Shown here: positions 1-64,000 of the stretch, piece by piece
Layout of the letters: each line of letters starts with the position of its first letter
How positions within the stretch are numbered: position 1 is the stretch's first letter
Notes under the pieces: model-generated
Told to the model about the DNA's origin: nothing
Seen by the model: the letters and a program-made list of their open reading frames with translations, nothing else
The model's database searches: none
Program-made: the position numbers and the translations under genes
Assembly (NCBI GenBank): GCA_001574975.1
Contig: KQ965750.1
Span: 62,001 to 126,000 of the forward strand
DNA from: Gonapodya prolifera JEL478
Lineage: Eukaryota; Monoblepharomycota; Monoblepharidomycetes; Monoblepharidales; Gonapodyaceae
DNA length: 64,000 nt
Direction of reading: 5' to 3'

Positions 1-1901
1 GACCACTCGGCCCACTTGACAGAACTTTCGCACACTCTCTCCCTCCAAATCAAAGCAACCTCACACCTCCCCACTCCGTATGCGTCAAAGAGTCTCAAAA
101 ATCCACAGGCGGACCCGGCCGCTGTGAGGCCATCTGGTGAGACAGCAATTGATGTCAGTAACCCCGGAACCGCAGCCCGTGATGCTGGAGCCCACGCGTC
201 TGGGGACCACCACACAATGGTCGCAGGGTCAGACTTGTCCTGAGGTTTTAACACCGTCACAAAAGAGAATAGAGGCGAATGGGCAAGCACGGGACCGGAG
301 CGGACGCTGATTGCACGTGAGGTTTCTGACTCGGCCGCTGAGGCTGGAATTGCGTTTGGACGGTTGCGGAGTAAATACGCCCGTCCGTCCGTCGAGGCGA
401 CGATTAGGGAGGAGTAGTCTGGGGAGAATGATATGTGGGCTAGGCTGGGAACAGGTGGAGAGGGTTCAGGGTACGCCATTATTTCAGGATCTGGATGAGG
501 TGGCGGTCGATGAAACGCAATGGAGCGGTTGGAGACGTGTTCTTGGCCTCGAAGGAGCCAGTGAAGGCTTCCGTCCTATAATCACTTCTTATTTGCGCCG
601 TTCGAAACATAAATGATACCATTCCCACCTTTCCTCCGACGAGTAAACCTTCACTTGTCATTCCCACGATTGCCATTCCATCCGGTCCAACGTGATTCTC
701 CCTTCTTGGCCACAGTGTATGCTGCATTTCTTTCCTGCCCCAGACAACCTCGTCCAGGGTCATACCATCTTCATAAGATTCGATCTCTTCGGGGCGCACT
801 CGCGCACTGACAAGCGGTTCGGCTGTCCCTGTTCGAGGGTCATACTCAAGTATCAAATCCGCAGAAGTGCACGTCGCCAGCACCGTGTGACGCGGGGTCC
901 AGCAGTGAGACGCTGGCTGAACGCGCAGAACCGACAGGGTCTTCCCCGAGACGGTATTAGAGGAAGCGGTAGGCTTGGCTGAGAAGGCCGAACTATCGGC
1001 GGAAATAAAGGGAGATGCATTCCTTTTGCGATAAAGGTGAGACTTGATGGTTAGAAACGGCGGACGCGGAGCAAATCGTACCGTGATCTGAACACTCACA
1101 ACGACTTGAGATTCCACTTCCTGTACCCCTCTTCCATTCTCCAGAATGTCAATTCCCCATCTGCGCTCGTTGCGAAAGCGCGCCCATCGAGCGGGTCCCA
1201 GGAGAGGCGGCATTGTCGTATCCCAGGAACCACCTGACAAAGCGCGATTCCCTTCTTCCAGTCCCAAATTGTGACAGTAAAGCCGGGTAGGTCACCCAAG
1301 GACGCAAGGTGGATGTCGCCAGGTGAAAATGCGAGGGAAAGCAGTGAAATATCGTTTGGGGCAGCTCCTGAAGGAGATTTTACATGTGATTTTACGTCCT
1401 TCCTAGAAAAAACTCTTTCTCACCTTTCAAGACAGTCTTCGCGCCAGTTTGAGCGCCGACTTTTACACTCTTGATGTCCGTTGAACCTCTCTCCCCAAAC
1501 ACAATCATGTTGTCCTTCTTACAGTGAGCCATACACGTGACGATTGCATCAGTCAAAACAGGCTTTAAATCTTGTTGCAAAGATCGTGGAGGACCTGGAG
1601 CTGTTGCGGATGTTGCAGCGTGGAAGTCCTGCGGGGATCCAGCTGCTGGGCTGGAAAGGCTTGCGGTAGACAGAAAGACGATGGCATTTGATGAAGGATA
1701 GGCAATGAGAGTGTTGGACACCCAGATGGGCGGACAGGACTGCGATGGAGTGAAGGCGAGTGATTTGCTTCATGGTGAGCGGCGGAAGTGGACACGCAAC
1801 GTACGTCAAGCCACGAAACCTAAATCTGAGAAAACTTTTGGACACACGTACTTTAATTCCAGCTCTCCGTAGAGTGCAGCCTCGTCCCGCCGGCGGTCCA
1901 T
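1..1901 (-). CDS. CFAP43: CFAP43 (WDR96), axonemal WD-repeat protein, partial (3' part beyond the left edge)
   Basis: The product is a cilia- and flagella-associated WD40 protein. In the family, CFAP43 with CFAP44 tethers inner-arm dynein f (I1) to the axonemal doublet. The spliced reading follows family order: a 'VSNTLIAYPSSNAIVFL' segment near 1680-1725 (animal form NTICYPCGNYVIFI), a blade 'LPGFTVTIWDWKKGIALC' near 1230-1290, 'HCWTPRHTVLATCTSADLI' near 880-930, and 'LAHISFSPDYSSLIVAS' near 400-450. Further WD-like sequence, including 'SIAVSPDGLTAAGSACGFL', runs on to base 1. Introns have GT/AG ends and lie roughly at 480-620, 1000-1100, 1290-1430 and around 1750-1850. I take the Met at 1901, but the first exon junction is not settled. 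A run of 11 C lies just upstream at 1956-1966. Known: the gene is absent from non-flagellated fungi. Inferred: this organism makes motile flagellated cells. Confidence 0.82.
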
Positions 1902-1955
1902 CCCTCCTCCTGGTCGTAATATGTGGACGGGACCGAAGTCGTCCCGCAGGAAACT

Positions 1956-1966
1956 CCCCCCCCCCC
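1956..1966. repeat. Poly-C tract (11 C)
   Basis: This homopolymer lies just upstream of the CFAP43 start as read on the minus strand (11 G there). It is directly visible. It may be promoter sequence and is prone to sequencing length error, which matters if the CFAP43 start lies further upstream. Confidence 0.8.
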
Positions 1967-2094
1967 GCCCCGCCCTTCTTCACGTGTACCACATCCAGCA
2001 TATCCCTATATGTAAATCGAATCTTTTGTATTTTGAATCCAGCTTTCTCAGTGTGAAAGTTTGACCCCAAACAGTAATGCAATCGCCCCTCCTT

Positions 2095-3223
2095 TCACTT
2101 CTTCTTCTTAATGGCGTTCTCCACAGCCGCCCAAAGTTTGGAACCCAGTGGTGACTCATGAGAGCCTAGGAATGTCAAAAGATCTTTCCAAGCTTCCTGC
2201 TCTTTCACCTTTTCAAAGTTCTTCAGAATTAAATTATTGTACAAATCCTGAACTTCGACGGTGTCGGCGACATGACTGCACACAGCGAGAATCTGCAACA
2301 AGTTGAGATATCGCAAAAGAGGGGGCTGCGCAGAAGAAACCCAAGCTGTTCCAACAGAGGTGCGACAAAACAAAAGACCTTACAGGAGAGGGTGGGGAAG
2401 TCAATAACTGGGAAATGGCGACAGTGAGTTCAGAATTTTATGCACCTGCAGCCTTCCAAAGCTCCAAGAGATGATCCGTATCAGCTATATTCAGCTCCAA
2501 GCTCTCGTAGTGCATGTATGCCAGCAAGTCTTTCATCACCGGAGCGCTGACGTCCTTGATGCATAACTTGCCACTTTTATTTTCCTCACAATCGTTTTGT
2601 AGCATATTCGTGAAGTATTCACTCTGCTCGGAGAGGTGTTTTCGTTGCAGGTGAAACTCTCCGGCACCATCACCAGTCGTGATGACGAAGTCGGGAGCTT
2701 TTGCAAAATCTAGCCTGAGTCGAGCACCTCTTACTGAAGTCGTTGAATGAAGCATCCGAGATGTTGTAGAGCCACGAATAAGCAATACACTTTCGGTGGC
2801 CAGCGGTGGACGTATCGGAAGCGTAATCATCGTTTTTCCCTCTTGGGTTACCCCAATTCTGGATGATCGAACACTTCCAAACCAATGAAAAATGGTCCCG
2901 ACTTTGCGACTATGGTTTCCACCATATATCAATCCCTTCTTACGATGGAGAAAGAAAAGAAGGTTCGGGGTTTGAGAAGGAATAGCGAATGGGATACGAA
3001 CGCAACATTTGCTCCTCGGAGAGTTCTTTGCAGCGAACAGGCGGAAGCCCAAGGAGAGGGGGGGTCCACTGTCACATCTCAACTGTATGGATTGGAACGA
3101 AAACAGAATCGTGAACCCCTTCCCACGGACGATGACACCAGGGCTCGATATCGTTTGCTTGGAGCCGCTGATGACAGCGAGGGTTGTGGTGATTTCGATC
3201 GCGAAGTTGTGGACAGGACTCAT
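2095..3223 (-). CDS. BTB/POZ domain protein (SPOP/TDPOZ-like)
   Basis: A long open stretch from the Met at 3223 reaches a BTB core at about 2440-2720: 'DFVITTGDGAGEFHLQRKHL' is followed by a residue pattern typical of the BTB fold, with SEYFTNML and then LLAYMHYESLEL, and LLELWKAA at its end. After a short intron (about 2290-2440) the last exon reads ILAVCSHVADTVEVQDLYNNLIL and ends in four lysines at 2095. The order of BTB followed by a helical tail resembles speckle-type POZ proteins, which bring substrates to Cullin-3 ubiquitin ligases. The first ~150 residues could hold a weak MATH-like region ('SGPPLSLGFRLFAA'), but I cannot confirm one. The gene is in tandem with the DHHC gene upstream (about 100 bp) and with CFAP43 downstream. 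Function as a CUL3 adaptor is inferred from the family only. Confidence 0.72.
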
Positions 3224-3320
3224 ATTATCGCGAAGGTGACGTGGGCTCTTTTTGTTTAGTGGTATATGACAGTGTTCGCTCGCCTTAGTATGTCTTCAAC
3301 TTAATACCTCAACATTGACC

Positions 3321-4985
3321 TCAATTTATTTTGGGAGGAAATAATGTCACAAGTAGGTTCTGCCATGCCCCCCTGTCGTAAATATTGTGCAATTCATTCC
3401 AACTCCTCACTCGTATTGTTTCCAATGTTTCCCATTCCCCGCCACTTTCATCGTCTGCTTCATCACGCCAAGAAGGCACGGAAGAATTAGGCACCAACGA
3501 TGTTGATGCTCGTGGAGGGCGACGTTGTCGCACGTTGGTCGCAGAGTTGCCACCAGAAGAACCAGAGATGGGAGATCCACGATTCTTCTGGGGGCGACAA
3601 ATATCTATGTATCCCCGCTCTTTGATGATTGCGTGGATATCTTCCCATTTTGTGGTTTCGTTTGCTGGGGAGCAGAGATGCGTCACGGTTGCGACAAACT
3701 CATTTCGTCCATAAACGCTCACTTGTGATTCCCATTAACACAAGGTAAAACTGGTAGGTTCCAAAAACAATCGCGAGAATGCATGCCAACGCAATGAAGA
3801 CCAGTAGCGCCACTAGTAGCGGTTCATCACGAGACAGAAGCTGGAGTTGGCAACGTCAGGCAGAACCGAAGTGAACGTGTTAAATTATTTGACGTACCAG
3901 GCCAACATCATACCAACCGACTTTCCTCGTTGGTGCCCCCGGCGCCTCTCGGACAAGCATGTTCCAAACCCCTCGCTCATTGACTTCACCACGCAAAATC
4001 TCGAAAATGACATACGATCCATAAATTGTTATGAATGCTGTGGATACGAGGTACGCTAGAAAGTATCGGTGATTGTTGTGGCCGACTGAAGGTGAGGTGG
4101 GTGAGCTAACAGGTGCGGGTTGGTCCACCAGAGGCAAACGAGCTCACCGCAGTTGTTAATCCAGGCACAGTGGTGACTGGTAGCGATAGATTTAGTGGTG
4201 GAAGGGTCCGTTCGACTGTAGAACTCACTCATTCTTGGCGACACAGGCGCGGCATAGAGAACAATGCTTTGATCTCGCTGGCCTTGCATGATGAATTGGA
4301 CGAGTTTCGGTTCAGCCACGACGCAAACAACGGGGCAAGTATAAGTGATTTGTTTACTGGCTGTTCGAATCAGAGTCGATCTCACTTGATGATCAAACAT
4401 GTGGGGCAGGTGCGCGGTGTAAAGAGCATGTAGTCATACTCGAACACTTCAAGACAACGAGCCACATTTTTTGAAGTCACTTTCCCTGGATCTGAGAAAG
4501 AAGCCAGGTAAAAGGACGCGTAGGCGGAAAATATTGTGAGAGGGATGGTAACGTAGGTTTGGAATGGGCCCAAGAGGGGCGTCGGCAAGCGAGGGTACCC
4601 ATTGACGAGGAATACTGCAACTCCAGCGGTCAAGATAACGAAGTAGAAGATTTGGATGAGAGGATGTGCCTCGGACGTGAGACAACGGACAAGCCGTGAA
4701 GCAGAATTTGCAACGGTGGTACCGCAAACTGTCCGGAGAGCATTGCTCGAGAAAAGCGAGCAGAATGTAAATAAATGGAGGTTGGTTTTGCCCCAAGTTA
4801 GCGGAGTCAACTCACTAGCCCTTCTTCCACATGCCATCGGTCAGAAAGTCATACGCCTGGGATACTATGGTATTTTTGAACGTGGGGGAAGGCCCAAAAA
4901 GCATGATAAACAGGAAGATGCATAGGAACAGTATCTCGGCAATGACAAAGACCACATGGCTTTCCTGTGTTGCGTTTCCGCCCAG
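3321..4985 (-). CDS. DHHC protein S-acyltransferase, Swf1/ZDHHC4-like
   Basis: Family members transfer palmitate to cysteines of membrane proteins. In yeast, Swf1 in the ER acts on SNAREs. The exons read in order: a first membrane segment near 4900-4960 (VVFVIAEILFLCIFLF), a second near 4590-4640 (FYFVILTAGVAVFLV), and a third near 4500-4560. Then come 'FTPRTCPTC' and 'KPARSKHCSLCRACVAK'. An intron splits the Asp codon of the catalytic motif, which restores 'DHHCAWINNC' and then VGHNNHRYFLAYL with a further membrane helix. The CRD cysteines and the DHHC are all present. A long soluble tail (3321-3722) is rich in Ser, Arg and acidic residues. The spacing CPTC...KPARSKHC matches ZDHHC4/Swf1 better than other subfamilies. 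I could not fix the first exon: a Met on a short upstream exon between about 5000 and 5150 is likely. Confidence 0.85.
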
Positions 4986-5302
4986 GAACACCACGTTTGT
5001 GTATCAAGATGAAAAGATTCGATGTATTCAATCACACGCTGCGATCACACACCATCTGGTCCAATGGACTCTGCGAAGCACAAACGATATTCTGCCGCCG
5101 TGCCGCACCCAATGGCCTTTCAAGCGATCATACCACATGCATTCTTCTACAAAACGAGGTGTCGCCAAGAAATAATGATATCGTCACAACGCCAGGAAAT
5201 AATGTAAGGTGTTGGGGAAGGGGACACACTATTGCACCCTTCGGATCCAATCCGTGAAAATGTCTCTTCCGTGAAATCAGATGAAGCGAGATTCCTTGCC
5301 CA

Positions 5303-7262
5303 TTATTCCCGCCGAACACCGCCTCTCACCGCGGCGACTCCTTCCCTCACCTCGCCAAACTCGACAACTTGCTTCCTGCACCTTTCTCCAAAGATACCCT
5401 CGATGACATCGAGTGCGGCTCCAGCTACACTGATCGCCGAGCCACAAACCACCCATTTTCCTCGTCTGCTCCAACCGGCTGCCTGCGCCATCGCAATCTC
5501 CTCCCGTGGGGCCCCCGCCGCTGCCGCTGCATCTGACCCACACGCCACAACTATCCCAGCTGCATCTGCAAGAGGGCGAATGGACGTCCGAAGGTCACGC
5601 TCAGCATCTCTCGCTTCTCCAGAGTGCTGAGGAGGAGGGAGCAGAAACTCAGGAACGAAGAGGATGTCGTGAGGGCTGGGTGCGTATGGGAGACAGGACG
5701 AAGCAGGAATGCCTCGAGGTATTTGAACGTCACATTCGAGGACGATGTCCGAAGCGGTACGGGCGAGAATCGGGCTCATGGGAGGAGTGGCGAGAACTGA
5801 CGGAGGGAATATGTGGACGAACTGGAACGTGATGTCGGAAACACCTGTTCCAAAACGTGGACGCAGCTCATCAGCACATCAAATTTACAGAAATGATGCG
5901 CGCTACCGCCTACTTACATGCCGGCGCTCCCCAACACTCCACACCCCTTCCCAGACTGAGTGAATCTGTCCATCCTTCCACGACGATCACGTAGACAGTC
6001 CGCTTCCCGGCTTTACGACGAACTTCACCCAATACTGATGGAAGAAGGTAAGGGGCAGTGAACTCCAGAATGGCGGACGTGATGTAAGTGTATATGGGAC
6101 CTGGGGACAAATTCGTTCATGTAAGCCATAGGAGACGCAGCCCAAACTCTGTACGCACCAGCTTTTACTACCCCGCGACCAAACTCGTCTTCATCCCAGT
6201 TGGCTGGGCGCCACCCTCCACCACCGACCAAGCTGGCAACACTTCGCTCAATCTGCGATCCCCATATGGTCCGCACAATCTCAAACGCAACATCTACCGC
6301 CGACGCCACTCCAGCTCCAGTGACGAGCCGGTCGTCGGCGATGAAGCGTGCACGGGGGACCCAGTTGGTCTTGGGATGGTTTGGCGCCAGTGTCGGAAAT
6401 GATGCTTTGCTGTTTGCGACGGGGCAGAAGGCAGCTTCATCTGCCTCCCTCGTGGCGTTCGCAACTGTCACGCTACTCACCTTGTAGTGGCACTCTTTTT
6501 ATCCAATAGACCAGCTTTCGCGAGAATGGCTGCCCCCGAAGATACGGACGCTACAAGCTGAAGATTCAAGGAGGGGGGGAATAGAAGCAGAGTGATCGAT
6601 CAATATCGCTTGTTCAAGGAACTGCAGCGGGCGCTGTGCCTCAGTTTCCATGAGCAGTCCCACCGTTCTGGCAGTATCGGTGGCAGCACCCTTTCCCTCT
6701 TGCGCCCCAAGTCCGTGTCGTCCAGTGACCAAAATGTTCATTCACCTTGGCATTCTTCGACACCCTCCGCAGAAAATCCAGCAACGTCGGGTTTGAAGAC
6801 TCGATGATTGCCGAGAAGCCCCCCCTGTCATAAGAAATCGTCAATTTCTGGTATCTTGCTGGAAACAATCCAGTGTGCTGTGAAGACTTGTCCAGACAAC
6901 ATTCCTCCCGAACTGACACTTTCCTCCCACTAGCGGCCAATAAAACTCACGGAACCAAAATTATATCTGCCTTCTCAACTTCGCTCCATGTTGCGTCTGG
7001 GACAATGGCACATCCTTGTGGTGAAAGACATGCCCGCTTCTTCTCGGCAGCGACGAGAACGCGGGCCCTCGTTGACTTTCCCGAGCGCTCGGCTACATTA
7101 GAGGCTCGGTGTATGACAGAAAGAGGGGCGAGTAGGGACCTGGGTTGAAACAGTTAGCTTCCGAGAACTGCAAGTGGCAGTGCTAAGCTCAGAGGTCACT
7201 CACTCTGCTTCCCAGCCATCGCTGTCATCAATAGCAAAGCGTCCGAGACAGACAGAGCGCAT
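5303..7262 (-). CDS. Protein with two tandem DJ-1/PfpI (class I glutamine amidotransferase-like) domains
   Basis: Five or so exons splice into two DJ-1/PfpI-type domains. Domain 1 starts at the Met at 7262 (FAIDDSDGWEAESLLAPLSV), runs through 'ADIILVPGGFSAIIESS', reaches the nucleophile-elbow region 'LVASVSSGAAILAKAGLL' near 6510-6560, and ends in RFIADDRLVTGAGVASAVDV. This is the layout of isonitrile-hydratase/AraC-type GATase1 domains. A 66-bp intron after 'KKSATT' gives SKASFPTLAPNHPKTNW in frame. Domain 2 (about 5303-6110) repeats the pattern more loosely: 'HDILFVPEFLL', 'GIVVACGSDAAAAAGA', 'WVVCGSAISVAGAALDVI'. The elbow Cys expected in domain 1 (V-C-S/T-G) is Ser, and domain 2 has A-C-G instead. 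Enzymatic activity is therefore doubtful. Likely role, from the family: amidase, hydratase, glyoxalase-like or redox chaperone. Exact substrate unknown. Confidence 0.75.
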
Positions 7263-7661
7263 TTCATCGATCCGTCAGACGTTCCCCTCAACCAGCGGAA
7301 AGTATCGACAACCCACTAGGCAACGCCTACAACGACGAGGGCGGTGGGATCCGCCCGGGGACGGGAGGAGGCAGGAGAAGAGGCGGCCACCATGTGAGTC
7401 GCCGCCAGGATGGTGTCACGGGGCAGGCAGGGCAGGGCAACCGTTCCGAAAAAGGTGCACAATTTCGGTCAGAGCCGCCACCGCAGAAGTTTGGCCGCTT
7501 TGCCTCGACGATCGATTCGGTATTCGATGTTTTCGAATTTTTCATGCTATAACGCTTTAAACCCCTCCGAATATTTGAAACACTCGAATCTCGTATTGCG
7601 GCGATGCCTTCGCGCCATCGCCCGACATATGCATCTTCGCAATCCAACCAGATCTGTCATC
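7263..7661. other. Spacer between DJ-1 gene start and upstream hypothetical gene
   Basis: About 400 bp lie between the start of the DJ-1-type gene and the stop of the next minus-strand reading frame. It is GC-rich on the DJ-1 side and holds the promoter of that gene by position. A short further exon of the hypothetical gene could lie here, but I see no convincing one. Confidence 0.5.
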
Positions 7662-8213
7662 CTACGTGATGGAGCAACGAGTTTCAGTCCTTGTCCTCTT
7701 TGTTTTCCGGCTGGGTGCCTTCGACGCAGCAGTTGCATCATTTTCCACTTGTGCTGCTCTTTTCTCTATCGATATGATCTCCGGCTCCATTGCAGCACAG
7801 ATGGCGCATTTTCCAAGCAGGGGACCTCCGTCGACCGGGAGATGAAAGTGGCCTCGGTCGCACAAATGGAAAGCCGACCCGTGGCTAGTGCCCCATCTTG
7901 GCGGCGCGGGGTTGTGGATGATAGAAAAGGAGGTTTTGGCAGACTTAAATTGCTCGGCAAGCTTGTGGAGACCCAGCGGATATGAGCGGGTTGTTTTTAT
8001 CGCCTCGCGACTCGCTGCCACCTTGCGAGGTGTCAACTCCCGATTAAGCCTGTCCATGATGGAGGACAGAACTGGAACTGATGCAGATCTCCGTCGAGCT
8101 GTCAGCTCTGTTCCCATCGGAGCGAGCTCTTCGGTTTCTCGAGTGCGTGATGTCACACGTTTTGTGGCCAAAGGGAGGTTCAGTAACATATCAAGGTTTC
8201 GCAGCTCAGACAT
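7662..8213 (-). CDS. Hypothetical protein with basic N-terminal half and a CxxC near the C-terminus
   Basis: A 183-codon open frame starts with a clear Met (MSELRNLDMLLNLPLATKRV). Its composition is plausible for a gene: a basic, Ser/Thr-rich first half (RLNRELTPRKVAASREA), then LHKLAEQFKSAK, then HLCDRGHFHLP and a CAICAAMEP stretch followed by a charged tail (APSRKTKRTRTETR). I recognise no family. It could be a single-exon gene or the 5' part of a longer spliced one. It lies in tandem between the F-box gene and the DJ-1-type gene, and the overlapping plus-strand frames look weaker in composition. The CxxC could bind a metal, but two cysteines alone are no evidence for a finger. Confidence 0.42.
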   Translation of the reverse strand: MSELRNLDMLLNLPLATKRVTSRTRETEELAPMGTELTARRRSASVPVLSSIMDRLNRELTPRKVAASREAIKTTRSYPLGLHKLAEQFKSAKTSFSIIHNPAPPRWGTSHGSAFHLCDRGHFHLPVDGGPLLGKCAICAAMEPEIISIEKRAAQVENDATAASKAPSRKTKRTRTETRCSIT

Positions 8214-8785
8214 TGATTTGGTTGTGGAAAGGTCTCAGGAGGAAAATGTAGGGCCCTTCAGTCCTTCCGAAGAACAATGCTAAAACCGATCAGTCTGTGC
8301 ACCCATCCCGGGGCACCCCTGATGTTTCCGACGATATGGTCGGGCAAAGTAGTACTGTACGGAACAGTAAATTAAGATACCAAAATGGGGACGGGCATAA
8401 AAGCGCTGCCAGTGATGTTGGGAAAGGTTAAGGGTGCCCGCCCAACTGGGAACATCACTGCCGCGACGTCTCAAGTCAGAGTCAATACCAATTTGGCGCT
8501 TGGTGTTTGTACAAGGATAATAAGATATGCACGCTCAAAAACGGATCAGAAAACGAACGGACGAAACAAAACCCCCCCACACGCCAATACGAAAAAATCT
8601 GAGCGTGTATTTGCATGCAAAATGGATTTGAACAACATATACAATGTGTGGCATTAAAAATGTCAGACAGATGAGTTGTCTGGGCCAGGTGGAACACATC
8701 CAACTCAATTTTCACGGCCGACAACACGTCCTCAATCTTCCCTCACAAGAAGCGGCAGCCAGAGTCCCACCACACCCCTCCTGCG
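8214..8785. other. Intergenic region, relatively AT-rich
   Basis: About 570 bp between the stop of the F-box gene and the start of the hypothetical protein, both on the minus strand. It should hold the 3' UTR of the first and the promoter of the second. Nothing else was recognised; short frames here look random. Confidence 0.6.
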
Positions 8786-10182
8786 TCAGCTGTCATTGGT
8801 TACGAGCTCATCCACGCCAACCTCAACGTCCAATCCAGTCGAACCCGGTCTTCGCCAGAGCGTATCCAGTCGCAGTCTATCGATCACTGACGGGACCCAA
8901 GCGCTCTCCGTGATGGCTACTGACACAAGTCCTGGGCACGTCAGGTACAAGTCCCCCACGTCACCAACAGGGTCATTGCGGCCACCGTTTTTGATAACCA
9001 GTTTGGAAAGTCCTGGGAACAACCCCCGCAGCGTGGATCCCAGTGAGCACTCGCGGCAGTCAACCCATGTCAGAGTCAGACGTTGAAGCGAGGGCCACGA
9101 AGGTCCTTCAACGGTTGACAATGCCGGCCGGATATGACGTGCGAGGGACATGTACTCTTGCTCGTGCGGAAGCATTTCGATCTCCAGTGACTCCAGGCTC
9201 GTTAAGCCGCGCAGGTGTGTGAGGACATCCTGGGCGTCCGAGTCCCGGTAGTCCAAGAGGAGAGAGAGGCTTGCGAGGTTCGAGCACGCTCCTATGGAGC
9301 GATACACGGCAGTACTCAGCCAGGTGTCGGTGTTGACGAAGAGGCGGAGGCGGCGAAGATGGCGGAGCGTGGGAATGGCAGCGAGCGTTAGCGTTTCGCG
9401 AGCCTCGCGGATCTCGAGAAACGTGAGGTTCTGAAGGTTGGGAAGAACATTGTCCACAGCCAGTCCTTCGTCGCCGTCGCGGGACATGGACACTGATAGG
9501 GATGTGACAACGTTCCCCTGGAGCGACGCGGTGAGCGAAGAGATTATTCGCGGATGAGCGTCGCAAATGGTCCACGAGCGGGCCGAGTGGGAGACCAGGG
9601 AGAAGAAGGAGGAGAGCAAGTGAACGTTTTCGTCCTGAACGTGAGGGAGATTGAGTGAAATGGAGGTTGGGCGAACCAATGATAGTGTATTTGGCTTAAG
9701 GCGATGGGCGAGGCGGACCGCTGCGGGGACGCCGCCTCGGTGGGTCACTGAGAGGTGGCTCACACTAAGCGATCTCCATCGGAGGCGAGTGGCAGGGGCG
9801 TACCACGCCTTACTGGGTTGTTCGAGATCAGGGGTGGGGGTGTGCGTGGTTAATGACAGATTATTGGTCACAGAAGGAGAAGAACGACGTGTTTCCAAAG
9901 TAATAGAGCTACAGGAGTTTCTCACCTCACGCGAGCGTAGTCCCCCCTTAACATTGTCGAGCATCTATCGAGGTAGCTCAGAATTCGCTCAAGAATCTCC
10001 GGGACTGACGTGCAGACGGAGGCGGGGTTTCGGGGGAGTGGGAGCGGGGGTAGAGCAGCACACGCAGGAGAACATGCCATGGCATCGACTTGCGGTGGCG
10101 ACGAGAAGGCAAGCATCGAAGGTTTGGGGCTTGAGGCCACAGTGGTCACATGACACACCCTTTGCGAATCGTGCGGAGCCAC
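8786..10182 (-). CDS. F-box protein with LRR-like C-terminal region
   Basis: The N-terminal exon carries an F-box core, 'VPEILERILSYLD', at about 9980-10020. An intron (about 9813-9921) is spliced in phase to give ARVSKAWYAPATRLRWRSL, which is the second half of an F-box (typically ..A.VCK.WY.pa...lWRsL). F-box proteins bind Skp1 in SCF ubiquitin ligases and choose the substrate. The remaining ~330 residues contain repeated leucine-rich units such as LQNLTFLEIREARETL, LRHLRRLRLFV, LASLSLLLDY and LESLEIEML, spaced about 25-40 residues. This fits a degenerate LRR substrate-binding arc. The start Met at 10182 gives a ~60-residue leader rich in Pro and Cys. The substrate cannot be told from sequence. 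Confidence 0.8.
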
Positions 10183-12552
10183 CAGCAGCTTTGATTCATT
10201 CAGCTCCGACCATGCTTCAAAATTTGATTTCTTGGAGTTGCTATTGGTGACACTCGGGAAACAGCACCTCGCTAAGGAAGAAACTGTTTCACAGCTTGTT
10301 CACATTACCCTCGTGTGTTCTCTGCAAGTTCGTGTGCTAGCGATTTGTCGATTTTTACGATTTCTCCTACCTTGGGGATGTGTCAGTTGGGGATGGAGGA
10401 GCAGATTCCAAGCAACAAGCAGTTTGGGATGACTCGACAGTTCTCAAGTTTAAGGCTGGCCTCCGGCGCCACACCTTTTGCGCTGCACAGAAGTCGGCAC
10501 CAACCAAATTATTTTGATTTTATTAAATCAGCCTCGAAATTATATTCTCGCATGAAAATACACATCGAATATCTTTTTCACCTGCATACTGCTTGAATGT
10601 GCTCACGCTTTCACCGTAGAGCCAACCAGTTCACTTGCATGCCACCCGCCGCAGCAGCTCTGGAGCTTTAAAGCAATCCCTTTGAGTACTCTGACTGTTC
10701 TGAATGGATTTTCCCGCTGCTTTAACATTTCAGGGGTGGAAACATTGCTGGAGCCGTACTCGAACACCGAACATAAATCCCCGCTATGAGGGGGAACGCA
10801 GAGATATTTTGAAGAGCGTACCCGCGCGAGTATTTCCATGTCTAAACTGACCGGTTGTGACCATTAATCCGGTCATGAAATGACCAAGAATGTAAATTTC
10901 CAGTCGAATATCGAGAACGAGTCACCGGGGCCCCAGACGAAATACGATAGAACAAATCGCCCATTTTCATTAAAATTGGCAGGCTCACTTCCGGGATAAG
11001 GGTGACCGTCGTTGATGGCGAATGGTTTGAAGTCGGAAAAAATCCCCCATCTCGGTGATGCTGCAGCATCCGCCCCGGGGGCAAGAAAAAAGTTAGACTG
11101 GTATAAATCGCCCGCATTGGCGGTCACGATCCGCCTTTTATTTCGCCATAATTACCGTTCAATCGGTTGGGATGGGCTTTCAAAGTTGGAAAAAACGTGC
11201 CGCCGACCCCAACCACAGACAGGAGGCCAGCCTAAATTGGCACGAGCCCAACAACTGCGATGAAGGGGAGCAGTGCGTGGAAATGTATGCTCCTCAACAA
11301 TCAACCATGCTCGGCAAAAGAAGGTGGTTGCTTTGCGGAAAGGAGACTTGTGAGGGACGTCGGGGTGGGGTTGAAATTGCGAATGCTCCCACGAAAGTGT
11401 TGTTTTCTGCAGAATTGCGGAGTTGATTTGATCCGACCAAAACTCCGCTCTTAAGCACTTCAAACTGAGAAGAGAAGGTACCAAGAAGACATGGCAAAGG
11501 TGAGGTGCATTGAGAAAGAGTTTCTTTCCCTCGTCGAAGTATTTACTATTGCTCTTTCGTTTGAACTGCGAAGTGGAAATCAAGGCACAGGATCTGGACG
11601 TCTTTATTATTCTTCACTGAGATTGCTCTACAAGAGCACGAGTATAGTGTAGCCCGTAGTATGTGCGCCTGGAGCAGATCATGTTCTTGCGTATTTGCAA
11701 CGAAACTCAACGTGGAAAAATAAACGTGCACATGTGTCACCTGCCATCGATATGGCATGGCGACTTGGATGGGGGTTATGCAAGGCTTGTGTGAGATGTG
11801 ACGTGCTTTGGGTGTGTCCTTTTCCTTTGTGTACATATGCATGGGCGGGACAACCTCGGCCGGGGTAATCGCTGTGGATGTGTCTTTCCAATACCTACAT
11901 GCAACAGAACGCGGACTGCTTCTCGTAGGAGAGAAACATCATGTGGTATGCGCTGTGTGACCTGGGGATCAAACTTTGCGGTGCAGCGAAGAGACTATAG
12001 TGAGTGGGTAAAACCCGCACTGGTGTTCATGGAGAAGAGGAGGTGCAGTGAAGAAAGAGATGGCAAAAGAACGAATGTAGAATGCAAGCAACTGGGGAAT
12101 AAGCCGAATAAAAGGGCCTTGGGATCCACGCGCACAAAAAAGATTGGCGGAACGAGCAGAGCAGGTGGAGTGCAGGGTGCACCCGGGTCAGAAGCAACAA
12201 CGTCGGGCAGCAGATTCGAAGCGTACGCGGCGAGCGGAGTGGGACGCGAGGTGGGTTGGCGGGCGGAGAGCGCGGATTGGCGGGCGGCGTGGGCGTGGGA
12301 GGGCGCAGCGAGGCGATGGGGGGCGGGGAGTGTGGGGTGTGATGGGGCAGTAGAGCAGTGTGGAGAGAGAGCGGGGAGAGGAGTGGAGAAGGTGGAGAGG
12401 GTGGAGGGCAGGCAGAGGGCAGGCAGAGGCGGAGGGCAGGGAGGGAAAGGGGAAGTAGTGGGTGAAAGCGCAGCGGACGGAGGACACGCACGGCAGAACA
12501 CAGTCGTCGCACTGCACTCACTCACGCACACGCACCCGCCCCGCAGACACCC
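10183..12552. other. Long spacer (about 2.4 kb) upstream of the acidic low-complexity gene
   Basis: This is the longest stretch without a convincing gene. The part to about 11.7 kb is of ordinary composition. From about 12.1 to 12.48 kb the plus strand is strongly G/A-rich, then it changes at about 12.49 kb to C-rich, next to the start at 12553. Large open frames on both strands in the last kilobase are products of that skewed composition. Only one short stretch (see the entry at 10873-11127) looks protein-like. I saw no terminal repeats and no transposase motif. Confidence 0.55.
10873..11127 (-). other. Possible coding fragment of unknown nature
   Basis: An open frame of about 84 codons on the minus strand reads with protein-like composition: NAGDLYQSNFFLAPGAD, then GIFSDFKPFAINDGHPYPG, ENGRFVLSYFVWGPGD and SFSIFDWKFTF. 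It has aromatic residues in a spacing that suggests beta strands, unlike the random frames around it. I recognise no family, find no convincing start codon, and cannot join it to flanking exons with confidence. It may be an exon of an unannotated gene, a relic, or chance. Confidence 0.22.
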
Positions 12553-15500
12553 ATGCCACACACCGCGCCGCGCACTCTGCCCCGCACTCCCTCGCACTCC
12601 CGCACTCGCACGCACTCACACTCGCTGCTGCAACTCTCCGCAACGCACACCCTCCGCGCGCCTTCCCCGTCCCCTTCCCGCCCCTCTCCCTCTCCCACGG
12701 CGTCCTCCTCAGACTCCTCCCTCGCCTCGCTGCCCTCCCTGCCCATGCTGTCGCTCTCTCCCTCGCTGCCCTCCCCGCTCCCCATTGCGCGCATCCCACA
12801 CGCGCGCCCGCCAACTCCTCCCCTCCCCTCGGCGGCAGCGAAGAAACGCAAGCGACGCCCCTCGCCTCCCTCTCCCTCCCGACCGCCTCACCAGCGCACG
12901 CCCAGACCGGGCCGGCTCGCCCTTCCCTCGCCGTCCTGGCACGCTTGCCACACCTCCACACCGCCGCTCGCCAGGGCGTCGTCGTCGTCCTCCTCGCATG
13001 CCTCGGGCTCTGTAGCCCACGCGCATGCGCACGGTCATGGGCTCACGCCGCAGCTTCCTGTCCCCGCTCCTCCTCCAAAACGGGCTCGCACCGACACGCC
13101 CCCGATCCCGGCGTATGCCCACTCGGCAGAACTGCCCTCCCTCCCTTCTCCTTCTCATACTCACACTCACACTCATCCCCACACTCCGACTCCTCACCCG
13201 CCGACTCCCACTCCTCCGGCCCCGTCTCCCTCCCTTGTCCTCCCCGAACCTTCGGACCGTCGCGACGTACCCCGTCTTTCGTCCTCCTCCTCGCTGTCTT
13301 CGGCACCCGCAAAGCGTGAGTCCCCTTGTCTCTCGTTCCTTCTCCGTCTCCCTTACTTACTCTTCCCACCTGCTCCAGGCCCAGGCCCAGGCGTCGCCGT
13401 CAGTGTCGAGGTTGAGGCAATTTCCGACGATGAGGACGATTACGTCGTCGCCGGGAGGGCGAGTGGGGCTGGTGGTGGAGGGGGTGGAGCGACCGTGTCG
13501 GGTGGAGGTGTTGGAGTCGCGCTGGATGCGAGTGCTGGTCTCCGTGGCTCTTCGGGTGGAAGTGCGAGTCATGGAGGGGAGGAAGTGCGCAGAGAAAAGC
13601 AGGGCGAACCAGAAGAATCCCGATCACAAGTGCATGTCGAGGTGGACGTGCACGTCGCTGCCGCTAAGGAGGTGGAGGCAGATGCGGATGTGGAGTCGGA
13701 CGCCACGCCCGTCCCCGTCAGCGAGGAGGAGCAGCCGAACGCCACCTCTGCCGACGACGACGCCGACCACACCGACGCTGCGATGGACGCCGACGCCGAC
13801 GATGAAGACGAGGTTGTCGCGGTCGTGCCCGCGCATCCCGAACTTGCACCGTCGGATCGGGTGGACGCACCTCCAAGTCACTTCTTGGAGGACGCAGCGG
13901 CGGTAGCCGATCAGCAGGGCGATGTTGCCGTTGCGGATGTGGGTCCACAGGGGCAGGGGCAGGGGCAGGTGGGCGGCGAGGTTTCCGAAGCAGATGTTGC
14001 CCGTGCCGAGGTCATGACTGTGGATAGCGGCGATGTGGAGGAATCCGACGAGGAAAGTGAATCGGACGACGGGGAGGAGGCCCAATCGGACGAAGATGAG
14101 GTGGATGAGAGCTCAGACTCGGACTCGGATGAGGACGACGACGAAAAAGACATGGTTGACGAGCTGGCACCCTCTTCGCCAGAAGTCGAGCATGCTGCTA
14201 CTCCTCTGCCTGCTCCTGCACTTTCTGTTGAGCCTCCCGCACAACTCGGACCGCCCGCCCAATCAGACAGTTCTGCGATTCCCGCGTCCCTGCCCGACGG
14301 GGTGGTCGTGGTCAATGGCACCAACGCCGCCACCAACCTCACCCCACCCGTCCCAACGTCTGCGGACGTCCCGACAACTCCGACCACCCCGGCGACCCCG
14401 GCAGGCCGGCCTGGCGGGACCATGAGACGCATCATCGTGCGCAGGTCGCCGGGGTCGTCTCCCTCCTCTGCTACTTCCTTGCCAACCTTGTCCACCTCCA
14501 CCAACTCGACCGACACCTCTTCGTTGCCTACCACCACCACAACCACCACCACCGCCGCCGCCCCATCTTCACGCCGCCGCCGCCTCCCACCGCCACCCGC
14601 ACCAACGCCCCCGCCCCGGCCCGCCCAACGCACTGTGTATGCGGCTCAAGACCCCTCGACCCCGCTCGTGCGGTACAGAGCTGTCGGGCGGCCTAGAAGG
14701 GACGGAGTCAGGTGTTGGGCCGTCATCAAGGTGTTCGATGGCGCAGGGGTTGTCGGGTTCCCGAAAGGCCAGGAGGTGTTCGATAGTCCCGCAGCGCTTC
14801 CTCCTTCCTCTCTCCCGCCACCACCGCCGAATCCGGACCCCGTGCCCGCTGTGGGCGGGGCCGTTGCGGTTGTGCATTCCGCAAGTGAGGGAGTGGGTGC
14901 AGCCAAAATGGAGGTGGATGTGGACCCTGAGACAACGACGCCGACACAGAGCCAGCGTGAGGATCCCGCACACACGACTTCGACACCCCTCCAGCAGGCC
15001 CCGCAGCAGCAACAACAGGGGCCGAATTTGGATACCGTCGCAATCGTTGCGGCCGCGTTGCAGAGAGGTCCCCCGGGGAGTAGAACGGCGACAGCGGCGT
15101 CGGAGCACGTCACTCCTCAGGTCGTTCATCCCGCCCTGCCCGCGCTGGTGCAGACGAACATTCAAGTGCAGGCGCACGCGGCGGGGATGCCGAAGGGTCC
15201 GTACGCGGCTGTACATCCACCGATCCCTCCTCCTGCCCCTCTTGCACCCGCCCCTCACTCGTATTCACACCCATCCCACCCCGCACGCGTTCCGCCGCTC
15301 CCGTACCATTCCCGTGCACGCGCACCAGTGCGCGTAGAGCCGCCTGCAACAAGATTGCGAACCATGGTCGCCGATGCCGACGCGGCCGGTGCTGTCCCTG
15401 GCGGGGCGGGGCACGTACCTCAACAGGGCGATATCGGGCGGTTTCGGTACCCTGTCGGGGCGCGGCGCGCGTCAGGACTTGGCGTCGCGGCTCCACCTTC

Positions 15501-17121
15501 GATCCCGTACCACCGCGCAAGCGGCCGGCCGACACGACAGGCGGCGGCATACACGGGCGTACCCAGGGTCGGAGGGTACACTCCGGTTGCAGAGGCTGCC
15601 GTGGGTGCCGGGTTTGGCAGGCGAGGGTTCGCAGGACGCCGATCCTTTGGTGGCGTAGGCGCAGTGCCTGCCCCCATGTCCGCGTACCCCGACCGCCGGC
15701 GCTCGGACGGCGGCGGCGTGCTGGTTCCGATGGATGTGGAGGAGTTTTCTGAGGAGTCGGATACCGAGTCTGTGGGTGTGTCGGAGATGAGCGTGTCGGT
15801 TGTGGGGGACTCTGTCGATCGGGAGCGTGAACGCGAGCGGGACCATGCCGGTGCTGGTGTCAGTGCCAGTGCCGGGTCCGTCGTGGGACCAGCGTCAGTC
15901 GTGGACGAGGATAGTGGGGCGGAAGATGGGTGGTTGAGTAAAGGCGCCGCTGCTGCGCGTGGGGCGGGGGACTTGGAGGATGAGTGGAGTGGCGACGATG
16001 ATAGCGAGAGCGAGTGGAGTGTCGATGAAGACGTTGGTGTCCGTTCTAGGGCCGCCAGAGGGTGGATGTGGGCGACGTGGACGACCGAGGATGCGGCGGG
16101 GTACGTGAGCGACGAGGGCGAAGAAGATGAAGAGGATGAAGAGATCGGGGTTGACATGTGGGGTGGTGGTGCCAGAGACTCGGACGATGCGTGGGCGGCA
16201 GAGGCGCTTCGGCTAGCCGAACTGGAGCTGGACTTGATGCTCGCCGCGGTGTCTTCGATGGACGTCTTCCCACGAGGTCCCACAAGGTTAGATGGCGAAG
16301 TCCCCGACGTTGCGGACGTGGACACCGACGATGATGATTTAGCTGGCGATCTGCGATCCCGGCCGGTGCGTGACGGATCGGTACTAAAGGGGCCTGCGGA
16401 TTCGGCTGTGGAGGTCGGGGAGGCGGTGGCGGTCCCGACGGGAGGCGCAGTGCATGTCGTGGACGACGAAGACGACGTGGTCATGGGCCCCGTGGATTCA
16501 AGTGCTGCCGCTCCGGAGACAGTGGGAAGCCCACCAGATGTCCCCGAGAGCGACATGGACGACGATGCGACATCCCCACTCTCACCACAACCTCATCCCG
16601 TTTCGGCCTTGCTTCTGTTTCCGGATCGGTGGGCGGCCAAGTCGGCCCGTCTTCGCGAGAGGCGGCTTCGGAAGGCACTCAAGGGCGGCGTGGGGGATTT
16701 GGGTTGGACCCGAGAAGCGGACGACGCGGACTTTGTGCAGGCGCTGCGCGAGTTCGAGGAGGAGATGGAGAAGGAGGGGGTCTGCGTGCCGCTTGTTGAG
16801 CAAGCTCATCAGTGGATCGCAGCCGGGCTTGGCATCGTGCCCGGATTTGCATACGGGTGGCCCTTCCTCACCAACTACGAACTCTCCCTTTTCTCGAGCG
16901 AGCCGACCTCGTTCATGACCATACTCCCTGCAGAGCCGACACCCTTCCCACCAGGCGGGGAGATGGAGGATGTGTTCCGACTTCACGATGTGCCACTAAT
17001 GCGGGCGTGGAAGTTTGGCGACCGGATGTTAGGCATTCCAACCACGGTAGAGCGGAGACGGACGTCGACTGTGCGGGCGGAGGCGGACGGGGGGCGAATA
17101 TGCAGACGGGTCCGAAAGTGA
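12553..17121 (+). CDS. Large low-complexity acidic protein, likely nuclear, function unknown
   Basis: A reading frame of about 1,500 codons starts at the ATG at 12553 and ends at 17121. The first ~250 residues are Ser/Pro/His-rich with a basic NLS-like patch (AAKKRKRRP) and a PPPKRART patch. Residues from about 300 are very acidic, with runs of D/E/S (for example SDEDEVDESSDSDSDEDDDE near 14090-14150). Pro/Gln-rich segments follow, then a second acidic half, and a more ordinary C-terminus (about 16590-17121) with RWAAKSARLRERRLRKAL and a Trp/aromatic-containing end. An intron with good sites lies at 13316-13378 (gtgag...ctccag); it is 63 bp and has no in-frame stop, so it can be spliced or kept without breaking the frame. 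No domain recognised. Composition suggests a chromatin or transcription protein, which is inference only. GC content and codon third positions are well above the neighbours. Confidence 0.65.
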   Translation: MPHTAPRTLPRTPSHSRTRTHSHSLLQLSATHTLRAPSPSPSRPSPSPTASSSDSSLASLPSLPMLSLSPSLPSPLPIARIPHARPPTPPLPSAAAKKRKRRPSPPSPSRPPHQRTPRPGRLALPSPSWHACHTSTPPLARASSSSSSHASGSVAHAHAHGHGLTPQLPVPAPPPKRARTDTPPIPAYAHSAELPSLPSPSHTHTHTHPHTPTPHPPTPTPPAPSPSLVLPEPSDRRDVPRLSSSSSLSSAPAKRESPCLSFLLRLPYLLFPPAPGPGPGVAVSVEVEAISDDEDDYVVAGRASGAGGGGGGATVSGGGVGVALDASAGLRGSSGGSASHGGEEVRREKQGEPEESRSQVHVEVDVHVAAAKEVEADADVESDATPVPVSEEEQPNATSADDDADHTDAAMDADADDEDEVVAVVPAHPELAPSDRVDAPPSHFLEDAAAVADQQGDVAVADVGPQGQGQGQVGGEVSEADVARAEVMTVDSGDVEESDEESESDDGEEAQSDEDEVDESSDSDSDEDDDEKDMVDELAPSSPEVEHAATPLPAPALSVEPPAQLGPPAQSDSSAIPASLPDGVVVVNGTNAATNLTPPVPTSADVPTTPTTPATPAGRPGGTMRRIIVRRSPGSSPSSATSLPTLSTSTNSTDTSSLPTTTTTTTTAAAPSSRRRRLPPPPAPTPPPRPAQRTVYAAQDPSTPLVRYRAVGRPRRDGVRCWAVIKVFDGAGVVGFPKGQEVFDSPAALPPSSLPPPPPNPDPVPAVGGAVAVVHSASEGVGAAKMEVDVDPETTTPTQSQREDPAHTTSTPLQQAPQQQQQGPNLDTVAIVAAALQRGPPGSRTATAASEHVTPQVVHPALPALVQTNIQVQAHAAGMPKGPYAAVHPPIPPPAPLAPAPHSYSHPSHPARVPPLPYHSRARAPVRVEPPATRLRTMVADADAAGAVPGGAGHVPQQGDIGRFRYPVGARRASGLGVAAPPSIPYHRASGRPTRQAAAYTGVPRVGGYTPVAEAAVGAGFGRRGFAGRRSFGGVGAVPAPMSAYPDRRRSDGGGVLVPMDVEEFSEESDTESVGVSEMSVSVVGDSVDRERERERDHAGAGVSASAGSVVGPASVVDEDSGAEDGWLSKGAAAARGAGDLEDEWSGDDDSESEWSVDEDVGVRSRAARGWMWATWTTEDAAGYVSDEGEEDEEDEEIGVDMWGGGARDSDDAWAAEALRLAELELDLMLAAVSSMDVFPRGPTRLDGEVPDVADVDTDDDDLAGDLRSRPVRDGSVLKGPADSAVEVGEAVAVPTGGAVHVVDDEDDVVMGPVDSSAAAPETVGSPPDVPESDMDDDATSPLSPQPHPVSALLLFPDRWAAKSARLRERRLRKALKGGVGDLGWTREADDADFVQALREFEEEMEKEGVCVPLVEQAHQWIAAGLGIVPGFAYGWPFLTNYELSLFSSEPTSFMTILPAEPTPFPPGGEMEDVFRLHDVPLMRAWKFGDRMLGIPTTVERRRTSTVRAEADGGRICRRVRK

Positions 17122-17416
17122 TTTTGACGGCGAGAAATACCCTGGCGTGATTCGGGCGGCTGGTTAAGTTCCATGGCGAGTTTTGTAGCCTCGATAGATT
17201 CGATACCAATGCAGACGCAAATGTACATTCCGTAGCACGATGTTGTTTGTTTGTTCATTCAAAATAATTTTTAACAATTCGTTCTTGGCTCAACAACGGT
17301 GTTTATTTGATTTGTTTCCAACATAAGAAGAAAAGCACATGCCACCTTTTCGAGTGTTTGACTTCCTGTTCCACTCGACTAGTTTTTCACAAAGTGCGCT
17401 GGTCGGTCACCCACAC

Positions 17417-20108
17417 CTACGGAGCAGCGGGAAGGGGGGTACGGTCGATCAATGCCACGATTAATTCGCAAAATTGCGAACCAAACTCACCTCCGTAGTG
17501 GTCGAAAATGATACCGGCGACTGTGTACGCCAGCTTGTCGCAGTTCTCACGGGTGTCTGCCTCCGCATACACTCGGACGATGTCTTCCGTCCCTGACGGC
17601 CTGTTGGAAAAATGCGCCGCATGTCCAAATGGCAGGAGGGATATGCGTCACTTCTACGGAAACAACAACTTATTTCGTACTTCATCATACGAACCTAACA
17701 AACGATCTTCCATTCTTGTACTTGGCAACCTCGGCATTGATCCGATCTTGCGACCCCACGGGTTCGACCAACTCCTGCTCCGCGTTGGTAGTCTTGAATG
17801 CGAGGCGATTGGCGACCTGCAAGAGAGCGACCTCGGTGTCTTGAAACGCTTGCACCCAAACTGGCGTCTAAAGTGTCTCTCACCTTGACCTTCTCCTGCC
17901 TGTTGGGCACCTCCGTGTACAGCTCTCCCCACTGCTCGAATGACCAGCCCTTGTATGCTAATACAGCGAGGACGGCGAGCATGTCCGAAATGGCATCTCC
18001 CACAGCCTGGTTAATCACGTCAGTGAGGCATTCCAAGAACTCGAGGGCCGCAAGCTGCTCGGGTGTTTTTCTGTAAACAGTGTCAAGCAGAGCGTCAAGA
18101 TGTTGTCACGTTCACTGGGCATATACAATGACGCACCCGCCCCTCTCTTTCACGGCCTTCACGAATCCCTCGCTAAACAAAACCGTACCGTGCCCATTGG
18201 CCTCAAAGTAAATACCGACGTCGAAGCCCTCCGCCTCATGGTGGAGGTGCTTGACTCCCGTGGGTACCATCGACACGGGGACGCGAACTGTTTCGCGGAG
18301 GTACCGCGTGCTGGCCCCGTTTGCGTAGGCGGTTTGCACGACGCCAACACGAGGAGAGCCAGAGGGGAGGGTAAGTGAGGCGAGTTGGGAAAGCTGTGAA
18401 ACGGTGGATGCAAGGAGGGCGGCGATAGTGTCACCGTCGAGCATGCGGAAGGTGCCATCTGGGGGTTCGTAGGGAAGTGGGGACGGTAGATGATGTGGAT
18501 TCCAGGCAGATTGGGCTGACCGAAGATGGAGGTAGTGCTCATACGAGAAACGTACCCTTCTTCACAAAGTAGAAAATCACACGGTCGGCATCCCCATCGA
18601 GTGAGACACCGTAGGTTCCGGGGGTCATGGGAAAGTTCTCAGGTTGCTTTTGCTGCACCTTGACAAAGTCCGCTCCACACTAAAGGGGAGATTTGGGGTC
18701 AATCTCGGGGTCGCGAAAGGAATCACAAACCATGATGCAACACCATCGATATTTCACACCTCGAACCATAAATTTTTCCTCGCCCGTCCTGAGCTTCGAC
18801 ACGTACCTTGTTATTGAGTTTCGAGAAGTCTGTGATATCTTCGTTGAACGCGGAAAAGCTGACAGAGTCTCCAAGGTAAGGCAGGAACGCCTTGAACTTA
18901 GGCGCGCCGACACCATTGGCGCCGTCAACGTGGATAGTGGGGAACTTTGTCTATGTGGGAGTGGGCATATGAGCGTGCCAACCGACAGAAATGTGAGCGT
19001 GGGGGGTGAATGTCTCACTTTTCCGAACTTCATAATCCGCTTAAACGCGTCGCCAATCTTCTTATAGTACCCCTCCTCCGTAGGTACTCCGTAGGCTTCG
19101 GGTGTTCCCTTTGTGTTCAGAGCCCTCACAACATAATGCAATTGGGGGGTGGTGAAGACGCCATAGTCGGTGACATCCCCTCCTGCTGCCCTCGCCCCGT
19201 CAAGGAAGGCTCCAACAAGCTTGGGGCCCGTTGACCTGGTGTCTCTGGCGACGACGACGTGGGCGGGAGCGGACCAGGAGATGCTTTCCGCGGTGCAGAT
19301 GGAGGCCAGCACGGAGGGCACATCCACGTCCGCGGAATTGGCAAGATGTGTAGCGTGGAGCTCCCAAGATTGCTCAAGCATTTCACCAAGGGGGTCGACG
19401 AGCTTGACGCCGTTGTCCTGGAAGGGGATTGGGGACCAACACATGAGCAACACTTCCCTAATGACACCGAATTCTGTTCCAACGCCTCTCCATAATCCCC
19501 GAGCGACAAGAAGCACGGTATTCATATCCGCGGACTGGCAGTGAGTCCTACTTGGACGCCCCTTCATATATTCTGCTGCCTGACACCGCACTTGAACGCC
19601 GAATGGCCATCCAAGCAATCAGATTCCACCCGACCACTTCCCGATGAATGAAATTCTCGGCCAATCTTCGGACTAGTTCCCACTCGTAAATCCTCCGCAC
19701 TGTTTGATGAGTCCACTCTCCTTCGAATGTTAAGAAGTGTCCGGCAACGGGTTTTGTTCGGAGCCACGCACCTGGTCTGGGTTGTGAGATGCAGTCACCA
19801 TTGCGCCAATAACCTTACTGTTAAGTTTCTTTGATCGGAGGACTGCGAGGAGGCCCATTCTGTACATTACGGAGTCGAGCAGGTCACCCCTGGGGCAGGA
19901 ATTGAATGCGCACATGGGAGGGAGAGTAGAGGAGTGAACACGGGAGTGGAATTCAATTCAACGGAGTAAGCCATGGCGAGAGAATGAGTGGATGAGTTGA
20001 CGAAACACACTTGAGCCTGAAGCCAGCGGTGCCATATGTGAACGTTGTGTTTGGTTTTGGATGCTTGAGACTCGCGTCTTTGACCTGCTCGGTTGGAATC
20101 GATGCCAT
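17417..20108 (-). CDS. AGM1/PCM1: Phosphoacetylglucosamine mutase (GlcNAc-6-P to GlcNAc-1-P)
   Basis: The enzyme converts N-acetylglucosamine-6-phosphate to the 1-phosphate, a step towards UDP-GlcNAc for chitin, N-glycans and GPI anchors. It starts with [14 protein letters not shown] at 20108. In order: '[12 protein letters not shown]' (N-terminal substrate loop); after an intron '[14 protein letters not shown]' with the catalytic, phosphorylated Ser near 19800; a long exon starting [18 protein letters not shown]; '[14 protein letters not shown]' with the metal-binding DGDADR near 18600; '[20 protein letters not shown]' with the sugar-specificity EANGHG loop near 18200; and '[16 protein letters not shown]' (phosphate-binding loop) near 17570-17600. 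EANGHG and TASHNP together identify the AGM1 branch rather than ordinary phosphoglucomutase. All four catalytic loops are intact. There are about seven short introns. The last codons (17417-17500) may instead be an extra small exon. Confidence 0.93.
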
Positions 20109-20800
20109 CGGGATGTGTTTAGTGATGAGAAGCGACCTTTGGTGTCGTTGCCTGCAACAAGCCAACGTGGGCGGTAGAATCAATTCGAGTGAAATCAGCC
20201 GTCCTCGCGTATCATGCAACACAAATCTGTTAAGGTAATCAATGTTAATACATTATCATGTGGTTCAGTACGTACAGTGACCTTTCGACGGCATTGGGGG
20301 GTCATTCGGCTGGCTTCAAAACTCATCACGAAAAACACGTTTTCTGTCTCACCATGCACGGTTCCCTGGGGACCTTCTCCAGGGGGGTAGGGTTCCGGGC
20401 GAGTATTGACAGGCGATTGCGGGCCGGCTGCCTCTCAGGGACGTGGTTATTGAAGCCCCATCGGCAAGCGAGCGGCAGAGGAGGGGGAGGTTGCGTTGTC
20501 TTCGTTGGCTTGATATCCTTCGCACACTATTGCTCACATAAACTCCACAAGCGCCAGCGCAGGACACTGCCACAATTGTCCATCGCTCTACACACAGCTC
20601 GGTCCCTGCTATGACAGATGCCATCGACGCTTCAGACGAAGCTTCAGGCTCTCGAGACTGTTCCCAACTCCCGAGGTGAGTGAGTGGGAGATTATGGCAT
20701 CGAGAACTTATCGTTAACCCTCCTATTTGTAAATAATATAAAGTATTGATAATATGGTATACGTACGTAAAACTCCAAAATGTTCACACGAATGTTATCC
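20109..20800. other. Spacer upstream of AGM1, with a weak small-protein candidate
   Basis: The region holds the AGM1 promoter by position. A 91-codon minus-strand frame at 20349-20624 begins with a real ATG and has a short hydrophobic stretch (WTIVAVSCAGACGVYV) followed by a basic tail. It could be a small single-pass protein with a spliced Pro-rich second exon, but composition and homology do not settle it. An AT-rich patch lies at about 20700-20770. Confidence 0.4.
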
Positions 20801-23800
20801 CACTGCCCACATGGAGGCACCACCTCTACTACCTTCGGGCATACTGCCCTCCCTGCCCACTCTCCCTCCTTACGTCATCCGCCCCACAGTCACCGACCAT
20901 CCCGACTTTTGTAAAGCTGGCGCGAGCGACGCCACCCCCGACCCCTCCCGAGGCTCCAATCATCCCGCCCCGGCGACTGCGCTGTTGCTGCGTTGCAAAT
21001 TGAGGAGCGGCAGCAGCTGACGAGCCTGCGGGCGCATGTTGATATTGGTGGGAGGTCCGTCAGAACCTCCCAGATGCGGTTGTGTGGGGAATGATGGGCG
21101 GGGCTGCACTGCATACCCTGCCCGAGAAGAAGTCCCAGATGATAGTCCCTGTACCACCACATCCTGCTTCCTGCGGTTGTCAAAGGAGGCTTGGGGAACA
21201 GGAAGGGGCTGTTGCTGACCCCTAAGTGCAGCGATTTCCTGATTCTTCCGTTCTAAGTTCTTGGTTTACCCAATGTGACAACAGCATGGATGAGAAGGGC
21301 GACAACAAAAGTACAAGGCATGAACACATACACTTTCAAGCTTGTTCGAGGTCCAGCGCCTTTCGTCTTGCCTTGCCCTCCCTAAAGGTCACACGGATAT
21401 ATATCACCATAATGGACCAGATCGCTGCATCGTTTCAACACTCACAATTTGGTTTTCTTTGACAGTTCCCCCCTCATCGCGAGAAAATCCATCTTCGCCG
21501 TCACCACCCACTCTGTCCTTACATCCACGGTGTTGTTCACCACTGACGCATCCGTTTCCGTGCTGACGTCATTGCTACTTACGAATTGCGAATTGATAAA
21601 CGCATGACGCCATCCACGGAAAGAAAAACGTCTAACCTGGTGGTTGTGGTCCCAAACTCGGCGACATCATTGCCCCTGTGGTCCGTCGCCTTCGTCATGG
21701 CGTCCCTGCATGGTAAAACCAGGAGCAAAGTTATCAAGTGAACGCTTAAGCTCTTAAAGAGGGAGCGAATTACCTTTCCATGACAATCTCTTTGTACTCG
21801 GATAGAATCCCAGCCCATTGATACAGATGTCACCTCGAGGATGTTGACGGGTCCGCAGTAGGGTTTCTGTCTTTCTTGAGATCCGAAGGGCTTCCTCGAC
21901 TTCTCGAGTCTTGAACTTTTGGATGTCAAGGTCTTTGGCAATAGCTTCATTTCGTTGCAGCGCGGCCGCGTGCAGTTGTTCAAACTATTCGCGCCGTCTT
22001 CTCTTTCTCCGGATCGGCCGTGCTCGTGTACACCTGGCCCCTGCAAGTGCTTATCGCGAGTTGACCGTCCTGTAATCGGCGATCCGTGCACTCTTGGAGG
22101 AACTTGACTGGATTGGGGTGCAGATATTTTTAATCAAGTCTTGGGCAGATTGGGAATGAAGCGAGATACGTGAATGGCGGGATGGAGGACGAAATTTGTA
22201 GGGGCATATTGAAGAGTGCCATGTACGCTTGAGCTGTCCAAAGACATAAGGGAAAGGAGGAGCGGATTTGATGGCAAGGAGGAATGGAAAGATCACGTTT
22301 GATGTAATGTGAACAGCAGCGCCAAGCCTGGAAACGCGGCACGTGATGGCGTTCATGGCACTCACGATTTGAGATAAAGTCGTCGATAATGCCTGAGCGA
22401 AGAGGCGAGGGATGTGCAATCAGAGCAGTTACAGCGATAGTCAGAATGAAGAAGGACGGAACAGTATTGGGAATCAAATTCACAGAATCAGAGCCTCGAT
22501 TAACGTCAAATTGCTCCAATGAGCCGCGATGGGTTCCTCTGGAGTACTCACATTGGAAGCCGAATTGATAATTTGTGATGAGCGTCTGGACCGCAGTGTA
22601 AATGAGTCAAGTTGGAAATGGACGAAAATTGTAATCTACAAACCTTATTTATTCCCTCCAAGCCAAAATTTGCACCATAACACGAACAATTCAGAGCAAC
22701 ACCGTTTTACCCCTGTGGCGCACTTGCAATCACTATCGCAAATTATCGGATGACGAAAGGTGCCGTTTTGCGTGGAAACTGGGGTTCGAGGGACATGAGG
22801 CGACACGACGTCCGATTGGGAACTGACGATAAGCGATGACGTGTGTGTAGGGTGCTGAGCGACGTTGGAGAGGCCAAAGGTGAGCGAGCCAAGTTCAAAC
22901 GTTGCAGCGAAGCGGAGTTCGACACACACCAAGAGACCTCTGGCCGTTTAAGAAGCCCAGAGAGGCGTATTGCCTGGGGTAAATGGACATAATGATGGAT
23001 GCCTGCGAGACCGGAAAATGGATGATCGGCTTGGGCCTTTGGTCTGGATTCAACGGTTGAAATGTGGTGTATTCCACCTCATTGCGGAATCTCAACTGAA
23101 CTATACAAGACTTATCATTTGGAGACTCGCTTCGAGTTATCATCACGGAGAGAGACGTCAAGTAGAAAGGGCTGGAAAACAACGCGAAAGGAGATGTCCA
23201 ATCTCTGTTGCTTGGCGAGGAGGAATGTGAAACGGTCGAAAAGTTGCGGCAGATTCCAGATATTGCCGTGCGGTGACTGGGGCACTCTAGGAGTGAACTA
23301 ATGGCATATAATTGACGTTATGTAATAAGCTGCTGGTGTGGTGTGAGAGATTCACATCCTTGTGAAACTTTGGTTGCAAACAAGAAAACCGACGCTCTTT
23401 GCTGTGACATGGTGAGATAGGAAGGATTGTGAACAGAAGAACTTTAATTATAAATGCTTTCTTGGTGTACATGTCTTGCGAGACGCACTCTTCCAACGAA
23501 ATATATGCCTACTTCCCTCCTCCCTCGAGTTATTCGGATAAGCAAAGCGCGGTTGAGCGGTTTTCCACAGTGGAAGTCGTCGCACTTCCCAGAGTACATA
23601 AGATCGCAGAGAGAGAGGTCTTGACATGGGATAATGACGTCCTCCTGACGAATCACACACTTCGAATGCTCGACTTTGAAGGGAACCCCATGGAGGAACA
23701 CAACGGATACCAGTCGAGTCCTTCGTGATGGCAATTTACGCAGTTCCCTTGTTGGGAAGTCTCGGCTTCACGACCAACGCAATAACTGACTGTGGGGTCG

Positions 23801-24010
23801 TCCACCTGAAAGCGGAGACATTTCATTCTCACACTCGCTCGTATGGAGTGCACCCACTGCTTCCCAATTTACAAAGCTGGAAGCCCTGTCAATTCATGTC
23901 TCCAGAGACCGCGCATGTCTCCAGAGTTTGCATATTACCCCATCGAGAGCGAGTCTGCACGCCAGAGAACTTGAAAAGCGAGAGAGCTATTACAAATGCC
24001 ACAACCGCTG
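20800..24010 (-). CDS. Unrecognised multi-exon locus: Cys-rich and hydrophobic exons, then coiled coil and Gln/Gly-rich tail (one or two genes)
   Basis: Many short minus-strand frames with coding-like composition are separated by plausible GT/AG introns, but I could not build one model. From 5' to 3': a Cys-rich part (GCGICNSSLAFQVLW near 23950-24010; NCVNCHHEGLDWYPLC near 23700-23750; CQDLSLCDLMYSGKC and FHCGKPLN near 23560-23630), then NIWNLPQLFDRFTFLLAKQQ and LDISFRVVFQPFLLDVSL near 23110-23250, 'FRNEVEYTTFQPLN', and FAATFELGSLTFGLSNV near 22870-22920. A hydrophobic stretch (NTVPSFFILTIAVTALIA near 22400-22460) and a helical part (VHITSNVIFPFLLAIKS near 22260-22320) follow. Next is a coiled coil (FEQLHAAALQRNEAIAKDL near 21930-21980; NLERKNQEIAALRGQQQ near 21210-21260), then a low-complexity tail. 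No domain recognised. The Cys-rich exons could be a separate gene. Boundaries are approximate. Confidence 0.4.
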
Positions 24011-24260
24011 AAAGAGGGACGGAAAGGATGATTTCGGTGTTGGTAAAAGGGGGTCGCAAGGCGCATCAACCGTTATGGGGGAATCTGTCGGAGCACAAGG
24101 GTGTTAACGCGGCAAGCTGTAGAGGTGATCATTCAAGAGCCGATTCCGTCATGCGGTAGCGGGGAAGTAATGGAAGAGGAATGTGTAGATTTGCCGATAT
24201 TCCACCATGACCCAAGCCTGACGGAGTCAGCACTTTCACCTTTCGAACTCCGTGATTTTC

Positions 24261-26738
24261 ATGGCGGTGAGTTGTCCTGCCCCATCTCGGAGCACCCATC
24301 CTTACTTTCCTCGACGGATACTTTCTTGGCCTCCCCAATGTTGACCAATTGCGCCTTTCATTCATCGGACCTCCCCCTCCGCACAATCACCCGCAGCAAG
24401 CCGCACGGCAGGTCATTAGGGGAACAAAGAATCTCGTGAAAGGATATTCGGATGTGCAAGTGAAAGTCAGGCAAGGTGGGCTACTGGAGAAGGGGGGGTG
24501 CTTAGCCCAGAAGGCGCAAGCATGTCGGGCGACCAGCAACCTGATGCGACACACTCTGCGTCCTTGCACACTCCCTGGACGAAACAGCGACCTCCAACGA
24601 CCCATGGGGACCGCCCGGTCACCTCATGGGCGAGATAGCTGAGGCGACCAACAACCAGTGGGTAGCTTCATAAATAATTGACATCGGCAATGCTCGACGG
24701 GTTGTTTCCGACATTTAATACGTCCTGCTTTGCGCTGCCTTCCCATCCTCCTGCGATACCTGGTGACCAAACCTGCCTCAGTCGGGATTTCTTGGAAATT
24801 ATGGAGATTTTGGATAAGAGGCTGAACGATTCTGGAAAGAACTGGAGACACGTCTTCAAGGCTCTGACATTACTCGACTATCTTCTTCACTGCGGCTCGG
24901 AAGGAGTTATTTCATACGCAAAGGAGAACCTCTATGTCATCAAGACGTTGAAAGAGTTTCAGTACATCGACGAGGATGGGCGTGACCAGGGGCAGAACGG
25001 TAGGCGTCTGACCCTTGGCTTTAACCAAAGCACTTGAATTCTGACTTCCCGTGCCCTTCTTCATCGCACCACAAGTTCGACAAAAGAGTAAGGATATTGT
25101 CGACTTGCTCGCTGACGAGGCGCGCTTGAAAGAAGAACGCAAGAATCGTGGTCGCGGATACGGTGGATTTAGCGATTACAATGGCGGTCGGAGCAGTAGC
25201 CCCCGGGGTGGCTCGTATCTCGAAGACGACCGTGAGAGGGATCGAGAGAGGGCGGCTCGGAGCCAGCCGAACAACGATGATGCGGAGCTTCAACGTGCAC
25301 TAGAAGAAAGCCGAAGAACTGCAGAGCTTGATGAGAAGAGGCGCCAAGATCGGGATCGTGTCGCGAAGGAGTGAGTACGTTGTCGATATATCAACGTGCT
25401 CATATAGTTATTGATGGTTGAAATACTGCGCGGGCGCACGTTAAAAGAGAGGAAGACTTACAGAGGGCGATGCAAATGTCCCGCGACGAAGACGAAGGTC
25501 GGCGTCTGCAGGAAGAGGAATATCGTCGCCGGGAGGAGGAAGAAGCCAGACGTCGCCAGCAAATGCTCCAACAGCAACAGTACATGCAGCACTCCCAGGG
25601 TGATTTTTATGGTGGTGGCTACGGGCAGATGCCTCAGCAACAGTACCAGCAACCGCAGCCTGCATTTGATCCTTTCGCCCAGATGTACGCTTCTCAACAG
25701 CAAAATTACGGGCAGCAGTACAACATCCAGTCACAACAGCTTCCACAGCAACAGCCGCAATCAGGGTTTAATCCGTTCGGTCAGCAGAATGCCTTTGTCA
25801 GTCAGCAGCAAGGCAATCCATTTGGCCAGTCTGGAACGTTGCCATTGACCAATCAGGTTTGTGACTGAGAAGCGGTTAATCTGCTCTAGTCAGAACTCAG
25901 CCAGCATTATCTTTCTTTTTATAACAGGTGACGGGTCCTCAAACGACAACGCAAGCCACACAGCTTGCTCGAAACACTGCTCAAATCGACCCTTTCGCAA
26001 ACTTAGCAACCAATCGCCAGCAACAAGGAGCAACGTAAGTCCGAGGTACTTGTATCGACAATTGCGCTCTGTATTGAGTCCGCTATATCTAGCTACGGAG
26101 CTAACGCATCTGCGAGCTCCCTGACCGCCTCTTCCGCGAATCCTTTTGGTGCGACTGGAGCTCAACAACAGCAACCTGTAGACGTTTTCGGCTCGGCTTC
26201 ATCTCTCCAGCAACCTGCCATGCAAACCACGGATTTCTTCAATGGACAGCAGCAAGTGCAAACCAATGTGGGTGTTAGCAATTACCTTCTTCACAAATGC
26301 CTTCAATCTAATCAACTCCATTCTTACCGGTTTTCTCTCGAATCGCAGGCTGCTCCGAGTTCCAATCAGAATCAGTGGGGCATCGACTCATTGGTGAACC
26401 TGAACCCTCAGGCACTTGTGTCCGCGCCCCAGCAAAGCTCTCCCAGCACATTCGGGTCGTCTAATCAATCCTCGAAGAATCCTTTCCAAACGGCCTCCGT
26501 CGCTAGTACTGGAAGTCAACAGTGGCCTGGTGGTCAAAAAGGCCCTTCTCTCCTGGAGCTCCAACGCCAAGCTCAGATGCCTCAAGGGTTTCAAGGCAGT
26601 TCTCCGGCTGGTTTCGCTGCATACGGAGGAGGTTCGTTTATTGCGGGACAACCTAGTGCGCAGTCCACGTTCCAACAGCCGGCATTTGGAGGTGCGGGGC
26701 AATACTCGCAGCAAGTGCAGCAGGCTTCGCTGTTTTAG
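24261..26738 (+). CDS. ENT1/ENT2-like: Epsin (ENTH-domain endocytic adaptor)
   Basis: Epsins bind PtdIns(4,5)P2, bend the plasma membrane, and link ubiquitinated cargo to clathrin. I place the start at ATG 24261 (two codons, then an intron), which joins in frame to QAARQVIRGTKNLVKGYSD. The ENTH domain continues through 'ATSNDPWGPPGHLMGEIAEA' (about 24590-24650) and 'NWRHVFKALTLLDYLLHCGS' (24840-24900). Two ubiquitin-interacting motifs follow: 'DDAELQRALEESRR' (about 25280-25320) and 'EEDLQRAMQMSRDE' (about 25450-25500, after an intron). The rest is Gln-rich with NPF motifs for EH-domain partners (NPFGQQ, NPFGQS, NPFGAT, NPFQTA) and ends QQVQQASLF at 26738. A clear clathrin-box was not identified. 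There are about seven introns. The start codon is the least certain part; the first exon of only six coding bases is inferred from phase. Confidence 0.9.
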
Positions 26739-26804
26739 TCATGATTTTACATGTTATGAACTTGATGTAATGCTTCGTGGACAACATTTTGGGATCACGC
26801 AACC

Positions 26805-28112
26805 AATGACACCATTCTACAGAGATCGTGAAGACTGGTCGGATCTAACACCGATACCGCAAAACGATGCTCCCAATGCAGTTTGCACCATTGCGTATGA
26901 TGAGGAATGTGGGTTGGATTCAAAGACAACCTGAGTCATGTTCCACATGACGAGTATGACGACTCGTATCGTTCTGAATGGCAGATGTGGACGCTATGGA
27001 CTATTTTCGAGCTATTTCGATGAAGCAAGAGTTCAGTGAGAGGGCGTTGGAACTCACGGGGAAGATTATCACTTTCAACCCTGCCCATTACACGATTTGG
27101 TGAGCATTTCCTGACTTCTATTCGATGGAGATCACGCTTTCTCAACAATAAACCAGGAAATATCGGCAGGAATGTCTGTTTGCTCTAAACACCGACTTGG
27201 ACGTCGAACTTCAATTCGTGGATGAGATTGCGGAAGACAATCCGAAAAGTTACCAAATATGGTGAGACTTTGTCATGTCAAAGACTCATTGCCAACTTTA
27301 AGGGTTTTCTCGCCGAATGGCGTCGCCGATGACGAGGCACCATCGGCAGGTGTTGACGGAGCACTACAACCCGGATTCACCACTGGCAGAACTGCAGTTT
27401 GTTGGCCGTTTTCTCACCGACGACTCGAAAAATTATCACGCGTGGACGTATCGACAATGGTTGATCAGGAGGTTCAGCGTGTGGGAGGATGAACTCGACT
27501 TCTGCAACAAAATGGTGGAGCTGGATGTTCGAAACAACTCGGCGTGGAACCAAAGGTGGTTCGTTCTTTCTGCTTCTTTGAATGGTGAGACGAAGGAATT
27601 TTCTGTCACAATAGAAGAGGAATTGGAGTAAGTATTAGTTGAGCACTCGCTCCGTCTATGGGTGGTTTATTCTCGCAGTTATGCGCTCGCAAAGCTTTCC
27701 CTCGCGCCAAATAATGAAAGTGCTTGGAACTATCTTCAAGGGTGGGAGGATGCGTCAAACACTTGCTGTGGGTTTTCAATCATTTCCGTGTTAACAGGCT
27801 CGTGAGACTTGCAAACAAACGGGGGATCTCGGGAGTGGATCAAAGGGCGACGACTTTTGCCATGGACCTACGAAGTCGTGGATCCGTCGCTGCCCCAGTT
27901 CATTCATTCTTGGTTGAAATGTTGGAAATTATAAACAGTGAAGATGCGAAAAGCCGTGCCACTCTTCTTGAGGTTAGTCCCCCATGATTCTCTTTTCGGT
28001 GGGCACTGTTTTTCAATGGTGGCTTCTGAAGATATTGGACGACTTGAGCCAAAAGTTCGACACAGTGCGGGCGAAGTATTGGCAGTTCCGAAAACAAAAC
28101 ATTGTTCTTTGA
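26805..28112 (+). CDS. FNTA/RAM2: Protein farnesyltransferase / geranylgeranyltransferase type I alpha subunit
   Basis: The alpha subunit is shared by farnesyltransferase and geranylgeranyltransferase I, which prenylate CaaX proteins such as Ras, Rho and fungal a-factor-like pheromones. Start at ATG 26805 (MTPFYRDREDWSDLTPIPQ), 66 bp after the epsin stop. Spliced exons give the helical prenyltransferase alpha repeats: YTIWKYRQECLFAL, 'SYQIWHHRQVLTEHY', 'NYHAWTYRQWLIRRF', 'NSAWNQRWFVL' and ESAWNYLQG. Each has the W..R core of the family. The last exon ends KYWQFRKQNIVL at 28112, a typical final Trp-containing repeat. Seven short introns. The length of about 310-330 residues is normal. A possible substrate, the CaaX-ending globin-like protein, is encoded at 62.1-63.4 kb in the same window; this proximity may be chance. 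Confidence 0.93.
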
Positions 28113-28165
28113 TTAATCATACCATTCTTATTTACAACTGAGTTTGTAACAAACGAAATGAGGGT

Positions 28166-28750
28166 TCATCGGGCCAAACACGTTAGACATTGTGAGGAAT
28201 CGGTTGGACTGCTATAGCTGTTGAACCTGTTGTAAGAAATTTGGCAAACTTGACTGATAAAACGTACCTCATCACTGAGCAATTCGAGCAAAAGACTTCC
28301 TCGCAGCAACTACATGTTCTTGTGCAGTCGTTACACAACTTCCTCTCACAAAAGAAGCAAGCAACGGCACTGGGCAAAGAGGGTGATGGCTTTCTCTGGC
28401 AAAAACTGCAAGGCGAGGAGTCTACTTCCACAAAAACACTCTGATATCTCGTTACGGTGGCGAATAGGATCAATCAAGTTACCTAATCCGGTATGACTCG
28501 TTTGGTTCTTGATTTGGGGAGCTTTCAGTCGCATTAGCGTTCTATCTTCAATCGTGCAGTTGTCACACACAGATATTCCTTTGATTAGCACAAAGAGTTG
28601 GTAACATCGATAGAGCTCACTGGCAATTTCGACTGTATCAAAGTCGTCACGCGAGGACTTGCATCTGCCGCGTACTTCCCCAAATGGGCATCCTCGTTTC
28701 CTAGATGGCTGTTCATTCAGCTCAACCAGCATGTGGCTTCGAACTTCCAT
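28166..28750 (-). CDS. SIVA1-like: SIVA-like zinc-binding protein
   Basis: Vertebrate SIVA is a small Cys-rich protein linked to apoptosis (CD27/GITR tails, p53/MDM2 and XIAP). The N-terminus contains 'RKRGCPFGEV', matching the conserved K-R-x-C-P-F opening of the family. The C-terminal exons carry the Cys-rich zinc module: 'SPCSFCQRKPSP', 'ACFFCERKLCNDC', 'RTCSCCEEVFCSNCSVMR'. After a 42-bp intron comes 'FNSYSSPTDSSQCLTCLAR', ending at 28166. Order and spacing (CxxC repeated, then C-S-x-C-S-V and a final CLxC) follow SIVA. The middle exons (28470-28690) are less certain. The start at 28750 leaves only 66 bp to the POL3 start on the other strand, so the two probably share a promoter. The function in a fungus is unknown and should not be assumed to be apoptosis. 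Confidence 0.72.
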
Positions 28751-28816
28751 GAAGTTGTTATCTTCGCAATGCCGTTGCACTAAATTCCCGAAAGGTTGTG
28801 GTCACAATTTCCAACC
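28751..28816. promoter_or_regulatory. Probable shared bidirectional promoter between SIVA-like and POL3
   Basis: Only 66 bp separate the two divergent start codons. If both starts are right, the transcription start sites and 5' UTRs must lie within or overlap each other's first exons. No TATA box or named element was recognised. The call rests on layout alone. Confidence 0.45.
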
Positions 28817-33399
<4,583 letters not shown>

Positions 33400-33495
33400 T
33401 GTACATAGTTAAGTTTGTATTTACAATTCTTTGGTTTCTAGTGTGCTTTGGTCCGATTACTGTGGTTGCTCGTTTTGTGACGTGTTCCTCCCATT

Positions 33496-34077
33496 ATGTC
33501 TCTGCCGCGCTCGCTACCTGGTTTTCTGAGTCGTCTGGGCAAGAGCAATCCGAAGACGTACAGGAATGTCGGACTTGCCCTTGGAACGGTGTGGGGTGGA
33601 AGCCTGTATTGGTAGTGAGTCTCCAGTGGTGGACACGAAAGCCGCAGGACGTTTATCGCTGCTTCGACTCAGATTGAGTGCTTCCCTTTTGCTGCTCGAT
33701 GTATTCGTCCCCGATCCACCAGCTACATGTTCGAGAAGCGCACAACACCCATTTTCAAACTTGTGATGTTCCGTTTGCGAAGCGATCCTCGAGCGGAAAA
33801 GATGCTGGGGAATAACATCGAACTCGGGAGATTTGGACGTAAGCGCAAGCATTGCATTTCAATCCTTCCAGTGTTCCATGGGCCATTGTTCACGCGCGCA
33901 GACGTTTCTGGGACCGTAACGGAGACAAAAGGGATTATAGACTGCACTTTTTGGGTGCAGGGATCCCACGGTTCAGCCGCTGTGGAAGTGAAGGGACGTA
34001 GGGACAGTGAAATCGAATGGCATATTGAAAAATTCATTGTCAAGAATGAGTCTGGTCGGAAGGTGTCATTAGCATAG
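33496..34077 (+). CDS. COA1-like: COA1/TIM21-like mitochondrial inner-membrane protein
   Basis: Two exons. Exon 1 begins MSLPRSLPGFLSRLGKSN at 33496, basic and amphipathic as a mitochondrial leader, and runs into a hydrophobic stretch ending VWGGSLY, a likely inner-membrane anchor. The intron is about 33614-33721. Exon 2 gives 'YMFEKRTTPIFKLVMFRL', then 'EKMLGNNIELG', 'ADVSGTVTETKGIIDCTF', 'WVQGSHGSAAVEVKG' and 'EIEWHIEKFIV'. This is the pattern of the COA1 domain (phi..lG..i, G..g.a.v.f.v.GskG...v, W....l.v), seen in COX assembly factor COA1 and related to the TIM21 fold. Predicted role: early cytochrome c oxidase assembly. The stop lies only 11 bp from the convergent SPEF2 stop. Confidence 0.7.
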
Positions 34078-34088
34078 CAGATATAATT

Positions 34089-37000
34089 TTACTCTAGCAA
34101 TTGAAATAATGGCTGGAATGTGAGTCCCATCTCTTCGCTTCTTGCAATGAAGGTCTCCAAATCGATTCGATCAAGCACGTGTTTGTCCCCCGTCACGTCA
34201 CCGTCATCATGTTTACTCTCGGTTTCCAATGGTGGGCTTCCTTGCTCCGATATCGAGAATAGTTTCGCAAGAACCTCCTGATCAATGCGAGCCGTTAAAT
34301 ATTATTGACGCAGTCCCCCTAAAAACCTTCGGACTCACTTTCGAGAATGGATCCACCGCATCGGGCTCCTCCGTCCAGCGCAAATGTGTCTCCCCAACTA
34401 TTTCAACCGAGTTGTGGAGGATCGTGTAGAGCTCACCCAGTGTCAAGCCAGAATCATTTCCCGCAATCGCAAAAGCCTTTGCGACACCAGTTTTCACATT
34501 TTCATCCCGACAGCAGCACAGCATAAATTGGAGTATTTCGACGCTACTCTCCTCTTTTGGCGGTGGGTCATGGATCTTGATCGACCTTTGTTCTGTTCCC
34601 ACCTGCATGATCCTATCAGCGGATTTGGTCGTATCGTCGGGATTGGAAACTGCCACACGTGACTCTGTGACCGTACCAGTGGCATCAGCGGACATGGGTG
34701 TGTCGTGACGCTCGGCAAAAATAACTTCATTTGAACGAAACCATCACGCTCATTGTAGTTGACGTCAGAAGCACATGAAACTCACAGCTGATGGCTTCCT
34801 TGATTTTCGCCGGTCGATTATACTTCGGTTCCTCCCCATCAACCTCGGACAGTACGTCTTCAAACCACAAGGGGACGGTAAAGTAGTCTAAACTCGATAT
34901 CTGTTGTGTTCACTTAAAGTCAAGCCACATCAAAGCGGTTGCGAGGTTATCTGAGACTCGCCTTTCCGTCTTTATATGAAGAGAGAGATTCGTACTTGGA
35001 TTTCAGTGCTTGCCAATACTCCGGACCAGGACTCGGTAGAATGTTGGCACACAACAGCAAAAACTCTCTCCAATTCACGGATCCGGTCTCAAAGGGGTCC
35101 AGAATAGAGATCATCTGGGATAGAGCATTGAGGGCCGTGTGTATTTTGTAGCTTCTGCCGAAACCCAATTCACATACCTTGTCCAGTTGCCTCGGCTCCC
35201 CTCCCATCCAACCTTCGGGTACAGGATCAACCGACGACTGCATCATAAAAGAGTGCTCAGCATCGCAGCCAGGCGAGGGTACGAGTCGTGACTTACCAGT
35301 GCGGCCGTCAACTTGGACACCAATGTTTGTAAGTGGGAAACACCGATGAAACCACTCGCTGCGATGCCCTGCAACTGTGTCGCGAAGTTCAGAATTTGCA
35401 ATACCGAAAATTGATCAGGTCCTGTTTTCGTCATCAGTTTACGATGCGTTCAGATGAGATTGCGTCGGACCAACCTGTCTTCTCCACAGGAGTTGAAGGT
35501 CGTCGTTCAGGCTCTGGCTCAAACGTCAAGACACCCGGATCAATTTTGAACTTGTCCCCCTCAAGAACAAGCTCGTTGGGCAATCGCGTCTCGAATTCGA
35601 TGGCTTCCTTTATCGTTCCGACAAGTTCTTTGATGGCCTCCAATTCTGATTGATAGCGGCCATTCAACCATTCATCCAAAAGGGTGAAAGCTTCAACCCC
35701 TCGAACTTTAAGGTCCTTGAAAAAAATGGTTAAGTGATCACAACAACCGCGGATCTAGCATGGCCAGCAATCACTTACCTTGAGATGTTCAAGCGCACAA
35801 GCCCGGATTCTCTCGAGTCGGCGCCTCAGCAGCTGCTCCTCAAATTCAATCAATTTCGCATACTCTGGTGGAAGGTCAAGGTCTATGTCGGCTGATGCGA
35901 ACAAATCGCATCAGCTACGTCGGTTGGCGCGATTGGAAGCATACTCACGCTTAGTCTCTTGAACGGTCTCCGTCTTATCTGCTTTCTTTTTATTATCTTT
36001 TTTTTCGGGCTCCGCCGCAGGTGCGTCTTTCGGTGAGAGTTTAAGGTGCACTGCATTGAATCCCACTTGGTACGCAGCTTCGATCTCGGGACAGCTGAAG
36101 TCATCCTCAACATTCGGCAAGCTTGGTGTGGGTACAATAGGGTGTTTCTCTTTCTGACCCCGCTTGCCTGCACTTCCTTCTTTGGCTGGAACTTTCGCAG
36201 ATTTTGCAGGTGCTAGAATGGCAGCTATGTCCAAAGGCACCGCACCACTGGCTGGCTGCAACGGTAGTTTCACCGGTGCCAAAACAGTTTCCTCGAGAAT
36301 CTGTGATTATGATACAGGTTAACTCATAGTTCCGATTGGTGTGCGAAATAGTGTCACCTTGCTGACTCCAGCATTGTTGACCTAACGATCAATGGTTCAG
36401 CAAAGTGCATTTGGTTCCTTGTTGACCACTCACAGTGCTATAAGCATCCTTGAAGTAATCAATTGCAAGCTGCTTGGTACCAATGAACCTGTCGACTTCC
36501 ATTTGCATCATACCGATGAAAACACCGATTGCTATGACATAGTGGTCTTCGATCCACTTGTCGGAAATTATCGCGACGCGTTCGGCTTCAGCTTCCTCCC
36601 GACGAAGATCCGTCATTTCCCAAAGGCGATCTCTCAGATCATCAGCACGAATATGAAGTTCAGCTTTCGCGTCCGGATCAGCCCTATTTATGTATGGTAT
36701 GATGCACATCGTCTTTTGGTCGGCAATCTGCACCCACCTTAGGTCATCCTCCACTTCATTGTACTCCCTTTGAAACATTTCGACGAGTTCTTGCTTTCGA
36801 TCTGGCCGCTCCAGGAATTTTGCATAACTAAGTTTGATCCCATGGAAGTATCTGGTGATAGCTTCGCGCTCGCGCCTGAGTGATCTAAAGCTAAATTTCA
36901 GAGCATCCACGAAAGTATTCTCGGTCGTACTCCAAACTTTGGACGATCATTAGGAGCTCGCGAACAACCACCTGCATCAAACTTACCATCCGCAAGAACT

Positions 37001-40000
37001 TCTGCCAGTGAGCGTGTGGGCAGCTTAAGACCATCAGAAGCAATGTTTCGGTCTAGTGGGCTTGGATTGAGGTCTCCCATCGGTCGGTCGGGAGCAGGGA
37101 CTTCGCCTGTGTCCGTATCTTCGAATTGTATTGGATCAAAGGTACTCAGTTTACCGGTTGTATCGGCACTCACCTGCGTCCGCTAGTTTGCTGCTCTGAT
37201 CTTCTGACACAAAATGGTGAAATCACTTCAACACTCGGGTTCCCCCAGAATACACTGACCTCCTTCTTCTTTGGGATTCTGGTCTGACGTTGGTGACTTT
37301 ACATCGTCTTGATGAAATAGTTCAGGTCAACGGAATATAGGGAGATCCCGTTCCACAGGACTTGTTGCTCACACTCACGCTGTTCAGCTTCCTTCAAAAC
37401 ATCACCTTTGTCCTGCGACCGACTCTCCTCCTCCAACCTTCTGTTTTTTTCTTGGACCACTTCCCGGATGGCTCTTCTCACTGAGTTTAGAACTGTTTCT
37501 GGGGTACTCTTCGCATCTATTAGCTGAAAGGCAGACGCGATTATCAGCAACCTTCGTGAAGAATACGATTCGAAGAGTTAGAGCTCACCTGTAAGTTTCG
37601 AAACCTAAAGTACCAGTCCCGCAGAAGCTCTTCTTGTTCTTCGTAAGCGGCGATCTTCACGTGGAGTTGGTCTGTGTCGTCCACGGGTACAAGCTTCTCC
37701 AACAACCCCTGTGGGTCAAGTGCTCTGTGAATATATCTCCAAACGCATTCAAATCAGTTTCCAATCAACAAACCGGGACTTCCGTCGGAGGAGGATTGTA
37801 GTCCAAATGATACACTGTCTTTGTTTCCGGATCTATGAGCTGGCCCGCCGCTCGATTGAAGGCAGTGTCATTGTCCACGTCGAGGAGGATTACCGCATCA
37901 AGAGCGCTAGTCGGGCGTGGTTCATCATTTTGAGAACTTTCGCCAGTGGTTTGCGCGAGTAGAGATTTCGGTTTCGGCGCTTTCCCTTCATTGTCTTTAC
38001 CATCATTGGGTCGTTTGTCTTTCGACCGCTTCAGATTTCCGGGCTTCACAGGCTTAGGATCTTCGTATCTGAAAAATGGATTTTCTTGATTGGAAAATGC
38101 GGGAAAATTTAAGAATGTGAGTGCATTACCCTGATAGTTCTTTCTCCAGGAGCTGGGCTTGATTCCTATTCCTGGGAAAGTCAGACAAAATCCAGCCCCC
38201 TGGAGGACTTCCATCGGCGGGAGCGCTGATCTGGTTGACATACTCCACAACAAGAGACACTAGCAATGCGTCATCGGGGCTACGGCCTTCAAGAAGCGCC
38301 ATTTGAAGCTTGGAAGCGGTGCCTAGTCGATCTTTCCGGTCCTTTGAGCTATTGGCTTTCGACCCGCCTTTCTGCTTCACAGTATCGAGATCCTTAGTGA
38401 CGGAACTAGGAAATATGAAACCAGCAGCGGATGGGTATTTACCCATGTCTCAAACCAGAATGTGAATTTACAACACACTTAACGGCATCCTTAATGATTT
38501 CATCCAGCATCAGTAGCTTCAAACCATAATCATCCGCAAGCTTCAGGGCAACTTGATCCACCCCGCTGAAGGGTTTTCCCACGACCGCAATTTTCAATGG
38601 AGCTGCCGGAATAAGGGGCTCGTGCGCCTCCAACTCAGGTTCAGCAATGATATCAAATATATGTTTAACAATCCGACCCAGAATTTCATTGTTCGAGACC
38701 ACGTTCTGTGGTGGAGAACCTGTGCGGGGAGCGAGAGGAGGCCAGTGTCCGGTTTCCGATAGATAATCATTCAACTCGCTGTCATCGAGGATTTGGGAGC
38801 TTTCCGGGATCAAGGAAGGAGTAAGGTCGGGAGACACGACTTCGTTGGGGATCGCAACAGGAGTCTCCCATCCCACCCTGTCCTGCGGAAGGTCAATCTC
38901 GCGATAAGTTTGGAGAGATTTTCCTGCTATGAACAGAGTCTTCCATTCGCGCATGAGTTTGGAAGGAATGAAACCGTCTGCCAGGGAACGCTGTTCGAAC
39001 ATCTACCTCAAAATCGATCAGAACAGTCAACCCGCTTTAAGCAATCACGACGGCGTACTTTGAGAGCGAGATCGAGAATTTGTTCCGTTACTTCACGGCA
39101 CACTTTAGCATGCCGTTTCCTTTTTGCATTTTGCTTTTTGTCCACCACCTCTTGATGTTGTTGCGCAATTGCTGCAGCATTTCGTTCACGGGTTTCTTGA
39201 ATTTGCTGGGACAGAGATCGCTCGCGCGAAAGGGCTTCTTGGTAGTCCTGTTCCCGTCGTAGAGCATATTGCGCTTCTCGAAATATGCGATTCTGTCGCA
39301 TTATTTCTTTCTCTTGTCGTACTTGAACGAGCCTGATGACACCGATTGACCAATCACGGGACATTCCATCTTGAACAAAAGCAAAAAATGCAAACCCACT
39401 GCTGGGCAATCCTTCTCTCCTGCTTCGAAACTTTTGTCAGCTTCGCAACAAGTAAAGATTCGAATGTCTCTGCATCCAGGCGCTCTTGTTCTCTTTGTTG
39501 GGTCAGCAGCTCCTTCCTCCGAACTTGTTCCCGTTCGCGGCGGTTCGCCTCTTCTTCAACCTTCTTCACCTATAGGGGCGGTCAGCGCTCCATCGTAAGA
39601 ACAAACCGTCGCCTTACACACTGAACACTTACCCGCAGCTTTTCCACTATTTCTTTCCCCTCCTTGTTGCTACCCTCCGAAAGAAGCTTTCTCTGCATTT
39701 GCTTGGCTCTCGCATGTCCCTCCTGCAGGGACGATGTGCCTGGCCCAATAGGTGTGAGGTCAATTGAGGACGAGGAAGCAGTGGCTGGTGCTACTGTTGC
39801 CGACTCTAAATTATTGACTGGAGAGGTAGAGGACGAAAGAGAACTGCCTTCGAGTGATCGTTCAAACGCCGATACTGCACTTTGAAACGTTTCAGCGATG
39901 CGTCGCTTCTTGGACTGACCGACAAGGACGCCGGTAAGTGGCGTTTGGACGCTCACAAAACATAAGAAAACGTACGTCTTCAGCAGCTTTCTCCTTAGCC

Positions 40001-41133
40001 TGTTTCATCAAAAGCGCAGCCTCCTTCACGGCCTTCTGCTCGGCAGCAAAGTCTACAATATTTTTTGGTGGACGTTGGTATGGCGCTGCTTTACGAGCAG
40101 GCTTGGTCTGGTCAGAAGTGTGCTGTGTAGTCGAAGAGGAGGAAGCGTGGCCCTTGAGACGTGGTTGTACAGAATTACGAGATACTTGTTCATGTGATTT
40201 TGCGGTGGGGTCAGATGAAGATTTCAGGGGCTGTTTCTGGGTGTCCAACAGTGCATAAGAATGCGATGATACACAAGGTTCGATGATGTTGCGGTCACCT
40301 ACCATTGTCGCTTTCATTTTTTCAGTCTTTTCCTTCTCTTTCACCATCGCGAACTGCGCTTCCTCGGTCCTCCGTAGCTTTGCTTTCAAGCGTTCGGCAA
40401 AAAATGCATGCTCGCGCTCGAGAAACGCAGCTTGGACAGGGTGAGGGAAGGTCGGTGGAGGAAGTGGTGGGGGTGACCCGAACACAGGGACTGAGAGAGT
40501 GGCTCAGAGTGTGGCAATATTCGGACGAGTTGGCAACTCATCCTCCGTCCGCCGCTCGGGACACTGAAGGACAAACCTACCTCTCTCATTTCGATGGGAG
40601 GACATGGAATGTTCATGACTACTCATCCCCCCTGCTGGTGAGTCTGGTCTAATAAATTCGTCATCAACCTTCGCTGGCGCTGCTGCATCCAAGCGCCCTT
40701 CCGAATGTCCGATTTCTGAGGCGGTATATGTGTCCGTAGGTACATCCCACTTCCCAATATTAGAGACTTCAATTGGCTCCTCCATCGTTCTGGCCTGAGC
40801 CGCTAGGCGACCAAGTGCTGATTTAACTTGATATAAGAGTTTCGCAGCGTTTCCCGGCTTGCAATGAATAATGTCAAAGGCGAAAGTCGAGGAAATCTTC
40901 ACCCCAAGTCTCTCCCTGAGAATGCGCTCCAGCAGTGTGAAGTTTCTGATTGCGACTTCAGGCTTTGATGAATTCGCTACCTCGCCCAGAAGATCTCCGC
41001 CTACGCCGTGGCGACTCAGTATCTCAGCAAATAGATAACCATTCGCGAACGCCGCATCCAGCTGATCCGATGTAATTGGGGATGCGCTGAGATGTACGTC
41101 GCCATTGATCCACTGGGCCAGTGTGTGCGACAT
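34089..41133 (-). CDS. SPEF2: SPEF2 (KPL2/CPC1), central-pair axonemal protein
   Basis: SPEF2 is a large projection protein of the axonemal central pair (Chlamydomonas CPC1), needed for normal flagellar beating. I choose the start MSHTLAQWINGDVHLSASP at 41133 because it matches the N-terminus of animal SPEF2. It opens the CH-like (DUF1042) domain, which ends 'KPGNAAKLLYQVKSALGRL' near 40800. Then come long charged coiled-coil exons (about 39000-40480: KAKLRRTEEAQFAMVKEKEK; EANRREREQVRRKELL). An adenylate-kinase-like domain at about 38100-38650 reads 'IAVVGKPFSGVDQVALKLA' and 'GGWILSDFPRNRNQAQLLE'. Charged regions with IQ/coil character follow, and C-terminal EF-hand-like parts ('FETGSVNWREFLLL' near 35070-35130; 'LGELYTILHNSVEIVGE' near 34380-34440), ending at 34089. 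The P-loop Lys of the kinase domain is Val. More than 15 introns; the long size is normal for the family. Confidence 0.9.
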
Positions 41134-41319
41134 CCCGATTTGTACGGCTTCCGTTTGATGGCTTTCTCGAGTTCCGGAACGTCCAAAACTCAGAACGCCA
41201 ATCGGAATACCTCGTCCCGTTTGCAGTCTATTGTTGCGCAATGACCGAAAACAACTGTTGAAGCAAGAGTCACGTTTCCAAAAGACACTCTAGACGGAAC
41301 ACAAATTCGAATTTACAAA

Positions 41320-42822
41320 TCAAGACATTATAAGCGTCACAATCGTTAAAACCCCAATCATGAGAAAGATACGGGAGAGGAATTGCTGTTGCGATGCACG
41401 ATCGATCATCATTTGAGGTTGGGTTGCAGAGGTAGGGCTTTGAGAGGGGGATGCTCTGCTCGGAAAGCCGCCCGAATGAATTGATGAGGAAGAGCCCGAG
41501 GGACGACCCGCACCGAAATTCTGCAAAAGAAAGGTGATAGAAAAGAGTTGGAGTAAATCGAAGACTTCAGTGATGAGCTACCTCGGGACTCGCCAGCTCC
41601 ATTCCAAAGAGTCCCGGGAAGAAACCTAATCCAGCTGAAACTGCGAATTGGTGTCCGCCAAAGCTCCCTTGGAAGTGCGGACCGGGGAAAAGACCAAATG
41701 GGGCGCGGAAGTTTGCCGCCGGAGGTGGATCTGGTTCGGGTCGCTGTGCAGGTGGCCGAGGCGTCTCTGTTCGTAGACGGGGGTCAATTTTCCGAGAGCC
41801 TCGTGCGTAGAGAGGAATAACCTGCGTGATAAGAGGTTCACAGTAAGACATTTGTAGCTTTGACGTTCCCTCCTTGATTCATCCAATCACATCACTCCAC
41901 TCGGTGTTCATCGAGCCTCCCGCCAATCTTTTCAACTCACCGTCTCCTTTTTCACGCCTGCTTTGCACACGGGACATACTCCTGACATGCCCGGCCCAGC
42001 ACGCTCAAGCCAACGCGCCAAGCAGGGCCAGCAGAAAAGGTGTCCACACACAGTGACGACAGGATCAGCGGCCACTTCGAAGCTAAAATGCACAAGATGC
42101 AGTCAGTAAGACGATAGTATGAGATGTCGACAAGGCGACAAAGACTGCGGCATCAGTGCTTCTTCATCCAGAAGGGTCCCCATCAGCCCGCACACATCTC
42201 CCAGTCCAGCTTCACCAGCCTGTCGATGGAATATAATTTGTCTAACTAACCATATGTTGCATTCGAATTCCCCGCCCTCTTCTTGCGGCAAGGACCCTGG
42301 TACTGTCGTCGACTCAGGTGAGGTTGCTGTAGTAGGTTGAGGTTCCGCGGAGGAGGAGGAGGAAGGGGGGGGGTTCGTCGTGGAGGAAGTGTGGAGAGGG
42401 GATAAAGCCGGTGACTGGTTGGTGGTATTGGAACCCGGTGACGATGAGCCGTCTCCCTTGGGAAATTCGGAAGCCCGTCCATTTTCTTCAGTGTTCGTCA
42501 CTCCAGACGCAACAAGCTCGGTAGAAGGATTGGGTGAAGTCGGAGAGACCGACAAATTGCCTTGGCCTTCTCCCCGTTCTACCAACGTTACAACAGTCCG
42601 GTCCGATTCAGCTGTACTTCCAGCTCCCTCGCCAATAAATCTACGCCGCAGAAGCGCCGCTTCGCGGGAGGGTGGCAGTGTGGATGTCGGGAAATGTGTT
42701 GGCTGACTCGACCTGTCCATCACTTCTCCGTGACCGTGATCGAGGAACGGAGTAGGTGCGGTTTCATTTCCTGTTCCTCCCCCGTCGTCATCTGGCGACG
42801 CGGCTGGAGACGGAGTACTCAT
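41320..42822 (-). CDS. RNF5/RNF185-like: Membrane-anchored RING E3 ubiquitin ligase, RNF5/RNF185 type
   Basis: RNF5/RNF185 ligases sit in the ER or outer mitochondrial membrane and act in ER-associated degradation. Start MSTPSPAASPDDDG at 42822. The first ~195 residues are Ser/Thr/Pro-rich and probably disordered, unlike the short N-termini of animal homologues. The RING is joined across an intron inside a Cys codon: 'EFECNIC' + 'FEVAADPVVTVCGHLFCWPC' + LARWL + 'GVCPVCKAGVKKE'. All eight C3HC4 ligands are present, and the DPVVTxCGHLFCWPCL core is diagnostic. The C-terminal part has Gly/Phe/Pro-rich sequence (FRAPFGLFPGPHF). A tail anchor, 'FLSRIFLMIGVLTIVTLIM', ends at 41320. One hydrophobic segment is seen; animal proteins have two. 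Tandem with SPEF2 (187 bp) and katanin (about 45 bp). Confidence 0.88.
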
Positions 42823-42867
42823 AACTTCGGTGAGGTTTGGGTGGAACGGAGCTTGTCAATTCTCAAT

Positions 42868-45657
<2,790 letters not shown>

Positions 45658-45839
45658 TTGTTGGGATTGAGTGCGAATGTGATAATCGTGGAATTGACGA
45701 AGAAAGTTGAAGCGGTGACTTGAAATGGCAGATCCAACCATTTTTTCATCGGAAAAAGCATTATAATTACTAGATCCTCTACATCGTCCAACCGAATGTC
45801 ACTTCACATGTCTCCCTCCCATTCTGCCCCTCACACCGT

Positions 45840-48554
45840 TCACACCCCCCGCTCACCACCCCTCCGCCGCTCCCTCCCCCACGCCTCCTTGGACGCCTTC
45901 TTCTCCTCCCTACGCTCCCGCTTCGCCGCTTTGACGGCCTCCTTCCGCGCCCGCTTCTCCTCCGCCGTTTCCCCCTTCACCCGCGCAGGCAGCACCAAGC
46001 GAGGCGCCACACTCTCCCCATCATCCTCCTCCGAATCAGACGCGCCTCCTGCCGACACGTCGCGCGCGGGTTTGCCCACCGCAGTGTCTGTACGCCCGAC
46101 GCGCTTGGCGGCAGCATCCGCCAAGTTCACAATGGGCATACCCGAGCGCTTATCCACCTCGACGACCTCAACGACGCCAATCCGCCCCCTCGTCACGACC
46201 GTCTCGCCCATCTCCTCCCCAACGCCGCGCTTCTTCTTGGGCGCCGCGCCCTCCCTGACCACGGTGGGCCGGTTGTAGATGTTGGTGTACGCCGTCAGGG
46301 CCGTCTGCACGTCCCACCTCCGCTCCTCATCGTCCACATCCGACCGTTCGTCCAGCAGCACGTCCTCCTCCTCCTCGCCAATTGCTCCAGCGGCAGCGGC
46401 GCGAGCAATGACCTCGGTCGTGACGGTGTCCCGCAGTCCCGCGCGCAGCTCTTCCAGTTGCCCAGCGCCAATAGCCCGCGCGTCGTCCCGAGGGACTTCC
46501 TGCCGGGGGCCGACGCCACCTTTGGGTGCAGTGGCAAGGAACTCGTCCAGGACGCGGTCGATGTGCTCCGGAAGTGGAACATCTTCCCCGTCCTCATCGT
46601 CGCCGCCGTCGTCATCTTCGTCATCAGCTCCATCCTTCTCGTCACCATCCTCTTCGTCCTCCTCCTCCCACTCGTCTTCATCGCCGTCCGCCTCTTCGAC
46701 CACGACAACTTCCTCTTCCCGCCTAGCCTCCTTCGCGGCAGGCTTGTCGCTGAACACACCGCGAATACCCCGCGGATCCAACTCGCCAACCTTATCGTCC
46801 TCATACTCGTCCAGGACCTAGCGTTCGCGGGTAAAGAATCCAACAGGGGATGTCACACAAAGTCACAACCCAAACCCACACCACCACCACCACTCACCCG
46901 CTCAAACCGCTCATCCACGCCCCGCATCCACTTACTCCTCTCAACCGCCGCACTCGTCATACTCAGCCCCGTCCCGACCGACCTCAAATCGTCCATTGTG
47001 CGCGCCCCGGGCCGAGCATACCGTCGCCTCCGTTCATCGTCCCCGTCGTCATCATCCTCATCCTCGGACCCACCAGACCCATCATCGGAGGCGTCCTCGC
47101 CACGTTTCTGCGCCCGCTTGTACTTGCCAAACTCTTTCATCCACGCCGGTCGCCCCGCGTCGTCCTCGTCCTCGCCCGCATCGGCGCCGGCGTCGTCGAA
47201 GCGCGGGTCGCGCTGGTCGAACCACCCGTCGTCCCCGCCGTCGTCGTTCTCGCCGCCGCCCCCGGCCGTGTCCAGTTGGCGCAGCATGTCGTCGAACCCG
47301 GCCTCTTCGGCGTCTGAGACGTCCGAGGACACGTCAAAGTCCACGTCCAATTCTGCCTCATCGTCCACTTCGGCCGCGGGAACTGGCACGGCAACATCAG
47401 ACGTCTCACCGCCCGACTTCGACGCCGCAGCACCGGCACCACGCGCCTTCCCCGTGGCAGCTTTCGGCTTGGGTATGACAGTCCTGACCACATACGCCTC
47501 GTCGTCCAGAGCATACAGTGCCTCGCGCACTCTCGGATCCACCGCAAATATATCGTCCGCCCCCGGCGCGGCCCGATTCAGCATGCCGACGTCCTCCTCC
47601 CACCCAGACGGCAGGGCCTCTGCAGGCACGTCGTCCTTGAAGCGCACTTTTCCCTTATCCTTGTCGGCCGCGCGGGCCTCGGACGCCGTCGGCTTGCGGG
47701 GCACGAACACACCACCCGGTGCGGCGCCGATGGGACGCAGGTGCGTCGTGTAGTCGTAGTCGAGGTCGGGAAAGAAGATGCCGTGTAGGGCGGCGGTGCC
47801 GGGCGTTCTGGAGGTCTTGGATGGGCGTCCCGGTGCTGCTGGTGCTGGTTGGGCGGCGGCTGGGGTGAAGCGAGGTGGTTGGGGAGGTGGCGAGGGTGTG
47901 AGCGAGATGGTGTGATGAGCCACAGGGCGGTTACGTGGTTACGTTGTTACGGGACATGAAATCGTTTGGAATCACGGGTGGTGTATTTGAAACTCACGTG
48001 CCGATTTCCCAGCGGTCCCAGCTGCACCTTGCGACCCCGACGGCCGCTTCGCACCCGATGCATCTGCACCATGCTCTCCATCCTCGCTCGCATCGTCAAA
48101 CTGGCCCTCGTCGCCTTCATCGTCTTCCACATCCTCCCCGTCCTCCCCATCCCAATCCTCGTCGTCCGAATCGTCATGCTCGCCGTGTCTCAGCACGCCC
48201 TGTCCACCCGGCCTGACGACAAAGGACGGATCGTCGCCGTCAAAGTCCTGCGGGTCGGTGTGTGCGAATCGGTCATCGAGGGAGGTGGGTTTTGGGTTTT
48301 TCTAGCGAGCATCGTCCAAAAAACATGGCACGCAGGAGAGAAGTAACATCAGCACGAGAGAATCGACTGCCATGGCATCACCCGCCACGCAGGCACCCAC
48401 GCACTTTTGCGATGTTTGGTGAGATATCCGTCTCGAGCAGCACGTATTTCGAGGCTGCATCGTCTGCGAGTGCGGGGTCTCTCTGCGATCTGTGCACGAC
48501 CTTGAAGTGGCGCGCGCTGTGCCGGTCGATGAACTCCTTCCGCTTCTTGCCCAT
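45840..48554 (-). CDS. LTV1: LTV1, 40S ribosome assembly and export factor
   Basis: LTV1 binds the pre-40S head with Enp1 and Rps3 and is phosphorylated by casein kinase 1 before release. Start MGKKRKEFIDRHSARHFKVV at 48554, then HRSQRDPALADD, which is the conserved LTV1 opening (M-G-K-K-..-F-I-D-..-HRSQRDP). Central acidic exons (DDSDDEDWDGEDGEDVEDDE near 48130-48180) are typical. After an intron (about 47895-47985) comes 'LDYDYTTHLRPIG', matching the F-x-D-D-Y-D-Y-x-x-H-L-[RK] motif, then acidic stretches. The last exon contains 'DKRSGMPIVNLADAAAKR' and a very basic end (KRERREEKKASKEAWGR). Three introns are seen. The strongly skewed GC-rich acidic coding gives large antisense open frames, which I do not regard as genes. 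Tandem with katanin (about 180 bp) and divergent from the Kv channel gene. Confidence 0.9.
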
Positions 48555-49009
48555 CGTCGCTTTGCGTTTTCTCCTTTGCTGCGGTCGGTCTGCAATGGGC
48601 TGTGGCCACTCGCAAAGTGTGGACTACACTTGCACTAGTAACTCAACACATGTCAGATGCTATGCACGATGTATGAGCTTGCTTGATCTTGTCTGGCTAT
48701 TCTTGTCTTGCATGCTTTTGTTTTTCTCTCGACCCAAGGTGCACCCAACTCACACCCACCGCTTCTGTACACGAACTGTTCCGGCCCTCGTGTGAGGCTT
48801 CGGTGCCCATCCAACCACACTGCACAGCTAAAAATGGACGAGGAAAGTAGCGGCGCAAAGCAAAGGCGCACACTAAATAGAAATGAAAATACAGGGGATA
48901 CCCCGAGCCAGGGACAAAATTTAATCTTTGTGGCGCAGCACGTGTTGGGGGTTGCAAGTGATCGCCGAGAAACGTGGGATTGTGAGGTTCACCGACCTTT
49001 CTGCCCTCA
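48555..49009. promoter_or_regulatory. Divergent intergenic region between LTV1 and the Kv channel gene
   Basis: About 455 bp separate the two divergent starts and must hold both promoters and 5' UTRs. No clear TATA box or named element was recognised. An AT-rich patch lies at about 48870-48900. Confidence 0.5.
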
Positions 49010-52000
49010 ATGGATTCTGCGATTCTGGGCGCGGTGGCGGAGCGCGAGCTGCAGGACGAAATCGAAGAGGAATCGTGGCGCAGAGAGGTCGAGCTGCGAC
49101 GACGACGGTCGAGGTCCAGACGGAGGTCGGACGCTGACGGCGAGAGGCACAGGCACCACACTCACGTGGCGTGCGTACTCCCGCGAGCGACGGGGGGGGT
49201 TTCTGGCGCTGGTGGCACCTAACACAACCGATGGCCGCGTCCGATCCGGCTTCCGGGTTTCGGGGTTTTCTTGTGTGTGTTGTTTTCCCACTCTCAGGCA
49301 CCACCACCACAACGATGCCAACCCCGCACCACCACCGCGACCAGACGAGACCATCGTTCCAATCCTCGACGACGCAGACGACATCGAGACCGACCCCGCG
49401 CCGCCCTCTGCTCCCGCGGGGGACATGGCCGCGCCCCGCGCCAAACACAAGGTCAAGGCCCTCGTCGATCCCACCACGGGGGAGGCCCGGGCCGTGTCCC
49501 ACCACGACCCAGACCACGACGACAATGACGACACGCACTCCGAGTCCCACAGCGATGGCAGCCGCCACACGTCCTCGGGCACACACAGCGGCGGGCGGGG
49601 CACACGAGCCCGCCGCACCCGCACGGCTACCGGGACAGAGACAGGCAGCCACACCTCGGACACCGGCGACGAAACGTCCACATTCAACCCTTTCGGGACG
49701 GACGCCGGGTACGGCGCCACGTTCGGGTTCCCCTACTACCCCACGGGCACCATGACGACCACCGCGGGCAGCGACACCGACTCGGTCGCGCGCGTGGGCG
49801 GGAAATTCGGGAGCTACCTCGACGCAGGGACGGTCCACACCACCCACCACGGCGCGAGTCTCGGCCTCGGCCCCAAGTCAAAGCGTGACCTGCTCATTGA
49901 AGAAGCTGCAAAGCGGCTCCCCGTGTGGCGCCGTGAAGTGCGCATGTTTATGCGTGACCACAAGAGCAGTCGATGGGCGCATGTGTTTCACCTCATTTTC
50001 ATCGCCGCGGTGCTCATCAGCACGACCAGTATGGTGAGTCTTTCTTTGGGGGGGGGGGGGGGGTCGAGCGCAGCGAGCCCGAGGACTAAGCGCGAAGCGC
50101 TGACCAAGGAGTCCGCCGGAGGCGATTTCCACGAAGGAGGGAAGGAAGCTCGTATGGCCTTGGTGACTGACCTGTCCTGTCCAACTTCACACTCGTACGA
50201 CCCTGCCTGGACGGACCTGACGATCCTAGTGCATCGCCACCCTCCCCGGCGTCGAAACCTCGGACGCGGCCCACGTCGTCTTCTTCGCACTCGAAATGAC
50301 GTGCGGTTTCATCTTCACAGTGGAGATCGTCCTCGAAGTCCTTGCCATGGTAAGTCTCTCACCCCTTTTCAGCATCTTGAATGCCCCCACGCAATAACCT
50401 GGATCTCCCATACCACCTTGTTTATCGGCCCCTTCGCACGCGCACACGCACAGGCTTCGCCGTGGGAACTCCTCTCGTGGACATTCGCCATCGACATATG
50501 CGCCACTGCACCCGTGAGTCCACCTGTTTTCGCACCACACCGCACCACGGTTCACACCCACCACACTCCTGTCTACCTGGCACTCTCCCACCCCGCCTCC
50601 AGATCTGGATCGAGCTGCTCTACACGGTCGGCATCGGCCAAGACCCTATCCGCAACTCGGTCGGATTCACGGGCCTCGCCGTCCTGCGTGTGCTCCGTCT
50701 TCTACGGGTGCTGCGTTTGTTCATGATCGCGGGACAGAGGTGGGTCTTAGCGCCGTCCTTGAGTGCTGCTGGGCGCAGTGTCTGAGTTTTACTTTGCGAT
50801 GGCAGTTCTAAGATTCAGTTGCTGTTTGGTAAGCGCGCTGTCGGACAGTTGGGTCCCCAAGTACCACAATAACCTGGCGTTCGCTCGTTCAAGCTGCACT
50901 CATGGAATCAAGCAACGGGATCCTCGCGCTGATGTGAGTACTCGCCGCATGCCGCCTCACCCATCGGTACACACATCTGAACCGCCTCCATTTCCACCTG
51001 CCACACACCAGCTACGCCCTCGCGATCCTGGTCGTCTTTTTTGCCACACTCCTCTACTACGCCGAGCAAACGGGCGAGTACTCCAAGGAGGGATACCTGT
51101 ACTACACGGAAGACGACAGGTGCGTATACTCTGTTCCCTTTTCTCGTGGTGATGGTGTCATAATACATCCGCCTTCTTGACCAGCCTGAGTGCATTCAAC
51201 AGCATACCGCAGGTGAGAAGCAACGGATACTTTATAAGCCCCGGGGACAAGTTTCATCCCTTATTAACTTCTTCCAGGCATGTTGGTTTGTCCTCGTCAC
51301 TCTCGCAACAGTGAGCTGCAATCCCCTGCACACTTTTCGGTCTTGGTATGTGACATTTTATCCCGCCGCCCACAGATTGGATATGGAGACGTCACGCCAA
51401 AGACGTCACTCGGCAAAGCCATCTCCTCGGTCGCGATTGTGTGCTCTCTGTAAGCTTTGGTCTCTCCACCCTTCAAAGGTCGAATGTCTGATTTACACAT
51501 TCAAAACTCCGGCGCGCAGCTTCGTTATTGCGTTTCCCCTGACCATGATCACGTTCCAGTTCTCCCACATCTTGCGCCGCTGGGAGGCCAACAACCACGC
51601 GAAGATGGTTCGTCATTACACGAGCGCATTGAGTGTACCTCGGGCTCTTAATCACCCTTCATGTCTCGCCTTTCGCTACCCCTCCCCATCTCCCAGCTCC
51701 GCAGACGCCACATGAAGCTCGCTTCCAAGGAGGCGAAGCGAAAGCTCCGCGAGTCCGGCATGGAACCCAAGAAGCGGAAACGGAGGATCGCCCAGTTTGT
51801 TGAGAACGTGGAGCACGCCATGGAGCAAGCCGTCGAAAGCGCCCAGCACGCCGTGGAGAACGCGCTGAACTTGGAACACCATTCCTCGGGCGAGAACATT
51901 GGCGCTGCAGCGCCTGGGGCTGAAAAAGCGAAGAAGACTGGGGTTGGTGAGACCGAGAGCACTGGAGGCGCATCGGTGGAGGGTGCAAGAGGTACTGGTA

Positions 52001-53370
52001 AACGGTTCAGCGACCAAACACTGGTGTCGAGCGGGGATGACAAGCAAGAGGCGGGCCCGGTTACTACTGACGCAGCAGCTGTTGTGACAGATGCGGAAGT
52101 TCCTGGAAGGGAAGATAATGAAAGTCAGTCCGACGACAATTCTGATCGCTCACGAACAACGTCTCGGGCCCGTATTGACTCTGCACGAGGGAAACTGCGA
52201 GCCCTCGCATTGTTTCGTTCTGCTGCGACACGCGGTGCTCCCCTTCCAAACAGCAACGAGATTGATGCAGCTTCTATTATGGCGTCACTGCAGACACCGC
52301 AACTGCATACTACACGCGGCGCACCAACCGCAGCGGACAGATCGTCGGAAAATCTATCCTCGGTTTCCGTTCCCGCACCACATCTCACGTCACCGCGATC
52401 AGCAATAACTCCTGCGAACGCGTCCACTGGGGTCACAAGTCTCGTTCCTCACATTCACCTCTTCCCAGATGTCAAAGAGATAGCCGAACCGGAAGATTCT
52501 CTTGGTGGACGAAGTCGGCACACGCCCACTATTGCGGAGCAGCTTCTTCAACCTGTTTTTGTCCCACCACAACAAAGTCCTGGAGGCATCCATGATGCTC
52601 ATCCCTACCATCACACACGCCATATGTCAATGATACCTGTTGAAGATATGCACGGCATGGGAGGAATGAGTTTTGCACAGGAAACAAAGAGCGACACCCC
52701 CCACCATCCTCGCTCAAGGCACATGTCTATCGTGCCTCAAGCAGAGCGCACCCATGGAGAGGCACCTTTCGGGGACGCTGAGACACAAAGCACCAAGTCG
52801 AGTAGCAGGAACCACGATTCCCGGAACACCTCAACAAGTTTGCGCGCTGGCTCGTCATCTTCAGACTTGACACATCGACCCAGCGGACTGCTTCTCACAC
52901 CAACGGAAATGATCTTGAGAGATCCCATGGGGTCAGCTCTCCGCCCGCCGATGACGCATTCGAGCTCGCGCGACCTGTCCGAGTACAATCTACCGCCGCA
53001 AGTTCCAGTGCCGCAGCTTGTCTCTCAGCTTGGGACGCATATGCCCAGGCATATCGAGTTGAAGGTGCGTGTCTCGCGCTCACTGACGTGCTTCAATTGC
53101 GAATGTGCACACGTTTGCGTGCTGTTTAGATTTGTGACTTTGAAAAGTGGTACACAGGTGAAGACGACATGGTGAGCGAAATGACGCGTATAACTTTCTT
53201 TTACAGTGCTTCTCACACCGAGTGTTTCAGCTGAATGTCAAGATTGCTGTCAGAGACCAGCAGCAATTTCTCACTTTCTTGAGAATTTTGATGCAGTATC
53301 AGATTTTAGGTATGCCGTCTCTCAGCGTTGTTTACGGCGATGTTCTCACTCTTTTGTCATTTCAGATTGA
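49010..53370 (+). CDS. Voltage-gated potassium channel (Kv-type, six transmembrane segments)
   Basis: The start is MDSAILGAVAERELQDEIEE at 49010. The N-terminus is long, disordered, and His/Asp/Thr-rich, with no T1 domain seen. S1: 'WAHVFHLIFIAAVLISTTSM' (near 49975-50033). S2: 'VVFFALEMTCGFIFTVEIVL'. S3: 'LLSWTFAIDICATAP' with the conserved Asp. S4: 'LAVLRVLRLLRVLRLF' (near 50680-50725) with four arginines every third position. S5: 'IYALAILVVFFATLLYYAEQ'. The pore reads 'FNSIPQACWFVLVTLAT' + 'IGYGDVTP' with the filter TIGYGD; a phase-0 intron lies directly before IGYGD (about 51311-51375). S6: 'FVIAFPLTMITFQFSHI'. The C-tail is long (51700-53370), Ser/His-rich, ending FLRILMQYQILD. About ten introns. 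Charges and filter indicate a functional voltage-gated K+ channel. Possible roles in zoospore signalling are inference. Confidence 0.9.
50048..50063 (+). repeat. Poly-G tract (16 G) in an intron
   Basis: Sixteen consecutive G lie a few bases after the splice donor of the intron that follows S1 of the channel gene. A run of this length is likely to vary between strains or to be miscounted in assembly. By position it could form part of an intronic splicing enhancer or a G-rich structure, but one run alone is not a four-run quadruplex. Confidence 0.9.
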
Positions 53371-53825
53371 GCGGTAGATCGGTAGACCGTGGTTATTTTT
53401 CATCGTTGCTTATCCACAGTTCTTCATGCTGTGGTGTGACGGGAGAGATGGTTTTTCACACACATCTTGACATATGCTCTGTTTTCTGCTCACTACTATC
53501 ATAATGTATCCCATTTTAGCGACTTGTTAATGTTGTCAATCTAATTTGAGATGATCCACCTTGGAAGGCGGAGTAGGGGGTTGTTGCAGTTGACTCGCTA
53601 CAGAATACATCAGCTCTCGCTCATAGTGATTTTCTGCACCTCGCCGATGGTGTCCCAGTGTCAAGAAGACTATCCGTGAGAGAAGGGGGGGGAAAGGAAA
53701 AAAGAAGGAAACTTGGTCACTGTGCCACAAAATGCGGAAGCACATCGCCCGACGAACTTCGGATGTTCTCTCTGAATCCGACGTTCCAACCCGATTCCAA
53801 CTTTTGAATCTTTCAGTACTGAAAG
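53371..53825. other. Intergenic region between Kv channel and PRXL2A-like gene
   Basis: This is a 455-bp spacer between tandem plus-strand genes, AT-rich to about 53550. It holds the 3' UTR of the channel and the promoter of the next gene. No RNA gene or repeat recognised. Confidence 0.6.
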
Positions 53826-54732
53826 ATGACGACAGAACTGAAGACCGTACCCTGGGCACAGCGCGTTCTCTCCACCGAGCTACCCCCACTCTCATTTCTG
53901 TCCGAGATTTCTCTCAAGGACCACTTGAACACGGGCCGCACGCTCAAAGCCGGAGAGCTCTGGAATGAGAAACCTTGTGTCATCATGGTTGTGCGAAGGC
54001 CTGGATGCTCATTGTGTCGCGAAGAGGCTCTTGGGCTTTCTGAAAAGCGGGATGAATTGCGTAGCATTGGTGTGGATATGTTTGCTGTTGCGCACGAGGA
54101 GCTGAACACAAAGTAGGGGAGTCCTCTTCTGTGCTGGTCCGAGATGAAGTCTCAACGGTGGTTTACGAAAGGGACTTTAACGAAAAGTACTGGAAAGGAG
54201 ACCTGTATCTCGACACTGAAAAGGGCTTCTACAAAGGAATTGGATACCCAAAACTCTACGTGTCATCTTTAGAGGTGAGTTGGGCTTTGGGTTACCTGCA
54301 TAAAACACAGGAAGGGGATGTGGAACTGCCTGGAACTCTCTGAGGCGAGGGTCTCAGGATGTCAGCAACGAATGTTCTCTCCCGGCTTTCCTTCACCTCT
54401 CAATTTTTTCCCCTGTTCTAACACCCGCACTCTTCCCCTCATCTCAGGATTTGAAACTCCCACAAGTCAAGGAGAACGGTGCAAGAGCAGAGAAGAAAGG
54501 CGTGCCGATGAACTACGAAGGTCAAGGACTGTGAGTTTTCCGGTTGCTTACGTCCACTTGAGCGTCCACTCATCCAGTGTTCTTTAGTATTATGGGAGGA
54601 TTGTTTGTTGTGTCAAGCAGCGGTGTGCACTATCGCTACATCGAGAAGGTTTTTGGTGACCATGCCCCCTTCTCGGAAATTGTCGAGGCGGCAAAGGTCG
54701 CGGTCGCGGCAGTCGATGCCGCTCGTCTGTAG
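53826..54732 (+). CDS. PRXL2A-like: PRXL2A-like thioredoxin-fold redox protein (AhpC/TSA superfamily, FAM213/PAMM type)
   Basis: Start MTTELKTVPWAQRVLSTELP at 53826. Exon 1 contains 'VIMVVRRPGCSLCREEALGL': the R-R-P-G-C-x-L-C-R-E-E-A box is characteristic of the PRXL2A/FAM213 family, and the two Cys of CxxC are the redox pair. Exon 2 gives 'VVYERDFNEKYWKGDLYLDT' and EKGFYKGIGYPKLYVSSLE. After an intron comes DLKLPQVKENGARAEKKGVP and MNYEGQG. The last exon 'IMGGLFVVSSSGVHYRYIEK' and FGDHAPFSEIVEAAKVAV closes the thioredoxin fold, ending at 54732. Four exons, about 200-210 residues. Vertebrate members act as antioxidants. No signal or transit peptide is obvious, so it is probably cytosolic. Confidence 0.85.
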
Positions 54733-55228
54733 AAAATAGATATGTGATACCTCATATTTTATCTGATTCTGTGATTCGCCATTCCTGTCAACAACACATT
54801 CCCGCGACTCGTGCGAGACCAAGGCACCTATTATTCTTGCATTCAAAAACTACCGTAGCAGCTCCTTCTTCGCTTACTTGAGAAAGAAATGACATTGGAG
54901 GGAATGATCTGACCGCAGCAAGGCACTCTCACAAGGCATCGCCTTCACATCCCGTCAGCAACCATCTCAAGACCTGGACAGTGCTAGCAGCGACACACTA
55001 CACACAGTCACAGTGAGTACACTGGCGATGGCGGCGACACAGCCACCCGCACCGTGCGATCGCAAACATCCGCCGTCAACGGAGAACTCCGGACGTTGCG
55101 AATCTTGGTGAACATCGCTAAACACCCTTGCTCGTTTGACTTGCTAGCCTGCTGTTCGCTTCCGGCCCGTCCATTCGTCTGGCATTCCGCCCAGTCAATC
55201 CACAACTGGTCGATCGGGACCCCATACC
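54733..55228. other. Intergenic region before the long coiled-coil gene
   Basis: About 500 bp. It contains the 3' UTR of the PRXL2A-like gene and, from about 54870, a mixed-composition stretch leading to the ATG at 55229. That part is the promoter and 5' UTR by position. An open frame at 55054-55449 overlaps the next gene out of frame and looks spurious. Confidence 0.55.
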
Positions 55229-58200
55229 ATGCCCGAACTCAGACGTCCGGTGCCTCGCCAGCTTCCGCAATACTCGATCAATGGGGTGCCATCGGAGCTG
55301 CGACAGTTCGAAGTCATGGGCATCGAAACCCAGGCCAACTTCCCTGTTTCCACAGCCTGCAGCCCCACCCCGGAGAAGCAGGGACCTCCCCCTCAAGTGA
55401 ACATGTCTTCACAGAACCCTTCACCATTAGAACCCCCAAAGACCGGTAACCCCCAAGTGCACCAACATCAGCAGCAGCAGCAGCAGCAGATGCCGACCCA
55501 TCCGCAAATGCAGCAACCTTTCTACACCTTCACCTCTATGCCAGGGCAGCCAATGCTCGCCCCACCACCGCAGATGTATGGCGCTCATCAGCAACATCAA
55601 ATGCAATTCATCAATCCTTATGGGGCTGCTGGTATTCCTCCTGGGAATGGGTCTCCTTTGCCGATGCAAATTGTTGTGCCCCAGTATCTGAACCTGAACC
55701 AAGGTGCACAAATGGGTAGCTCGCCCTCCCCCGCTCTCAGCACCGGATCGGAGGCGGAAACCCCTCCACCAAGACAGAATAGTGGCTCCCGATCAAGTCA
55801 TTCACATCACAATCACAACGAGCATTCGTATCACCGCTCCGGGCATTCACCACGCAGCAATCATCGCATCTCATCTCCTCTCCCATCGTCGTATTTGCGC
55901 TCGCAGCTGTCGACACTCGAGAGTGATCTCGACAGTTCAGTGCACCAGATCATTACCGCTCTTCGTGACCGTGTAATTGAGCTCGAAGCGCAGCAGCTTA
56001 CCTCTAACATGGATCTGCAGAAGCTCTCACGTGCGACGACTCAGAAAGAAATCGTCTTGCAGGAAACGACAAAGAAGATCGTCGAGCTTGAGAAAGAACG
56101 ACGGCGCTCCGAGAACCAGCTCAACGTCACTCGCGAGCGCACGCAACAGGAGATTAACGATCGGGAGCACCGCATTATCCAACTGGAAGAGAAGCTCCGC
56201 AATGCCGAGTCCGCCGCGAATTCCCTGGACGAACTGCTCCGATCTCGAGACTCCATCGCCCACGAGGCCGAAACCACCGCTCGGGTCGCCGCCGAACGCG
56301 CTCAAACGGTCAACTCCCTCACGGCTACACTTGAGTCGCGCCAAACGAAGCTCCACAAGCTCGCACGTGCTGTCAAGTCTCTCAAGCTGTCTCTCCGGGC
56401 AGAAAAGGAGGCCGGTGCGGAGCGCGAAAGAGTCATTGAGGAGGAGCGAGACCGCGTCAACCAGCAGTACGTCCGTGCGTGTGAGAAGATCGCCAGACTT
56501 GAAGCGACCGTTCAAGACCGCGACACGACTATTGCGCGCCGGGATCGCGCTATCGTGGAAGCGGAGACTCGGATTTCGGGGCTGCAAACTCAGTTGCAAC
56601 AGAATGAAACGGCGCTTGCTGATTTGAAGAAGGCCTTTACCGATGCTGTCGGCACTCTCGCTGAACGTAAGCGCATCATTCGCGATCTTGAACGGCAGAT
56701 CGAGGAGTCTGGCCGGGCGCTCCAAGAGAAAGAAACCGTCGTCAACGAGGCTAACAAGCTTGCAAGCGAACGTGCTGAACAGGTTGCGGATATGGCGAAG
56801 CGAATGGCAGAACTTGAACTTACCACCGGTGAAGCCAAGGACAAGAGCGCGGCCCTCGAGCTCGAACTGGAGAAGTTCAAGGAGGCGCTGAGCGAAGTGA
56901 ACAGAACAGGCAACGCCGAGTCCCAGTCCGAGACAATCCGCGATGCGACCCAGTTGGCTGACGCGCTCGAGAAGAATGAAGGCCAAGCTGAGCAGCATGC
57001 CACCCCAACTCGCAAGGTAGCTTCCCGCCCACAAGGATCACCTCACTCTGAGAATCGCCCACAGTTACAAATACAGCGACAGGGATTGAACGGAGCTCAG
57101 GACTCGAAGGCTATCCAATCACCCACCAGTGCTTCAACAGCTGTTGCATCTTCGCCCTCTCGTTCCACCAATGGGGCATCTCCGGGCAAGGTGGATCAAA
57201 CTGACTATATTGTCAAGTCTGATGCTGGACAAGCAGCAGCCGAGCGAGCCACAGCCTCGCAGCTTCACGACATGCAAAAGAAATACGCCGATCTCGAAGT
57301 GCGGACCAAAGCCGAACTCACACTCAAGGACTCTGAAATTGTTGCCCTCGAGGAACGGGTTAAGAATCTCAAGAAAGACCTTCGCACCGCCAACGAAAAG
57401 CTCTCGGCAATACCTCCCACGAAGTCTTCCGACGCCACCGAGCAAGCTCCACAGAGCGGCAAGCCTCTTCAATCTGAGGTTGTTGTGAGAAACAACAATG
57501 GCGGTCCTTCAAAAACGACCGACGGAGCTGACGACGATCGCCAAGTTCTGCAGGATATCATCAAGTCTTTGGAGGCTGCTTTGAAAGTGGCCCAAGCTGA
57601 AATCCAAGCAACCCATGCTGAGCGTTCCCAAGCGATGGTCGGTACCGACAAAGAGCTGATTGACTACAAGCGCAAGTGCGACGAGTACAAGAACGTCTGC
57701 GACGAATATAAGAATGTCTGCGAGCAGTTGAACGCTAAGGTTGCCGAACTTGAGGGTAAATTGGCTAGGGAACGCCAGGGGGACAAGTAAGTTTTACTCG
57801 AAAGGAATAACGGTTTGAGATTAACGGCTTTTCTAATTCAGCGGACCTCGGGGTAGCCCCGCAAACAGCGCTGCAATGCAAGCGCAGAGTGATCAGCTGA
57901 GGAAAGCAAGGTTGAGAATTGCAGAACTTGAACAATCACTTGCGGACGCACCGCAGCCAGAACTGGTTAGTTCGTCCTTTTGTTATCTGTGAGAAAGGAC
58001 GCATTAATATCTTTCGTATATAGCTCACTCGCGTGCGCTCGAAGGTGAACGAGTTGGAGAAGAAGGTTGAGGAGTTGCAAGCACAACTTCGAGATGCAAG
58101 TGACATGATCGCGGTAGGTTCTTGATGGCAAACATGGTATAGAGTGCCGCGCTTTAACAAACGTCCAACTTAATTCTTAGCGACGTGACCAGGCATTCCG

Positions 58201-59098
58201 TGACGTGACGCAGGCATCTGAAGAGCGTGCCAAGCAGATCGCTGACATCACCTCACGATTGGTGTACGCGGAAGAAGTCATCCAGGATCGCGAGGCAGCG
58301 ATCGACGAGCGTGACAAACTTCTCGGACAACTTAACACGAGGATTCAAGCGCAGGGTGGAGACGCAAATGCCGCCGGGGCGGCGGCTCAGCGGAACATTG
58401 ATTTGGAGAACGCCATTGCCGAACGAGATGCTAAGCTAAATGAGCTGACTATGCGACTCCGTGAAGTGTCCCCTCAAGATCCACGAGCGAACAAAATGGC
58501 TGTTGATGCTGCCATGGTCGAGACCCGCAAGATCCTGATGGAATTGGCCAAGGCCAAGCAAGAAGCTGGAACCGAAGTAGCGAAGATAAAGGCGGAAGCG
58601 TCCAAGCTGGCACTTGAACGCGATCGCAAGATTTCCATGCTTGAGCGCAACTTGGGTAACGTTGAACGTGATGTTACCGAGCGAGACCGTCTTCTCAATC
58701 TCCAGCACCGAGCAGCGAATGAGAGCGAAAGGATTGATTCCATTAGAAACGAAGCTATTACAGCCATGACTCGCCGCATTTTCGATCTATCTCGTGTTCT
58801 GGCCGGCCAGGACCTTCCAGCCCCTCTCATACCAACAAACCCTGACCAATGGCAATCTATATCATCTGCCAACCCAGAACTTGCCAATCTCGTGTCCGGT
58901 ATAGCAGAGCTTGAGTCTACGCTCCAGGCGACCGCCGAGGCTAATCGCAGCGGGAACCATGTCAGGGAGGGCTCACAGGGCTCGGTTACGTCAATTCACG
59001 TCGGACCGGACGGAGCGCCGGTGAAAAGGAGGCGACCATCTTTCTTCAAGAAAATTTCGACCGCATTCAAGAGGAAAGACGGGGAGACAGGTTGGTAA
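55229..59098 (+). CDS. Long coiled-coil protein with Gln/His/Pro-rich head and basic C-terminus
   Basis: Start MPELRRPVPRQLPQYSINGV at 55229; stop after GETGW at 59098; roughly 1,200 residues in four exons (introns about 57789-57840, 57966-58023 and 58113-58181). The first ~200 residues are disordered: poly-Gln encoded by (CAG)7, then HHNHNEHSYHRS. From about residue 225 to 600 there is near-continuous heptad-type coiled coil (EIVLQETTKKIVELEKERRR; LERQIEESGRALQEKE), then a Ser/Thr/Pro/Gln linker, a second coil (VKNLKKDLRTANEKL) and a third (ITSRLVYAEEVIQDREAAID). The extreme C-terminus is strongly basic and aromatic: 'KRRRPSFFKKISTAFKRK'. No known family recognised. Candidates by build are centrosomal, axonemal or membrane-tethering scaffolds, all inference. 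Confidence 0.85.
55469..55489 (+). repeat. (CAG)7 trinucleotide repeat coding for glutamine
   Basis: Seven perfect CAG units inside the coding sequence of the coiled-coil protein give the Gln run after HQ. Pure repeats of this kind can vary in length between isolates. Confidence 0.9.
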
Positions 59099-59350
59099 TC
59101 CATTAACACTTTGTATTTTACTTTCTCCATCTAAACTGTGTTGGGTTGGCAGAGCAAGATCGCAGAAACTGGGACAATGAGAGTGGCCGCAGTCGCCAGC
59201 GCTCTCACACAAATCAGTCCGCACAGATGGTAGTACAGTAGGTGTGGGCGGTAACCGAGATGTAGTTGCCTGGTAGTAGTAAAACATCCATATTTACACT
59301 GAGACCTCCCCCGAGGCCCCACCGATTGAAACTTCAACGCGAAACACTTG

Positions 59351-61636
59351 TCATCGATCCCGTGAAACATGCAGGTCACTCCTCGACACTCCATCCCTAA
59401 AATCGAGCTCCGCGTCCCGTACATAAGAACCGTCCCAAAATTTAGCCTCGGCCTCCTCCACTGCAGACTCCACCACCGCCACTTCTTGTGCCAAGCCCGA
59501 ATACGTGGGTGCAAGGTGTGGATGCGCCGCCATCGCATACAGCAAGTCTGCTATGTTTAGCCGGCCAGAAGGCTGTAACGATGCAGATGGATTCGATGTC
59601 GTGGATTCCACGATATGGATCTGTGTTGGCCAGTGTTCAGGATGTGGCAATCCCTTGTCGCCGAGGGACCGTTTCCCAGGTGAGCGTTCCAAAGAGCCAT
59701 TTCTCGTCCGAGATGGTGCAATTGTCCGCTTTGGTTCCGTGTCGTCCGATACTCGCAAAGACGGCCGTTTTCCCTTTCCGTCTACCAGCACGACCGGACC
59801 AGTGGTGGGGCGCTCCGTTTCCTGTTCGTCGTCACTCCAGTGTTCGGCGCTATGTTGAACCGGGTGATGCACATGGACTTCGATTGGTTCCGGCGGTAAA
59901 TCGCCATTCGATGATACATTTGCGACAGTAGGAGCCGTGGTTCGCCAAGCATCATTGCGGATGTGCGAAATGCATGCGGACAGGAGGTTCTTGAGGTACG
60001 CCTAAGGACGTCGTATGAGAACCAAGAAACGATTTTCGGTCCCGGATCAAGTCATTTTTAGTTCCCGTACTTACCTCTAGACCCAGAGCAAGCACCTCCA
60101 CAGCTCCATCCTGGACAGGGTCACGACCCACAACAGCAGGTGAGGGCATCCCTGGGATCGCGCCAACTTCTCCCACGCGTTCTGCGTTTGCAGCAACACG
60201 GAGCTTGGCGCGAAGGTGGTCAAATGTAGGGAGGTCGCCTAGTTCGGAGAGGGAGGGAGGAAGGGGTTCGGCAGGGGCTGTGGACCGGACGTATAATGTC
60301 GGGACTTTGGAGCTCCATACAATGCAACAAAGGACCTACCATTGACAGAACCTGGTAGTGAGACGCGGTTTGGAGAAGGGAGAGGCACGATTCGCTGAAG
60401 TGGTATGAAAAGCGGTGCCTCCTGAAGACGGATGAGAAACCCGGGTTTAAAGTCTGTGGCACAGAAAAAGTTCCATTTATATTTCTCACCTCGTCCTCTT
60501 CCTCTCCCCTGGTCCTCTTCACCCCCCGTCCGTCGGCATCCTCCGGGTTCTCTTCTGTGTCCCATTCTGCTTTTCTTTTCACACCGGTACCGGTTCCTGT
60601 CGCAGGAGTGAGTGGGGCTTTGGGGCTAGGAAGCCGAGCATTATTGATTAAAGATATTAAGAGATTGTTGTGGAGTGGTCCTGGAAAGCGGTATGATGCG
60701 AGATTTAGACTCGAGATACGGGGAAGTGCCAAGAAGGAGACAGAAAACCTTGAAAATAGACGACATTTCTAGGACCAAAGGAGTGAAAACATTTGTAGCA
60801 GCAGTGGTGTCTCTCAGTATTGCTATAGCTCTCCTTTCTGTTTCCGGAAATAACTCCTGAATCCTGTTCTCAACTCCGTATCATCCAAAATATGTTGTAT
60901 CCATGATCACACGCACCGACAGCCATTTCAGCCATCGTCTTTCGGTGCGGAAGGACGTACTTCCTGGACATTCACCGACATAGGTACCGTCCCTTGCGTA
61001 TTTCCCGAACAACCACACCATTTCTCTCACTCAAAACGATCCGCCCATATGTACACTCCCAGAGAATATTTGCAACTTACTCAGTCTAGCGCCCAGCATT
61101 GTTCCGACCCTATCCTCCATTTCCCCGCGCGTCAACCTTCCTGTCAGAAAGAGCCCCAAAGCTCTCCAGTAAATTTTGAAATCGTCTCTTCCTAAACCGT
61201 CCATCAGACGTCGTTTCAATCCGAGAGTGTCCCGACGCTCTGCGGAGCCGGAGTTCCCCTGTTGTTGGTTCGCCGGACCGCCGTGAGGAGGATGGGATGA
61301 AGCAGCGGAGGAGTGAAGCACGCCATTGACAGGACCAGATTGTGATTCGCGCTTGACCGGTCTGTATGGTCCCCCCGATCCATTCGTCCCACCTCCAGTG
61401 CTGGACACTCCAGCTCCTGGTGGTTGTGCAGGTGGCCGCGCCGAAACCGCCGACGCCACAGAAGACCCCTGGCCCGGATGATGCTGCGCAGACTGGGTTG
61501 AAGGTTGAGCGACCGAGGATTGGGCATGAGACGTGGGTTGTGGAGGAGCTGGAGATGGTTGCGGTGCCGCTGACGAAGAGGCCGCCCGAGGCGGGAAGGG
61601 CGAAGGATTCGGAGGGAAAGAAACAGCAACGGACAT
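59351..61636 (-). CDS. HFI1/TADA1: SAGA complex subunit Ada1/TADA1 (Hfi1)
   Basis: Ada1 is a core structural subunit of the SAGA histone acetyltransferase/coactivator, and its histone-fold-type region pairs with Taf12. Start MSVAVSFPPNPSPFPPRAAS at 61636, followed by a Ser/Pro/Gln-rich head. Then 'RRDTLGLKRRLMDGLGRDDF', 'KIYWRALGLFLTGRLTRGE' and MEDRVGTMLG give the SAGA-Tad1 signature (L-K-x-x-L-..-L-G-..-Y-W-..-L-..-F-..-G-x-L-x-x-x-E). After a longer intron (about 60690-61078) 'PLHNNLLISLINNARLP' supplies the next family block (L-H-N-x-L-L-..-I-..-N). Next are a basic/acidic segment (KRKAEWDTEENPEDADG), more exons, and the C-terminal exon (59351-59872) with 'LNIADLLYAMAAHPHLAP'. Introns 2-4 are approximate. 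It is convergent with the coiled-coil gene (about 250 bp) and in tandem with the globin gene. Confidence 0.85.
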
Positions 61637-62083
61637 TGCGAATTGTTTCTATCCGTAGGCGAACGCGGGGATGGCAAGCTTGCGATCTATCGCCCTTTAG
61701 GTTACTTCCAGTCGCGTCGAGCAATCAAGAAACGATTGTGAGAGCAGAAAATGAACAAGAAAATGAAGTCAGCTTCCGTTATGCGGAATTACGAGACCAG
61801 TTCCAGGGAATCGCCGTTCAGTGGTCATCGCTCCCCTTTACTCCCAGCTGTCCATCGCTACGTCAGCTTACAGATTTTTCGTCCCAAAGCACCGAAAAAA
61901 TGAGCGTGGTCTCAGTCCCACGAGGTGACGGCACCCGACCGGATTCAAGGGTGGGGTGGGGTGGATGGTGGTTGTGCACCTGTGCTGCTAACTTCGCTTG
62001 TCGCTTCCAACCCTCTTTTGATGAAATGCGATTGTTTATTAAATAATTAATGAAGGAAATTCAAAACAAGTGGGTTCATGTAT
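61637..62083. other. Spacer between globin-like gene and Ada1
   Basis: About 450 bp between two minus-strand genes. The side next to 62083 has an AT-rich patch (about 62030-62060) that probably holds the polyadenylation region of the globin-like gene. The rest is the Ada1 promoter by position. Confidence 0.55.
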
Positions 62084-63440
62084 TCACATGACCGAGCATC
62101 CCGGATCGTCTGCTCTCGACGATGCGGACCCACCCTCTTTCGCCTCTTTTTCCTGGATATCAGCGAGTTCTTTTTTCATTTTCTTGATTTCTTCGTCGCC
62201 CATCATGCCACCTCGGTTCATCACCGCGCACGTCTCGCGCAAGAGCATTTGCCAGGCACGTATCACACGTGCAGCTGGAACAGGAGGGCGTGAAGTGGAG
62301 GCGGAGGGGTGAACGTCGGTGAGTCCGTAGGTTCTGTGACGCAAAAGTGGTCTGGCATGTGCATCGTGCGAGACAGCCTTTCCAAACCTACATGCCGACA
62401 ACCATGCATTTGTAGTCCTTGAGTCCAATCCCCCACTCGTTCATATGTCGGTTTCCGAGCTCCAGCATTTCAGCCACGGTTGCTCGTCTGTCTCGTCCGG
62501 CGAGAGAAGCCTCGGCACCTCGCACCATTCGATTCAATATTCGAATGATGGGGAAGTGGTTGGGGTCCGAGATGTGCTGATGATACGCTGGGTTTTGGGA
62601 TAGCAGGCATTCCAGTGTAAGGGACTGTGCGAAATACAGTATGAAGTGTGGGTGTGAGTGCAAACTCCAAACATTCGCTCATGTACCCACTCCCATTCGT
62701 TCCATCAACCCCGCGTCCCCAATTTCCCTCCAGCTTTTCACAACCGTTTCCATGTCTTCCTTTGACACGTCAACCCTAATATCCTTCCAACCCCCTTGCT
62801 TTTTGTCATTGGCTACGGACGACCAGTCGAACGACGACGCGAGCGCCGGCGACCCTTTCGAATCTCCCTTGCCGTGACCGGATGCACCGAGACTCCCACT
62901 TCCCCCAAGAAAAGGAAGGGAAAGAATTGTCCTCCTTTTGGTTGTTGCGTTCACAACCTGTAAACCTTCTTCCTCAGCCACGGACGGAGTAGACCCCCTT
63001 CGAACATGGCCATGCCCATGTGCGTCGGCTCGAGCCATGAAGTCATTTAGCGACGGGGTGCTTCCAACTTTTCCACGCATTGTGCCGGGGTGGAAAGGGG
63101 AATTTGATGAGTTGACCGAACTAGTACCTGCGGCATTAACTTGGTGATGTATTTGTGCTGGAGTCCCAAAAGCCTTCTCAGGAGCCTCTGGCGAGTCACA
63201 AGCGCCGGCGTCGTCGAATTTGAATGCGAAGGCGGGTAATGGTGCGAGCATCGATGGCGACGATGAATCCGTGATGGATGACGCGGTGTCTGCGGTGAGG
63301 GAGGAGGTGTCTGGAGTAGGTGATGCTCGAGATGAGTCAATAGGTAGGGGTGGCAGGTGATCGGGCTTCATCGTCGAAGGCGGCAGAGGCGAGGGTGAAG
63401 CCAGCGATGTGGATCTAACTGAGTCCGGAGGACTGGCCAT
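62084..63440 (-). CDS. Globin-like protein with long disordered N-terminus and C-terminal CaaX box
   Basis: Start MASPPDSVRSTSLASPSPLP at 63440. The first ~200 residues are Ser/Pro/Gly-rich and disordered. The globin-like region begins 'METVVKSWREIGDAGLMERM' (helix A-like Trp) and, after an intron of about 80 bp, reads LLSQNPAYHQHISDPNHF and 'IIRILNRMVRGAEASLAG'. Then 'VAEMLELGNRHMNEWGIG' puts a His where the proximal F8 His of globins lies (neuroglobin: LASLGRKHRAVGV), followed by 'LKDYKCMVVG'. A second intron (about 62330-62388) joins in phase to ITYGLTDV and 'ARVIRAWQMLLRETCAVMN' (helix H, conserved A-W). The end is a charged helix (EEIKKMKKELADIQEKEAKE), then GCSVM and stop: Cys-Ser-Val-Met is a CaaX box with Met, typical of farnesylation. 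The A-to-E part is shorter than usual, so helices B-D may be reduced. Heme binding is predicted, not shown. Confidence 0.68.
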
Positions 63441-64000
63441 GTGATTGAATGATTCCGCTTGGAGAGCTCAGATCTTCGCAGCTGGGAGACTTCAGGGACT
63501 CTTCGGACATCGGAAGATGGGAGGTTTGCGAAGTTGCACTTTACATACCGATAAATTATACAATGTACTTCAGGAGCCACTTCTGCATCAGCCATTCTGT
63601 GTCTGTACGCGGGTAACAGTTCCGATCGGTATAAAGGGGTGTTCACACTTCGAAGGGACTATTGTCAGAACACGGAATCCCGCGCATTATCCAGCCTGGC
63701 TCGTCCGAAAAGAAGATATTTTCCATCGAGCTGCATCGGCGACGCGATCGGACGGGTCTCTGGACCGAATCGGAGACTTTCCCTGCCACCACCACCCCTA
63801 ATTTCCGGAGTCTGAAGGACACCAGGCCAAATTACCCACACAAGTTTTAAACTTGGCCACATCGCAAAACAAAGCACGATCGGGACGTGGGGAGACTGAG
63901 AGATGTTGACGGCTGGCGGCCACAGCCTCGATTCGGGAGTTGGAACGGGAAACGGCCCGACCAGCCCACGCAGACGACGGCCCACGCTGCACGAGGCGTT
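63441..64000. other. Upstream region of the globin-like gene, to the right edge
   Basis: About 560 bp containing the globin-like gene's promoter by position. Short frames on both strands show no recognisable domain; I see no gene that I can support here. Confidence 0.5.

Follow-up and report, generated by a model that had tools for sequence, protein, structure and literature searches.

Can a globin be attached to a membrane by a prenyl group at its C-terminus? This question is raised by a gene of the fungus Gonapodya prolifera JEL478, for which an earlier note had proposed a globin-like product ending in a farnesylation-type CaaX box. We analysed this gene within a window of 64,000 nt of contig KQ965750.1, the window being the whole stretch of DNA considered here.

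Gene structure and reading frame

The gene lies on the minus strand from 63440 to 62084, exactly where the earlier note had placed it, and its three exons encode a product of 410 amino acids. Exon 1 (63440-62691) starts with the ATG at 63440 and comprises codons 1-250, encoding a Ser/Pro/Ala-rich stretch (residues 1-220), helix A and the beginning of helix B. Intron 1 (62690-62625; 66 nt, GTGGGT...GCACAG, phase 0) follows between B6 and B7. Exon 2 (62624-62392) encodes the globin-like domain from helix B to helix G, and intron 2 (62391-62334; 58 nt, GTAGGT...TCACAG, phase 2) lies within codon 328, at G12. Exon 3 (62333-62084) contributes the end of helix G, helix H, a charged tail and the tetrapeptide CSVM, ending with the TGA stop codon. 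An AATAAA polyadenylation-type signal (62040-62035) starts 44 nt 3′ of the stop. All these elements are on the minus strand.

The segment around the presumptive proximal histidine (LGNRH) and the helix-H segment (RAW...VMNRG) had been claimed to share one reading frame, and they do so through two frame-keeping introns. The splice model, fixed before scoring, was compared with those GT-AG combinations in the tried donor and acceptor ranges that preserve both the reading frame and the terminal CSVM. It was the best of these 24 variants by hhalign globin score (32.1; next best 30.2), and alternative splicing was rejected, as none of the 24 outscored it. An alternative in-phase acceptor at 62352 would shorten intron 2 to 40 nt and add six amino acids, leaving the C-terminus unchanged.

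Codon scores were calculated against a reference of 497 codons, drawn essentially from the Pfam-matching stretches of six other open reading frames (ORFs) in the window. The gene's frame ranked first among the six frames in all three exon parts of the globin-like domain, clearly in exon 3 (0.111 against -0.129 to -0.325 in the other five frames) and by a narrow margin in the 35 codons of exon 1 (0.273 against 0.212 in one other frame). Over the N-terminal part, which is of low complexity, it is level with one frame of the antisense strand (-0.056 and -0.048, respectively). The spliced reading runs ...ADDPG-CSVM-TGA, with the stop directly after CSVM as previously described. The stop is well placed, and so, therefore, is the CaaX end.

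Remote homology to F-type globins

Pfam and NCBIfam yielded no family for the 410-aa protein at E ≤ 10, and a sequence search of the PDB returned no globin, its sole match being ribosomal protein L1 (E 1.5). Any claim of a globin therefore required profile-profile evidence. HMMER searches with globin profiles gave the protein 4-7 bits only. With a profile HMM of nine globins, the exon-2 ORF alone came ninth among the ORFs of the window (E 13), amid chance matches, and this search revealed no second copy of the gene in the window.

The globin-like domain corresponds to residues ~226-370 (62765-62207, minus strand, exons joined), as delimited by hhalign against the F-globin profile. With the nine globins, hhalign gave the 160-aa domain a score of 26.2, with helices A-H collinear; none of 200 shuffles and none of 200 block shuffles reached this value (maxima 19.2 and 21.8). 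Adding bacterial F-globins raised the score to 31.8 and then, with 105 F-globins, to 32.1, over 132 columns and with a probability of 60.6% (P 8e-5 as a single test). Against the 104 partner-checked F rows, from which one partnerless row was omitted, it was 30.3. Shuffled queries averaged 11.9 (n = 60, maximum 21.3), the reversed query scored 15.6, and 300 decoys, drawn from 429 long open frames next to the retrieved loci, averaged 11.6 with a maximum of 24.5.

Proteins of other folds also stayed low against the F profile, with maxima of 16.7 for 17 ferritins and 18.8 for 20 haemerythrins. As a positive control, 20 S-globins (sensor globins), which are known relatives, scored a median of 31.7 (range 9.7-51.0), ten of them reaching 32.1; none of 15 T-globins did so (median 14.0, maximum 31.8). 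With partner-checked rows, the medians were 26.2 for S-globins (n = 19) and 13.9 for T-globins (n = 15). Since the score of the query falls within the S-globin range, it is about as near to the F-globins as a typical sensor globin. An S- or T-type globin was ruled out by scores at shuffle background, 13.8-15.6 against the S profile (20 or 19 sequences) and 10.9 against the T profile (15 sequences). The ferritin (15.2) and haemerythrin (13.0-14.0) profiles likewise gave background levels.

These comparisons support globin homology at a remote level and of the F type, and we consider it very probable that the domain adopts a globin fold. The similarity over helices A-H expected of an F-family member emerged with hhalign, at a probability of 61%, and did not emerge with HMMER in Pfam or NCBIfam. 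Of the earlier assignment as a globin-like protein, the remote relationship is thus borne out by hhalign scores of 30-32 with lower shuffle and decoy controls, whereas direct sequence matches in Pfam, NCBIfam and PDB are absent.

The domain might instead belong to another small all-helical fold that resembles a globin by coincidence. The lack of a curated family, the low HMMER bits and an hhalign probability below the usual comfort level all speak for this, as does the lack of a confident structure. The one structure model covered the end of exon 1, the retained intron 1 and exon 2, TGA being translated as Trp; its mean pLDDT was 39.6, it contained a 22-residue intron insert and lacked helix H, and Foldseek against the PDB gave a best E of 2.9 and nothing at ≤ 0.001. 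By itself, this model carries no weight in either direction on the fold. Against such a coincidence stand the controls, as none of the 300 decoy frames, 60 shuffles or 400 shuffles with the smaller profile reached the query score. The background scores for ferritins and haemerythrins, the collinear A-H alignment and the splice model, fixed beforehand and yet the best by globin score, point the same way, and we regard a non-globin fold as quite improbable.

Haem pocket

His310 (62447-62445, minus strand), in the motif LGNRH, occupies position F8 of the proximal haem ligand in the alignments. Further positions expected of the fold are filled by Trp237 (A12), Leu254 (B10), Pro262 (C2), Ile316 (FG4) and Trp355 (H8). 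Position CD1, six residues beyond Pro-C2, is Ile268 (62573-62571, minus strand), while 100 of the 105 F-globin rows have Phe there, two have Leu and three another residue. An Ile at this nearly invariant Phe position beside a retained His-F8 is unusual for a globin-like domain.

The register of helix E varies among the manual, hhalign and MAFFT alignments, so that E7 is Pro275, Ile276 or Ile279. In no register is it Gln or His, the residues of the F-globin rows (97 and 7 of 105, respectively). B10 is Tyr in 92 of the 105 rows and Leu in the query. With Ile279 as E7, the spacing is 11 residues from CD1 to E7 and 31 from E7 to F8, the corresponding values of E. coli Hmp being 10 and 32. A CD/early-E region shorter than that of flavohaemoglobins by ~10 residues was rejected: depending on the helix-E register, the difference is a shortening by 0-3 residues or a lengthening by one. 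Using the list of myoglobin-fold (Mb-fold) positions in the portion of PMC3287990 available to us, we counted 25, 25 or 27 hydrophobic residues at 35 positions, according to the register, the domain as a whole being 44% hydrophobic (hypergeometric P from 2e-4 to 7e-6; positions anchored by hand). The highest count belongs to the Ile279 register.

As judged from these positions, the protein lacks a NO-dioxygenase site like that of the flavohaemoglobins, because CD1 is Ile, E7 is Pro or Ile and B10 is Leu. The earlier note had favoured a membrane role such as NO or O2 sensing or lipid redox over bulk NO removal. The negative half of this claim is supported, as the protein is, by its sequence, probably not a bulk NO dioxygenase because it lacks both a reductase domain and the Tyr-B10/Gln-E7 pair, whereas sensing is not established in view of the residues at CD1, E7 and B10.

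If the fold is that of a globin, haem binding is somewhat more probable than not in our estimate. A prenylated globin fold without haem, tethered to a membrane as a scaffold or as a module of stress signalling, has to be weighed as well, and haem-less relatives of globins exist, such as the RsbR-type proteins. The Ile at CD1 and the missing usual residues at E7 and B10 would fit such a protein; the retained His-F8 with its surrounding motif, Pro-C2 and Ile-FG4 would not, nor would the CD-E-F spacing, which is normal for a flavohaemoglobin in one register. Hydrophobic E7 residues also occur in 3/3 globins of Guillardia, yet all of these have Phe-CD1, according to the accessible part of PMC4101818. 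We consider a haem-free fold unlikely, although it is a serious rival to the preferred reading of a prenylated, non-respiratory globin.

The C-terminal CaaX box

The C-terminal tail (residues ~371-406; 62206-62099, minus strand) consists of a charged part and a flexible linker, behind which the CaaX box, Cys407-Ser408-Val409-Met410, occupies 62098-62087 on the minus strand, with the TGA (62086-62084) directly 3′. The C-terminus thus reads SASSRADDPG-CSVM-stop, with the box at the extreme end of the protein (GGSASSRADDPG).

According to the rules set out in the available text of PMC1175975, the +2 position has a strong aliphatic character, farnesyltransferase accepts a broad range at +3, where GGTase-I prefers Leu and Met, negative charge is incompatible with +1 and +2, and the linker from -1 to -11 is biased toward small or hydrophilic residues. 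CSVM and its linker satisfy all of these rules, with an aliphatic +2, Met at +3 and 11 preceding residues that are mostly small or hydrophilic. By sequence, CSVM is a near-ideal farnesylation box. Taking all six frames of the window, we also surveyed the ends of the stop-to-stop frames with 30 codons or more. Among 1333 such ends, Cys stood at -4 in 58, a broad CaaX pattern, C-x-[VILMTA]-[MSQACT], occurred in five and a strict pattern in one, which is that of the globin-like gene; both patterns were composed with CSVM already known. The farnesylation-type motif described earlier is a textbook example.

The 20 residues before Cys407 carry a net charge of -2 and contain neither a polybasic stretch nor a nearby Cys, and no second membrane signal was seen in the 410-aa protein. 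Because of this charge and the missing nearby Cys, a single farnesyl group would hold the protein at a membrane only weakly and exchangeably.

The protein might also be a soluble, divergent globin with a CaaX-like end that arose by chance or is inaccessible to the enzyme. Broad CaaX ends at 5 of 1333 ORF ends would amount to dozens by chance in a genome of many thousand genes, and neither a polybasic nor a palmitoylation helper adjoins Cys407. On the other side, the tetrapeptide comes close to the optimum and is not a marginal case, its strict form occurs at a single ORF end, and the 11 residues upstream of the Cys have the required small or hydrophilic character. We judge a chance motif to be unlikely, if a serious rival as well, and it is somewhat more probable than not that the box is used. 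Prenylation and membrane residence of the globin-like protein are, then, predictions from its C-terminus.

A Gγ subunit or another CaaX protein read into exon 3 by mistake was ruled out, as no Pfam match exists over the 410 aa. No relatives were found in viral or prokaryote contigs, searched with six short peptides each, which reaches close relatives only. Elsewhere in the window (7662-8234, minus strand), a 190-codon open frame ends in the CaaX-like CSIT after the basic KTKRTRTETR, a candidate gene end.

Genomic neighbourhood

Directly downstream of the globin-like gene and on the same strand lies a SAGA ADA1/HFI1-type gene (61034-61648, minus; PF12767, 4.6e-9). Further genes are a SPEF2/CPC1-like gene of the flagellar central pair with several exons (34950-41289, minus; PF06294, 6e-14), which also has SPEF2_D5, Hydin_ADK and SPEF2_C matches below the cut-off, and a katanin p60-like gene (42871-45292, minus) with an AAA domain, a Vps4_C match and, below the cut-off, a MIT-type N-terminus. 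Pieces of the catalytic subunit of DNA polymerase delta (POL3_N, DNA_pol_B) were found at 29586-32642 (plus) and a multi-exon gene for phosphoacetylglucosamine mutase (AMG1) at 17698-19618 (minus). An open frame of 1551 codons at 12466-17118 (plus) lies largely within a stretch of 66% GC that holds several long frames overlapping one another. It had no Pfam match at E ≤ 0.01 and is probably either a protein of low complexity or an artefact of composition. The SPEF2/CPC1-like gene argues for a flagellated organism, and the flagellar and fungal/animal-type genes of the window together suit a flagellated fungus.

A possible membrane-associated globin

The explanation that we favour, while giving it slightly less than an even chance, is a prenylated, non-respiratory single-domain F-type (3/3) globin of a flagellated fungus, working at a membrane. 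In such a protein, an N-terminal stretch of ~220 residues, rich in Ser, Pro and Ala and probably disordered, would precede a divergent globin domain, itself followed by a charged tail with linker and the CaaX box. Farnesyltransferase would add a C15 chain to Cys407, after which the last three residues would be cut off and the Cys carboxyl-methylated. The modified Cys407 would then mediate weak, reversible membrane association. At the membrane, by analogy with the N-acylated animal globins, the protein would most likely act as a regulator responsive to redox state or ligand, or as a local scavenger. The gene structure, the remote relationship to F-globins, His-F8 and the terminal CSVM come from the analyses above, whereas prenylation, membrane residence, haem and function are inferred.

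The flagellar membrane in other flagellates uses carriers of prenylated cargo. It is possible, though we consider it clearly less probable than not, that this is the first prenylated globin, reaching membranes, perhaps that of the flagellum, by C-terminal farnesylation and hence independently of the N-acylated globins of animals.

Phrase searches of the open-licence literature found no report of a prenylated or farnesylated globin or haemoglobin, which is not proof of absence. Combining 'globins' with 'prenylat' gave no prenylated globin, judged by titles and the starts of abstracts; 'hemoglobin', 'globin domain' and 'CaaX' together gave nothing, and the word 'globin' was absent from the chytrid literature among the matches listed. 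One review on iron and ferroptosis (PMC11486532) contains 'membrane-bound globin', 'myristoyl' and 'prenyl'. Work on lipid-anchored globins concerns N-terminal acylation, as far as the accessible parts of PMC4101818 and PMC7771090 go, and 'prenyl' and 'CaaX' have no occurrence in the main texts of these two papers. Lipid anchoring of globins is already known; the C-terminal prenyl route, if real, would be new. If true, a fungal globin with a different lipid at the opposite end would represent convergent recruitment to membranes and would point to a membrane-local job for globins. Membrane-tethered globins would then have arisen more than once in opisthokonts. For animals, it is debated whether the blood globins go back to an ancestor bound to membranes, as outlined in the part of PMC7771090 available to us. 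The gene also suggests that fungal globins may have escaped notice where they diverge too far for Pfam.

Comparison with known systems

With Ras and lamins, the protein shares an end of the type Cys-a-a-Met behind a flexible linker (lamin A ends in CSIM), but it has no GTPase, lamin or Gγ domain, given the missing Pfam match over 410 aa. With the single-domain F globins of bacteria, Mucoromycotina and protists and with the neuroglobin-like globins, it has in common the F-profile match, His-F8, Pro-C2 and the lack of a reductase; it differs in being too divergent for Pfam and in its long N-terminal extension and CaaX tail. According to the accessible part of the 2012 fungal census, fungi possess flavohaemoglobins and, in Mucoromycotina only, single-domain F globins, while S globins extend to Chytridiomycota and Blastocladiomycota, two phyla that each have T1 globins in a single genome; S and T1 are the only types named there for chytrids and blastocladiomycetes (PMC3287990).

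The flavohaemoglobins, the usual NO dioxygenases of fungi, share the F-type globin ancestry and, in one register, the spacing without a D helix. The protein is not one of them because it has no FAD/NAD reductase, its globin domain being followed by a charged tail of ~40 residues without Pfam match, and its B10 residue is Leu and its E7 residue is not Gln. The difference from flavohaemoglobins asserted in the earlier note is hence supported.

Globin X (GbX) and C. elegans GLB-26, which are N-acylated, likewise combine a globin domain with a terminal lipid anchor, although in what is accessible of their descriptions this anchor is N-terminal (myristate, with palmitate in addition in GbX), in contrast to the C-terminal CaaX box here. 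A Gly2 for myristoylation with a nearby Cys for palmitoylation is absent from the Gonapodya protein, which starts with MASPP... and has its first Cys at position 81. It is moreover fungal, has Ile at CD1 and carries its introns at B7.0 and G12.2, so that animal-type intron positions were rejected, the conserved introns of animal globins lying at B12.2 and G7.0 according to the available part of PMC7771090. For GbX, the accessible descriptions deem a respiratory role unlikely and propose redox sensing, electron transfer or protection of membrane lipids. By analogy, the globin-like protein of Gonapodya may act like the N-acylated membrane globins without being one of them.
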